A DNA stretch of 64,000 bases from Linanthus parryae (Eukaryota; Streptophyta; Magnoliopsida; Ericales; Polemoniaceae). Below, one piece after another: positions 1 through 64,000 of the stretch. The position numbers and the translations under genes are program-made. The number at the start of each line of letters is the position of its first letter. Position 1 is the stretch's first letter. Under the pieces are notes generated by a model. That model saw nothing but the letters and a program-made list of their open reading frames with translations, searched no databases and was not told the DNA's origin. The stretch lies in the NCBI GenBank assembly GCA_023055425.1, contig JALGPY010000003.1, forward strand, positions 66,200,991 to 66,264,990, in the 5' to 3' direction.

Positions 1-1
1 G

Positions 2-352
2 ATCTTCACGGCTATAGAATCGAACACTGAAATAGCCATAGGCAATGTTAGTGAGCTCAAAGCCACGAAATAGTTGCCACTGCGCTGTGAGTCGATCATG
101 AAGATAAGCAAATTCCGGCGTCTTGCCGAGAACTCTGATGATCAGAGGGTGATGCAATTTCTGCAACGCCACACCGTTAATACGGAAGCTAACTCGGCCG
201 TCTGGTGATTTCTCACAGGAGAAGTCCGATTCAGAGGTCGCCGGAGCTTCAAAACACGAGTCCTCTGTCGTATAGATCCCAACCGGCGTTCGCTTTAGCG
301 CTTCCGTGAATAATCTGGTGCCATTTTCCGGCTCGCCAGCTTCCAAAACAAA
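2..352 (-). pseudogene. DUF4283 (LINE ORF1 / gag-like) fragment, open to the left edge
   Basis: An open minus-strand frame of 117 codons runs from an in-frame stop at 353-355 to the window edge. Its end reads LHHPLIIRVLGKTP, then WQLFRGFELTNIAYGYFSVRF, split here as WQLFRGF and IAYGYFSVRF. This is the pattern of DUF4283, a domain of nucleic-acid-binding proteins encoded by the first ORF of plant LINEs and by captured copies in host genomes. There is no methionine in the visible frame, so it is an exon, a 5'-truncated copy or a degraded ORF1. Zinc-knuckle or endonuclease parts would lie outside the window. The upstream Gly/Pro-rich stretch to about 430 may be its leader. It is not in phase with the LINE at 3.8-7.5 kb, and nothing links the two. 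Confidence 0.6.
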
Positions 353-592
353 TCAGCGTTTGAAATTGCTTTGCAATCGGCCCACTGTTTCCTCCAGATT
401 TGGGTCCACCACCGCCGGAGGCGGTGGTTTCGGAGGGAGGTGGGGGAAAACGTGAGGGTCGTTCATAACTGTTTAGAGAGAAAACGTGAGTGGAATTCTA
501 GAGAGAAAACAGGAGTCAAAGTTTTGGATTTCGATAATTTCAAATCACCTATTTCTGTATTCTTAGGTGTGAAGGAAAAGACAGACAAGTGA

Positions 593-883
593 ACCTAGTT
601 AATTAAGACATGAATAATTAGGTACCTGTAGTAGTCTGTCATACGAGTTTTTTATGGACTTTATTCTGTAATTCCTCTTATACAAACTACCGGAGGTGTG
701 TGTGTCTTTAGCATGTGCTCATCTTCGAGATATTATGTTTTGTTGAGGTATGCTCCAATCCTGTCTTGAAGGCGATGTTTTTAATTTCATGATGCATACA
801 TAGAAAGAACTCAAATTTCCTGCCATGGTTTTGGGGATTTTAAATATGACATAGTTGTTACTGATGTAATCCACAAACTGCAG
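593..883. other. No gene seen; possible intron
   Basis: AT-rich DNA with no supported coding frame. It ends in a pyrimidine-poor stretch and a CAG at 881-883 that would serve as splice acceptor for the candidate exon that follows. Confidence 0.3.
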
Positions 884-884
884 A

Positions 885-977
885 TCTTGGATTGAGGAAG
901 AAGCTAGGAAGAGCCAGGCGCGTGCCAAGGTGCTCGAGGATGCAGGGAGAAGGTGGAAGTGGGATGACCAAGATTGA
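885..977 (+). CDS. Candidate terminal exon of an unidentified host gene
   Basis: After a CAG acceptor (881-883) an open frame reads SWIEEEARKSQARAKVLE followed by DAGRRWKWDDQD and TGA at 975-977. The highly charged, heptad-like composition ending in a Trp-rich tail looks like the C-terminal end of a coiled-coil protein, not random translation. Earlier exons must lie to the left of the window or be lost. The frame has no start of its own. I do not recognise the protein with certainty. It could be a relic, because a second piece of possible coding sequence lies downstream at about 1545-1700 beyond a MITE. Confidence 0.4.
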   Translation, partial: SWIEEEARKSQARAKVLEDAGRRWKWDDQD

Positions 978-1170
978 AAGCATTCTTGTCGCTTATGATA
1001 TATATAGGTCATATGCCAATCATATTTATGGATGTAGATGCAGCAGGTTGTACCATTCTCGTTACATTTTTTCTCGTGCTATGCTATCTGTTTGTAGGAG
1101 TATTCAGAATCGATCAGTCCAGGCATATCACAGAAAAGGACTTTATGAATTCTCTTCAAGTGGTTTTATA

Positions 1171-1514
1171 GGCTGAGTTTGGTTCGCAGTAAAATGTTTT
1201 ACAAGGGAAAATATTCCAAGCTTAAAAAATTGTGTGAAAAAGTTTTCTCTGCAATTATTTATTCGTGTTTGGTTGACAAAACAGTGGGCCGGCAGTAACA
1301 GTGATGGTTGGCGGTGATGGGTCGTGGGTGGTTATTGGTGGTGGAGGTTTTAATATGGGTTGTTGTGCTCCTTCACTCTCAGAAAATCTTTTTACATCAT
1401 TTGAGAGAACATTTTACAGAAAACTATTTTACCTCCAACCAAACAAACACCAAAACACTAAAACAAGGGAAAACATTTTGCAGGAAAATGTTTTACCACC
1501 AACCAAACGGAGTC
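1171..1514. mobile_element. MITE with imperfect terminal inverted repeats (hAT-like)
   Basis: The left end GGCTGAGTTTGGTT and the reverse complement of the right end (GACTCCGTTTGGTT) match over about 30 bp with several differences, including the internal GGTAAAACATTTTC-like tract. There is no transposase. The interior contains GGT-rich sequence. A clean 8-bp target duplication is not visible, so the ends are approximate. Confidence 0.55.
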
Positions 1515-1529
1515 GAAGTTTTGAATTTT

Positions 1530-1750
1530 CCATTGCACATTGGTTTCGGCTAAAGGCCATTCATGCTTTGATTAACAAGGTCGGGATCTTAGCCGGAGGA
1601 TCATTGGAAAACCTGAAATCAGCCGGTCTTGTAGCTCCAAGGACATTTTTCACATGGTTGATGGAACTTCAAATCATATTCATGGTCCCTGAGCAGGCTT
1701 CCTTAATGTCCTTAATAATAAGATTCTTACAGTTAGAAATTTATGATTGA
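1530..1750 (+). pseudogene. Possible decayed coding fragment, unidentified
   Basis: An open frame reads HWFRLKAIHALINKVGILAG, then LENLKSAGLVAPRTFF, and ends in TGA at about 1750. The composition looks protein-like, but there is no start, clear splice site or recognised domain. It may be a remnant exon of the gene whose candidate exon lies at 885-977, separated from it by the MITE. Chance is not excluded. Confidence 0.2.
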
Positions 1751-1951
1751 TTAGCTTGCTTTCTAGCATGGGCCATCACGCCGTCTCAGACAGTAGCGTC
1801 TCAGACAGTAGCGTCTTTCCGGGCTGTCATGTTGATGAATGAGATGATGAGCAGGGCCGTCTCAAGGTTATCGGAGGCCTTAGGCGAAATGTTCGCATGG
1901 GCCTAAAATTATGCATGTTTTTGTTTTTATGACCTATGTTACATTTTTCAC

Positions 1952-1956
<5 letters not shown>

Positions 1957-1994
<38 letters not shown>
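1957..1994. repeat. (TA)19 microsatellite
   Basis: Uninterrupted TA dinucleotides over 38 bp inside the hAT element. Confidence 0.95.
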
Positions 1995-1997
<3 letters not shown>

Positions 1998-2108
1998 TTA
2001 ACGATTTAGTTCAATTATTTTCGTTCTTTTTTATGAAGTATTCTTAAGTATATTATATATGGAGTCTTCTTCTGAAAAAAAGTCCAGTAATAATTACAGA
2101 GCTAGCTC

Positions 2109-2228
2109 AAGGTTGAAATGTTTTCTGAATTGAGGTGATCACATAGTTTATTCTTAGAAAGATAACACAAATCTGTAACATTATTTTCCTTAATAAGAAT
2201 TAGAATATAATAAGTAATTTATAATGTA
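2109..2228. repeat. Direct repeat, copy 1 (flanks the MITE)
   Basis: 120 bp beginning AAGGTTGAAATG. It is nearly identical to 2495-2614, with a handful of substitutions. It ends in the TA used as the MITE target. Confidence 0.93.
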
Positions 2229-2490
2229 CTACCTCTGTTTCTTCTCTTTCAGCTTACTTCACTTTTTGACACTATTACCTGGGTCCATTTGACCAAGTGA
2301 TTTGGTTAGCAAAACGATACACACGAATTTGATAATTTTTGCATGATCTTGTAGAGTAAACTTTACTCTATAATACTATGCAAAATTTGTCAAAAAATTA
2401 TATCGTTTTACTATCCAAATCACCGAGTCAAAGTGAGACAGATACGGGTAAAAAAGTCAACCTAAGTTGAAAGAGAAGAAACGGAGGTAG
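2229..2490. mobile_element. Stowaway-type MITE (Tc1/mariner)
   Basis: The ends are CTACCTCTGTTTCTTCTC and the reverse complement of AGAGAAGAAACGGAGGTAG. They form terminal inverted repeats of about 30 bp and are flanked by TA (2227-2228 and 2491-2492). The CTMCCTCYGT terminus with a TA target is characteristic of Stowaway elements. Its 262 bp encode nothing. Confidence 0.88.
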
Positions 2491-2494
2491 TATT

Positions 2495-2614
2495 AAGGTT
2501 GAAATGTATTCTGAATTGAGGTGATCACATAGTTTATTCCTAGAAAGATGACACAAATCTGTAACATTATTTTCCTTAATAAGAATTAGAATATAATAAG
2601 TAATATATAATGTA
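2495..2614. repeat. Direct repeat, copy 2
   Basis: Partner of 2109-2228 with the same 120-bp length. It is followed by TT, as is the MITE-interrupted copy once the MITE is removed. Confidence 0.93.
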
Positions 2615-3385
2615 TTAAAATGAGAACAATTGATAAGAGAACACACACATTATGCATTACATGATTGGTCAGAAGTGAACTCGGAAGGATTGTTTTTAAT
2701 AGAAGTGGTCTGAAGAATTTAACAACGAGATTTTTTTTTGAACTTCTTAGACTCCTAGATGTTTGTTAGTATTTCTAATTATTTCCTCCTCCCTGTCTCC
2801 TAATTATGCTCAAATACTGACTTATCTCCTAATTTCTCTCTCCACTATCTCTCTCTAACTCCTTTATCTTATCCTAATTATTCTCTAATTTGATGTTTCC
2901 CCTCTACATTATCTCTCTCTAGAATGAAAACGTGGTTGGTATTCACGATTTTTTTCTACAATCCAATTTGAATACTAGCTCTCCTAAATTTGAGGCCTTC
3001 CTAAATTTGAGGACTTAGGCAACCGCCTAAGTTGCCTAGGGTATGAGCCGGCCCTGATGATGAGTCCTGTAAAATTAGCCCAGAGCTCAGCCTCCAAGAC
3101 AGCAAAGCATGCCCAATGTTCCTATAATAGGTCTGTATGAAAGTTACTATATTTTCTCTTCATGTCTGTATACACCTCCAAAACCCGCTTTCCCTTTGTT
3201 CTCCAGTTTTCTGTCATCACTGTTCAATCTCCTCTTCCCTGCAACAGAAGCAGTTCAACTGGCAGTACTGCATTGCATAGTTGTCAATTCCGTTCCGGTC
3301 GCGGTTCTGCTTTGTTCTAGTTGATCGGAACGATCCGGGATTCGGACGGAATGACAATCCGTTCTGGATTTACCCCAATTTTTAC

Positions 3386-3580
3386 TGAGTGCGGATCCTC
3401 TGTATCATTTGTGTGTATCCTTCTATGTATCCTTAATATCATAGGTCCATGTCATATTTTTTTTAATTGTTTTGATAGAATTTTAAAACAACTAAATTGA
3501 ATAAAAAAATATTACATAGATCAATTATAGTAAGGATAAAAAGAAGGATACGCACAAAGGATACAGAGAATCCACTCACT
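3386..3580. mobile_element. MITE nested in the hAT-like element
   Basis: Left arm TGAGTGCGGATCCTCTGTAT and right arm (reverse complement TGAGTGGATTCTCTGTATCC) form an inverted repeat of about 50 bp, including GTATCCTT motifs. A possible TTTTA target duplication flanks it. The superfamily is not determined. Confidence 0.65.
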
Positions 3581-3892
3581 TTTACAATATCATATATATA
3601 CAATATACATATCATATAAAAGAAGTATAATAAAAAAGAATTTATGAGGAAATGTGCTGTAATGTAGAGATAATATATTTACTTTTTTTTTGATAATTCG
3701 GAACATAGATATATTATATTTACACAAACACATAATTATATTAATTAGTTGTGTTTATATTTAATACCATAATTTGATTCAATAAAATTGATGTGTTTTA
3801 ATCATTAATGGTATAAGATCAGCAAAATTGATACTAATTATTTTTTTTGAGGAAACAAATTTCATTAACTACGGGCTGTCATGCCCGAGAGA

Positions 3893-4423
3893 TCAAAAAG
3901 ATATACATAATTTGCCCAGTTGGGGGGGGGGGGGAGGGGGAATAGAGAAAAACGACATATCATCTTCATTGAGACCCTTCGTAGCGAAGGAGTGTGCCAG
4001 TTGGTTCCCCTCCCTAACAGTAAAAGAAAACTCCACCCTTGAGAACTTTCCCAACATTGCCACACACTTCTCCAAAGCTTCTTTTAGTTCCGCCAGCGAA
4101 TTGGTAACTGTAATGCGATTAACAACACCCTCCCGTAGTAACTTAACCGCATTCAGACAATCGGACTCAACTACAACGTCCGTTATATGAAGTTCTTCCG
4201 CAAAAACTAAACCCTCTGCAATTGCCACCATTTCAGCCACAAGCGGTGAGCGTTGCCTCGGAACTCTTCTGAATCTGCCCGCTCTGAAAAGTCCCGATTC
4301 ATCCCTGACACATATTCCTATGCCCGATGCTATACTGTCTTCGATCCAAGCCGCGTCTGTATTAACCTTCATGCGACCCGGTAGCGGTGGTTCCCATCGG
4401 TCACTTCCTTCGGCGAATTGCAC
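3893..4423 (-). pseudogene. LINE ORF2: C-terminal RNase H domain, out of frame with RT
   Basis: This frame reads MKVNTDAAW, VAEMVAIAEGL, ESDCLNAVKLL and GNQLAHSFATKG. These match the plant RNase H-like domain (RVT_3) with the first Asp, Glu and second Asp of the active site visible. It overlaps the RT frame by 55 bp, so a single frameshift separates them. The C-terminal Pro run comes from a G-rich tract at about 3921-3940, close to the poly(A). Confidence 0.82.
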
Positions 4424-7400
4424 TGTGTCTTCTTCAAGAAACCCACTGATAGTTGCTTCTTTGTACCAAGGTAATCTAATCCAAATTTGGCCACCTGCTT
4501 TGGCGTTTTATTTGTTGTATTGAAGATCTTGTCGTTTCTGTTTCGCCAGATTGCCCATACTGTGGCAACAAATTTCTCGCAAAGATCCTTCGATTGAGTG
4601 TTGAAAAACTCATATATCCAATCTCTGACATTGCCTGCCAAAGGTATTCGGAAATCCGAACCCATGGCCTCCATCCAGACAGCTCGAGAAAACTCACAAA
4701 ACATGAAGCAGTGTGCTTCATCTTCACTGGCATAATCACACTGCTTGCAATTCGGCGAAACCAAAATCACCCTGCGAACCAGATGAGAAAAAACTGGAAG
4801 TGACGCATGCCAGAGTCGCCACAAAGGAAAGATCAGTTTTTTTGGAAGCTTGAGATCCCATAGTTTAAGCAGCCATTTCCTGTTAATATTGCCTGAAGAC
4901 GAAGATGGGTTACCCTTAGAGCGTATGAGTTGCGCCTTGTATCCCGACGCTACTGTATAATTGCCGTCGTCCGAATGCAACCAGGAACACTCATCTTGAG
5001 ACTCAATTTGTATTGGGATGGACAAAATGACTGCTATGTCGGCTGGAACAAAAAAATTATTGAGAATCTCCTCATTCCAAGTCCCAGTTTCACCGTTGAT
5101 AAAATGAGCCACCGTTAATTCTCCCATGTCAGGTGGGGGAACTGAAATAGGCCGAAAAGAACTAAATCTGGGTAGCCATTTATCTGTAAAAGCACGAATG
5201 TTTGTGCAATTTCTGACACTCCAAAACAGACCAGATTTAATGAGATCACGACCTGCTATGATACTACGAAAAGCATATGATACCTGAGTTGACGGTTTGG
5301 TCTCTACATCAAGAATAGAGGCAAGACCAAAATATTTGTGCTTAAGAACCCTTCCCATCAAGCTGTTCGGATCTCTCAATAGCCGCCAAGTATGCTTGGC
5401 CAAAAGAGCTATGTTGAAATCTTGGAAATCCCTAAATCCTATACCTCCATCTTCTTTTGCATATTTCATCTTTTCCCAAGCCACCCAGTGAATCTTTCTC
5501 TTAGTATCATCACCTCCCCACCAGAATTGTATGATAAGCCTCTCCAAGTCTTGACAAGTCTTTTTCGGAAGCAAAAAACACCCCATCGCATAATTCGGGA
5601 TCGCCTGAATAACAGATTTGATCATAACTTCCTTACCAGCAGCTGAAAGTTCTTTCCCCTTCCATCCCTTGAGTTTCTTCTGCACTCTTTCCGGAAGACA
5701 AGCAAAAGTTATCGTTTTCCTTCGACCTACTGTAGTAGGCAATCCCAGATACGTCTCGTGTTCCACGCACAACTGGACTCCACAGAGAGGACTGAGTGTC
5801 TGTTTATCATCCTGACTCACATTGTCCGAAAAAACCACTGAAGATTTCTGCAGATTCAAAACCTGACCTGACGCAGTCTCGTAATCTCGAAGAATATCCC
5901 GCAGCGATGCAATCTCTCCTGGAGTAGCTTTTGTGAAAAGCAGACTGTCATCTGCAAAGAATAGGTGGGAGACAATGGGTCCTCCCCTGGAAGCTGCAAG
6001 CCCTGAAATCCGGTTACTCTGTACAGCAGCAGATAAAGTACGTGAAAGAGTTTCGCTAACAAGCAAAAATAAATAAGGGGAGAGGGGACACCCTTGCCGG
6101 AGTCCCCTTTCGGGGACGATATGGCCGTGCGTTTCTCCATTAACAATGAGACTATAAGTAGCTGTAGTAACGCATCGCATTACTAGATCGATCCATCTGA
6201 ACCCGAAGCCCATTCTTTCCATCACAGCGCGAAGGAAATCCCACTCCACTCTATCATATGCTTTGCTCATATCTGCTTTGAGCGCCAAGTAACCAATTTT
6301 ACCCTTCTTCCTGTTCTTCATAGAATGTAGAAGCTCAAAAGCAGTAATAGTGTTATCAGAAATTAATCTTCCAGGCACAAAAGCACTCTGATTTTCTGAA
6401 ATCAAAGAACTCAGAATAACCTTTAACCGATTAGCCATAGTTTTCGTAACTATTTTGTAGATTGTATTGCAAAAACTGATAGGACGCGGATCAACAGGAC
6501 TTCTCACTTGTTTAACTTTAGGAATTAAGGCAAGGAGAGTGTAATTAAACCTGGAAATATCCGCGCCGCTGTTAAGAATCCCCAAACATGAAGTCTCAAT
6601 ATCAGCACCAATAACATGCCAATTTTTCTGAAAAAATAGAGCCGGAAATCCATCCGGTCCCGGGGCCCTAAGAGGGGCTAGCCGTTTGACTGTTTGCCGA
6701 ACCTCTTCAGCCGTGAAATCCTGATTCATGAAAGCTCGCTGCTCTAGAGAAACAAGCTCCTCAATCCCTTCCATCATTGGTTCCATCTGCTGCCTAGTAG
6801 GATCGGTGGTACTGAAAATACCTCTGAAATAGTTTTCCAAGCTGGAAACAATCTGAACTGGATCCTCGTGCCACACTCCTGAGCTATCCTCAAGACCCAT
6901 AATATGGTTGCGAGACCTACGAATGGAGGCCTTGCGATGGAAAAAACCCGTGTTCTGATCCCCCTTCCGTAACCAGATTTCTCTGGATCTTTGCCTCCAC
7001 ATCTCCTCCTCCCGCAACAGGATACGGAGAATCTCACTACGAAGAGATCGCATCTCAGTGATGGCCGTTAGAGTCTGCGGTCCATCAGATATTACCTGTA
7101 GGCGATGTCTAAGCTGAGATAGTTGCTTCTTCACGCTGCCGAAGGTGGAGGTTTCCCAGCCTTTGAGAGCCGAGGCTAAAGAACTCAGACGGTCTTTAAG
7201 ATGACCTACTGAGTTGTGCCAGACATCTGAAATAAGGTCCTTACATCCCTTATGTTGTAACCACATCGCCTCAAAATGAAATCTTCTGCGACGCCTCCTA
7301 GTTACAGGATTGCTCAGATTCCAATAGGCTTCGATGGGAACGTGATCCGATACTTCAGCTATGAAGTGTTGGACCCTAGCCCATCCACACATATCAATCC

Positions 7401-7545
7401 AGTCGTCAGTAACTAAACAACGATCAAGTCTTTCTCGAATAGTCCAATTGTCCCAGTGAAAAATTAAACAATTGGTCCTGGGTTTGATTCCCATCAACAG
7501 TGGATTATTTTTGGCACTTCCGTGTAGTGATCTGGAATGGAACAT
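4369..7545 (-). pseudogene. LINE ORF2: endonuclease C-terminus, reverse transcriptase, zf-RVT
   Basis: The 1,058-codon open frame encodes an endonuclease end with the SDHVPI motif (about residues 55-75). A non-LTR reverse transcriptase follows, with LKADMSKAYDRVEW and the catalytic FFADDSLLF. After it comes the zf-RVT region (WRLWHASLPV...C-x2-C...H-x4-C type) near residues 880-960. These activities would nick target DNA and copy the LINE RNA there. The frame is intact over RT but is 5'-truncated and shifts near 4440, so the RNase H domain falls in another frame. It is dead as an element, though long open reading suggests moderate age. The first Met is only the first in the residual frame. 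Confidence 0.88.
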
Positions 7546-7702
7546 GAAATTTCGGCCAGATTGACCGGATCAGCCCGGATCCAAATGGATCAGACCAAAT
7601 TTCACTGGTAGGAAACATGCATTATTCCGTTCCATTTTACGGTCAAAACGGAATGATTCGCCCTGTTCCGGCCGGAATGGATCTTACAACTATGTTGCAT
7701 TG

Positions 7703-8311
7703 TGGATTTATAGGTGCCACAATGGGTGTAGGCCCTGTAGAATTCCTCCTGTTAGTTTAAGCTGAAGAGATATTCCAGTTACCTCCATGTATAATCCCCT
7801 GAGAATTACAGAACTGTAATACTGGTCCAGATGTCATAAAGTACGATTTTTCAGGCAAGTGCACGGTCGGAGAGGCAATGCCAGCATTTACAAGAAACAG
7901 AAACCTTAAATTGAAATCATTGACATTTGTTAACATCATTAAGTAGATAACAGATGTTCCAAGTACAGAAAGAACTCGCAGCCTCTGCAATCAACAAATC
8001 CAGAACTTACAATGAGATTGTGATGATATCAATGCAATTCCTGTCATAAACATGTGTGATTCGATTTGGTGCCTGTGCCTACGCTAGTGCTCTTCATTCA
8101 TTTACTGTTACTTTATTGTTTATTCTTTCTACTCAATTTCTAATGCTAAAACTCAAGACACTACTAGTATTACTACATTCAGGTAGGAGCACCTGAATCT
8201 GGTCCTGATATTTCCCATAGAAATGTTTATATTGAACTTAGACTCGTCAAGCTAAGTTGACATCATACGTACTCAATAGCCGAGTCATCTTCACTTCCAG
8301 TACGGTGTGGA
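7703..8311. other. Downstream flank of the GET3D-like gene
   Basis: I see no supported gene here. The region lies between the hAT-like element and the stop codon of the minus-strand gene and presumably holds its 3' UTR and polyadenylation region. Confidence 0.4.
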
Positions 8312-11300
8312 CTACCGCATTGTGACTACAAGACTTCTTTCAGTAAACTTGGCACCGGCCACTTTTCCTTGAATCTGAGAAGGCAGACGGATGACACGCC
8401 TTTGATCTCCTGCTTCGACCAACAATTCGGATCCGCCTCTGTACTGCAATTGTCAAAACCGGAAAGTAAGATCTCTCATGATTTGTGCAAAGATTTTGAA
8501 AATTAAAGCAAGACTGTTGTGGCCTAATGGTACGAAGAAGCCCATATATCTTCCAATGTTTCAGAGAGAGAGGTTCTAGACGTCAAAACCAATCATGAGC
8601 CAGAATATTTTGGGGTTTTTATTCTAAAATATTTTTTGTTGGAGGGAAATGAAAGACGAGCAGAAAATGTAACACTACAAGTGTCAGCTGATACGTATTT
8701 TCTTTGTCATTCTCATATTTGTTTTCTTCCCTTTTTGGCGTGTGTTTGTGGCTATGGTTGATTAATACATATATCGTACTACTGAAGAGGCCTCATAAAC
8801 TTGCTCTTTAGAGACATTTTCTAAGATGTTGCTGCAGACTTGGTTAAACAACGACAATATGAAGAGCAGAGCATTCCTCTCCGCTGATATTAGTGAGTTA
8901 TATGAAAAAATATGACATACATAAGTCCGGCTCTCAGCTAAACTTTATAATAAGAAAAACAACGTTTATGGACTAGTAATAACAAATTAAAGGTAAACAT
9001 ACAATCATTCCTCGGGCCTAACCAGGAAATATTCAACAAAGTGTTTAATGCTTCGAGCCAGTGGCGGACGAAGGACTTTTATTGTGTGTAGGGGTCAAAC
9101 TGTTATCGCAATGGACTATTATGAAATGCTCTTATTTTGAAGGGGGCGAGACTTCAAATATTTATAAAATTAGTAATAAATATATAGGTGCTACGTGAAA
9201 TATCAGAACCTTGCGGGGACCACGGCCCCCCTCCGCCCCCACATAGGTCAGCCATTGCTTCATCATTGGTTAGGATTTGCTCCCCATAAGTTGCTATAGT
9301 TCAAGTCCTCTCAGAACCAATGGTTTTTACTTAAAAGGGACCATGGCATCAACCCAACTGCACACAAACTGGTCTTGACACCCACATATATCAATGATAC
9401 AAGAACACAAACCAGAAGGTTGACTAAAAGCTAGTACTAAGCATGCTAAATGAAGATAAATAAGATGAGAGTCATCATGGATGAGCTTTATGGACTTCCT
9501 AATGTGAAAATTCCACTTGAATTTCCTGGACTTCCTAATTGCAGTTGCATTGCAAAAACAACTATTAAGTCACCAATGTCAATATTTACAATAAAACGAA
9601 CTGCAACTTCTGCAGTTTTTCTCGCGCTCCAAAACATATTTAGACTACTTTACCAATTTATCGGCTTCTATGAAACATCAAAGCAAAAATGATTGAAAAA
9701 GAATGAGGGAGGAAGCGAACGTACTTGGTAGAGCTTGATTTCAGACTTGTCGAAGCCTGGCATGAGGAGAGTAACTGATTTCTTCGCATGATCAAACCTA
9801 ACAGAAGGTGTAACGAGGTTGTTGTGGCCAGATATGAGACCTCGCGCATCTTCATTAATGTTGTCACACATTATCTCTTTCCAATTTGGCGGCGTCTGAA
9901 TTGGGAGAGAACCAATGAGAGAGCAAGGCAAAGGTGAAAAATTGTTCTGCAGAATGCCAAGAGATTGACCAAAAGAATCTGCAGATACATGACCAAGAAC
10001 ACCAGAAACTTGAGCACCAGCTTGAACCGCACAGCCCCAATAACGAAATGCAGAGTTCATAGAGGCTGAATTGTTTGGGTCCACCACAAGGTAACATCCA
10101 AATTTACTAGCATCAGTAAAAACGGAAGATCCCCTCTACATAAAACATAAAACAACCAAAGATTTATAACATGTTTGGTATCCATTTAAAAACGTACAAA
10201 ACAGTGGAAAAAAAAAACAAGCTGAAAAACACGTTTAAAAACAAATCAGAAAATTGTATGGTAGTATGTGTTTAAAATAAAAAACATATTCGGCAACACT
10301 ATTAGTTTTCGGTGTTCTTTATTCTAACATCATTTAGTACGTACAACGATGACATATATTTGTTACTTTATGCATTCATCAAAAGTATGACATGTTTAAT
10401 CACCAAAAAACATATAAAAAAACATAAAAAAACATAAAAAAACACAAAAAGTTGTGTTACCAGAAACACTCTGTTTTTCCTTTGTTTTTGTTTTTAAACA
10501 CTGCATTGATTCTGTGTCCCAAACAAATTTTTCAGAAACAAGCTGTTTTTAATCAATCATTCTTAAAAACACCTCTCCCAAACATGCACTAAAGCAAGAA
10601 GGGGTTATCTAGCATACCTCTAAAGTTTGATCCAGCTCGTCCCAAATTTCGCCACTCCTTTTTCCGTCGAGATTGGAGCCCTTGCTGCTCAAACCAATAG
10701 ATTCGTCGGCAAGTCTCAAGAGAGAGGGACCCGCCAACCTCCCAAGATCCGTCTTCTCAGCCAAATTTCGCAAATATTTCAAGTACAATCTGCACAGCGG
10801 TATGTGATTATGAAACAATTACAATGGGAGTGTTAAAGTAAATATATATTTTATGTACAAAGTAAGAGAATTCAATGTTCCTAACCTTGCTTTGCTAGCT
10901 GTGCCAAACATTCTTAACAATTCTTCAGTACTTAAACCATCATATACAATTACATCAAATTTATCCTTTGAATTGTTTCTTTGAGATGCACTCGCAAAGA
11001 ATCCTACAAATCTTTCAAGGGCCAAGGCTGAAAAAATGGAGTCCATGCCAGGAAGAACTCCAAGTTCTTCCCCAACCACCTACATATCAGCAAGAGCAAA
11101 GCATAAGAAACTTTCCATTAATAAAAGTATAATGCCAATATGCCAAGTAATCTAAATAACTGTTACATATCAACCCCTTCGAGCACTCCTTGAGTCATGT
11201 TAAGACGAGCATCTGCTTGTTTCAGCCGATTGAGAGGATCAAGTAGCATCTGTAATTAAAGGAAACAAGTTATCAAGAACCAAATACTGAACAAAGCTAA

Positions 11301-13458
11301 TCCTGAGTATCACAAAGAAGGAATACAGTAGAAGAAAACAAACCCACTTTAGAGGTCTCCAGACGAACAGCTGAAAGGTTGTCGGTGCACGTGATAGGAG
11401 ATGTTCCAATCTTACAGTTTAGAAGATAATCAGCAGTAGGATCTTGAGAATGTATGACCAAGCATGTTTTCAACCCAGCCATCGCATAATGCTGATCAGG
11501 TAAAACAAGCCCTAGTTAAATCTCAAATTACTTGCGCTAAGCAAAAGAAGAGAGACCGTGGAATCGAATATGGAGAAGAAAATATATGTCAGGAAACTCC
11601 AAGTTGAATGTCAAAGTCAAACACTGAGAAGAAAGTTAATTCTCAAAATGACAAAAAAAAAAAAAAAAGAGATCATTTGAGACGTCCTCGAATTGTGAAA
11701 GTAAATATGACCATGTTCTTCAAGCAGGGGAGATTCTAATTTCTATGGATAAATAACACTCAAACATTTAGGTATCTGGATAATGGGAAACTGGACCCTC
11801 CCTGGTGAAGCATAAGATGAGTCACTTTTGGATGAAGCAGGAGCCCTATCCTTTGCCAGAGAGATAACCATGTAAGAGGCAAGCTTTACGGACAATAATC
11901 GCAACATACAAAAGGAAGATACTATCTGAACTTTGATTCCTTAATGCAAACAACATATTAGCCCTCACTAGATAACTGTCGGTTCATTCTTTACCTCCAC
12001 TACCACCAAGATAAACAAACACCCATGTATTCCAACTCTTTCTTGCAGTACTTTTTTACGTCACAAGCATTGCGTGAGTCAAATTCTCTTTACAACTGTA
12101 TAACTCGTTTTTATGCTATCCAATGATACAACCGCGTGACATAAATTTCTGCAAAAACACACCAGGCATAGACGTCGAAACCAAATGAACACGCACGTCA
12201 ATATACACGAGAATCCCTACAATTGAAGCTTAGGGGGTGTTTTGTATCTCCTACTAACATTTTTTGGACCATTGACTACGACTAAACTAGTCCCCTTACT
12301 AGTAGCAGGGGCATTAGCTAGTACAAAAGAGATAGCTCAAGGGTAAGTTCTTTAGTCCTGGTACAAAAGAGATGTCCCCAAGGTCCTTTATCTCAAAACC
12401 TTACAAAGGAATGCTCCCGGTGGGTACAAGCAATTAGCGTATATTGATGCTAGCCCAAAGTATTCAATTCAAATAGGGCACCAGAGAAATGAACTTCCTC
12501 CCAGTCACCATGTGGTATTTACAGTTATCAACCCTTTTTTCTCGAAACCATACGAGATAATTAGTCCATGAATATTGTGGAACCATATCCAGAATCAACC
12601 CTTCAAATGTAGACAACCTAATTTATTAGGACCATAGAGACATCATCACGTTAGTCACGGCATGTGCAATGTGTCGTAATTTGTAACCCAATAATAATGA
12701 AATAAGAATTTGTACACAAAGACAGATAGCATTAAATTCCTAGCACGAATCACAACGCATCTTCTCCTTCCTCGCGGTCAGGAGAAAGAATTGATCAAAA
12801 GACTGTCGATTAAGTTATTTGGATGATCATTAACCCAATTAGGAGCATCATCAATTCATATTTTCTAAAGCATTACTATCTTTTGTTCTTCATAATTTGA
12901 TATTGATAGATCTTAAATTGTGTAGTAAATCATGTTACCAACCCATCAATGTTCCAACCTCACATCTTGCTTCTCAATTAATTTTTCTTCAAGTATGCAG
13001 CACAAAAACAGATGTACATTTCACTTACCATTGGATCCATGAATACCCAGAACCAAATAAACTAACAAGAAACAATTGGAAACAAACAAATATATACCCA
13101 GCAAAGAACTTGCATTTCAGTCCAGAGAAACTTAGAACTTCTATAGAACAATTTTCACCAATAGATGAAAGGGTGGAGAGCTCGAGGGGGGTACCTGAGC
13201 GGCGAAAACAGAGGAAGTGGTCTTGCCGGAGCCGCCTTTACCCAAAAACGTTACCAATTTGGTTGATTTCTGGGCAGGTTTGTCATCGTTTGTGGATGAA
13301 GCCACCATGATTGGAAACAGGCGAGTTTTCTTTGGAGTACATGGAGGAAGCATTTGGAGAAATGGGTTCTTCTGAATTGCTAATGAGCTCAAAGACGCAG
13401 AAGAAGAAGAAGATGTCGATGAAAGGATTAACGGAGTTGAAGAAGAAGAAGAAGCCAT
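8312..13458 (-). CDS. GET3D: GET3D-like ATPase (ArsA/GET3 family), plastid-type, 7 exons
   Basis: The exons are 13195-13458, 11348-11491, 11175-11249, 10886-11079, 10618-10789, 9725-10135 and 8312-8443. All introns are GT-AG and phases agree, giving 463 aa. The Ser-rich N-terminus resembles a transit peptide. The P-loop GKGGSGKTT follows at about residue 73. HSQDPTAD stands at the switch-I position and [11 protein letters not shown] at switch II. The last exons carry [18 protein letters not shown] and [20 protein letters not shown], an alpha-crystallin-like domain. The family is P-loop ATPases; GET3/ArsA members move tail-anchored proteins or metalloids. This variant matches the plastid/cyanobacterial GET3D type (Arabidopsis At1g26090, about 455 aa), whose client is not established. 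The start is the first ATG before the Ser-rich stretch. No lesion is seen. Confidence 0.93.
9059..9257. mobile_element. MITE-like element in intron 6 of the GET3D-like gene
   Basis: The ends are CAGTGGCGGACGAAGG and, in reverse complement, CAATGGCTGACCTATG. G-rich and C-rich tracts lie symmetrically inside. Both flanks contain GCTTC, possibly a worn 8-bp duplication. It looks like a hAT-type MITE. Confidence 0.45.
10170..10586. mobile_element. MITE-like element in intron 5 of the GET3D-like gene
   Basis: The ends CATGTTTGG and CCAAACATG are inverted and continue as TTTAAAAAC / GTTTTTAAG-like subterminal repeats. The interior is A-rich, with ACATAAAAAA repeated. Target duplication is unclear. 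Confidence 0.5.
11492..13194 (-). other. Large first intron of the GET3D-like gene
   Basis: 1,703 bp between the P-loop exon and exon 2, with GT donor and AG acceptor. It is AT-rich and contains an A-run near 11650 and a short near-duplicate (GGTACAAAAGAGAT, about 12320 and 12360). No coding region is supported. A long first intron near the start could carry regulatory sites, but none is recognised. Confidence 0.6.
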
Positions 13459-13974
13459 TTGCGGATACTGGATCCTCCTCTAACCAGCAAGTGAAGATGG
13501 CAAAAGTGGTTTTATTAAGATTTAAGACACCATATTCCAATAAAGACCCTGAAGTTTAGAAATGTATCTATTTGGTCCAAATACTTCCTTAATTTGTAAA
13601 CTCTCTCTTCCTAAGTCAACCAGAGTAGGAGCGAGAGTGTGGAAGCAAAAAGATTTTTGAAGAAAGAAGTAAGAAAATTTAAGAAAGTAGTACCTCACTG
13701 TTTCTTCTCTTTGTCCCCATTTTCTGTTATAGCGTGTTTCTTCTCTTTTTTCCCAATTTTCTTTTTGGTAAATTTAAAGATACCTATTGACTATTTTGCC
13801 CTTACAAGAAATGCTCACTTCTATCCCATCCCTAACTAACCCACCCATATCTTCCAATTCAGCCCCGTATCTCTCACACAATACACACTACATAGAAATA
13901 GAGAGAGGAAGAGAGAGACGCCGATAGAGAGAAATGGAAACAATGGAGAGGACGAGCCCGGCGAAGAGACTACC

Positions 13975-14043
<69 letters not shown>

Positions 14044-14660
14044 TGAGACGACGATGGCAACCAAGGGTTTAAATCTGTTCCTTTCTCTCCCTCTCAATGT
14101 AGATATGAACGGTGGATGGCACCGGAGATTTCTTCGAACGGTGGTGGGCTACGACGGTGGTGATATATCGGCTTGTGAGGCGACTACTGCTGCGATCTAC
14201 GACACTAGGTGTTTGCGGTGGCGGTTCTCTCTCTGTTTGTTCATTAGTAGCAGATTTGGTAGATCTCGCTTCGTCCGGCAGTGGCAGTAGCGTCGTTGGC
14301 TGTGGCCGTGGGAGTGGTAGATCGAGGGTTCTTCCTCTGTTTTGCTTATTCTTCTTTCTTCTTATTCCTCTTCTTAATATGTTATTTTGGCTTAGATATG
14401 TTAGTTAGATATTTAGTTTATGTTGTTGGTCGTGTAGACATGTTAATTAGATCGTCAACTGATGTGTATCTGTATAACATGTTGTTAATCTTAGTGTTGA
14501 TGATAGTGGTGTCTCTACTGTAAAAGAGAGAGATAGAGAAACTGTGAGAGGGAAGGATGGAGGGAAAATGTTTGTGAACAAAATAGGATAGAGGAAAAAT
14601 AGCCGTAGCACAATTTCCTTAATTCCTGTGCCACTCTCCCATGGGGAGAAAGATAAGAAA
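13459..14660. promoter_or_regulatory. Upstream region of the GET3D-like gene
   Basis: About 1.2 kb separates the start codon from the first retrotransposon. It must hold the promoter and 5' UTR of the minus-strand gene. It includes pyrimidine-rich tracts and a GA microsatellite. Plus-strand open frames here are short, low-complexity and unsupported. Confidence 0.4.
13985..14041. repeat. (GA)28 microsatellite
   Basis: Uninterrupted GA over 57 bp, about 530 bp upstream of the GET3D-like start codon. Such tracts can bind plant GAGA-binding (BBR/BPC) factors; a function here is inference. Confidence 0.95.
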
Positions 14661-14672
14661 CATAATGGTATT

Positions 14673-14921
14673 TGAGAGCTTCAAGGGAATGCGTATATTA
14701 TTGTTATATCACACACACCTCACGAACGATGAAAGAAATGACAAACACCAAGTTTACGTGGTTTGCTAACCCAAATCGAGCTTACTACGTCCACGACGAA
14801 GAGATACCTTTATCTATCAAGAGGAACGAGTCTAATATAATGCATACACGTCCTGAACACTTAGGGAACTATTTATAGTGCTTAGAACCGACCTAGAGCC
14901 TTCCTAGATGGATTAGGAAAC
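14673..14921 (-). mobile_element. Copia-B 3' LTR, outer segment
   Basis: This sequence (for example TTTACGTGGTTTGC and TACGTCCACGACGAAGAG) resembles LTRs of plant Copia elements. It is cut at 14921 by the Copia-1 insertion and would continue at 50422-50689, next to Copia-B RNase H. The outer boundary is not certain: a TG near 14673 is the best guess. Confidence 0.45.
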
Positions 14922-16212
14922 TGTAGGGTTTTGGTGCATGTAACGCAGCAGAATAACAAAAATTAAAACTGCTTAAATCCCTCCAAGGATCACAGACAAG
15001 CAATCATAACATGATAATGGTAGAATAGGTGTATACCTTAGTTTGAGAGATCACACGGAGAATAGTGTCTTCGACTCTACGAGTATCCACACCTTGGATC
15101 TTTGATTGGATTCCTTCTCACCGCGATGTGCTAGCAACGGAGGAAGGAGGCAAGAGATCATGCAAAACGGAGCAAGCCGCGAGCCACAAGGGGTGGCCGA
15201 CGACAATGGGGAGGACAGACAAGGAGGGGCTTCGGCCTCTCTTTGTTTCTCTCTCATTGCTTTGTTGGTTCTCTCAATAATGACTTGTCTTGATAAAATA
15301 ACAAGCTAGAGTTCCTTTATATAGTTAATACTCCTTATTAACTACATAATTGCCCCAATACTAGTCATGTCCTTACATGTATTAGCCCATTTGCAAATTA
15401 GTCCAACTAAATTTGCTTGTGGTTGCGTTATGAACCTCTTATTAATTAGTCCAACTAATTAATACCAATATCCAATTTAATCCATCCGGTATGTGACCCC
15501 ATAGGTTTCTACTTAGTTGGTAGTAACTCTTTACTAACATGGAGCGGTGTCTAGCAACACATCCATGCCACCCAACTAATAGAAATAGTCAGTGATCCCG
15601 ACAAACCTTGTGCTCAATGTTCACGTATTGTGTTATCCCTTTTTTCTCCATATCCGGATTGGACACGAGACATATTAGTCACACTCGTATATCCAATCCA
15701 TAGTTCCTCGATCCTGGGAATATGCTTATCTGTGCATATAACATCAATATCTCCATATTGATTCATTTGAGTATGGCCAGAGACTCTATAAGCACCATCC
15801 CTCGAGTGGCCCATGAATATTTAATCCCATTATGTGGGGGGGGGGGGGGGGAGGAACAAATCCTGTCTACATCACTACGATCTCTAAGCTTGCTTCCTAT
15901 CATGCCCGAGAAGCGCTTGTGACTTTAACATAATATAACGTAGCCTTCTCGTTGTGGGTCAATCCAGTATGACATTACTCCCAATTCATACCCATGTGTT
16001 AGAATTGATATCTTCATATCAATCTACCCACATACTACTCTACAGTCGATTGTCCTGTTAACCAATATAATGGACTAGGGATATTTAGATAAACAACACA
16101 TTGTATCTAAGTACTTCATTATATTAAATATATCAATAAATAATAAATAAACATTCTAGCCAAACAGTGTTCGTACTAAATATAGATTGCCTCTAGGGCA
16201 CATATTCCAACA
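14922..16212 (-). repeat. Copia-1 3' LTR
   Basis: On the minus strand it starts TGTTGGAATATGTGCCCTAG and ends in AAAACCCTACA. It is 1,291 bp, about 100 bp shorter than the 5' copy because a segment matching about 49998-50117 is missing. A G16 run is present at 15836-15851. Confidence 0.92.
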
Positions 16213-16226
16213 GTCTCCCACTTGCA
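16213..16226 (-). other. Copia-1 polypurine tract
   Basis: Minus-strand AAGTGGGAGAC lies directly before the LTR start, the usual primer site for plus-strand DNA synthesis in plant Copia elements. Confidence 0.85.
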
Positions 16227-16283
16227 CTAGAGCCAATCTGGTGCATCTCTTTTGCCTATAGATCTAGTGTTCCCTTCATGCTT

Positions 16284-17927
16284 TCACTGAACGAGCGGCT
16301 TCGTTAGTCGGTCTGAAAGATTGTCATCCGTTGGAATCTTGCATATCTTCACATCTCCTATATCGATCATTTCACGAATGAGATGGAATCTCCTAAGTAC
16401 ATGCTTTGATTTCTGGTGTGATCTAGGATCCTTGGATTGTGCGATCGCCCCAGAGTTGTCATAGTACAACACTATGGGATCCACAATGCTAGGAACCACA
16501 TCAAGCTCAGTGATAAACTTCTTTATCCAAAAAGCCTCCTTTGCTGCGCCTGCAGCAGCAATGTACTCAGTTTCAGTTGTAGAATCAACAAGTGTCTCTT
16601 GCTTCGAACTCTTCCAGCTCACAGCTCCTCCATTCTGGCAAAACACATACCCCGATTGCGATCTGTAGTCATCTTTGTTGGTTTGGAAGCTTGCATCAGT
16701 GTAACCAATTACACTTAGCTCGTCCTCTCCTCCAAATATCAAGAGCGCATCCTTAGTTCTTCTCAAGTACTTGAGGATGTTCTTGACAACAATCCAGTGA
16801 CTCTCACCTGGATTAGACTGATATCAGCTTGCCATACTCAACGCGTATGACATGTCTGGTCTAGTACACAACATGGAGTACATGATATACCCTATGGCCG
16901 CTGCATAGGGAATCCTACTCATGCGGTCCTTCTCAATCTCATTGGAGGGACAGTCAGCCTTCGAGAGGGTGACTCCACGCGACATGGGAAAGTATCCCTT
17001 CTTGGAATCTTGCATGTTGAACCGTTTCAACACCTTGTCTATATATGTACTTTGGATTAGGCCGAGCAGCTTCCTAGATCTATCTCTATAGATCTTGATA
17101 CCAAGTATATAAGCTGCATCCCCTAAGTCCTTCATTGCGAAACACTTCCCTAACCAATCTTTAACATATTGCAAGGTAGGAATGTTGTTTCCAATGAGTA
17201 GTATGTCATCCACATACAAGACCAGAAACACAACCGAGATCCCACTAACCTTCTTGTACACACATGGCTCATCTTCGTTCTTGATGAAGCCAAACTCTTT
17301 GACTGCGTCATGAAAACGTTGATTCCAACTCCTAGAAGCTTGCTTTAATACATAGATGGATCGTTGTAGCTTACATACTTTATTGGCATTCTCTAGATCC
17401 TCAAAACCCTCCGGTTGTGTCATGTACACATCCTCGAGGAGGTTTTCATACAGGAACGCTGTTTTGACATCTATATGCCAAATATCTTAGTTATAGTAAG
17501 CTGCAACAGCAAGTAGGATTCAAATGGATTTAATCATAGCGACTGGTGAAAAGGTCTCATCATAGTCAATACCATGAATTTGTCTGTACCCTTTAGCCAC
17601 CAATCGCCCATTGTAGGCAACTAGTTTGCCATCCATGTCGATCTTCTTCTTGAAGATCCACTTGCACCCTATGGGCCGAACCCCATCGTCTGGTTCCACC
17701 AAAGTCCATACTTGGTTGGTATACATGGATTCCATTTCGAATCTCATGGCCTCAAGCCACTTCTTTGAGTCTCGCCCTTTCACGGCCTCCCCGTAGGTAG
17801 TAGGCTCATCATCATCCATGAGTAGCACATCATTGGGCTCTGTTATGAGAAGTCCGTACCTCTCTGGCTCATGACGCAGCCTACCCGACCTACAGAGTTT
17901 CTTTGTTACCTGAACAGGTTCCTCCAC
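16284..17927 (-). pseudogene. Copia-1 pol, RT and RNase H part
   Basis: A single minus-strand frame carries the RT start (WTLVEPDDGVRPIGCKWIFK), the catalytic LYVDDILLIG and the RNase H motifs GYTDASF, TETEYIAA and YYDNSGAI. It ends in the DRLTKPL tail. Three in-frame nonsense codons break it: two between 17430 and 17519 and one near 16821. It is otherwise collinear. The upstream part of the same polyprotein was moved to 45186 by the Athila insertion. RT and RNase H would copy element RNA to DNA in cytoplasmic particles. Catalytic residues remain, but the frame cannot be read through. Confidence 0.9.
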
Positions 17928-18289
17928 AACCGTTTTGGTTCCTGCTCATGTTTGATACACTCCAACTGCAAGTGTACAGTTGTCGGTGCAGTAATAAATA
18001 TGGTAATCCGGGTTGTCGAACCCAAGAGACTTCGTGTTAAATTAATTAGCAATTATACACCTTATGTGGGTCAATCGCTTAGTTTGTGTTTGCTACTTCT
18101 ACGAAAGGTAAAAGACAATGACGATTTAATCGTAGAGATGTTGGCACGATTAACAAGAATAATTGCAAAGATTACTAATATGGGACAAATACCGGGAATT
18201 CTCTAGGTTTACTAGGGATAATATAAACTTATGCTCTGATTTATGAAACAACACCGTGTCTTTTATTATTAATCGAGCAACGTAAAATT

Positions 18290-18485
18290 CACCGAGTTAC
18301 CAAGCAAATTATCTATGCCTAAAGCCAAAATATACCGAGTTACCAAGTCTATTTCACTTTTAAGCATGCATTAAAATTCACCGTTCTACTCTAACGATCC
18401 TAGTTAACAATACCGAGTTACCAAATATTAATTCGACTAGGTGAATTGTTCACTTTACTGGCTAACTCTCACGGAGTTACCACGT
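18290..18485. repeat. GAGTTACCA repeat cluster in the Athila LTR
   Basis: Copies of (A)CCGAGTTACCAA occur at roughly 50-70 bp spacing, with a final variant CGGAGTTACCACG. The same set is present in the 5' LTR at about 41140-41330, so it was in the ancestor. Role unknown. Confidence 0.8.
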
Positions 18486-18919
18486 GAATGAAAATTAAAA
18501 TTATTCATACGTTAGCTACGCGCAAGAATAATGGAATCCAATCTCATAAACAACCCATAATAATAAAAGAACACGATAGATTAAGTTGAAAACTTGAATC
18601 ACAATCTCAAAACATCAAGTTTATAGCAAACCCTGAACGAGAGTTCCCAGGAAAGAGGGTTTAGCTACTACACATCATGATCAAAATATTGAGTTTGATG
18701 ATCATAAACAAGAACTAGAGAAAAAAAGAGTTTAGGAATCAAACGAAGAGATCCAATCGCTCCCAAATCTTCATTGGCCTCCCTCTACCTCTCAAACACG
18801 TCCAAAATCCTTGCTAACTACTCAAATTCACGACCTAAAACTCTTAAATACGTTTCCATAATCATATTACAAAGTTTTAAGAAATTGCGTAAAAGCCCTA
18901 AAAATTTCCGGTGTTCCAG

Positions 18920-19110
18920 TATTCTCTTCGTACGAACACTTTTCTCTTCGTACGAAGAGTCTTCGTACGAAGACTTTGGATTTTCGTACGAAGACCTTCC
19001 CAGATAAGTACTGCAGCTTGTTTTGGGAAGAGATCTTTAAAGCTGGATTTTTGGCTAAGTAAAAACTCTTCGTACGAAGACAATTGTCTTCGTACGAAGA
19101 CACCTTCTTC
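18920..19110. repeat. Cluster of CTTCGTACGAAG palindromes in the Athila LTR
   Basis: Six copies of the perfect palindrome TTCGTACGAA, most within CTTCGTACGAAG, lie in under 200 bp. Four recognisable copies remain in the 5' LTR (41980-42126). A related cluster lies inside the element at 23690-23890. Confidence 0.93.
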
Positions 19111-19410
19111 CTGCATTTTTTCTTTGGCTTTTTCTTTGAGTTCCTTCCTTCCAAAGCTCGTTTCCATCTCCCGCATGATCCTCCAAACCATATTTTCCTG
19201 TGAATCACAATAAGAAAACACAACCCGCGATCATATAACAATAAAAGCTCAAAATATTACTAGAAACGTCTGGATTTAACAATTAAAGCTCATGTACTCA
19301 TGTTATCAAATTTTAGCATAATTTAATCAAAAGGCGACAAATTCTCCATGTTGAGCACGCAAAACGTAGAAAAATAAGGAATAAAATAACTCCGAAGACG
19401 GAGTTATAAA

Positions 19411-19428
19411 CTACCCCCACACTACCTT
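19411..19428 (-). other. Athila polypurine tract
   Basis: Minus-strand GGTAGTGTGGGGGTAG abuts the LTR start. Confidence 0.8.
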
Positions 19429-19429
19429 T

Positions 19430-21700
19430 TGCTCGTCCCGAGCAAATTCCCGAGCCATATTTCAAACTCTCAAGCCAAAATCGTCTCACTTCACACAACA
19501 CTCCAAGTTTGCATACAAAATCCATTCATCATTGCATAAAGTCCCTACGCCAATTGCTTAGTTTCACCAATCATTGCATACAAGTCCGAATCAAATACCA
19601 AACCAAACCATCCTTTTACTAGCCGACACGACTCGATTATACACAATGCACCTATATGAAATTGCAATATTCACAATGCAAGTATTGAAATAACATTTTT
19701 TTTCTTTTGCGAGATCGGGCAATCTCCATTAGCTTAAACCGGTTATCATGAAGCGATGAGAAATCTAGAGAGGAGGCATGAGTTGAAACTAAATTTGACA
19801 ACAAGAATCTCCCACAGCTAGTATAGAAAGCCTAGCCTTACTACGTACAAGAATACTCTACCTCTTCGCGTGTGCTAACAATATAAGAGGCTACGCTAGG
19901 TTAAGCCACGTTCAAGGTCCGAGCTCCTATCCCACTAACGGGTTAGAATGATGAGGCTTTGGGACATAAAGATAATAATCATGTATAAGTCCTAAAGCGT
20001 CACATTCTCACAATAAAACCACATCTCACACACCCTCACCACGATGATAGAAACTGAATACGAAACTCACCATCTCCGGCCCTCGATCCCCTCAAACCCC
20101 GGTACACTTACGATCTCCGTGGCCACCGTCTTGATTTGTGCACAAAATGCAAATATCCGTCAATGAAATAGTCGCTTCCACCACTCGTTCTCCAATAAAT
20201 TTCCACTTATTCCTTTATTTCAACTCTCCTTTTGTTCTCTCTTTTTTTTTTCTATATATATATATTATTATTTTTTTTATATATTTTTTTCATCTCTCAA
20301 AATTTCCCAAAAATTTCCGCAACAAATGTCCCGAGTGGTTTTCCAAGCGTAAAGCCAAAAAAATAATATGAAAGGGGAGGAAATATTCAATTCGATGAAT
20401 AAATATAACAAGTAAATTCATCTCCCCCTAACGCGATGAAATCAATGGTGTCACCAAACAAAGCCGCATACAAATCAAAGCACATGTGTGGGGATGGAGT
20501 TGTCGCAAGCTCAATCTCGATGTCCGCAGTCAAAAGTCGATACCCCCACACTCGAATGTAATCATGCCCCCCTCTCAAGTAGTCGATAAAGAAATGAGTC
20601 TCGTGCTTAATCCAACCGAACCTCCTACACCAAGATGAATGGAATCCGGTACCTAGCACGATCCACCAATTTAGTTCACCCAACCCAATTTTGTGCGGAT
20701 TAGATGTCACGCACTCACGACTCTCCACACCTGTGTCCATGGTGTAGTGACATGGATCACCGCCACACAGAAGTGCGCAAGCCTACTCACTCACCCTCGC
20801 ATCCCCTCGCAAATAGCAAATGAAGCATAAGCGATGTGCAAGACTCACAAGAGTGTATCATGCATCACTCCCTCATCGAACCCCCTCAACTAAAACTCCC
20901 TCGTGATGCACTAAAGCGGTGATTCTAAACGATCGATGATGAAGGCCAATAATCGTCACCCTAGGTCAAGAGGTTATAAAAGAATCCAAGGTTCAATACG
21001 GGTTTTCTAGTGGTCCTACAGGGTGAGATCTATAAGCAGTGAGTGCTCTAATACACATCCTCGCACATCTGTTCTGTGTGCCACTATGAGGCGGGTTAGC
21101 GACTACCTAAGACGTACACAAGAACGTTCGGCTTGTTTATCTCACACCTTGCTCAACTCTTGTACGAAAAACACGACACACACTTTAGATTTGAAAATTA
21201 AGTACGTGTGTAAAATAGGCATGCATTCCCGTAAAAACAATCTCTCTATACGTACTAAGCTAGACTCACGTTGTCACTCTCGGTCGCAAATCATGCCCTA
21301 TGCCTAAAACTCTCACACTTCTCGATTGTACCAAATTTTCAGCTTCTTTTGATTGTCCTTTCTCAAATTTTCAATTTTTTATGGTATTTTTCAATTTTTT
21401 GAGGGTTTTTTTTTACATGCACGTTCTACTCGATTAACTAACGACTCGATATGTTCGTGGGATGACTCAATAAAAATAAACGTGCAAACAAAATTATAAA
21501 TAACAAAGAGGAAAATAATGACATAACCAAAAATTTCTAACTACATGTGACAGGCGATGCAAAGACTCGACAAATGTCTAGTAAAAGGTGTAACCCCACC
21601 CCCACACTAGGATGCATCGTTGTCCTCAACGATAAGACGAGGACTCAACAAACCTAGCGTAAGGGCTCTCTCCTCTACTCATCCTCATCATCCTCCTGAT
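19430..21700. other. Athila 3' spacer between the env-like ORF and LTR
   Basis: About 2.2 kb with no supported coding frame, as is usual for Athila. Two further GTGTGGGGGT-like tracts occur on the minus strand (about 20540 and 21597). A T/TA-rich run lies at 20240-20290. Confidence 0.7.
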
Positions 21701-21734
21701 CCTCCTGATCTTCTTCCTCTTCCTCTTCTTCCAA

Positions 21735-23055
21735 CTAGTCCTCACTCGGCGGCACCGGATGCTCAAAATCATCCTCCTGAAACCAAGGATTCGCCGTCGG
21801 TACCGGTGGAACAAACTCCTCAGCCGCCTGACCACTCGACTGTATAACCCACTGGCCCATCATCTGGATCAAGTTACCCAGCTTCGCTTGATTGTTCCTA
21901 CTGTGATCAAACTTGCGTCTTCTCTCAATTCTATCCCTGTCCATTTCCTCTTTCAAGTGGTCATAGGCAACCTGGTTGTCAAACCGCGAGGTATTCATCT
22001 TCCTACCCTTTCCCTTGGTTAGGGCTAACTCATCAAACCAAGACCATTTTCTATTGGTAAACCTTCAGGTCTATATCTCTCCGAAGCGGTATCTCTGCAG
22101 TCTTGGCAAAATGAGTCAGCAAGCAAGTGTGGCCGGGCCCTAACTTGTTATTCCTCGAGACCCTCTCTAAGCAATTGGCCCAAACCAGCCTAGGGACGTC
22201 TACCCGAGCCCCGGTTCACAAAGACACATAGCCTGAAGGTGTAATCGGGGTTCTGCGTGATTCCCAGAACCCAATTCTCTAACAACTCGCAACACCACCT
22301 AGCCTCGGGCCAGAAGTAGTTCTTGTGAGCTTTCCACTTAGGCACATCACCTCTCCTATCCCACGGTTCGACTCCCTTAGCAAAACAGAAAGCGTTCACC
22401 CTAGACCATATATCCTAACTCCTCACAGTGGCACTGTATGCACAAGCTTCTCGCAATTGCGAAAATCCAAGGGCCAAGCGGATAGTCTCTGGCGTGAAGA
22501 CTATCCACGTGCCTCTGCAATAGACGAGACGCGGGTATTGGCTTTCGCCATCTTTAGCATATCTCAAATTGAGACAGAATTCTCGGGCGATGTGTGAACT
22601 CGACTTTCCTACCAACTTAAACCAATTGGAAAACTTCTCCCGCTCAAAAATATCTTTGATGGCTTGCGGCATGTCCAAGTGCAATGGAAATTCCCTATCA
22701 GATTGCCCCTGCTTTTTCAAATAGTGATCCTCAATAGAGTCGAGGTGGGCCTCATATGTCACAAAGCGGTAGCTATCAAATAATGCGGGACCCACACTAC
22801 GCTCTTTAAGGTTCACCTTAGACGTCCTTCGACCCACAATTACCGGGTTATTAGGTAAGGGAGTGGCCAAAACGGGGTATTGGGGCGAAGGTGGAATTTC
22901 CAAATGAGGATCACCGAGCCGGATGCCTCTTGAGATGACCCCTCACCCGTTTTACGTTTCTTTCCACCACCCGCCACTTCAATGCTCAAAGTACGAGTAA
23001 AACAAGCAACTAAGCAAATGCGTTGTGACAAGAAGTGTATACGAAAAGTAAACAC
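21735..23055 (-). pseudogene. Athila env-like / plant transposon protein ORF, broken
   Basis: The main block (22415-22903) reads REFPLHLDMPQAIKDIF, NWFKLVGKSSSHIAREF and VYCRGTWIVFTPETIR. This matches the conserved plant-transposon protein that Athila elements carry in the position of a retroviral env gene. Downstream blocks at 22190-22399 and 21735-21998 continue it, with an in-frame stop and a frame change. The N-terminal block is rich in basic residues (GGGKKRKTGEG). Its role is unknown, and no signal peptide or clear membrane segments are visible in what remains. Confidence 0.75.
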
Positions 23056-24815
23056 GTAGAAAATTCAACACGTAATCCTAGGACTCTATTCACTCTCCCC
23101 CAAGCACGCTACTAAGCGCAACAAAATAAAATCGGGCTTTTACTCAATGTGCTTAAGACGCGAAAATTAAACTTCTAGTCAAGAAAGTACCCGAGGCACC
23201 CGGAGTTCCCTTCTTACGGGTGCCGTTTCGACAAGAAGGCTGAAATTTCAGCCGTCGAAGAACTTCCGGAAAAGATGAAACAATGTTGTTTTCCTTACTC
23301 TCCTTGTCGCTCCTGTCGTAAGTCTCTTCTTCTACGAAGCTGAATCAACCTCTAACTTGCTCAATTTTCAAATCTTGGAATACAAACCTAACTTTTTTTA
23401 CCCACTGATTTCTCTCTCGTGCTTCACTCGTAATAAAAGACCTTCACCAATCCTTGAACATCTCTGAATTGCACCCAAAACCCTTGTTCTTGTGACTGAT
23501 TTGGCCAAAAATTGAGTTAGGAGAGAGAGTGTGTTGATTTCGGCTATGGAGGAAGAGAGGGACGAGCTTGAAGAATGAAGAAGACGATCTGGGGTTAGCT
23601 GCATATGTCTTCAAAACTTCATGCGAAAAGTTTATATTGCCCCCCTTTTAATTTCCCCTTCTCCTTATCTGTGTTGGTCAGAACTGTCAATTCGCCAGCT
23701 GTCTTCGTACGCAAACAATTCTCTTCGTACGAAGACTCTTCGTGTGAAGAGAATTAGTCTTCGTACAAAGGTCTTCCCAGATAAGTACTACAAGCTGTTC
23801 TGGGAAGATAATTTTCAGACTCAAAATTTTTTCTAAGTATGAACTCTTCGTACAAAGACAATTATATTCGTACGAAGAGAAGTCTGATTCACACAAAAAA
23901 CATCATTTTTGGTCTTTTTTTGCTTCTTCGATCATACTCTTGCTTTCTGAAGGATCTCCTCGTCCTCGAGACTCCCTTTTTACCATAAAACATTCCAAAA
24001 GTCCGGGGAATATTTTATTCCTCAATTTACGCATTCCAAGGCACATTTTGCATTTCTGGATGTTTTTGGCCGCGTTTTACTCTCTTGAGCATCATTTTTG
24101 GCGTAACTTACTCATCCGGACTCCGATATGCGCGGTCCACCTGTCTACGGATAACTCTCAACCACCCCCAAACAATGGTACTCTTCAATTATCCTTTCAA
24201 CTCGTTTTCAAAATTACACCTCGTAATTCGTGCCATTGTGCCACCTTTCCCGATTTCTTTATGTCTTCTTTGCGTATATCAAGACGAGGAGTCCGGGAAT
24301 CTGATCTTCCCCAGGTGCGTGTGTTGAGTGAGTGTAGGAATGGCTTCAATTTTCAACTTCTTCATTCCGGATCCCGATACGCGTTTTTGGGCTGATATTT
24401 CTCAATTTTCAAACTGTTCTTCACGCGCGCATCAAGAAGGGGGATCCGGAATAGGCCTTTCACCTAGAAATCCTCCACTCACTCATTGGAGATATTAAAT
24501 CCACTCTCTCACACCTCTCAAACAAATCGAACAAAATAAAATAAACAAAACAGTATTGAAACATATACTACAGCAATAAATAGGTTGGGTTGCCTCCCAA
24601 CAAGCGCTTGTAATTGAAGGTCGACGGCCCGACCTAGTTACCTCAGAGATAATAAAATAGCAGGAGTCTCCTGGAGCCACTCATTGACTCCATTGAGATT
24701 CCCATCCACATACGGCTTCTCTCTTTGGCAATTTACCTTGAATCTGTCCCCCGTTTGCATCTTCCGCCACAAGGGAACTCCACGGGTAGACTGTTTTAAT
24801 CGTGTATGGTTCACT
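23056..24815. other. Athila region between integrase and the env-like ORF
   Basis: Apart from the LTR-like palindrome segment I see no coding region. Degenerate fragments only. Confidence 0.6.
23690..23890. repeat. LTR-like segment inside Athila
   Basis: This stretch carries TTCGTACGAA palindromes and the intervening GGTCTTCCCAGATAAGTACT sequence found in the LTR at about 18990-19110, in the same order and orientation. It is a diverged internal duplicate of LTR sequence. Confidence 0.85.
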
Positions 24816-27424
24816 TCACCTGGACTTCAACTTGCCTGGAAACAGCTTTAGCCTGGCGTTGAAGATCAACACCCTCTGTCCTATCTTGAAATCTGCTGGT
24901 ATGATGTGCTTGTCGTGCCACTCCTTTGTCCTTTCCTTATAGATTTTTTCACTCTCATACGCCATCAATCGAAATTCCTCAAGTTCAAGTAGTGCCTCTT
25001 TCCGCTGCTCACCTGAGAGCTTAGCATCCAAGTTGATCTTCTTCAAGGCCCAGAACGCCTTGTGCTCAAGTTCTACTGGGAGATGACATGACTTCCCGAA
25101 TACTAGCTGATAGGGAGACATGCCCAAAGGGGTCTTGAATGCAGTCCGATAAGCCCATAGATTGTCATCCAGGTGTAGGGAGCAGTCTTTGCGTCCTGAT
25201 TGACTGTCTTTTACAAGATCCCTTTGATCTCTCGGTTAGAGACTTCAGCTTGCCCATTCGACTGCGGATGGTAGGGCAGTGATATCTTATGTGTCTTCAC
25301 CCCATATTTGCTCAAGGCATTGGCAAAGACCCTGTTAACAAAGTGCGTTCCCTCATCACTGATCCCAAACCGCGTAAATATGTTTTTGCGCATGAATCTC
25401 TCAACTGTAGCACCATCGTTCTTCGGAAAAGCCATTGCCTCTACCCACTTAGTCACATAGTCATCATCTAATATGATATAAAGATTACCAAGTAAGGATG
25501 GGAATGGCCCCATGAAATCAATCCCCCAGACATCAAACGACTCCACCTCCAACACGAAATTCTGAGGCATCTCATTTCTGCTGGACATATTGCCGGTTCA
25601 CTGACACCGGTCACACTGGTGCACAAACAGATGGACGTCTTTATGCAATGTAGGCCAAAAGAAACCGCTCTGAAGTACCTTTGCCACTGTGTGTGATTTT
25701 CCGAAGTGACCTCCACAGTTCAACTCGTGGCAGTGTCTGAGAATCTCTAATGTGTCTGGCCCTGATACACACCTTCGCAATACATTGTCGGCTCCCAGAT
25801 TGAACAGATAAGGATCATCCCAGAAGTATTGTCGTGAATTTGCAAAAAATTTCTTCCTCTGGTGGGAAGTCATATCCTTGGGAACAATATTGAGCGCCTT
25901 AAAATTTGCTAAGTCAGCAAACCAAGGCACAACTGCTACCACTATCATATGCTGCTCATCCGGAAAATCCTCTCTGATAGGTACCTCCTCATGCTTCACA
26001 TTCTCTAACCTGGACAAGTGATCCGCCACAAAATTCTCTACTCCTTTCTTGTCCTCGATATCTATATCAAATTCTTGCATCATAAGAACCCACCTGATCA
26101 ATCTCGACTTTGCCTCCTTCTTGGTGAGTAGATACTTGAGTGCAACATGGTCCGTAAAGATTGTCACCTAAGAACCCACAAGATACGGCCGAAACTTGTC
26201 CAATGCAAAAATAATGGCTAACATTTCCTTCTCGGTAGTAGCATAGTTTACATGTGCATTGTTCAAGGTGCGGCTAGCATAATAGATGACATGAGCTATC
26301 TCATCCTTCTGCTGTCCCAGAACTGCTCCCACCGCATAGTCGCTAGCATCACACATGATCTCAAATGGTAGGGTCCAGTTCGGCGTGGTAATGATGGGTG
26401 CACTAATCAGCTTCTTCTTGAGCAGATCGGAAGCTGTCTTGCACTCTTCATTAAAATAAAAAACTGCATCCTACTCAAGTAACCCAGACAAAGGCTTCGT
26501 GATCTTTGAGAAGTCTTTAATGAAGCGTCGATAGAACCCTGCATGTCACAAGAAACTTCTCACCCCTTTGACAAAAGTAGGGTAAGTAAGCTTCTCAATC
26601 ACCTCAATCTTGTCTCTATCCACCTCTAAACCTTTGCTGGAGATCTTGTGCCCCAAAATAATGCCCTCAGTGACCATGAAGAGACACTTCTCCCAGTTGA
26701 GCACTAGGCCAGTGTCAATTCATCTATCCAGAACACGGGTAAGTTGCTGCAAGCTGTCTTTGAACCCGTCACCATACAACGAGAAGTCATCCATGAACAC
26801 CTCAAATTTTTGTTCCATCATGTCGTAGAAGATCGACATCATACACCTTCGAAAAGTAGCAGGTGCATTGCATAACCCGAAAGGCATGCGTCTAAAAGCG
26901 AAAGTCCCATAGGGACATGTGCATGTTGTCTTCTCCTGATCCGCTAGCTCAATGGAAATTTAGTTGTACCCGGAGTACCCAACCAAAAAGCAATAGTGTG
27001 AGTGATGTGCTAGCCTATCAAGCATCTGATTAACAAATGGGAGGGGAAAATGATCCTTCAAAGTGGCATCATTGAGTTTGCGGTAATCCATGCAAACTCT
27101 CCACCCAGTAACAGTACGGGTAGCAATCTGATCACCTTTTTCCCCTTCCACCACAGTAATACCTCCCTTCTTAGGGACACACTGCACCGGGCTAGTCCAT
27201 GTGCTGTCGGAAATCGGGTAGATGATGCATGCTTCCAAACATTTAAGCACCTCTTTATTTACCACTTCCTGCATATGAGGATTGAGGCGGCGCTGGAATT
27301 GAAATACCGGCTTCTTGTCCTCCATGAGCCGGATCTTGTGCTGGAAAACTGTGGGGCTGATCCCCTTGATATCTGCTACGGTCCATCCCATAGCTACTTT
27401 CCGTTCCTGCAACACTTTCAGCAA
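24816..27424 (-). pseudogene. Athila pol (RT, RNase H, integrase), multiply broken
   Basis: Read on the minus strand, RT (MDYRKLNDATLKDHFPLPF; catalytic FMDDF near 26790) is followed by RNase H (IMCDASDYAVGAVLGQ, HVALKYLL). Next come the integrase zinc finger (HCHELNCGGHFG...CDRCQ) and core ([34 protein letters not shown]). Most blocks from 27424 to 25211 share one frame split by several nonsense codons. A frameshift precedes the last block (24816-25127, ending in the integrase C-terminus). The core Asp, Asp and Glu are still readable, but no full product is possible. Confidence 0.9.
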
Positions 27425-27783
27425 TTATTCCTCCTGTTTCCTGTCCAAACACTAAGACACAATAATAGGAAAAGTATCATTAGATCCAATATATAAATAT
27501 TTTAATGTGCAGGTAAAGTTTTCAATTATAAAGTAGGAGCAATATCAAGAGAAGGAATAAGAGTCTTCCTGCTTCCCTCATTAAATAGGGGTAGGGGCTG
27601 GCGCCAATGAGTCTCCACGGCCTGCTCTTTTTCGCTAGAGTCAAGTAAAACGAGCTCCTCATATAGCCGCTCCAACAAAATGTCTTCCTCCTAATCGAGT
27701 GTGTATGCCTCCACACCAAAACACTGCTCACTCACCGCATATGCGGGAAACTTCATAGCTTCAAAGACGTTCAAAGCCACCTT

Positions 27784-29835
27784 CTAATCATTGATCCTTA
27801 TAGTTAACTCTCCGTTAGCCACATCAATGATTGTCCTCCCTGTGGCCAAGAACGGGCGGCCCACGATAAGGGGGACATCATCATCGGCCTCCATGTCTAG
27901 GATCACAAAGTCAGCTGGGAAGATAAGTCCCTCAACTCTCACTAGTACATCTTCCAAGACGCCCCTTGGACGTTTGATAGTGCGGTCTGCCATCTGCAAA
28001 CACATCCTAGTGGGTTTTGGATCTTCCACACCAAGCTGCTCAAATACTGACGTGGGCATCAAATTAATGCTTGCGCCAAGGTCACATAACTCCCTTCCAT
28101 GAAATGCATATCCCAATGTCATAGGAATGATTAAATCCCCCAGATCTTTCATCTTCTTTGGCAACGCCTTTTGCACCACGGCGCTACACTCTTCATTTAG
28201 GGTCACAGTCTCAAAGTCATCCATGCGGCTCCTATTAGAGAGGAGGTCCTTGAGAAACTTTGCGTATTTCGGCATTTGGGAAATGGACTCCGCGAAAGGA
28301 ATATTAATATGCAACTTCTTGAAGATATCCACAAACTTTTTGAAGTGTTTAGCATCCTCTTGGCTTTTCAACCTCTCCGGGTATGGCACACGCATGCTGT
28401 ACTCCTTAGGCTTTTGATTCTCCTCCGACTTCCTACTTGTGTCTTTTGATTGGAGAATCACGGTAGGCACAGGAATTTCATCCAAGAATTTTTCAGTGGC
28501 CTTTGTTGCTTCAGCTCGCGCGTGGGTGGGATATGGAGGGTCCTGAGTGGTGCTCCCACTGCGAGTAGTAATAGCCTTCAACTGCTCAGGTGGAGTAATT
28601 GTGATAGAAGGAAGCATACCAGGTGGAAGTCTATTATTTTGATTGACAATTTGCCCAATCCGCGTCTCATGGCTCTTCATTGTAGCTTCCATAGAGACAA
28701 TCTTGCTCTCCATCCTATCTTGATTAGCAAGCAGTTTCCTCAATAATGCGTTTGTCTCTTGCTCTTCTTGTTGTGGAGCCTGCTGTTGTGGAACCTGTCT
28801 TTGAGCTTGGTATGGAACATTTGGCCTTTGGCCGGGTGCATATAATCCATTGTTTGGATTGGCATAGCTGAAATTGGGGTTACTGCGGTTATTAGGATGA
28901 TAAGTGTTGGACCATTGCTGACCCATGTAGTTCACATCTTCAAATACATCTTCATATCCATGATTTGCATCTGCTACCATCTCTTCCACTGATTTCACCT
29001 GTGCCGATGGATTCATATTGCTGAAAGCCGAAGTCATAACTACCATCTGATGTTCAAATTTCTGTTCCATCATTGACTTAATCTTACTAACTAGTGCCCC
29101 ATCAGATTTCGTGTTCCTACGAGTCTCAGACCTTGTGGACTCACGTTTTTCCACATTGTTCAACAGGTCTTGGCATCTTTGTACTCCTAAACCCATGAAG
29201 TTTCCTTGAGCCATCATATCCAACTCATTTGCCGTCTCCCTGTCTAATCTATTATAGAAATAGTGCAACAGTTTGTACCATGGCTCCCCATGAGTAGGGC
29301 ATCTGCGAAGAAGCTGGTTGAATTTCGTCCAAGTGTCCCCCAAAGAATCATCTTCTTGCTGAGTGAACTTTGTGATGTCTGCCATTCGCTGTGCCACCTT
29401 TGATGGTGGAAGATATTTCCTGAGAAGCTCTTGGAAACATTCTGACCATGTAGAGATACACCCTGTTGGAAGCTCCATGAGCCATGTCTTTGCTTTCCTC
29501 GATAACGAAAAGGCAATGAGCATCAGTTTTACCATATCATCTGGCACCCTCTGATCATGAATTGTAGAGGTAATCTGGTTGAAGTTGAGTAGATGGGCAT
29601 TTAGATCATCCCCGGGAGCTCCAGTGAACAAACATTCATCGCGAACCATATTGATCAGCGGCTAGCGCAATTCAAAATGAGATGCGTTGATTTGTGGCAT
29701 GACCGTTGTTGGCAGGTACCCATCCAGTGTGGTCCTAAAGTAGTCTACGAAAGGAGGCTCATCAGCTTCAGCATTGTTGACTTGTTCTGCGCCATTCTGA
29801 CCATTATCGTTCCGATTCCCCCATTATTTCTATTT
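27784..29835 (-). pseudogene. Athila gag-protease, main part
   Basis: A 621-codon open frame (27784-29649) includes the gag domain (FSLSRKAKTWLMELP, TWTKFNQLLRRCPTHG, FYNRLDRETANELDMMAQG). A Gln/Asn-rich linker follows, then an aspartic protease with LCDLGASINLMP and PLIVGRPFLATG. The frame continues upstream past an in-frame TAG into 29650-29835. It resumes at 40321 beyond Tat-1. Gag forms the particle and protease cleaves the polyprotein. The part downstream of the stop is unusually intact compared with pol. Confidence 0.9.
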
Positions 29836-29840
29836 ACACC

Positions 29841-30467
29841 TGTAGATAGTGCTTTCTGAGCTGACAGATCTTGGCCACGTGGCAACCATCCAGCACACCA
29901 TATTGTGCTCCACACACACTGGATCACCAGCCGAGCTGATCCATGTGGGGGCTGCGAGACAGAGCCCTCGCATACCACTGCACGGGACTTGTAGGGACTT
30001 TGTGGTTTGGAGGCTAGAGTAAGCCCTGTGGAGTGCGAGCCAAGCCCGCACGCGGTCTTTAGTAACTGTTTTGAGAGATTTATGGCACGAGCTCCATAAA
30101 CCCGGTCAATCCGGTCAAACCCGGTTAACCTCGTAACGGTTCCGGTATTCGCGCACCACGTGCTGTAACGGTCCCTATGTACTCGGACGAACGTGCCGTT
30201 ATGGTTAAGCTAATTAAGCCGCCATCAATGGGCGCATTAACCACACTACAACGGTCACGTTCTCTGCTATATATAGGACGTTACCCTTTCCATACAAAGG
30301 AGAACACACTGGCCATACGCGGAAGCTCTGCCAAACCTCTGTCTCTCTCTCAGACATTGCTACTGCCTTACTCTCTCCCTACACACAACCCCACTCTTCC
30401 TGTGCGATCTCTGATCCTCTACATACGGTGTACACGGAGGTCTCCTCGCCGGAATCTCTTGTGCACA
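29841..30467 (+). repeat. Tat-1 5' LTR
   Basis: It starts TGTAGATAGTGC and ends CTTGTGCACA, 627 bp. The same length is seen in the other two copies in the window. Confidence 0.96.
30267..30277 (+). promoter_or_regulatory. TATA box in the Tat-1 5' LTR
   Basis: CTATATATAGG lies about 190 bp before the LTR end, a fitting position for the element promoter. It is conserved in the 3' LTR. Confidence 0.7.
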
Positions 30468-30468
30468 T

Positions 30469-30488
30469 TTTGGTGAACCCGACGTGAA
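30469..30488 (+). other. Tat-1 primer binding site
   Basis: TTTGGTGAACCCGACGTGAA begins one or two bases after the LTR. It is the same at Tat-2 (53474 on). Confidence 0.75.
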
Positions 30489-30507
30489 CTTACCAACAAA
30501 AGCAACC

Positions 30508-30942
30508 ATGTCTCAGGAGGATGATATCAGCAACAGATCGCCTTCCACCGAAACCGCCTCGGGAGGGGAGACCCGTCGTACTCCTACCACTCCCGGCGAG
30601 ACACCGACGCTAGAGTCTTTGGACGCCACTGTTCAAAGTCAGGCGAAAGCTCTCAAAGCCCAATCCGTGCAGCTAGAACGGATCTTGGCCGTTCTGGGCA
30701 CCCTTGCACCAAATCCTTCATCAGCCACCGCCGTCTCTCAAGGAGGAGGAGGCCCTACTGCTTCGGGACCGGGAGTGTCAACCACGCCTCCCAACCCTAA
30801 CCTCCAGACTCCACCGGCGATTGCGCAGCCTCCTTCGATCCAGGGGTCAACAGATCAGATGTTGCCTCTCACTGCTCACACTCCTCAGCCCTCGGCTTCG
30901 ATACGTAGTACAAGAAAACCTGCTTTGGCGAAGAGGTCATGA
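30508..30942 (+). pseudogene. Tat-1 gag N-terminal fragment
   Basis: The ATG at 30508 opens a Pro/Thr/Ser-rich gag N-terminus close to that of Tat-2. At about 30898 it joins integrase sequence in another frame and stops after 15 codons. The capsid domain, protease, RT and both RNase H domains are gone. Confidence 0.92.
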
Positions 30943-32035
30943 GCGCAACTTGCTGCGATGTCTAGACGGCAGAGAAGCACAAGAAGTCATGGACCTTTCT
31001 CATCAAGTGGAACACCAAGGAGGTGCGAAATTATGCAGGCAGCTCCTCTCAATTGGATATTTCTGGCCCACGATGGAGGCCGATTTCCGCACCAAAGTAC
31101 GACGCTGCCAGGAGTGTCAATTCAAAGGAAACCTAGTGCACGCTCCCGCCGTGGATCTACATGCACTAGGGACGCCATGGCCATTTCACACATGGGCTCT
31201 AGACTTCATCGGTCCCATCCGACCAACGTCACACGGGAATCACTTTATTCTCACTGCAACTGAGCTGTTCACCAAATGGGTGGAGGCAGTACCACTCAAG
31301 ACGGCAAATGCGCTAGCTGTGGTCAACTTCATTCAGGAAAACATCATATACAGGTTCGGAATCCCAAACACCATTCTTTCAGATAACGGTACTCCCTTTG
31401 TTAATCGCAAGGTAGCTACGAAATTAGCGGAGTACAGTATCAGGCAGATATGTTCTACCCCTTATTACCCGAAGGGGAACGGACAAGCCAAAGCGACCAA
31501 CAAAACGCTGTTGAGGATTTTGAGCAAGATGGTCGCAGACGACCACAAGAAGTGGGCCGACTCCCTAAGCATGGCTCTATGGGCGTACCGAACTTCTCCA
31601 AGGAAACCCACGGGGGCCTCGCCATTTCTACTATGCTATGGGGCCGAAGCTGTGGTACCTGCGGAGGTAAGAGTCAATTCGGCAAGGCTAGCCTTCCACG
31701 CACTCTACGAAAATCAACGTGATCATGACTTAGTCTTGCTGGAGGAAAAGCGAGAACAAGCCAAAAGGACCAACAAGCGAAATCAAGAAAGGATTGCTCG
31801 CGCTTACAATAAGACGGTCCAGCGAAGAGATTTCGCAGTTGGAGACTTGGTCCTGCACGCATCTGACCACTGCATGCGAGAAGCGACTCACCCAAAGTTC
31901 GCAGCTAATTGGGAAGGACCCTTCGAAGTCACAGAAGTCTTCGACAGTGGCTACTGCAGCATACGAAGGTTGCACGGCACAACCTCAACCCCGAGTTCAG
32001 TCAACATGCGCTGGATTAAGAAGTACTATCCCTGA
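30899..32035 (+). pseudogene. Tat-1 integrase, catalytic Glu replaced by Lys
   Basis: From the deletion junction the frame encodes the zinc finger (DLSHQVEHQGG...CQEC) and the core. The core shows WALDFIGPI, ILSDNGTPFVN and, 35 residues later, GNGQAKATNK, where Tat-2 has GNGQAEATNK. The third residue of the D,D-35-E triad is thus Lys (codon AAA at 31490-31492). A C-terminal domain ends at the stop at 32035. Integrase joins element DNA to the chromosome; this copy should be inactive and also lacks a start in frame. Confidence 0.9.
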
Positions 32036-32249
32036 CTTCTCTCATTTCATGCGTTTTATTATAACGTCGCTTAATGTCTTGTGTGGCTACGATTTACGCA
32101 ATCTCCTCTCCCATATGAGAGGATTGTAATCCCATCTCTCCCATATGAGAGCGTTATAATAAAGAAATTCTCCCAAATGAGAAACTTCATACTTCTAGAT
32201 GTCAATTTTACTTCATTTTAGTTTGTTATAACTGTTAACAATGGGTTAT

Positions 32250-33190
32250 CCGCTACAATAGCAATCTGCGAAATGCGATCTTAATTGATCATCTAAGCCT
32301 ATCTGTTACGATAGCAGCCTATGCAAATGCGATCTTAATTGATCATCTAAGCCTATCTGTTACGATAGCAGCCTATGCAAATGCGATCTTAATTGATCAT
32401 CTAAGCCTATCTGTTACGATAGCAGCCTATGCAAATGCGATCTTAATTGATCATCTAATCCTATCTGTTACGATAGCAGCCTATGCAAATGCGATCTTAA
32501 TTGATCATCTAAGCCTATCTGTTACGATAGCAGCCTATGCAAATGCGATCTTAATTGATCATCTAAGCCTATCTGTTACGATAGCAGCCTATGCAAATGC
32601 GATCTTAATTGATCATTCAAGCCTATCTGTCACGATAGAAGCCTATGCAAATGCGATCTTAATTGATCATTCAAGCCTATCTGCCACGATAGCAGCCTAT
32701 GCAAATGCGATCTTAATTGATCATTCAAGCCTATCTGCCACGATAGCAGCCTATGCAAACGCGATCTTAATTGATCATCTAAGCCTATCTGTTACGATAG
32801 CAGCCTATGCAAACGCGATCTTAATTGATCATCTAAGCCTATCTGTTACGATAGCAGCCTATGCAAATGCGATCTTAATTGATCATTCAAGCCTATCTGT
32901 CACGATAGCAGCCTATGCAAATGCGATCTTAATTGATCTACTAAAGCGTATCTGTTACGATAGCAACTCATACGAAAAACGATCTTAATTGATCTTCTAA
33001 AGCCTATATGCGACGATAGCAACTCATGCGAAAAAACGATCTTAATTGATCCAGTAAAGCCTATCTGCCATGATAGCAACTCGCGCGAAGAACGATCTTA
33101 ATTGATCTACTAAAGACTATCTGCTACGATAGCAATATTGTGAAAATGATCTTAAGTGATCTACAAAGGTCTATCTGATATGATAGCACG
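32250..33190. repeat. 54-bp tandem repeat array of Tat-1
   Basis: About 17 units of GATCTTAATTGATCATCTAA followed by a CTATC-N6-GATAG hairpin and a CAGCCTATGCAAAT spacer. Central units are almost identical; the outer ones are diverged. It lies between the end of pol and the 3' end of the antisense gene. Confidence 0.95.
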
Positions 33191-33861
33191 TGCATCAAAG
33201 GCTAATCACAAGCCCATCTGCCAAGATGGCACAGCTGCGAAAATATGATCTCGAACGATCTAGTGAAACATCTGCGAATTCATATGGCAGATAGCAAATG
33301 CGAAACCATTACATAGCATAATGCAAGGCGAAATATGCCGAAACGCATGCGAAATTGTATTTTGTTGCAATAGCACAGCAAATAATACAAAAGCTATTTA
33401 TCATTATGAGTCGGAAAGACTTACAATTTATCTGTCTAGATAGCAGCTTACAAGCGAAAAAGCTCAAATCTAACTACACATCCAACATGGCTTACAATAC
33501 ATTCGAAAAGTAGCTGACAAGTCAGCAGAGACACACTACGGGAATCCTAACTGAAAGGGATGAACCCACCGGTTCTAACACCGGCTATGTAATACACAGA
33601 TCTACGGCCAAAGATCTATAGCAAAAGGGATGCTGCTGCAAAGAGATCAACTCGTCATTTGCTACGTCCCTAGCGGCGAGATCTGGGTAACGGTACGTCC
33701 AAGACCCCAAGAGGTGACAAAAGCCTCTGTCTGATCAAGATAGGCACCGGAGGAACCTCCTGTTCCGACATATGCTGTCCTGCAAAACAGGCGAAGCAGT
33801 CATTCCTCTGGTGATGGGTTCCTTGTCATGATTGACAAGCGCATTGACAAGCCTCCTGAGT
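33191..33861. other. Tat-1 spacer after the repeat array
   Basis: Non-coding as far as I can see. It contains degenerate GCGAAATATGC-like sequence and AAAGATCTATAGCAAAAGG. It is conserved in Tat-2 at 61021-61703. Confidence 0.6.
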
Positions 33862-34236
33862 TCAAGAACGAAGAGGCAAGAAATCCTCCTCCAGGGATGC
33901 TAGAGGAGAATTCCGCCGTTCATTACGAGACGGTAGCACGGTCACTTCGGCGGTAAACCTCACCGGGAGGCGGCCGGAAACATGACCTGCACACATAATA
34001 CACGAAGAAAATTCTTCGAACACACATGAGATATCATCTCCATCTTCTTTACGATGGTTATAAAGAGCAATAAGCCTCATAAAGTGGATATTGGAAACTG
34101 TTTCTATAGCACAAAGCGCAAACTCAAGATTCACAACTTGAAGTTGCCATGAATCAACGAAAAACAAGCGTTGAAGCCAGCAGTCGTAAAGACTCACGGC
34201 AAAGCACATTTTTGGGATGAAGAACCCAAATGGCAA
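33862..34236 (-). CDS. Small antisense ORF of the Tat family, 124 codons
   Basis: The minus-strand frame begins MPFGFFIPKMCFAV and ends EEDFLPLRS. Tat-2 has an ORF of equal length at 61704-62078 with about 15 amino-acid differences. It lies downstream of the large antisense gene, so it may be an extra exon or 3' UTR. I recognise no domain. The many replacements argue against strong constraint. Confidence 0.3.
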   Translation of the reverse strand: MPFGFFIPKMCFAVSLYDCWLQRLFFVDSWQLQVVNLEFALCAIETVSNIHFMRLIALYNHRKEDGDDISCVFEEFSSCIMCAGHVSGRLPVRFTAEVTVLPSRNERRNSPLASLEEDFLPLRS

Positions 34237-34657
34237 AGACAGGGTTTATATAGACCCTGGGGAGACTCTTCAGTTGCCAAAGATGAGTCAGCAGAATTTG
34301 AAAAGAGGGTAAGGCCAATCACTTACGCCTTGAAAAGCGGTAACGATCAATTACCCTACTAAAGGCTACGACGATTCAGTTGCGTATCCTAATAAATGAC
34401 GGATAGTCATGATTCGGATGGACTTCCCAACGAAAGCGTGCTTATCTGCCGAGAAATTAGCGCGAAAATCAAGCAAAGTATCAATTGCTGATGTCATAAT
34501 TGGATATGCACAGAGATATCCAATCAAATCCCGAAAACGGCAAAACGGGCAAGTTGATTCTTATTGTTAAAAAAAAAGGGAGAAACCCTAGCAACATTAC
34601 ATTAATGTTTCAAACATTACATTACTGTTCCAGCCATTTCCTTGCTGTTTTCCAAAT

Positions 34658-37600
34658 TCAAAAATTCAAAAGCAAATTCTTGATCAAGGAGTCATGGGGT
34701 GCGAACTGATGGCTCAGCTTCTCTACCTGCTCCACTTCTTGCTTCAATTGCTCGCACTTGGCATTCATATCATGATAGAGCTTCATAGCTTCTTCAGCCT
34801 TTTGCTTCTGCTGCTCCACCTTCTGCTTTTCAACTGCGAGGTTCTGGTGGCCGAGCTTCAAAGTTACGGCTGCGCGAATCAGAGTGACTCTTTTCATAAG
34901 AAATCTAAAACCCAGCCTGCCTTGAACTTTGGTCAAGAGATTTTGGCACATGCCACAAAGCAATTCGGCACTCTGGACAGAAATGGTCTCAGGTGTGGCC
35001 GCAGACAGCTGCTCCAAAATCCAAATGGCTTCGGTAAGAAACAGCCTCCTGTCAAAGGGCCCTATCTCCAGAGATCTTGCAAACGATCGGGGGTAGGTGA
35101 GGCGCATCCGAACTAGCCAGTCCACATCAGTTTGCTTCAAACCTGAAGCAATGTTAAAGCCAAGTTATGCTATCAAACTCGACAATGCACATGCGAAGAT
35201 GCAAACAGTGAATCATTACTTACCGGTTCCTTCGAGAATCTCACGAAGAGAAGGAATGCGCATTACTGGAGTCGTTGAAGACTGCCCTTGCTCCATAGTT
35301 CTCCTGTCAGCCGCGAGCTCTAACTCCTCATAGTTAGAAGGAAGAGTGTAGGCCACACCAGCTGCGACTGCATTCCCAACCTGCGAGCCCCAAAAGCTCC
35401 ACGCAGGAATAGGTGCCTCCGACTCAGTCACCGCCGGAGGCGAAGTGACAGTCGAGGTCGCTTGGCGGGGGACATTCTCAGATGCGGAAGCATCGGCAGT
35501 ACTTGTCCTTACTTCCTCAGCACCAGCATGGGCATCTTCATCCATTAGCACAGCACCAGCTTCAGCATCCTCGGAAAGTTCGATGATGTCCTCGAGAGGC
35601 TCACCTGCGTGATCAGTAGCTGCGACGGGCTTCTCAGTATGGGGGCTCGGAATCGGAACATAGGACGCAGAAGGCTGACTTCTTTGCTCCGACGCATGTT
35701 CCTCAACATTGCCTGCGATACAAAATGCGATGGTATGAGGTAACTCGCATTAAATGATATTTTGCTATCTTTACTTAAGCTAAGAGCAAGCACCTCCACG
35801 CGAAGGTGGGATTGAAGTCTCTTCGTCATACACTAAAGACGTGGAACCATGCCCTATTAGTGTGTCCTCATTAAGCAGGTCCTTAAAATGAGCATGACCT
35901 GGGATGCGAATAAACCAGTCATGATTCTGTCTCAATTTGCTAAGGCCTGGTACATGCGTATCGCTCAAATGATTACCTGAAGGTTCTCCGCACTTGTCTA
36001 CTAGCCAGCGGCGAATGTCAGCTTTTGACACGCCATGCTTTAACGCACCCACAATAACATCTCTATAAGTTACTGCGAGATTGAAGATCTCACCTTTATC
36101 GCCGCCTGCGATCTCTTCGAAGTCTGCTTGGGCTTGCTCCAGGACTGCTGCATCCTCTTCTTGAACCTCATCTTCCTCCTCCGCATGAGGAGTTACTACT
36201 TCGGGGAGTACATCTTCCTCGTCAACTGGACGCACTAATTCGTCAACATGCTGCTCTTCGAGGCTCCGCTGTCTCACACACTCGAGTTCCTCCTCTTCCC
36301 GCTGCCTTCTTCTCTCAGCAGCTTCCGCGGCTGTCTTCCGGGACTCAGCAAGAACGTCCTCGCTTATGGGATCGTCTGGAATGCCAGAATGGGTATCTCT
36401 CTTTTGTCTCTTGGCCAAAAGGCCACCGATGATCTCATCATCATCATCATCTGCGAAGATATGATTGGTTTAGGAAAGAATTGCAAAAGAATTATGATAA
36501 TGGGAAAGGAAATGCGACGGAGGTACCTCCTGATTCTTCCTCATGAATCACTACTGTTCTTTCTTCTTCCTCATCACTTTCTCTGGGCTCCTGCCTCTCT
36601 CCTTCTTCCTCCTGGTTGAATGGAACGAAAGTCTCGACTGCGAGCTCTTTCCGCACTTTGCTGGGCATGCGACCTTTGCCTTTATCCTAGACAGAAAGGG
36701 ACCTCGCCGGAGGAGAAGTTGGAGCACTTCTAGGGGAAGAAATTGAAATTCCCTTTTGCCTGGGTCTCTTCACTCTCGGCGCCGCAGTCGCTGGAGGGGA
36801 CGGATCATCTCCGGGAGGAGACGAGGCTGGAGCATTGTCTATCAGCGAGTCAGCAAAAGCATTCATGACTGCGCGAATCTTGGTTTCGACCTCAGGGTCC
36901 ATCCTCCATGCTAGCAGAAACGGCTGCTTTTGTCTTCTGGTGGCAACAATGGTGTTAACCAATGACTTGGAGCGATCACCAGATGCGAATCTCCGCACAT
37001 GACACTACAGCAAACAGTACAGAATAAAGGCATCAGCATAAGAAAATCAAGAAGCTTAACGCATGCGGGAAAAAAGTGCTTACCTTAGCAAATGCCTGGC
37101 TATATCTGAAGACATGCGTGTCGCCCTTCTTAACTGCGGCGATCTTTTCCTTCAAAATGACGTCAGGGCACAAATGGTTCTCATGATCCAGCAACGAGTA
37201 GCAACCATACTCAGACTCGCTCAGACTGCAATTGGGGCGAAACGGGAAAGAGTTTCTCTTGATCAAAGGAGCTCTACTTGGCTGCGCGGCCGACTGTGTC
37301 TCAATCCTCGTTTGCTGGGCGACCCAGTATGCGAGCCAATTCTGAGAACACCCACCCTCGCGGGTCCCTGCAGGCTGCTCAAAGGGAAGATTGTTCATGA
37401 ATACTGTCTTGCACTCCTTTGTTAGCAAGCGCTTATAGCAACCTCTGATAATGGACTGGGGCCAGATTGATGGTGCCACTGCATCAAAGCCGAACTGGGG
37501 AGAAACTCGAGTGGGGTCAACATCCACGGTAATTCTCTCATACCTTGGCGCGAGCTCACCAATATGCTCTGCGAGGGCAGGAAAAGAACCTCGTAGACAC

Positions 37601-38964
37601 CAGCAAAAGAACTCGCGATAGCGCTCATGGAAATGCGATCCCTCTTCGAAGAGGAGCTCTTCTGAGAAGACAACACCCTTAGAGGGGTACAGCTTCGGAA
37701 ACCATCGCACGTTCTCAACACGTGTGGCATAGGGCCTGGCAGTAAACTCTTTCCGTTTGTCGCATATCAAGCTCCAAACGCACTTGGTGTTGTTCGCTCC
37801 GAACCACCTCGCAGCTCTGCCGCTGTTGCGCTCCTCCGTCTCGCCTGGGGGACACCACTTGTCGGGTTTGAGAGCAGTTGGGGCATAGGATGGCCACCGC
37901 TCGAAGACCCACATTGTCAAAAAGGAGATATTGACAAAAGTCAGTACATCGAGGCGGCCACGCGACTCTTTCATGGCCAAAACCAGCTGATCAAGCCTGT
38001 AATACAGCGTGCCCAAGACCAAGGGTCCGAGTGCGACTCTCTGGCCAAGGGCGAGCCTCACAGCAAGTGGCAGAACATGGTAAAAGACCCCATCATGTGG
38101 GTGACCGTCGATCAAATATCTCGACAGCCAAGCACAGAGGAAAGCACAAAGGGTCAAGTGATAGCCTTTACCCTCCACATAATTCTCGGCCTCTGGGTTC
38201 TCACTCAGAAGCTTCTTAGTGATGCTGTTGTTCGCATAGTCTCGAAAGAAGTACTGCAACCATTTGTTCCAGGTATTCTTCGCAGACGTATCAACTAACT
38301 GCCAGTTTGGAAGGGCTTTCGTAGTAGTCCACCGGGTGGAGATTTTCTTTACCTCTGCCAGGCATTCCTCCATCTGCGTGTACAAGGCAATCTCCGCAGC
38401 CGTCCTCAAAGGACTCAAAGGGTCTACCTCACCCATGGGAGAAAGATCGTACAACATCTGCACGTCCTCGAGTGTAGGGGCAGCCTCGAACTCAGCAAAA
38501 TGGAATGTGTGAGTCGCAGGTGAGTAGCGGGAAAGAAGGTCTAGAAGCATGGACTGGTCCAGCTTCACGGCAGCACCCTTCATAGCACGAACAGCGAAGT
38601 ATACGCCGGCTTCATCAAGAGTCGCGGCATGATTGGTCAACACGTGGTCAATCCACTCATCCATGTAGTCCAATTTCTGGACAAAAGCTTGGGTAGAAAT
38701 CGCAGTATAGGGGAAATACCCATTCTCGATTCCCAATCGAACCACATCCTCGGAGCCAATTAACTCGAGTAAGGCTGAGTTAACTGGGCGAGTCAGTGTT
38801 AGCAATCCCTCAATTGGGACAGGAGCAGGCATTCTCTTCGCCTTAACCCTCGCATGGTAGAAATCTTGGCCACCTAAATAGGGGGCTTTTCGCCACAAAG
38901 CCTGCGGAAGATCGGGGATCTCTTCGTCCTCCTTGTTGGGTTTGGTTCCTTTTGTCTTGGCCAT
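34658..38964 (-). CDS. Antisense five-exon plant mobile domain gene in Tat-1
   Basis: The exons are 37084-38964, 36527-37004, 35794-36450, 35224-35712 and 34658-35142. The introns (79, 76, 81 and 81 bp) are GT-AG and phases fit, giving 1,329 codons. Exon 1 encodes a plant mobile domain (PF10536-like): HFAEFEAAPTLEDVQMLYDL, then LCAFLCAWLSRYLIDG and FPLAVRLA-type VLPLAVRLALGQ. Exons 2-3 are acidic and low-complexity with an Arg/Glu coiled coil, and include a conserved block (ALKHGVSKADIRRWLVDKCG). Exon 5 is helical, ending in a Gln/Lys/Glu coiled coil. A TAG at 36687-36689 interrupts exon 2 after 733 codons. Host proteins with this domain (MAIN, MAIL1) act in the nucleus in development and transposon silencing; a role here is inference. 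Confidence 0.8.
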
Positions 38965-39688
38965 TCCTGCGGAAGAGAAAGAAAAAGGGGGGAGAAATAT
39001 GCTACTTCAGTTTGAATTTCGAGAATCAAGATCTACAGAAAGAAAGATGAACAGTTTCTGGTATCAATTTCAGAAATTAGAGGGTTGCATTATCAGGAGA
39101 TTTCAAAACCCTATCCAAGGTCCTTATTATTGAGGGATCAAGCCGCAATTGGGTCCAAAGCTTGGAACTTCTTCACAAGTTTCAACAGATTATATGGGTT
39201 TACAGATTCAACGCAGTTCAAGGCATACACTGGTATTTTAAATCGAAATTGAACAAGGCCAACCTTGCTTCCGCAAAGCTTGCTTGGATATGCACAGTTG
39301 AAGAAGACGATTTGCAGTTTTGAACTGATGATTGATTATCTGAATCTGCTCTCGAAGATCTCCGGGTACCATTCACTTTAAGAGAAAGAAGTGATGCTTT
39401 GCAGCAGTGGATACAAAGTACTTATCCAAAAACAATGAAGGGTTGCGTCCTTTCAGTAGTCGAATCGCAACCGTCACCGTCGAATCGCGCAATCACAGGA
39501 CAAGCTGACGTCACGCCTAAAACCCTAGAAGCCAGACGGCACGACTCTAGGGGTTTTAGGTCATAATGGCACGCACGGGGGCTGAACTTACCTGTATTTG
39601 AATTGGTGTGTGGCGGCAACGCGTATGTTGGTTTCCGCGCATGGAAGTCTATACAGCTATGAGTCTTCACGCGCAGAAAGGGGGCTAA
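38965..39688. other. Tat-1 region upstream of the antisense gene
   Basis: It would hold the antisense 5' UTR and promoter. On the plus strand it ends in the polypurine tract AGAAAGGGGGCTAA at about 39675-39688. No other ORF is supported. Confidence 0.55.
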
Positions 39689-40315
39689 TGTAGATAGTGC
39701 TTTCTGAGCTGACAGATCTTGGCCACGTGGCAACCATCCAGCACACCATATTGTGCTCCACACACACTGGATCACCAGCCGAGCTGATCCATGTGGGGGC
39801 TGCGAGACAGAGCCCTCGCATACCACTGCACGGGACTTGTAGGGACTTTGTGGTTTGGAGGCTAGAGTAAGCCCTGTGGCGTGCGAGCCAAGGCCGCACG
39901 CGGCCTTTAGTAACTGTTTTGAGAGATTTATGGCACGAGCTCCATAAACCCGGTCAATCCGGTCAAACCCGGTCAACCTCGTAACGGTTCCAGTATTCGC
40001 GCACCACGTGCTGTAACGGTCCCTATGTACTCGGACGAACGTGCCGTTATGGTTAAGCTAATTAAGCCGCCATCAATGGGCGCATTAACCACACTACAAC
40101 GGTCACGTTCTCTTCTATATATAGGACGTTACCCTTTCCATACAAAGGAGAACACACTGGCCATACGCGGAAGCTCTGCCAAACCTCTGTCTCTCTCTCA
40201 GACATTGCTACTGCCTTACTCTCTCCCTACACACAACCCCACTCTTCCTGTGCGATCTCTGATCCTCTACATACGGTGTACACGGAGGTCTCCTCGCCGG
40301 AATCTCTTGTGCACA
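39689..40315 (+). repeat. Tat-1 3' LTR
   Basis: 627 bp. By eye it differs from the 5' LTR at about six positions, all in the first two thirds. Confidence 0.96.
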
Positions 40316-40320
40316 ACACC

Positions 40321-40669
40321 ATTGTTTCCTCCATTCGCTCCTCCATTGTTTCTCTCTTGTACCCCCACACCAGGAATTGGTTATGTATTTGGAGGGTTCA
40401 AGCGTGCCATTGCAACTTGCATCTCGATCAACTGAGCTCTGAGCTCCTCAGTCTCCCTTGCTCGATTAGCTGCATCTTACACAACTGCAATTCTAGCTAC
40501 TTCCGCATCCTGCATATTTTTGCGAATAGTTTCAATCTCAGCTCTTGTTTGGTCATCCATGGTAGCTGAGCTTGATTTCCTCTTGTCTCAACGCTGTGCT
40601 CGTAACAGGGATTCTGGGTCTTCAAGTGTTGGATACAAAGGTTCGTCTCTAGAACGGGACATGCACCGT
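40321..40669 (-). pseudogene. Athila gag N-terminus
   Basis: The minus strand begins MSRSRDEPLYPTLEDPESLL, then a coiled-coil-like stretch (RAEIETIRKNMQDAE) broken by stops, and ends at the Tat-1 target site. It continues at 29835 beyond Tat-1. Confidence 0.75.
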
Positions 40670-40777
40670 ACAATCTAACCTGAAATCACATATCACACAT
40701 AAAACGTAGGTGCGTAACATATATAAACAGAAAAGTAAAATCCCTAAGGTTAGGAATTATAAATAATTTAGCCGAAG

Positions 40778-40797
40778 TCCCCGCCAACGCCGCCAAA
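40778..40797 (-). other. Athila primer binding site
   Basis: Minus-strand TTTGGCGGCGTTGGCGGG resembles the tRNA-Asp-type site TGGCGCCGTTGCCGGGGA of Athila, with two changes. It adjoins the 5' LTR. Confidence 0.75.
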
Positions 40798-41566
40798 AAC
40801 TTGACATGCTCCAACTGCAAGTGTAAAGTTGTCGGTGCAGTAATAAATCCGGTAATCCGGGTTGTCGAACCCAAGAGACTTCGTGTTAAATTAATTAGGA
40901 ATTCTACACCTTATTTGGGTCAATCGCTTTGTTTGCGTTTGCTACTTCTACGAAAGGTATAAACAATGACGAGTTAATCATAGAGCTGTTGGGACGATTA
41001 ACAAGAATAATTGCAAAGATTACTAATATGGGACAAATACCGGGAATTCTTTAGGTTTACTAGGGATAATATAAACTTATGCTTTAATTTATGAAACAAC
41101 ATTGTGTCTTTTATTATTAATCTAGCAAGGTAAAATTCAGCGAGTTACCTAGCAAATTATCTATGCCCAAAACCAAAATATACCGAGTTACCAAGTCTAT
41201 TTCACTTTTAAGCATGCATTAAACATCACCGTTCCACTCTAACGATCCTAGTTAACAATACCGAGTTACCAAATATTAATTCGACTAGGTGAATTGTTCA
41301 CTTTACTGGCTAACTCTCACGGAGTTACCACGTGAATGAAAATTAAAATTATTCATACGTTAGCTACGCGCAAGAATAATGGAATCCAATCTCATAAACA
41401 ACCCATAATAATAAAAGAACACGATAGATTAAGTTGAAAACTTGAATCACAATCTCAAAACATCAAGTTTATAGCAAACCCTAAACGAGAGTTCCCAGGA
41501 AAGAGGGTTTAGCTACTACACATCATGATCAAAATATTGAGTTTGATGATCATAAACAAGAACTAG

Positions 41567-41947
41567 AGAAAAAAAGAGTTTAGGAATCAAACGAAGAGAT
41601 CCAATCGCTCCCAAATCTTCATTGGCCTCCCTCTACCTCTCAAACACGTCCAAAATCCTTGCTAACTACCCAAATTCACGACCTAAAACTCTTAAATACG
41701 TTTCCATAATCATATTACAAAGTTTTAAGAAATTGCGTAAAAGCCCTAAAACTCGGTAACTCGAGAAAACAAAGAGTTTAGGAATCAAACGAAGAGATCC
41801 AATCGCTCCCAAAGCTTCAATGGAGTTCCCTAGCTCTCAAACACGTCCAAAATCCTTGCTAACTACTCAAAATTATGACCTAAAACTCTTAAATACGTTT
41901 CCATAATCATATTATAAAGATTGAAGAAATTGCGTAAAAGCCCTAAA
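41567..41947. repeat. Tandem duplication within the Athila 5' LTR
   Basis: The block starting GAGAAAA...AAGAGTTTAGG is repeated after 196 bp, separated by ACTCGGTAACTC. The copies are clearly diverged from each other (for example CTTCATTGGCC against CTTCAATGGAG). Confidence 0.88.
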
Positions 41948-42192
41948 AATTTCTGGTGTTCCAGTATTCTCTTCATACAAACACTTTTCTCTTCGTACGA
42001 AGAGTCTCTGTACGAAGACTTTGGCTCTTCGTACGAAGACCTTCCCAGATAAGTACTGCAGCTTGTTTTGGGAATAGATCTTCAGAGCTGGATTTTTGGC
42101 TAAGTACAAACTCTTCGTACGAAGACACCTTCTTCCTACATTTTTTCTTTGGCTTTTTCTTTGAGTTCCTTGATAAAAGGGGAGTATGCAGA

Positions 42193-43580
42193 TTACTCAG
42201 TGACTACTTCCTTGACTTGTGTTTTCAAGGCTTTGAAACTGGTTTTCAAGATCTTGAAATCACTATCAGTTTTCTTCCGAGAGATTTCAAGATTCTGATT
42301 CAGACAAACAAGTTGTAAGTTCTCTTTTGCTTTCTCATGAACCTTTTCTTTCAAAACTCTAATCTCATTCAGATAATCTTCTTCATTTAAAAGCATTGTT
42401 CTAAGATAATCTGAAAGAGCTTCTTTTGGTTTTGAAATCAAACAGTTTACCATTACCTCAATGTTCTTCTCAGAACTTTCATCATGCTTGGCCATGAAGC
42501 ATAGGTTGTCATGTTCTTCTTCAGATTTAGAGTCACTTGAGATATCTGAATCACTCCATGAAGCTATCATAGATTTCTTTCTTATGTCATGGTCTTTCTT
42601 CTGAAAGTTCATGCTTTTCTTGTGTGGACAGTCTCTTATCAAATGTCCTGCATCACCACACTCAAAGAAGTTCATGACTCTGGATTTATTTTGTGATGAA
42701 GACTTACCTTTGTAGTCCTTGCTACTGGATGATCTGTGTCTTTCTCTGTTGAAGTCCTTGTTTCCAAAGTTTTTCTTCATCCTGAGAATTCTGGTCAATG
42801 ATTTGGAAATTAATGCAAATGGATCTTCATCATCATCTTCTGTTCAAGGCTTTGAATTTTTTCATTCTCTTTGGCCTTGAGTGCTAAGTTCTTGAAACCT
42901 TCAGGTAGCTCTCCATCAGCCTCATTCATGGATATTTCATGTGTTAGGATCTTCCCTTGTAGATCATCAAGTTGTAGTGATGAGAGATCTTGAGCTTCTT
43001 CAATGACTGTTGTCTTTGGTTCCCAATTAGCCCTTGGAAGACTTCTTAGTATCTTCCTCACTTTTTGTTCATTAGAAATATGCTTTTCCAATGAATTAAG
43101 GTTGTTGACAATGTCTGTGAACCTCTTGAACATCTCTCTGATTGACTCATCTGCATTCATCTTGAATAACTCATATTGCCTGAGACAGATGTTGATTTTG
43201 GTTTGCTTGAATTGACTGGTTCCTTCAAATGTCACCACAAGCTTATCCCAGATCTCTTTGGCAGTCTTGCAGTCTGAAATCCAGTTAAATTCATCTGTAC
43301 TCAAAGCACAATACAAGATGTTATTATCTTTGTAATTCTTAAAAAAATGTTCTAATTCAGAAGAGGAGAGCGAGTCTTCAGATTTGGGAGTTTTGATCCC
43401 ATCTTTTTCTGTAAAGAAAGTGTGAGGTCCATTCTGAATAATGATCCAAAGCTATATGTCTTGATCAATGATGAACATTTTCATCAGGGCTTTCCAGTGA
43501 GCAAAGTTTTCTCCACAAAATATAGGAGGTCTGCTAGAAACTCTTCCCTGTGAGAAACCACCATCACCTGCAGTACTCAT
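42193..43580 (-). pseudogene. Copia-C gag (UBN2 type) with zinc knuckle
   Basis: ATG at 43580 (MSTAGDGGFSQGRVSSRPPI) opens a Copia gag. The UBN2-type domain (AKEIWDKLVVTFEGTSQFKQ) follows, then a zinc knuckle reading FFECGDAGHLIRDC, in which the first Cys is replaced by Phe. A C-terminal coiled coil comes last. Gag binds element RNA and forms the particle. An in-frame stop lies near residue 42 and a frame change near 42800. A gag with knuckle followed by a long coiled coil suggests the SIRE/Maximus group. Confidence 0.8.
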
Positions 43581-43616
43581 GATCACCATATGGTTAGATC
43601 TTATACAGTGATACAA

Positions 43617-43629
43617 GCTCTGATACCAA
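43617..43629 (-). other. Copia-C primer binding site
   Basis: Minus-strand TTGGTATCAGAGC, complementary to initiator tRNA-Met, lies directly after the LTR. Confidence 0.9.
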
Positions 43630-43630
43630 T

Positions 43631-44926
43631 TGAAAGGGGAGTATGCAGATAGATATGCAACACATATACTCTAGAAGGGGGGGGGGGTTGAATAGAGTAT
43701 GCCAACTTTTTGCAAATTAGTGGAGCAGAAGAGTTTTTATACAAAGCAGTTAAGTTCAAGGCCTTGAAATCAGTTTCAAGCCTTTGGAATGAAAAACAAT
43801 TGAAATGAAACAGACAAGTATTTTTCAAGGTCTCGAAAAGAATTTCAAACCCTTGAAAACCGACAAGTTTGAATGCTGCAAAAACTAAGTATGAAAATGA
43901 ACTGTAAATGCAAGAGACAAGTGATTTATAGAGTTCAATCCACTTTGACCTACGTCTCTACCTCATGGATCTTCTCCCTGCAGGGTTTTCAAATCAATTC
44001 TTATTAATCAAAAGCTAAGCCCTAGATCTCAAGCACAGAGAGTTGCTTTACTCTGTTACAGCTTGTGGTCCTCTCTAACCTATCTAGTACCTGCTCTAGC
44101 AAACTGGTGAACTAAGAATTCTCTGTTTTTCAAGTTGAACAATCCTTGAGAATGAAATGAAGAAGTATTACAAGAATGATCTACAAATAAAGCACAATAA
44201 AGAAGAAAACTAAAGGGTAGAACTGCAGTGAAAAATGCAGTGATCTTCTGTGAGTTGGATTGTGAGAGTGATGAACATCTTTGATGCTTGTCAATCCAGA
44301 AATGTGTATCTCTTTTTTCCCATTGAATGTCCTGTCTTGTTGCTTTATAATGAGCTCCATTTATACTGTTTGAAGCTCTGCAAATCTTCCCAGATTTTCA
44401 GCAACAACTTCCTATTTTGTAGGCCATAAACTTTGACTCACTTAACAGCCTTCTCCAACGGATAGTTGATCACAATATTCAGAGATATTGTTGTGATCTT
44501 GTCTTTAAAAAAATTGAGAAGTTGTCATAAGTCTTTGATTGATCACAAAATCATCATCTCTTATTGTTTCCTTCCCTGCAAAAGCCAGATTAGGAAACCA
44601 ATCCTGCATATTTAGGAAATAAAATTTCCCTGCAAAACTAAGTCAAACTGATGGATTAAAACATGTTAGATATATCCAAACAATTTTTCTTTCATCATCA
44701 AATAATAACACATCAAGCACAGTGGTGATAGAGATAAAATCAGATCAGAAGAGTTGAGAAAAACTCCCCCTTAGAACATGCATACATGTCAGACAGTTTC
44801 AAGGCTTTGACTTCTGGTTCAAGGCCTTGAAATAGCTCCTGTGAAACCTGATTTAAGACTTTGAAAACTGGTTCAAGGCCTTGAAATAACTAAGTATTTA
44901 AAGTCCATGAAACCTGTGACCTTACA
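43631..44926 (-). repeat. Copia-C 5' LTR
   Basis: About 1.3 kb, TG...CA in plus-strand reading. It contains at least three copies of the palindrome TTCAAGGCCTTGAA (about 43754, 44818 and 44872) plus degenerate ones. Confidence 0.8.
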
Positions 44927-45185
44927 CTTGCTTCCAAAGCTCGTTTCCATCTCCCGCATGATCCTCCAAGCCCTATTTTCCTGCGAATCACAACAAGAAA
45001 ACACAACCCGCGATCATATCACAATAAAAGCTCAAAATATTACTAGAAACGCCCGGATTTATCAATTAAAGCTCACGAACTCGTGTTATCAAATTTTAGC
45101 ATAATTTACTCAAAATACGACAAATTCTCCATGTTGAGCACGCAAAACATAGTAAAATAACTCCGAAAATGGAGTTATCAATGTT

Positions 45186-47285
45186 CCATCATCGGATTTG
45201 TGTTTTGTGGTTCTTGAATTTCTTCAAGTTCTACAGTCCTCCCACTTGCTTCTTTAGAGACGAACTCTCTTTCTAGAAACACGCAGATCCAAGCTACAAA
45301 CACTTTGTTCTGGATTGTATTATAGAAATAATATCCTTTTGTTTCCTTAGGATATCCCACAAACTTACACTTATCCGATTTGGGTCCGAGTTTGTCTGTT
45401 TGTAAATGCTTTAAATAGACATCGCAACCCCAAATCTTCACGAACGATACTATGGGACGCTTCCCAGTCCATATCTCGTATTGTGTCTTTATGAATGACT
45501 TAGACGGAACACGGTTATTCGTGAAAGCTGCATTCAATAGAGCATGTCCCCAAAACGATATTGGGAGATCCGTTTGACACATCATAGATCGAACCATATC
45601 CAGTAGGGTTCGATTCCTCCTCTCGGACACGCATTCCATTATGGCGTTCCAGGTGGAGTGAGTTGGGATACTATCCCACACTCTCTAAGATACTCGTCAA
45701 ACTCTTGGCTCAAGTATTCTCCTCCATGATCCGATCGTATAGCCTTAATAATTTTTCCAAGCTCATTCTCTACTTCATTCTTGAATTCCTTGAACAATTC
45801 AAAGGAATCGGATTTGGCCTTCATAAGGTACACAAATCCATATCTAGTGAAGTCATCAGTAAACGTAATGAAGTAGGTGTAACCGCCCCTGGCTGGCATG
45901 GGAAAGTATGAGTTCCAGTAACTCACTAGTCCTCTCACATTTCTTATTGAAAGGGGACTTTGTCATTTTTCCCAATAAACAAGACTCACATGTCTCATAT
46001 GATTCCAAATCAAATGAGTCTAGGAATCTATCCTTATGGAGTCTAGATATGCGTTTCTCATTTATATGGCCTAAACGACAGTGCCACAGATAAGTAGGAT
46101 TTAAATCATTAGTTTTAATCTTCTTGGTATTTATGTTATAGATGGCATTATTTAGATCAAGAATATACAATCCATTAGACAAAGGCACACTACAATAGTG
46201 CATACTATCAAAATTAATGGAGCAACACTTGTCCTTATTGAAATAGAAAAACCTTTCTTGTCCAAACAAGAAATATAAATAATGTTTCTGCTCATAGCAG
46301 GCACATAATAGCAACTGTCTAATTCTAAAATAAGCCCTGTAGGAAGAGATAACTCATACATGCCTATAGCTAATGCAGGAACTCTTGCTCCATTCCCGAC
46401 GCACAAGTCTATCTCTCCTTTAGCAAATCTTCTACTTTTTTCAAATCCTTCACATTTCGACAAATGTGAGATCCACATCCAGTATCCAATACCCAAGATG
46501 AAGAAATAAAAATATTGATATCTACAACAAAAATACCTGGTGGTGGTGGAATCACTATTCCAAGCTTTTATCCTCCAAATATTTAGAGCAATTCCTCTTC
46601 CACTGACCCGACTGGCTACAGTAGTGACAATCACACTTAGCCACACCCCAGTAGGTTTTAAGGCTTCCTTGGATTTTGCAACTTTCTTGCGCATTCCTTT
46701 GGAAGTAGAGGAAACTCCCTTGACCTTCCTTTTATTGACCATCAGTATGGCCTTGCCTTTTCCTTTATTGATGCTTTGTTCAGCTGTCCTTAGCATGTCC
46801 AGCAAGTCTGGCAGATCTTTGTTGATCTCATTCATGTTATAGTTCATGATGAACTGGTTCTAACTATCAGGAAACGATTGAAAGATGAGATCTGTTGCCA
46901 ACTCTTGGCCGAATGGGAAGCCTAAACTCTCGAGGTTATCCGATCATACGAAGAACATGAGGCCTGACTGGGTTCCCTTTTGCAATATTTCTCTTGAACA
47001 GTGCTTTGGACACCTCATACCGCTCATGCCTTGCCTGTTCTTGAAACAACTGTTTCAAGTGTTCGATCATATCGTAGGCTTCCATGTTCTCATGCTGCTT
47101 CTGGAGCTCAGAGGTCATGGTGAAAAGCATGAGACAAGTCACATCATTATAATCATCCACATGTTTATGATGTGCTCTCATGGCAGCCAGAACAGTGTCA
47201 TCCCGAGGTGGTTCTGGAATAGGATTGTCTAAGACGTACAATTTCTTTTCTTGCTTAAGACGATCCTTAAGTTTCTGTACCATTC
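45186..47285 (-). pseudogene. Copia-1 gag, protease and integrase part
   Basis: From the 5' side it shows gag (46936-47285, LVYDMIEHLKQLF-like), a degraded protease, the pre-integrase zinc region (YLWHCRLGHINEKRI...CESCLLGK) and the integrase core. Core motifs are FITFTDDFTRYG, AIRSDHGGEYL and ERRNRTLLDMVRSMM. Several frame changes break it (near 46850, 46310, 45940 and 45680). The C-terminal end (GPKSDKCKFVGYPKETKGY) runs up to the Athila target site and continues at 17947. Integrase would insert the element DNA; this copy cannot make it. Confidence 0.88.
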
Positions 47286-49014
47286 AAGGAAATTTGTTCC
47301 AGACAACTTGTCCTTCTCAAGGACAGATCGCAGGGATGAAGTCGATGCATGATTGTTTGCCATTGGAATTCTACAAAACGAGAAATATGCAATTTTAGTA
47401 CTTTGAACAATTTAATATATTCCACAATGGCTAGATCATTAAATATATCTCCCACTATTTTTCTCGGATTAATATCCCTCACTATTAATGTGGAAAATAT
47501 CATATATATTTTCTAGTGAGTTCAAGATCCGTTTTTCACTTCTTCTTGAGCTTGCTTTGGCAAGTCACCCAAGAATAGGCTATTTAGGTAGGAGCACTTC
47601 CAATTGCATCCCATGCAACTATTGGTTCAATTAGGTGAATAACCCTTTATTCATTATCTAATCCATAGATAACACCTAATTTTCATGCCTCTAGGCTCAT
47701 CAATCCAATTGATCTTTCCTAGTTGCGTTCAACCTTTTACTTCAACAATCACACATTACTTGCTTGTGTCGCCGCAACACACCAAGGTAAATCAAAATCG
47801 CCTCGCTTTGGCAAGCCCGAATTTTAATGGACCTTGATCATGAAGGGTGTTTAGGTAAGAGAAGGAAAAACGCAATATTTTCAATGAGGGATTTAATTGT
47901 CATTATCTTATTGTTTGGTTGATCCCATCAACGTGATGTACTTATTTGGATTGGGCAATCCACAATAAAAGATCACACTTGTTTATTATTATCTTGTTAA
48001 TGTTTTTCTTGTAACATCTATACACACAAACATAAATAACAAGACATGAATAATAAACATCCACAAAAGAAAAATTAACGTGGCATGGATATGGCCCCTA
48101 GACAAAGATATTATCAAGCCAATGATAATATCTATATGCCCTAAAGTGACAAGCTCATCTCCATGTGCTCCACCATAGTCGCACGCCTAGGATGGGAGTC
48201 CTCATCGTCTTTGTGGCTTCTTGGTCCTCCGATCTTCTTCTCCATGCTCTTGGCTATTATCTAATTAATGTAATTCTAGCCTAGCATCTACAATAAATAA
48301 ATAAATGAAACCTCACATGTTGAGAAGATGATCAGCTCGCAGGCCGTAAAATTAACTAACTATTACATTAATTTGATCAACTCGCAGGCCATAAACCAAA
48401 CCAGAAAATAAACATCCACAACCTAGGCTATATCCATCCACCATGCAACAAAGCACATAATACAGTTAAAACCAATTTTAAACCGCTTATTCAATTTTAG
48501 TTAAAAATAGGCAACTAGGGTGAAAACCGGTCCAAGGGGTCCACCATAGCCATGGCCGAACCACCCAAGGACCAAGGCACGACCTTGGGCCGGTCGGACG
48601 AACCCCACGCGCGGCCAAGCCGCACGCTAGGCCGGCACAAGCCCTTGGCCGTGCCCTAGCTTGGGAGGCAAGGCAAGGGGGGTGGTCCCTAGGGGGGCTG
48701 AACCCTTCCATGGAATTGTTTCCAAAACAATTTCTTGCCTTGTTGCCCAAGTTTAGTTGTTTCCAAGTTTATAAAATTCCTTTTCTCAACTTGTGCCCAA
48801 ACCCAAGTTCCAGATCCAAAATTGCATCACATCCTATGTGATCCAAACTCACTAATTTCTACATCTCATGTAAAATTAGATCTTTCTTGGTTGAATCATA
48901 TTCAATTTGCATCTAATATGCTAATTAATTTTAGTTTTTGCGTAAAACAACATATACGGTGTAAGAAACAGAAAAATAATAACACATAAGATCATGTTAT
49001 GCGCTTCGGCCTGT
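47286..49014. other. Copia-1 leader between PBS and gag
   Basis: No coding region is supported. It contains an unusually GC-rich patch (48520-48710) with CCTAGG and GGCCGTGCC-type repeats in an otherwise AT-rich leader. Confidence 0.6.
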
Positions 49015-49027
49015 GGCTCTGATACCA
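49015..49027 (-). other. Copia-1 primer binding site
   Basis: Minus-strand TGGTATCAGAGCC, complementary to initiator tRNA-Met, lies next to the 5' LTR. Confidence 0.92.
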
Positions 49028-49028
49028 A

Positions 49029-50421
49029 TGTAGGGTTTTGATGCAGGTAACTCAGCAGAATAACAAAAATTAATCCTGCTCAAATCCCTCCAAGTATCAC
49101 TAGCAAGCAATGATAACATGATAAGGGTACAATGAGTGTATACCTTGCTTTGAGAGATCACACGAAGAATAGTGTCTTCAACTCTACGAGTATCCACACC
49201 TTGGATCTTTGATAGGACTCCTTCTCACCGCGATGTGCTAGCAACGAAGGAAGGAGACGAGAGATCACGCAAAACGGAGCAAGCTGCGAGCTACAAGGGG
49301 TGGCCGACGACAATGGGGCGGACGGACAAGGAGGGGCTTCGGCCTCTCTTTTTTTCTCTCTCCTTGCTTTGTTACGTTCTCTCAATAATGACTTATCTTG
49401 AGAAAATAACAAGCTAGAGTTCCATTATATAGTTAATACTCCTTAGTAACTACATAATTTCCCCAATGCTAATCATGTCCTTACATGTATTAGCCCACTT
49501 GCAAATTAGTCCCACTAGCTTTGCTTGTGGTTGCGTTATGATCTCTTATTAATTAGTACAACTAATTTATACCAATATCCAATTTAATTCATCCGTTGTG
49601 TGACCCCATAGGTTTCTACTTAGTTGGTAGTAATTCTGTACTAACATGGAGCGGTCTATAGCAACACATCCATGCCACCCAACTAATAGAAATAGTCAGT
49701 GATCCCGACAAACCTTGTGCCCAATGTTCATGTATTGTGTATCCCTTTGTCTCCATATCCGGATTGGACATGAGACATATTAGTCACACTAGTATATCCA
49801 ATTCATAGTTCCTCGTTCCTGGGAATATGCTTATCTGTGCAGATAACATCAATATCTCTACATTGATTTATCTGAGTCTGGCAGACATTCAATAAGACCC
49901 ATCCCTGGAGTGGCCCATGGATATTTACTCCCATTATGTAGGATGGAAAAATCCTGTCTACATCACTACGATCTCTGATCTTGCTTCCTATCATGCCTGA
50001 TAACTACCTTTATAGTTACTCGGTTAAGGCGCAACTTGATAATGTCAAAGCATGATATTTCACAACTAGCGTGTCTAGTGACTTCAAGTCTAAGCATTAC
50101 AATACCATTAGCACTACGAGAAGCGCTTGTGACTTTAACATAATCTAATGTAGCCTTCTTGTTGTGGGTCAATCCAGTATGACATTAATCCTAATGCATA
50201 CCCATGTGTTAGACTTGATATCTCCATATCAATCTACCCACATACTAGTCTATTGTTGATTGTCCTGTTAACAAATATAATGGACTTGGAATATTTAATA
50301 AATAACACATTGTATCTAAGGACTTCATTATAATAAATATCTCAATAAATAATAAATGAATATTCTAGCAAAACAGTGTTCGTACTAAATATAGATTGCC
50401 TCTAGAGCACCTATTCCAACA
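49029..50421 (-). repeat. Copia-1 5' LTR
   Basis: 1,393 bp. It matches 14922-16212 throughout, with many substitutions and an extra block of about 100 bp. The divergence is clearly higher than that of the Tat-1 LTRs. Confidence 0.92.
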
Positions 50422-50689
50422 GAAAAAAATCCAAATCGCTAGACCCATGACCAGGTCTTGCGACTTGGCTTGTAGGTCGTCCGGCCTCTTGTATAGGTTG
50501 TGCGACCTATGTAATATTATGGATGTTTCAGCTTTTTTCCTCCAGGCCGTGCAACCTCTTAACCAGGTCGTACAACCTTTAAAAACAACATCCTTTCTTC
50601 TTTGCTCTCCACTTTGGATCCCTTTTGTCCCCGTTGATACTCTTGATGATTTCTTCAACTATTCATGGCACAAATACAAAAAATCTTCA
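50422..50689 (-). mobile_element. Copia-B 3' LTR, inner segment
   Basis: This sequence lies between the Copia-1 end and the Copia-B RNase H frame. It contains repeated GGTCGTNC(A)ACC-type motifs. A purine-rich GGATGGGAGGATT on the minus strand just inside (about 50697-50710) would be the polypurine tract. Confidence 0.5.
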
Positions 50690-52840
50690 CCTTGACTTGA
50701 ATCCTCCCATCCAGCAACAGCAACTCCCCTTCTCACAAATAAAGCTTGCCAGCTTTCTGAACATATCCGTGGGGTTGTCAACTGTCTCCACCTTCTTTAC
50801 CTTGATCATGCTCTCTTTTCTCAGAAAACGATACCTTACATCGATGTGCTTTGTCCTTTCATGATGAACATGGTCCTTAGTCAAGAAAATCACACTCAAG
50901 CTATCACAATTGATTATTGCTTGATCTTGAAGTATACCAAGATCATTAACCATTCCTTTAAGCCATATTGCATCCTTTGCTGCTTCCGGTAGAGCCATAT
51001 ACTCCGCTTCTATGGTCGACAAAGTCATCGTTGACTGTACCGTAGCCTTCCAAATCACAATAGAACCTCCCAGAGTAAGCACATAGCCAGTCATTGATCA
51101 CCTGCCATCAATATCACATGCATAATCCGAATGCAAGAACCGAGCTACAAAAAATGTTTTCATTAGCCCCGCAACATAGGCCAATGTCTAATGTACCCTT
51201 AAAGTACCTGAATATGCGCTTCACTGCCTGTTGGTGATCGTTACTCGGTTGAGCCATAAAAAAATTTAACACACTAAAAGCGCAAGCTATGTCCGGTCGA
51301 GTACAGACCAAAGCATACATGAGGCTTCCAAATGCACTAGCATAGGGAACCTTAGACTTGTACTCCTTCTCCTCCACAGTCTGAACGGTTTACATTCCTA
51401 ACTTGTTGTTAGATGCCATAGGAGTATCTATAGCTTTAGCTGATGACATCCAGAATCTCACCAAGACCTTCTTGATGTATCCCTGTTGGGATAGGAAAGG
51501 CTTCTTCTTCTTCTTCTTCTTCTTCTTCTTCTTCTTCTTCTTCTTCTTCTTCTTCTTCTTCTTCTTCTTCTTCTTCTTCTTCTTCTTCTTCTTCTTCTTC
51601 TTCTTCTTCTTCTTCTTCTTCTTCTTCTTCTTCTTCTTCTTCTTCTTCTTCTTCTTCTTCTTCTTCTTCTTCTTCTTCTTCTTCTTCTTCTTCTTCTTCT
51701 TCTTCTTCTTCTTCTTCTTCTTCTTCTTCTTCTTCTTCTTCTTCTTCTTCTTCTACAATCTTATGAGCAGCCCCTAGATCCTTCATCTCAAATTTCGCAC
51801 CAAGATACCTCTTCAATTCCTACATGTCCTTCATATCCTGGGTTGTAATCAAGATATCATCCACACATAAGACTAGGTAGATACGTGTTTCTCCTTGCAG
51901 GAGCTTGTGATACACAAAAAAAATCATACTCGCACTTATTGTAACCAATCTTCAACATGCAGGTTTCAAGCCTCTTGTAGCATTGCCTCGGTGACTGCTT
52001 GAGTCCGTATAGAGATCTTTTAAACTTGCACAATTGGTATTCTCTTCCAAGAACTTGAAATGCTTCTGGTTGGCTCATGTATATCTCCTCTTCCAACTCC
52101 CCGTGTAGGAAAGCTGGTTTCATGTCTAGCTGCTCGAGCTCTAGGTAGTGGTGCGACACCAGGGCTAGAAGCACCCTGATCAAAGTGTGTGTGACCACCG
52201 ACGAAAAGATCTCTTTATAGTCAAAACTTGCCTTATACTTGACGCCCTCTTTAGATGTAGTTCCTTCCTTTCTCCAGAAAACCCACTTGCAAGTGGCTAT
52301 CTTCGTTCTCGTTGGCAATTTAACAAGATCCCAAGTCGAGTTCTTGCTAAGAGACTCCAACTCTTCTCCCATCGCGGCAATCCATTGTGCTGACTCATAC
52401 CTAAAAATCGCAACCTTGTAGGTGGACGACTCGTCCTCCACCTCCTCGGCTACATGTAATGCGTATCCCACCATACCATCATCTTTGTACCTTGCTGGAG
52501 GGTTTATTACTCTCATTGGTATTTCTTCATCAATACTCTGATGAAATGGTTCCTCTGGTAGGGATGCATCCTCATCAGAATCCTATGCGTCTTCCTCTTT
52601 GGTTTCTGGCGTTTGGGTAGGTAATTCGGGTTCCTTCGGATCATGAGGACCCGAACTTGCCTCCACCTTCTTCTCTGCATCTCCAACCTCTATCTCCATG
52701 GAACTTTGCTTCAAAATTGAACTCTCATCAAAGACAACACTTCTGCTAAGTATAATCTTGTCGTCTGTTTAAATCTTGTATCCCTTCACACCCGTCCCAA
52801 AGCTCGTGAATACCCCCTTCTTAGCCCTTCGTTCTAGCTT
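50690..52840 (-). pseudogene. Copia-B pol (integrase C-terminus, RT, RNase H), broken
   Basis: On the minus strand an integrase tail (AKKGVFTSFGTGVKGYKI) is cut by Tat-2 at 52841. RT follows (STWDLVKLPTRTKIATCKWV; catalytic LCVDDILI in place of YVDD), then RNase H (STIEAEYMALPEAAKDAIW, HIDVRYRFLR). An A8 run at about 51917 shifts the frame inside RT. A (GAA)n expansion then replaces or interrupts the next RT segment, and more stops follow near 51100 and 51380. The remaining gag and 5' LTR must lie beyond Tat-2, outside the window. Confidence 0.87.
51501..51754. repeat. Perfect (CTT)84 triplet repeat
   Basis: 254 bp of uninterrupted CTT on the plus strand (GAA on the minus) within the RT region of Copia-B. 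In the local RT frame it encodes about 84 consecutive Glu between KDLGAAHKIV and AFPIPTGIHQE. Confidence 0.97.
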
Positions 52841-52845
52841 ACCGT

Positions 52846-53472
52846 TGTAGATAGTGCTTTCTGAGCTGGCAGATCTTGGCCACGTGGCAACCATCCAGCA
52901 CACCATATTGTGCTCCACACACACTGGATCACCAGCCGAGCTGATCCATGTGGGGGCTGCGAGACAGAGCCCTCGCATACCACTGCACGGGACTTGTAGG
53001 GACTTTGTGGTTTGGAGGCTAGAGTAAGCCCTGTCGCGTGCGAGCCAAGCCCGCGCGCGACCTTTAGTAACTGTTTTGAGAGATTTATGGCACGAGCTCC
53101 ATAAACCCGGTCAATCCGGTCAAACCCGGTCAACCTCGTAACGGTTCCGGTATTCGCGCACCACGTGCTGTAACGGTCCCTATATACTCGGACGAACGTG
53201 CCGTTATGGTTAAGCTAATTAAGCCGCCATTAATGGGCGCATTAACCACACTACAACGGTCATGTTCTCCAGTATATATAGATCGTCAACCTTTCCATAC
53301 AAAGAAGAACACACCTGCCATACGCGGAAGCTCTGCCAAACCTCTGTCTCTCTCTCAGACATTGCTACTGCCTTACTCTCTCCCTACACACAACCCCTCT
53401 CTTCCTGTGCGATCCTTGATCCACTACATACGGTGTACACGGAGGTCTCCCTTCCGGAATCTCTTGTGCACA
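52846..53472 (+). repeat. Tat-2 5' LTR
   Basis: 627 bp, with the same ends as the Tat-1 LTRs and a TATA box (TATATATAG) near 53273-53281. Confidence 0.95.
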
Positions 53473-53473
53473 T

Positions 53474-53493
53474 TTTGGTGAACCCGACGTGAA
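53474..53493 (+). other. Tat-2 primer binding site
   Basis: TTTGGTGAACCCGACGTGAA, identical to that of Tat-1. Confidence 0.75.
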
Positions 53494-53512
53494 CTTACCA
53501 ACAAAAGCAACC

Positions 53513-56125
53513 ATGTCTCAGGAGGATGATGTCAGCAACAGATCGCCTTCCACCGAAGCACCATCGGGAGACGAGACCCGCCGTACTCCTACGACTCCCG
53601 GCGAGACGCCCACGCTAGAGTCTTTGGATGCCACTGTTCAGAGTCAGGCGAAAGCTCTCAAGGCTCAGTCTGCGCAATTAGAACGGATCTTGGCCGTTCT
53701 GGGCACCCTTGCACCAAACCCTTCGCCAGCCACCGCTGCCCCTCAAGGAGGAGGAGCCCCTACCACTCCAGGATTGGGAGTGTCAACCACACCTCCCAAC
53801 CCCAATCTGCAGACTCCACCGGCGACTACGCAGCTGCCTTCGGTTCAGGGGTCAACGGCCCAGATGCTGCCTCTTGCTTCTCACACTCCTCAGCCCTCGG
53901 CTTTGGCGTCTAACCCAACTCTACAGTACCCTTTGCTTCCCCCAACGGCGATCTGGGGGAATCCGGGTAGTCAGTATGCTCCCAACCCTCCGGCGGCGTA
54001 TGTGTCGCCACCGCCTACGGCAACCCCTCCATCAACTACCGAGGGGAGCATTCCAGAATGCATGACGTCTCTACAGAAGCGCGTGGACACTATCCTGGCT
54101 CATCAGTCATTCGCGGATACCATTATCCCGAAGTTAGACAACGACCCACCTATTCCACGAGAGATCTATCTCATGCCTAACCCGGCGGGGTACAAGGCTC
54201 CTAAATGGGATAAGTTCGAAGACGTCAATGGAAACGCTCATGAGCATGTCATGCGTTTCATTGATGTCATGGGCCCGCACGGAGCTGATCCCAAGCTGCT
54301 GATGCGAGAATTCCCAAAATCTCTAGGGAACGTAGCGTACAAATATTACCGAACATTGGAAGCCGGATCCATGAAGACTTGGGACGACATGGTCCAGAAG
54401 TTCTATACCAAGTTCTTCCAGATGGAAGAAAAGGTGACGATGATCCATCTCTCGCGGATGTATCAGAAGCGCGAGGAGGACGGAATCACTTTCATCAAGA
54501 AATTCAGGGCGAAATCCTTGGAGTGCAAAGATCCAATGCCCGAAAGCCGGCTCGTAGAGATATGCCTGCAATGCATGCGAGATGAATACAAAGGTATGCT
54601 CATTAATTTGCAAACACCTACGTTTTCAAAGCTAATCGAATGCACGAAGAACATCGAGCCTATAGTCGAGAGACAGAAAAAGAAGAGCGCTCCGGAGCGA
54701 CCTTCGAGCGGCGCTACATACAAGATCGGGAGATTTAGCTACAAGAGGGGACGCGAAGCTGAGGTCAATACAGTTTCGCCCCAGAAGCAAGCGAAGGTTG
54801 CGAAATTCGATGTACCGCCTCTGCCATGCTCGGTAGAGGAAGCAAGTGACCTCTGCAGACAGTGGCGCAAGGACGGCGTCCTGCCACCGCTCGAGAAAAC
54901 ACCCTCCAAGGAGATGGTGAGGGACCCTAAGTGGTGCGAGTACCATGGCAAGGTCATGCACCCCACGGCGGAATGTAAAAAGCTCAGGTTTACATTCGAC
55001 CAGAAGATGAAGAACGGCGAGCTAATCGTCAGCGATCACAGAAAGGACGTGCGCAACAACCCACTTCCTGCTCACGCGGAGCAGGGCCCGAAAGGCAAAG
55101 AGGTCGCCATGATCTCGATTGTTGACTTGGAAGAAGTCGCAGAGGATGGCCTACCCATCGTTGCCGAGGTCCATGAAGACGACGACTACAGCATGGACAC
55201 GGAGGATGAACGTGCCGACCGCATGAAAGGGTCGCATGGCTTCAGCAGATTCTTCGATGAGATGAACTTCTCCGAGAAGTGCCGGACAGATATGACGAAA
55301 GCGATCTTGAGAATAGCAGAGGACTACGAGGAGGACCTCGTAGTCTCCAACGGGAAAGTCATCAGGGCATCCCGCTCTACAGAAAAGGTTATGACCTTTT
55401 CTGCCAGCGACAAGAAGACGGAGGCGAGCCACCAAAGACCTCTGTACGTGACCGCCATCATCAATGGCGTCGAGTTCAAACGAGCGTTCGTCGATGGAGG
55501 AGCAGCGGTCAACGTCGTTTCGCTCCACACACTGAAGCTAGCAGGGATCCCCGAGCACATGATCGTCAGACGTCCATCTCCGCTTATGGGATTCGGAAGC
55601 GACTCTAGAATGACGATCGGATGGATCCGCCTGGGCGTTCAGATTGGTAAAATCAAGTGCTCAGCAAAGTTCTATGTCATAGACGCGAACACCACGTACC
55701 ACATGATTATAGGTCGAGCCTGGATTCATCGCTTCGACGCAGTTCCTTCAACGGCTCACCAGGTTATGAAAGCTATCTGGAACGACAGAATAGTCGAGAT
55801 ACCGGCTTCGACGAACCCATTCAACCTGGACGAAGCACATCTCAGCGAAGCGGTGTGGTTCACTGAGATGGCGGACGAGCAAACACCGGGACCATTCAAC
55901 CCTACTCCTTTGCCCCTCTGGGAGGACATCAAGGATCAGTCACCTGCGGGAGTAATGGTGACAAGGGAAGATGCCAAGGAAAAGCCGTCTACACGCGAAG
56001 AGGCGCCGCGTATCGCATATCACCGAAAGAACGTGTATACTCTTAAGAGGATCGCAAAGCATGACCCCGAGGGCAAGGAGATAGAGAGCTTCTACGCCAA
56101 TGGGAAGAAATGCTATCGCATATGA
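53513..56125 (+). CDS. Tat-2 gag-protease, 870 aa
   Basis: The ATG at 53513 (MSQEDDVSN) is chosen because it follows the PBS closely and is conserved in Tat-1. A Pro/Thr-rich N-terminus (to about residue 180) precedes the gag capsid domain (about 216-385: YKAPKWDKFEDVNGNAHEHV, MVQKFYTKFF). A zinc-binding motif WCEYHGKVMHPTAEC follows near 475. The aspartic protease starts near 650 with AFVDGGAAVNVVS, where DGG stands for the usual D-T/S-G, and has YHMIIGRAWIHRF. Gag builds the particle and protease processes the polyprotein. The frame is fully open and ends in TGA (56123-56125), in phase with the RT frame that follows. Confidence 0.93.
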   Translation: MSQEDDVSNRSPSTEAPSGDETRRTPTTPGETPTLESLDATVQSQAKALKAQSAQLERILAVLGTLAPNPSPATAAPQGGGAPTTPGLGVSTTPPNPNLQTPPATTQLPSVQGSTAQMLPLASHTPQPSALASNPTLQYPLLPPTAIWGNPGSQYAPNPPAAYVSPPPTATPPSTTEGSIPECMTSLQKRVDTILAHQSFADTIIPKLDNDPPIPREIYLMPNPAGYKAPKWDKFEDVNGNAHEHVMRFIDVMGPHGADPKLLMREFPKSLGNVAYKYYRTLEAGSMKTWDDMVQKFYTKFFQMEEKVTMIHLSRMYQKREEDGITFIKKFRAKSLECKDPMPESRLVEICLQCMRDEYKGMLINLQTPTFSKLIECTKNIEPIVERQKKKSAPERPSSGATYKIGRFSYKRGREAEVNTVSPQKQAKVAKFDVPPLPCSVEEASDLCRQWRKDGVLPPLEKTPSKEMVRDPKWCEYHGKVMHPTAECKKLRFTFDQKMKNGELIVSDHRKDVRNNPLPAHAEQGPKGKEVAMISIVDLEEVAEDGLPIVAEVHEDDDYSMDTEDERADRMKGSHGFSRFFDEMNFSEKCRTDMTKAILRIAEDYEEDLVVSNGKVIRASRSTEKVMTFSASDKKTEASHQRPLYVTAIINGVEFKRAFVDGGAAVNVVSLHTLKLAGIPEHMIVRRPSPLMGFGSDSRMTIGWIRLGVQIGKIKCSAKFYVIDANTTYHMIIGRAWIHRFDAVPSTAHQVMKAIWNDRIVEIPASTNPFNLDEAHLSEAVWFTEMADEQTPGPFNPTPLPLWEDIKDQSPAGVMVTREDAKEKPSTREEAPRIAYHRKNVYTLKRIAKHDPEGKEIESFYANGKKCYRI

Positions 56126-57244
56126 AGGTGCGCGGGGATGTCCTCACGCGGGCATGGGGATATCCCTGGGAAAATCAATCAAATCGAGCAAATTGCGCTG
56201 ACAGAAGAACCAACACAGGGCGCGCCAGACGAGAAACTCAAAGAAGCACCTGAATGCATGGAAGACAGGCCGAGACCACAAAAGCAAGAGCTAAAGGAAG
56301 TGTTCCTCAGCCCGAACGAGGAAAAGAAAAGGCCAGTCTTTCTAAGTGCGGACCTCACAAGCGAAGAGGAGCAAGGACTGCTACAACTCCTAACTGAATA
56401 CAAGGATGTGTTCGCATGGGAGTACGACGAAATGCCAGGCCTAGATACAAGCATCACCATGCACCGTTTAGACATTATCCCAGGGTCTAAACCGGTAAAG
56501 CAGAGTACGAGGAGCTTCAGACCGGAGCTTAACGTGAAAATCAAGCAGGAGATTGTCAAACTCCTGGATGCCAAATTCATAGAGCCGAATCATCATCCCA
56601 CATGGCTGGCCAATATTGTGCCAGTAGTGAAAAAGAACGGACAGCTCCGCATCTGCGTGGACTTCCGAGATCTCAATCGCTTCTGCCCCAAGGACGATTT
56701 CCCACTGCCTAACATCGATTTGCTTATCGATTCAACAGCGGGCCACCGCATGTTCAGTTTCATGGACGGCTTCAGCGGATACAATCAAATCAAGATGGAT
56801 CCCGAAGATGCGCGGAAAACTGCATTCATCACTCCGGTGGGGGTGTTCAATTACACTGTAATGCCATTCGGTCTCAAAAATGCGGGTGCAACCTATCAGC
56901 GGGCCATGATGGCTCTATTTCATGACATGATGCATAAAGAAGTGGAATACTATGTGGATGACTTGGTTGTCAAATCCAAGCACGAAGCAGATCACCTCGC
57001 AGATCTACGAAAGGTGTTCAATAGATGCAGATGTTTTCAACTGAAAATGAATCCCATGAAGTGCGCGTTCGGGGTAACATCAGGGAAATTCTTGGGATGT
57101 GTGGTTCATCGCCAAGGGATCGAGCCTGATCCTGCGAAAGTATCAGCTATCACCAGCATGACACCACCCCATAACCAGAGCACCTTGAAAACATTCTTGG
57201 GAAAGCTATCATATCTGCGAAGATTCATCCCAGCAATTGCATAA
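56126..57244 (+). CDS. Tat-2 reverse transcriptase frame
   Basis: It is in the same phase as gag-protease, one TGA later; the first ATG is 56138. After an acidic linker come the RT motifs: PTWLANIVPVVKKNGQLRIC, VDFRDLNRFCPKDDFPLP, FMDGFSGYNQIKM, MPFGLKNAGATYQR and the catalytic YYVDDLVVK. It stops at TAA (57242-57244) in what should be the RT connection (RRFIPAIA then ITCCFSALLKK). The TAA is probably a single nonsense mutation, since the phase continues. RT would copy the element RNA inside particles. Confidence 0.92.
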   Translation, partial: RCAGMSSRGHGDIPGKINQIEQIALTEEPTQGAPDEKLKEAPECMEDRPRPQKQELKEVFLSPNEEKKRPVFLSADLTSEEEQGLLQLLTEYKDVFAWEYDEMPGLDTSITMHRLDIIPGSKPVKQSTRSFRPELNVKIKQEIVKLLDAKFIEPNHHPTWLANIVPVVKKNGQLRICVDFRDLNRFCPKDDFPLPNIDLLIDSTAGHRMFSFMDGFSGYNQIKMDPEDARKTAFITPVGVFNYTVMPFGLKNAGATYQRAMMALFHDMMHKEVEYYVDDLVVKSKHEADHLADLRKVFNRCRCFQLKMNPMKCAFGVTSGKFLGCVVHRQGIEPDPAKVSAITSMTPPHNQSTLKTFLGKLSYLRRFIPAIA

Positions 57245-59857
57245 ATCACCTGCTGTTTTAGTGCTCTCCTAAAAAAAGACGCTGCGTACAACTGGGCTCC
57301 GGAGCACGAAGCCGCATTCGAGAAGCTGAAGGATTTACTCACGTCCTCAAAAATAATGATCGCACCTCAACTGGGATCGCCGCTCCTGCTATATCTGACA
57401 TCAACGAGGAGATCTATAGGAGCGCTCTTGGCTCAGGAGTATGAAGGCCAAGAGAGGCCTATCTACTACATCTCTCGCATCGTGCAGCCTGCTGAATCAA
57501 GGTACACAGACATCGAACGTCATTGCCTTGCCTTATTCTTTGTGATAGAGAAGTTGAAACACTATTTTGCATCGCACAAAGTAGTAGTGGTTACCAAGAG
57601 CGACCCTATACGGTATTTGCTAACTCACACTACTCCGGGCGGGAGATTGGCGAAATGGTACATGACCATTTCCCAATACGATATCACATGCGTGCGACCG
57701 CGAGCGATCAAGTCGCAGGCGGTAGCAGACCTGTTGGCACAGTTCCCTGACAAAAGCCACGAGCCCGTGATCAAGGAAGAGCTTGAAGGCCCTGAGATTT
57801 ACGCAATCGACGTGCCCTATTGGACGCTCCACTTTGACGGCTCGTCCACGAGGAAAGGTGGAGGCATTGGGATAGTCTTGACAAAGCCAGACGGGGAAGT
57901 CATACAGATGTCCGCAAAGTTCGCAGTCACAAACAACGAGGCGGAATATGAGGCTCTCATCGCAGGGCTCCGTGCAGCGAAAGCTTTGGAAGTAAGCAAC
58001 TTAACGGTCATGGGAGATTCCAAGCTGATCGTTAAGCAAGCCTCGGGCGAGTATGGTTTGAAGGAGATCAATCTCCTGTCTTACCGCACCCTAGTACAAA
58101 AGCTGATGCAGCAATTCTGCGATGTGAAGTACGAGCACAAGCCCCGAGCAGACAACAGGCACGCGGACGGGTTAGCAACCTTGGGATCTAAGGTCAGCAT
58201 TGACAAGTGTCCCGCAAAGATATCTATTGAAGTGCGAACATCGTCGGCATTGACAGAGGATGCGTGCGACAACGAACATATGGATGATGCAGACTGGCGG
58301 AAAGCAATCCTGCAAGCTATTGCGGAAGGCACAAGCAGCGAAAGCTGGGCACTCACAAAAGGGTACTGCATACATGACAACACCCTCTACTACAAGGGTC
58401 CTGGCGGAATACTCATGCGATGCGTCTCCGAGCGAGAGGGACAACTTTTGTTAGAAAAGATTCACCAACACGCTTGCGGAGAAAGCGAGGTGTCAATCTA
58501 CAGGAAGGCTCAGAGATATGGCATTCATTGGCCAGACATGTCAACAGCCGCAGCCCTGATACAAGGAAAGTGCGAGAGTTGCGCACTAATCAAAGACTCT
58601 TTACTCATCGCCCTAACCGATGACGACACGGACTGGAGGAAGCCACTATTTGATTTCCTCACCCAGGGCACCGTGCGCGAGTCAAGAAAAGAAGCCGAGA
58701 AGTTGAAAAGGAAAGCGTCTCGATATGCGGTACAGGAGAACCTACTTTGGCGAAGAGGTCATGAAGGCAACTTGCTGCGATGTCTAGACGGCAGAGAAGC
58801 ACAAGAAGTCATGGACCTTTCCCATCAGGTAGAGCATCAAGGAGGTGCGAAATTGTGCAGACAGCTCCTCTCAATCGGGTATTTCTGGCCCACGATGGAG
58901 GTCGATTGCCGCACCAAAGTGCGACGCTGTCAGGAGTGCCAATTCAAAGGGAACCTAGTGCACGCTCCCGCCGTGGATCTACATGCATTAGGGACGCCAT
59001 GGCCATTTCACACATGGGCTTTGGACTTCATCGGTCCCATCCGACCAACGTCGCACGGGAACCATTTCATTCTCACCGAGACTGAGCTATTCACCAAGTG
59101 GGTGGAAGCAATACCACTGAAGACGGCGAATGCGCTGGCTGTGGTCAACTTCATTCAGGAAAGCATCATATGCAGGTTCGGAATCCCAAACACCATTCTT
59201 TCAGATAACGGTACTCCTTTTGTTAATCGCCAAGTAGCTGCGAAATTAGCGGAGTGCAATATCAGGCAGATTTGTTCTACCCCTTATTACCCAAAGGGAA
59301 ATGGACAAGCCGAAGCGACCAACAAAACGCTGTTGAGAATTTTGAGCAAGATGGTCGCGGATGACCACAAGAAGTGGGCCAACTCTCTAAACATAGCTCT
59401 GTGGGCCTACCGAACTTCTCCAAGGACACCCACGGGGGCCTCGCCATTTCTACTATGTTATGGGGCCGAAGCTGTAGTACCTGCGGAGGTTAGAGTCAAT
59501 TCAGCAAGGCTGGCCTTCCATGCACTCTATGAAAATCAACGCGATCACGATTTAGTCTTGCTGGAGGAAAAGCGAGAACAAGCCAAAAGAACCAACAAGC
59601 GGTACCAGGAAAGAATCGCTCGCGCCTACAATAAGACGGTCCAGCGAAGAGATTTCGCAGTCGGAGACTTGGTCTTGCGCGCATCTGACCACTGTATGCG
59701 ACAAGCAACTCACCCGAAGTTCGCAGCCAACTGGGAAGGACCCTTCGAAGTCACAGAAGTCTTCGACAGTGGCTACTGCAGCATCCGAAGGTTGCACGGC
59801 ACAACCTCAACCCCGAGTTCAGTCAACATGCGCTGGATTAAGAAGTACTATCCCTGA
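57245..59857 (+). CDS. Tat-2 RNase H, archaeal-type RNase H and integrase
   Basis: It continues the pol phase after the TAA. The retroelement RNase H (SIGALLAQEYEGQERPIYYI) runs to about 57750. A second RNase H follows (57820-58190) with all four catalytic acids visible: HFDGSS, NNEAEYEAL, MGDSKLI and NRHADGLAT. This archaeal-type domain is the hallmark of the Tat lineage. Integrase (58740-59857) has the zinc finger (LSHQVEHQGG...CQEC), WALDFIGPI, ILSDNGTPFVN and GNGQAEATNK, an intact D,D-35-E triad. A C-terminal domain ends at 59857. Apart from the TAA before it this half is intact. Confidence 0.93.
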   Translation: MTCCFSALLKKDAAYNWAPEHEAAFEKLKDLLTSSKIMIAPQLGSPLLLYLTSTRRSIGALLAQEYEGQERPIYYISRIVQPAESRYTDIERHCLALFFVIEKLKHYFASHKVVVVTKSDPIRYLLTHTTPGGRLAKWYMTISQYDITCVRPRAIKSQAVADLLAQFPDKSHEPVIKEELEGPEIYAIDVPYWTLHFDGSSTRKGGGIGIVLTKPDGEVIQMSAKFAVTNNEAEYEALIAGLRAAKALEVSNLTVMGDSKLIVKQASGEYGLKEINLLSYRTLVQKLMQQFCDVKYEHKPRADNRHADGLATLGSKVSIDKCPAKISIEVRTSSALTEDACDNEHMDDADWRKAILQAIAEGTSSESWALTKGYCIHDNTLYYKGPGGILMRCVSEREGQLLLEKIHQHACGESEVSIYRKAQRYGIHWPDMSTAAALIQGKCESCALIKDSLLIALTDDDTDWRKPLFDFLTQGTVRESRKEAEKLKRKASRYAVQENLLWRRGHEGNLLRCLDGREAQEVMDLSHQVEHQGGAKLCRQLLSIGYFWPTMEVDCRTKVRRCQECQFKGNLVHAPAVDLHALGTPWPFHTWALDFIGPIRPTSHGNHFILTETELFTKWVEAIPLKTANALAVVNFIQESIICRFGIPNTILSDNGTPFVNRQVAAKLAECNIRQICSTPYYPKGNGQAEATNKTLLRILSKMVADDHKKWANSLNIALWAYRTSPRTPTGASPFLLCYGAEAVVPAEVRVNSARLAFHALYENQRDHDLVLLEEKREQAKRTNKRYQERIARAYNKTVQRRDFAVGDLVLRASDHCMRQATHPKFAANWEGPFEVTEVFDSGYCSIRRLHGTTSTPSSVNMRWIKKYYP

Positions 59858-60069
59858 CTTCTCTTATTTCATGCGTTTTATTACAACGTTGCTTGATATC
59901 TTGTATGGCTACGATTTACACAATCTCCTCTCCCATATGAGAGGATTGTAATCCCATCTCTCCCATATGAGAGCATTATAATAAAAGAATTCTCCCAAAT
60001 GAGAAGTTCACATTTCTAGCTGTTTATGATGCTTTATTCAGTTGTCATTATTGTTAATAATGGTTTATT

Positions 60070-61020
60070 TGCCGCAATAGCAATCTGTGCAACTACGATC
60101 TTAGTCGATCATCATCATAAGCCTATCTCTCAGGATAGCAGCCCGCACAAATACGATCTTAACTGATCATCTAAGCCTATCTGTTACGATAGCAGCAAAT
60201 GCGAAATGCGATCTTAACTGATCATCTAAGCCTATCTGCTACGATAGCAGCAAATGCGAAATGCGATCTTAATTGATCATCTAAGCCTATCTCTTACGAT
60301 AGCAGCCTATGCAAATGCGATCTTAATTGATCATCTAAGACTATCTCCTACGATAGCAGCCTACGCAAATGCGATCTTAATTGATCATCTAAGCCTATCT
60401 CTTACGATAGCAGCCTATGCAGATGCGATCTTAATTGATCATCTAAGACTATCTCCTACGATAGCAGCCTACGCAAATGCGATCTTAATTGATCATCTAA
60501 GCCTATCTCTTACGATAGCAGCCTATGCAGATGCGATCTTAATTGATCATCTAAGACTATCTCCTACGATAGCAGCCTACGCAAATGCGATCTTAATTGA
60601 TCATCTAAGCCTATCTCTTACGATAGTAGCCTATGCAGATGCGATCTTAATTGATCATCTAGGCCTATCTCTTACGATAGCAGCCTACGCAAATGATATC
60701 TTAATTGATCATCTAAGCCTATCTCTTACGATAGCAGCCTATACAAATGCGATCTCAATTGATCATAAAAGCCTATCTGTCACGATAGCAACACATAAAA
60801 ATGCGATCTTAATTGATCTTCAAAGCCTATCTTTCACGGTAGAAGCCTATACAAGTGCGATCTTAATTGATCTTCTAAAGCCTATCTGTCACGATAGCAA
60901 CACATACAAGTGCGATCTTAATTGATCTTTAAAACCTATCTGTTACGATAGCAACTCGCACGATTTAACGATCTTAATTGATCTACTAAAGACTATCTGC
61001 TCCGATAGCAATATTGCAAA
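60070..61020. repeat. 54-bp tandem repeat array of Tat-2, with a 108-bp higher-order period
   Basis: About 17 units of the same 54-bp monomer as Tat-1. From about 60284 to 60660 two unit types alternate (CCTATCTCTTACG...TATGC and ACTATCTCCTACG...TACGC), giving 3.5 copies of a 108-bp dimer. As 54 is divisible by three, an 18-residue repeat ORF is open on the plus strand; I do not call it a gene. Confidence 0.95.
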
Positions 61021-61703
61021 AATGATCTTAAATGATCCACAAAGACCAATCACAAATCCATCTGTCAAGGTGGCACAGCTGCGCAAATACAATCTCGAAC
61101 GATCTAGTGAAACATCCACGAATTCATATGGCAGATCGCAAATGCGAAACCATTACGTAGCATTATGCAAGGCAAAATATGCCGAAACGCATGCGAAGTT
61201 GTATTTTGTTGTAAAGAGACAGCAGATAATACAAAAGGCTATTTATCATTATGAGTCAAATGACTTACAATTTATCTGTCTAGCTAGCAGCTTACAAGCG
61301 AAAAAGCTCGGATCTAACTACGCAGCCAACATGGCTTACAATACATTCGAAAAGTAGCTGACAAGCCAGAGACACACTAGGGGAATCCCGACTGAAAAAG
61401 GGTGAACCTAACGGTCCTAACACCAGCTATACAATACACAGATCTAAGGCCAAAGATCTATAGCAAAAGGGATGCTGCCGCGAAGAGATCAGCTTGTCAT
61501 TCGCTACGTCCCTAGCAGCAAGATCTGCGAAACGGTACGTTCAAGACCCCAAGGGGTGACAAAAGCCTCTGTCTGATCAAGATAGGCACCGGAGGAACTT
61601 CCTGTTCCGACATATGCTACCCTGCGAAACAGGGGAAGCAGTCATTCCTCTAGTGATGGATTCCTTGTCATGATAGACAAGGGCATTGACAAGCCCCCAG
61701 AGT
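61021..61703. other. Tat-2 spacer after the array
   Basis: Counterpart of 33191-33861; non-coding as far as visible. Confidence 0.6.
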
Positions 61704-62078
61704 TCAAGAACGAAGAGGCAAGAAATCCTTCTCCAGGGAGGCTGGAGAAGAATTCCTCCGTTCATTACGAGACGGTAGCACGGTCACTTCGGCGCTGCAC
61801 CTCACCGGGAGGCGGCCGGAAACATGACCTGTACACATAATACACGAAGAAATTTCTTCGAACACACATGAGATATTATCTGCATCCTCTTTATGGTGGT
61901 TATAAAGAGCAATAAGCCTCATAAATTGGATCTTGGAAACTATTTCTACAGCACAAAGCGCAAACTCAGGATTCACAACTTGAAGTTGCCATGAATCAAC
62001 GAAAAATAAGCGTTGAAGCCAGCAGTCGTAAGGACTCACGGCAAAGCACATTTTTGGGATAAAGAACCCAAATAGCAA
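61704..62078 (-). CDS. Small antisense ORF of Tat-2, 124 codons
   Basis: Partner of 33862-34236 with the same length and no indels. No recognised domain. Confidence 0.3.
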   Translation of the reverse strand: MLFGFFIPKMCFAVSPYDCWLQRLFFVDSWQLQVVNPEFALCAVEIVSKIQFMRLIALYNHHKEDADNISCVFEEISSCIMCTGHVSGRLPVRCSAEVTVLPSRNERRNSSPASLEKDFLPLRS

Positions 62079-62509
62079 AGACAGGGTTTATATAGACCCT
62101 GTGGAGACTCTTGACTTGCCAAAGATGAGTCAGCAGAATTCAAAAAGAGGGTAAGTTCAATCACTTACGCCTTGAAAAGCGGTAACCATCAATTACCCTA
62201 CTAAAGGCTACGACGATTCAGTTGCGTATCCTAATAAATGACGGATGGTCATGATTCGGATGGACTTCCCAACGAAAGCGTGTTTATCTGCCGAGAAATT
62301 AGCGCGAAAATCAAGCAGAGTATCAATTGCTGATGTCATAATTGGATATGCACAGAAATATCCAATCAAATCCCGGGAAAGGGCAAAACGGGCAAATTCA
62401 TTCTTGTTGATAAAAAAAGGGGGAGAAACCCTAGCAACATTACATTAATGTTTCAAACACTACATTAATGTTTCAGCTATTTCCTTGCTATTTTTCAAAA
62501 TTCGAAAGG

Positions 62510-64000
62510 TTAAAGCAAATTTTTGATCAAGGAGTCCTGGGGCTCGAACTGATGGCTCAGCTTCTCTACTTGTTCCACTTCTTGCTTCATCAGCTCGCAC
62601 CTGGCATTCATCTCATGATAGAGCTTTAGAGCTTCATCAACCTTTAGCTTTTGCTGCTCCACCTTCTGCTTCTCAGCTGCGAGATTCTGGTGGCCGAGTT
62701 TCAAAGTTATGGCTGCGCGAATCAGCGTGACTCTGTTCATAAGAAATTTGAAACCCAGTCTGCCCTGGACTTTGGTCACGAGATTTTGGCACATGCCACA
62801 TAGCAATTCAGCACTCTGGACCGAAATGGTCGCAGGCGTAGCCGCAGACAGCTGCTCCAAAATCCAAATGGCTTCATTAAGAAATAGCCTCCTGTCGAAG
62901 GGCCCTATCTCCAGAGATCTCACAAACGATTGGGGGTAGGCGAGGCGCATTCGAACCACCCAGTCTACATCGGTTTGCTTCAAACCTGAGGAGACGTCAA
63001 AACTCAGTTATGATGTCAAATTCGCAAGAAAATAATGCAAAATGCGAACAGTAAAACTTTGCTTACCAGTTCCTTCCAGAATCTCATGAAGGGAAGGAAT
63101 GCGCACTGCCGGGGTAGTCGAAGACTGTCCTCGCTCCATAGCTCTCCTATCAGCTGCGAGCTCCAATCTCTCGTAGTAAGGAGGAAGAGTGTAGGCCGCA
63201 CCAGCTGCGACTACATTCCCAACCTGCGAGCCCCAAAAGCTCCACGCAGGAATAGGTGCCTCCGACTCAGTCATCGCTGGAGGTGAAGGGACAGCCGAAG
63301 TCGCTTGGCGAAGAACGCTCTCAGATGCGAAAGCATTAGCAGCACTTGTCCTTACTTCCTCAGCACCAGCATGGACATTTTCATCCATCAGCACAGCATC
63401 TGCTTCAGCATCATCGGAAAGTTCGATGATGTCCTCGAGAGGCTCACTTGCATGTTCAGCAGCTGTGACAGGCTTCTCGGTATGGGAGCTTGGAATCGGG
63501 ACATAGGACGCGGAAGGCCGACTTCTCCGCTCCAGCACAGGTTCCTCAGCATGACCTACAATATTAAATGCGATAATATGAGGTAACTTGCGCTACAAGT
63601 TATTTTGATATCTTTGCTAAAGCTAAGTGTAAGCACCTCCACGCGAAGGTGGGATTGAGGTATCTTCATCATACACTAAGGACGTGGAACCATGTCCTAT
63701 TAGTGTGTCCTCACTAAGCAGGTCTTTAAGGGAAGCGTGACCTGGGATGCGAATAAACCAGTCATGATTCTGTCTCAAGTTGCTAAAACCTAGCACATGC
63801 GTATCACTCAAATAATTACCTGAGGGTTCTCCGCATTTGTCTACTAACCAACGGCGAATGTCAGCCTTTGACACACCATGCTTTAACGCACCCACAATAA
63901 CATCTCTATAAGTTACTGCGAGATTGAAGATCTCACCTTTATCGCCGCCTGCGATTTCTTCAAAGTCCGCTTGAACTTGCTCCAGCGCTGCTGCATCCTC
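62510..64000 (-). CDS. Antisense plant-mobile-domain gene of Tat-2, 3' exons (partial)
   Basis: The visible exons are 62510-62985, 63067-63555 and 63637 to beyond the window edge. They match exons 5, 4 and 3 of the Tat-1 antisense gene. Both introns are 81 bp with GT-AG ends, exactly as in Tat-1, and exon 4 is 489 bp in both. Exon 5 stops three codons earlier. The frame is open throughout, with conserved blocks KHGVSKADIRRWLVDKCGEP and HDWFIRIPGHA in exon 3. It ends in the Gln/Lys/Glu-rich coiled coil (AAEKQKVEQQKLKVDEALKL). The mobile-domain exon 1 must lie to the right of 64000. Confidence 0.8.

Follow-up and report, generated by a model that had tools for sequence, protein, structure and literature searches.

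An intron-bearing plant mobile domain gene under purifying selection, antisense within a Tat-clade LTR retrotransposon of Linanthus parryae

The stretch of Linanthus parryae DNA analysed here (64,000 nt, hereafter the window) contains an LTR retrotransposon at 29841-40315. Its 5' and 3' LTRs (29841..30467 and 39689..40315, + strand) run from TG to CA and differ at 6 of 627 positions, and a 5-bp TSD, ACACC, flanks the element at 29836-29840 and 40316-40320. The integrase lies on the sense strand (30905..32032, +), with PF00665 and PF17921 matched in the ORF 30704-32035, and a 54-bp tandem repeat array (32163..33056, +) occupies the interval between the integrase and the antisense gene described below. 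Alignment against a second copy of the element (52846..64000, +) revealed that gag to RT is absent from the first copy. Copy 2 carries gag-PR (53489-56125, +), RT (56138-57244, +) and RH-aRH-INT (57356-59857, +), while its antisense gene has its end at ~62501, runs past the window edge and continues in another locus (L031).

The domain order in copy 2 (RT_RNaseH, RVT_3, Integrase_H2C2, rve) places an additional RNase H between RH and integrase. Such a second RNase H (aRH) is described as defining the Tat clade of Ty3/gypsy, and is located between RH and integrase in Ogre and Retand (PMC6317226). Judged by its sequence, the element at 29841-40315 is thus a Tat-clade LTR retrotransposon, and the RT of the family shares 55.6% identity, across 160 residues, with that of another aRH-bearing element in the same genome. 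The sequence after the 5' LTR contains TGGTGAACCCGACG; for Ogre, a PBS for tRNA-Arg is reported (PMC9289625). The element combines a feature of Retand, an antisense ORF in the region between pol and the 3' LTR, with one of Ogre, a plant mobile domain (PMD) in an extra ORF. It was not filed as Retand, since a profile scan of the exon pieces and of a small antisense ORF (33865-34245) found no Transposase_28 (PF04195). That small ORF was itself set aside as a gene, having a dN/dS of 0.705.

Between the integrase and the 3' LTR, the first-pass annotation had joined five minus-strand blocks (38964-37084, 37004-36527, 36450-35794, 35712-35224 and 35142-34658) through four GT-AG introns of 79, 76, 81 and 81 nt into one frame of 1,329 codons with a single TAG. 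Both this model and its antisense placement in a Tat-clade element were reproduced, the latter from the LTRs, TSD, aRH order and integrase domains. With exon 1 fixed and the remainder dinucleotide-shuffled, a path with at most two stops and at most four introns occurred in 0 of 150 shuffles; the same search found a path in the real sequence solely with four introns and one stop. The PMD proposed for exon 1 (37084..38964, −; 627 codons) was confirmed by profile search, with residues 127-499 matching PF10536 at an E-value of 1.1e-27 and a score of 97.6 bits against the curated 34.9, which places exon 1 in the family. Intron 1 (37005..37083, −; 79 nt, phase 0), exon 2 (36527..37004, −) and intron 2 (36451..36526, −; 76 nt, phase 1) follow. 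The TAG lies in exon 2 at codon 733 (36687..36689, −) and is private to the window copy, with no stop in codons 726-739 in any of 30 other copies. Given this TAG, and an element without gag to RT, the earlier description of the gene as complete does not hold for the window copy.

The block annotated as a third exon probably holds one more intron, of 78 nt and phase 1 (35899..35976, −), which would divide it into exon 3 (35977..36450, −) and exon 4 (35794..35898, −). The gene would then comprise 1,303 codons in six coding exons, so that the introns of the original model stand while its count of five coding exons probably does not. In six diverged relatives the corresponding stretch measures 76, 76, 76, 76, 77 and 79 nt, never a multiple of three; it begins with GT in seven of eight rows and ends with AG in all eight, and its codon periodicity is flat. 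Counting against an intron in the window's own family, an in-frame stop is found there in 0 of 30 rows, and the stretch may therefore be spliced optionally in that family. Downstream lie an intron of 81 nt (35713..35793, −; phase 1), exon 5 (35224..35712, −), another intron of 81 nt (35143..35223, −; phase 1) and exon 6 (34658..35142, −), which is rich in K, Q and E and probably forms a coiled coil. Immediately 5' of the ATG, a pyrimidine tract ending in AG (38965..39003, −; AG in 29 of 30 rows, and seen in the six diverged loci shown) is a possible acceptor of a 5' leader intron, or possibly a purine tract serving the + strand.

Splice sites were compared across the family. Intron 1 begins with GT in 30 of 31 rows and ends with AG in all 31. 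For intron 2, from which 4 of the 31 rows were dropped for gaps, the counts are 26/27 and 25/27 (AG is present in 28 of 30 family copies by sequence reading). The intron at 35713..35793 has GT in 30/30 and AG in 29/30 rows, one of 31 having been dropped for a gap, and that at 35143..35223 has both in each of the 20 rows used. Reading through these two later introns meets a stop in 30/30 and 19/19 copies, respectively. Splice dinucleotides were changed in 5 of 425 cells, as against 329 changes in the 7,982 remaining cells of the introns (p 0.0255 by permutation). The splice-site conservation seen in the window's family alone is modest; the sites recur in diverged loci. All of the annotated exons are present in order in seven of eight such loci (exon-1 identity 50-89%), the remaining one (L074) matching exon 1 only, and GT and AG fall mostly at the same places as in the window gene. 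Where readable, intron 1 has GT in 7/7 and AG in 6/6 diverged loci and intron 2 has GT in 4/4 and AG in 6/6; the intron at 35713..35793 has GT in 6/6 and AG in 5/6, L069 being ambiguous, and that at 35143..35223 has GT in 7/7 and AG in 6/7. The most diverged locus, L068, was excluded from the two middle introns. No integrase was found within the next 5.25 kb beside it; at another diverged locus (L077), the integrase is likewise antisense to the gene.

The frame itself is under purifying selection. Between copies 1 and 2 in the window its dN/dS is 0.155 overall, and 0.089, 0.275, 0.353 and 0.192 in exons 1, 2, 5 and 6, compared with 0.07 for the integrase and 0.48-0.62 for three minus-strand spacer frames. 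The value for exon 5 is the lowest among the three frames of that strand. A frame on the opposite strand matches the low values of exons 5 and 6 (0.349 and 0.144); it holds five stops in each of these exons, and its low ratio is a mirror of third positions. Across 30 family loci, diversity by codon position is 0.0266, 0.0226 and 0.0706 and that of introns 0.0712, so that within the family introns are about as variable as third codon positions or synonymous sites. Because these 30 loci were the top matches to the exon-1 protein, exon 1 dN is biased low in this set; copy 2 was chosen otherwise. L009 and L021 were excluded beyond their rearranged 3' parts from the diversity, splice-change, read-through and inner-stretch stop analyses. 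When copy 1 is compared with copy 2, the first two introns (8/73 and 8/75 differences) are not faster than the whole of exons 1 and 2 (201/1,881 and 50/478), and only the two later introns clearly are (17/81 and 28/81). Neither the splice sites nor the frame thus decays at the neutral rate, as the first-pass annotation had allowed that they might.

Constraint is by far the strongest in exon 1, exon 5 has a ratio of 0.353, and 4 of 31 copies allow read-through of intron 1 with no stop, all of which would suit a gene consisting of the PMD exon alone, followed by chance ORFs or separate genes. We regard this as very unlikely, given that the exons beyond it show constraint in the frame predicted for them, keep their intron boundaries and recur in order in the diverged loci. 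A role for the antisense transcript as RNA, regulating the genomic RNA via double-stranded RNA with the protein secondary, has been put forward for antisense aORFs (PMC7264820). Such a role might exist in addition, but as the principal function it is hardly probable here in view of the clear protein-level constraint.

Searching the genome with exon 1, the best 70 of 17,413 first-look candidates were scored and all 70, the window copy included, had at least 97% identity. Another Tat-type element has an ORF with a PMD at the equivalent antisense location (L051); comparing the C-terminus of that ORF with the last exon gave no support for homology. The window PMD shares 25-27% identity with those of five high-scoring or clustered sites in the same genome (L052-L056). 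Among 12 other PMD loci examined, L065 comes closest, a single-copy, apparently intron-bearing gene at 35% identity that has no retroelement genes nearby. Such a locus is what would be expected if an intron-bearing host PMD gene had recently been captured as genomic DNA and were carried as a passenger. This is the least probable of the alternatives, a slim chance at most: the gene is common to loci with only 50% exon-1 identity, its exon-1 dN/dS is near that of the integrase, and the 70 best-scored copies are all closely similar. Homology of the last exon to L065 was weak (shuffle p 0.027; 0.254 for the non-coiled half) and was rejected. No candidate among the 7,994 scored in a protein database search with exon 1 reached an E-value of 0.001 or lower, a PDB search gave no match at E up to 1, and a viral contig scan yielded one stretch fitting the pattern, encoding no relatives. 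An AlphaFold model of exon 1 alone was discarded (pLDDT 34.4). A genome search for junction 1 in its spliced form, allowing up to three mismatches, detected no retrocopy. Separate histories for pol and the antisense gene, suggested by a relative's integrase 97.6% identical in protein, were dropped because of its synonymous divergence of 0.34-0.35.

Copies and diverged subfamilies alike preserve the frame and splice sites of the coding blocks, and the locus is best explained, with a probability of roughly 0.85, as an accessory gene, spliced and under selection, that belongs to a family of Tat-clade LTR retrotransposons and lies antisense between integrase and 3' LTR. Transcription would start from a promoter of the gene's own close to the 3' LTR, and splicing would yield an mRNA of ~1,300 codons, predicted to encode a protein with an N-terminal PMD and a helical C-terminal tail. 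We propose that the introns survive retrotransposition because the genomic RNA carries them in reverse orientation, in which the splicing machinery would leave them in the template; this account fits the data.

An element copying through RNA is normally expected to lose introns, and genes domesticated from retrotransposons are likewise expected to lack them. A selected gene that is antisense and contains introns breaks the latter expectation and offers a natural test of intron passage through an RNA intermediate. We tentatively suggest that retrotransposons can keep ordinary multi-intron genes, and let them evolve, over the long term antisense to their genomic RNA, and that some intron-bearing host PMD genes are domesticated copies of an antisense gene of this kind that retained its introns. 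Shared intron positions would offer a way to test where the MAIN/MAIL silencing proteins came from. Surveys restricted to long single ORFs may undercount such antisense genes.

By analogy with MAIN and MAIL1, host PMD proteins required for transposon silencing (PMC5418596; PMC7156037), one might hypothesise a nuclear, trans-acting role for the protein in chromatin or silencing, in which it would most likely imitate such host proteins or compete with them, to the element's advantage; we hold this to be possible, if less than even odds. The same requirement could suit a putative protein that restrains its own element, controlling copy number and being kept for lowering harm to the host. This would be a functional alternative within the same gene model, and a somewhat less probable one.

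Antisense ORFs and PMDs in Tat elements are already known; in the literature searched, no multi-intron antisense gene under selection was found. In Retand, TRP28-bearing antisense ORFs are reported from 97% of recently active clusters and tandem repeats in the pol-3' LTR region from about half (PMC11963269). Retand aORF-3R resembles the window gene in lying antisense between pol and the 3' LTR, but is described as ORFs, mostly Transposase_28 (PMC11963269), whereas the window gene combines a PMD with introns. The PMD is shared with extra ORFs of Ogre, where it is reported from 57% of elements, and of other Gypsy elements (PMD-A clades); these were predicted with a minimum ORF length of 250 codons, in the account given there without an intron-bearing model (PMC6317226), unlike the window gene. 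Maize Grande gene23 is likewise an antisense accessory gene, with its own promoter and a nuclear product (PMC7264820), although its protein differs. Beyond plants, HBZ of a human retrovirus is an antisense accessory gene with a nuclear regulatory product (PMC11963269). Its protein and host are unrelated to those of the window gene. HBZ is located near the 3' LTR and is spliced, with fewer introns than the window gene. Finally, MAIN and MAIL1, which belong to the PMD-C host proteins, share the plant mobile domain (PMC5418596), but they are host genes, whereas the window gene is borne by an element.

The window, at C46:66200991-66264990 of the 1.51 Gb Linanthus parryae genome (GC 43.4%), contains a Tat-clade LTR retrotransposon (element 1, or copy 1) at 29841-40315, bounded by 627 bp LTRs with six differences between them and flanked by a 5 bp target duplication, ACACC. 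The element retains an integrase and an array of 54-bp repeats. Comparison with a second copy (copy 2, from 52846 onward) showed that the gag-to-RT stretch present there is missing from element 1. The domains of copy 2 run RT, RNase H, second RNase H, integrase, an order described as the hallmark of Ogre and Retand, the Tat elements of angiosperms (PMC6317226). The non-coding spacer at 33200-33860 and the LTRs carry fewer between-copy differences than synonymous sites, for which cis constraint or homogenisation may be responsible. Remnants of other LTR retrotransposons lie on the minus strand at 25598-29649, with a gag domain at 27784-29649, and at 42193-46847; we read the latter as copia-like.

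The first-pass annotation had proposed a spliced plant mobile domain (PMD) gene on the minus strand of this element, running from exon 1 (37084-38964) to a fifth exon at 34658-35142. Its five blocks, four introns (79, 76, 81 and 81 nt) and 1,329 codons with a single TAG were reproduced as stated, and a comparable path was recovered from none of 150 dinucleotide shuffles in which exon 1 was kept fixed and the remainder shuffled. A domain search confirmed the PMD in exon 1 (PF10536, E 1.1e-27), and T content is 33-46% in the introns against 20-25% in the exons. The exon count probably does not stand, given a likely extra intron (35976-35899) inside the third proposed exon; once this is allowed for, the gene model comprises 1,303 codons in six coding exons, with the last four introns all in phase 1.

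Codon periodicity vanishes over 35970-35851, that is, to about 50 nt past the extra-intron stretch. An eight-copy alignment of the stretch shows a donor GT in 7/8 and an acceptor AG in 8/8, with indels inside; it is 78 nt long in the window and copy 2, and 76, 76, 76, 76, 77 and 79 nt in six relatives. Across 30 covered rows of the window family and copy 2, its ends are GT in 30/30 and AG in 29/30. However, the stretch is free of stops in all 30 rows, and its second half is identical between copies 1 and 2, so that in the window family its removal may be optional. Immediately before the ATG, a pyrimidine tract and AG (AG in 29/30 rows, and also in the six diverged loci displayed) possibly mark the end of a 5' leader intron; alternatively, the same tract, a purine tract on the plus strand, could serve reverse transcription. 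The plus strand ahead of the antisense ATG is purine-rich at 38969-39003, possibly an internal polypurine tract. In one stretch of an antisense exon, at 35412-35353, third-position changes are unusually scarce, perhaps owing to an overlapping signal.

The antisense frame is protein-coding and under selection. Between copies 1 and 2, a pair not picked by similarity, dN/dS over the five originally proposed exons was 0.089, 0.275, 0.184 (including the extra-intron stretch), 0.353 and 0.192, and 0.155 overall; by the same method it was 0.07 for the integrase and 0.48-0.62 for three minus-strand frames of non-coding spacer. One opposite-strand frame mirrors the low ratio in the originally proposed exons 4 and 5, yet carries five stops in each. 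Within the part of the gene shared in the window, the later two introns differ at 45/162 sites and three exon parts at 8.8-13.5%; introns 1 and 2 differ at 8/73 and 8/75 sites, not above exons 1 and 2 overall. For the wider family, 70 of 17,413 first-look candidates were scored and the 30 best loci compared; these were chosen via exon-1 protein similarity and are hence biased toward low replacement change in that exon. Diversity among them was 0.0266, 0.0226 and 0.0706 at codon positions 1, 2 and 3 and 0.0712 in introns, with LTRs and flanks (0.0285 to 0.0393) below the introns.

Neutral decay of the splice sites, the outcome that would speak against the proposed gene, did not occur: 5 of 425 splice dinucleotide cells were changed, against 329 of 7,982 at other intron positions (permutation p 0.0255). 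In aligned rows, GT and AG were kept in 30/31 and 31/31 for intron 1, 26/27 and 25/27 for intron 2 (four rows left out for gaps), 30/30 and 29/30 for the third originally proposed intron, and 20/20 and 20/20 for the fourth. Reading through into these introns meets a stop in 27/31, 31/31, 30/30 and 19/19 copies, respectively. The TAG is private to copy 1, as 0/30 other copies have a stop in codons 726-739. Six of the 19 loci covering the whole gene lack internal stops and frame-breaking indels (splice sites not counted), and thus uninterrupted copies exist; leaving out the extra intron adds a seventh.

The exon arrangement extends to diverged loci, eight of which were taken from 70 matches to a distant PMD query. 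Seven contain all five original blocks in order (one matched as two overlapping pieces), with exon-1 identity of approximately 50-89%; the eighth matched exon 1 only, at 38%. At the same positions, readable sites were GT 7/7 and AG 6/6 for intron 1, GT 4/4 and AG 6/6 for intron 2, GT 6/6 and AG 5/6 (one unresolved) for the third original intron, and GT 7/7 and AG 6/7 for the last. The region beyond the gene was checked for integrase at two loci: L077 has one on the opposite strand, its protein 97.6% identical to that of copy 2, and a search of the following 5.25 kb at L068, the most diverged locus, turned up none.

When 12 other PMD loci, out of at least 127 matches listed, were compared, the PMDs of element 1 and copy 2 clustered with that of L065 (C57:122938352-122940280), at 35% identity; support for the grouping was 100/99, subject to a long-branch warning. 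As a query, L065 found itself once, then a broken 48% relative, then many sites at 29-37%; 7/8 sites fetched from these matches contain all exons of the antisense gene family. L065 is single-copy, apparently intron-bearing and, of the 12 compared, nearest to the retrotransposon gene. By our reading, a 78-nt intron appears to follow its PMD exon directly, likewise after AAG in phase 0, and its last exon appears helical. Across 22 kb surrounding the gene, searches for gag, RT and integrase matched nothing. Nearby short repeats include a 201-bp pair (79%) flanking the gene on either side; since one member is also self-complementary, we interpreted this as a small inverted-repeat element rather than an LTR. 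L065 is possibly a domesticated copy or the source of the element gene. Another Tat-type element (C46:90449400-90462000) carries a single-exon 963-aa PMD ORF, antisense and downstream of integrase, so antisense PMD genes with and without introns coexist in this genome. Large clusters of PMD matches, among the at least 127 listed, occur at C57:126.3-127.7 Mb, C46:154.9-155.9 Mb and C2:29.2-29.9 Mb.

We infer that the antisense gene is transcribed and spliced and that its product acts in the nucleus. Since silencing requires the host proteins MAIN and MAIL1 (PMC5418596; PMC7156037), our first choice is that the protein would be a mimic that blunts silencing; self-restraint of the element might instead be its role, and we place this second. 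Antisense ORFs in Retand elements (PMC11963269), PMD in Ogre (PMC6317226) and Gypsy-element PMD-A clades (PMC5418596) have already been published, and a 2020 review calls for antisense and spliced transcripts to be examined (PMC7264820). A multi-intron antisense gene was not reported in the literature searched, which covered few subscription papers. Introns are described in a 2025 review as generally absent from plant LTR retrotransposons, with exceptions that include Ogre and EVADE (PMC12786077).
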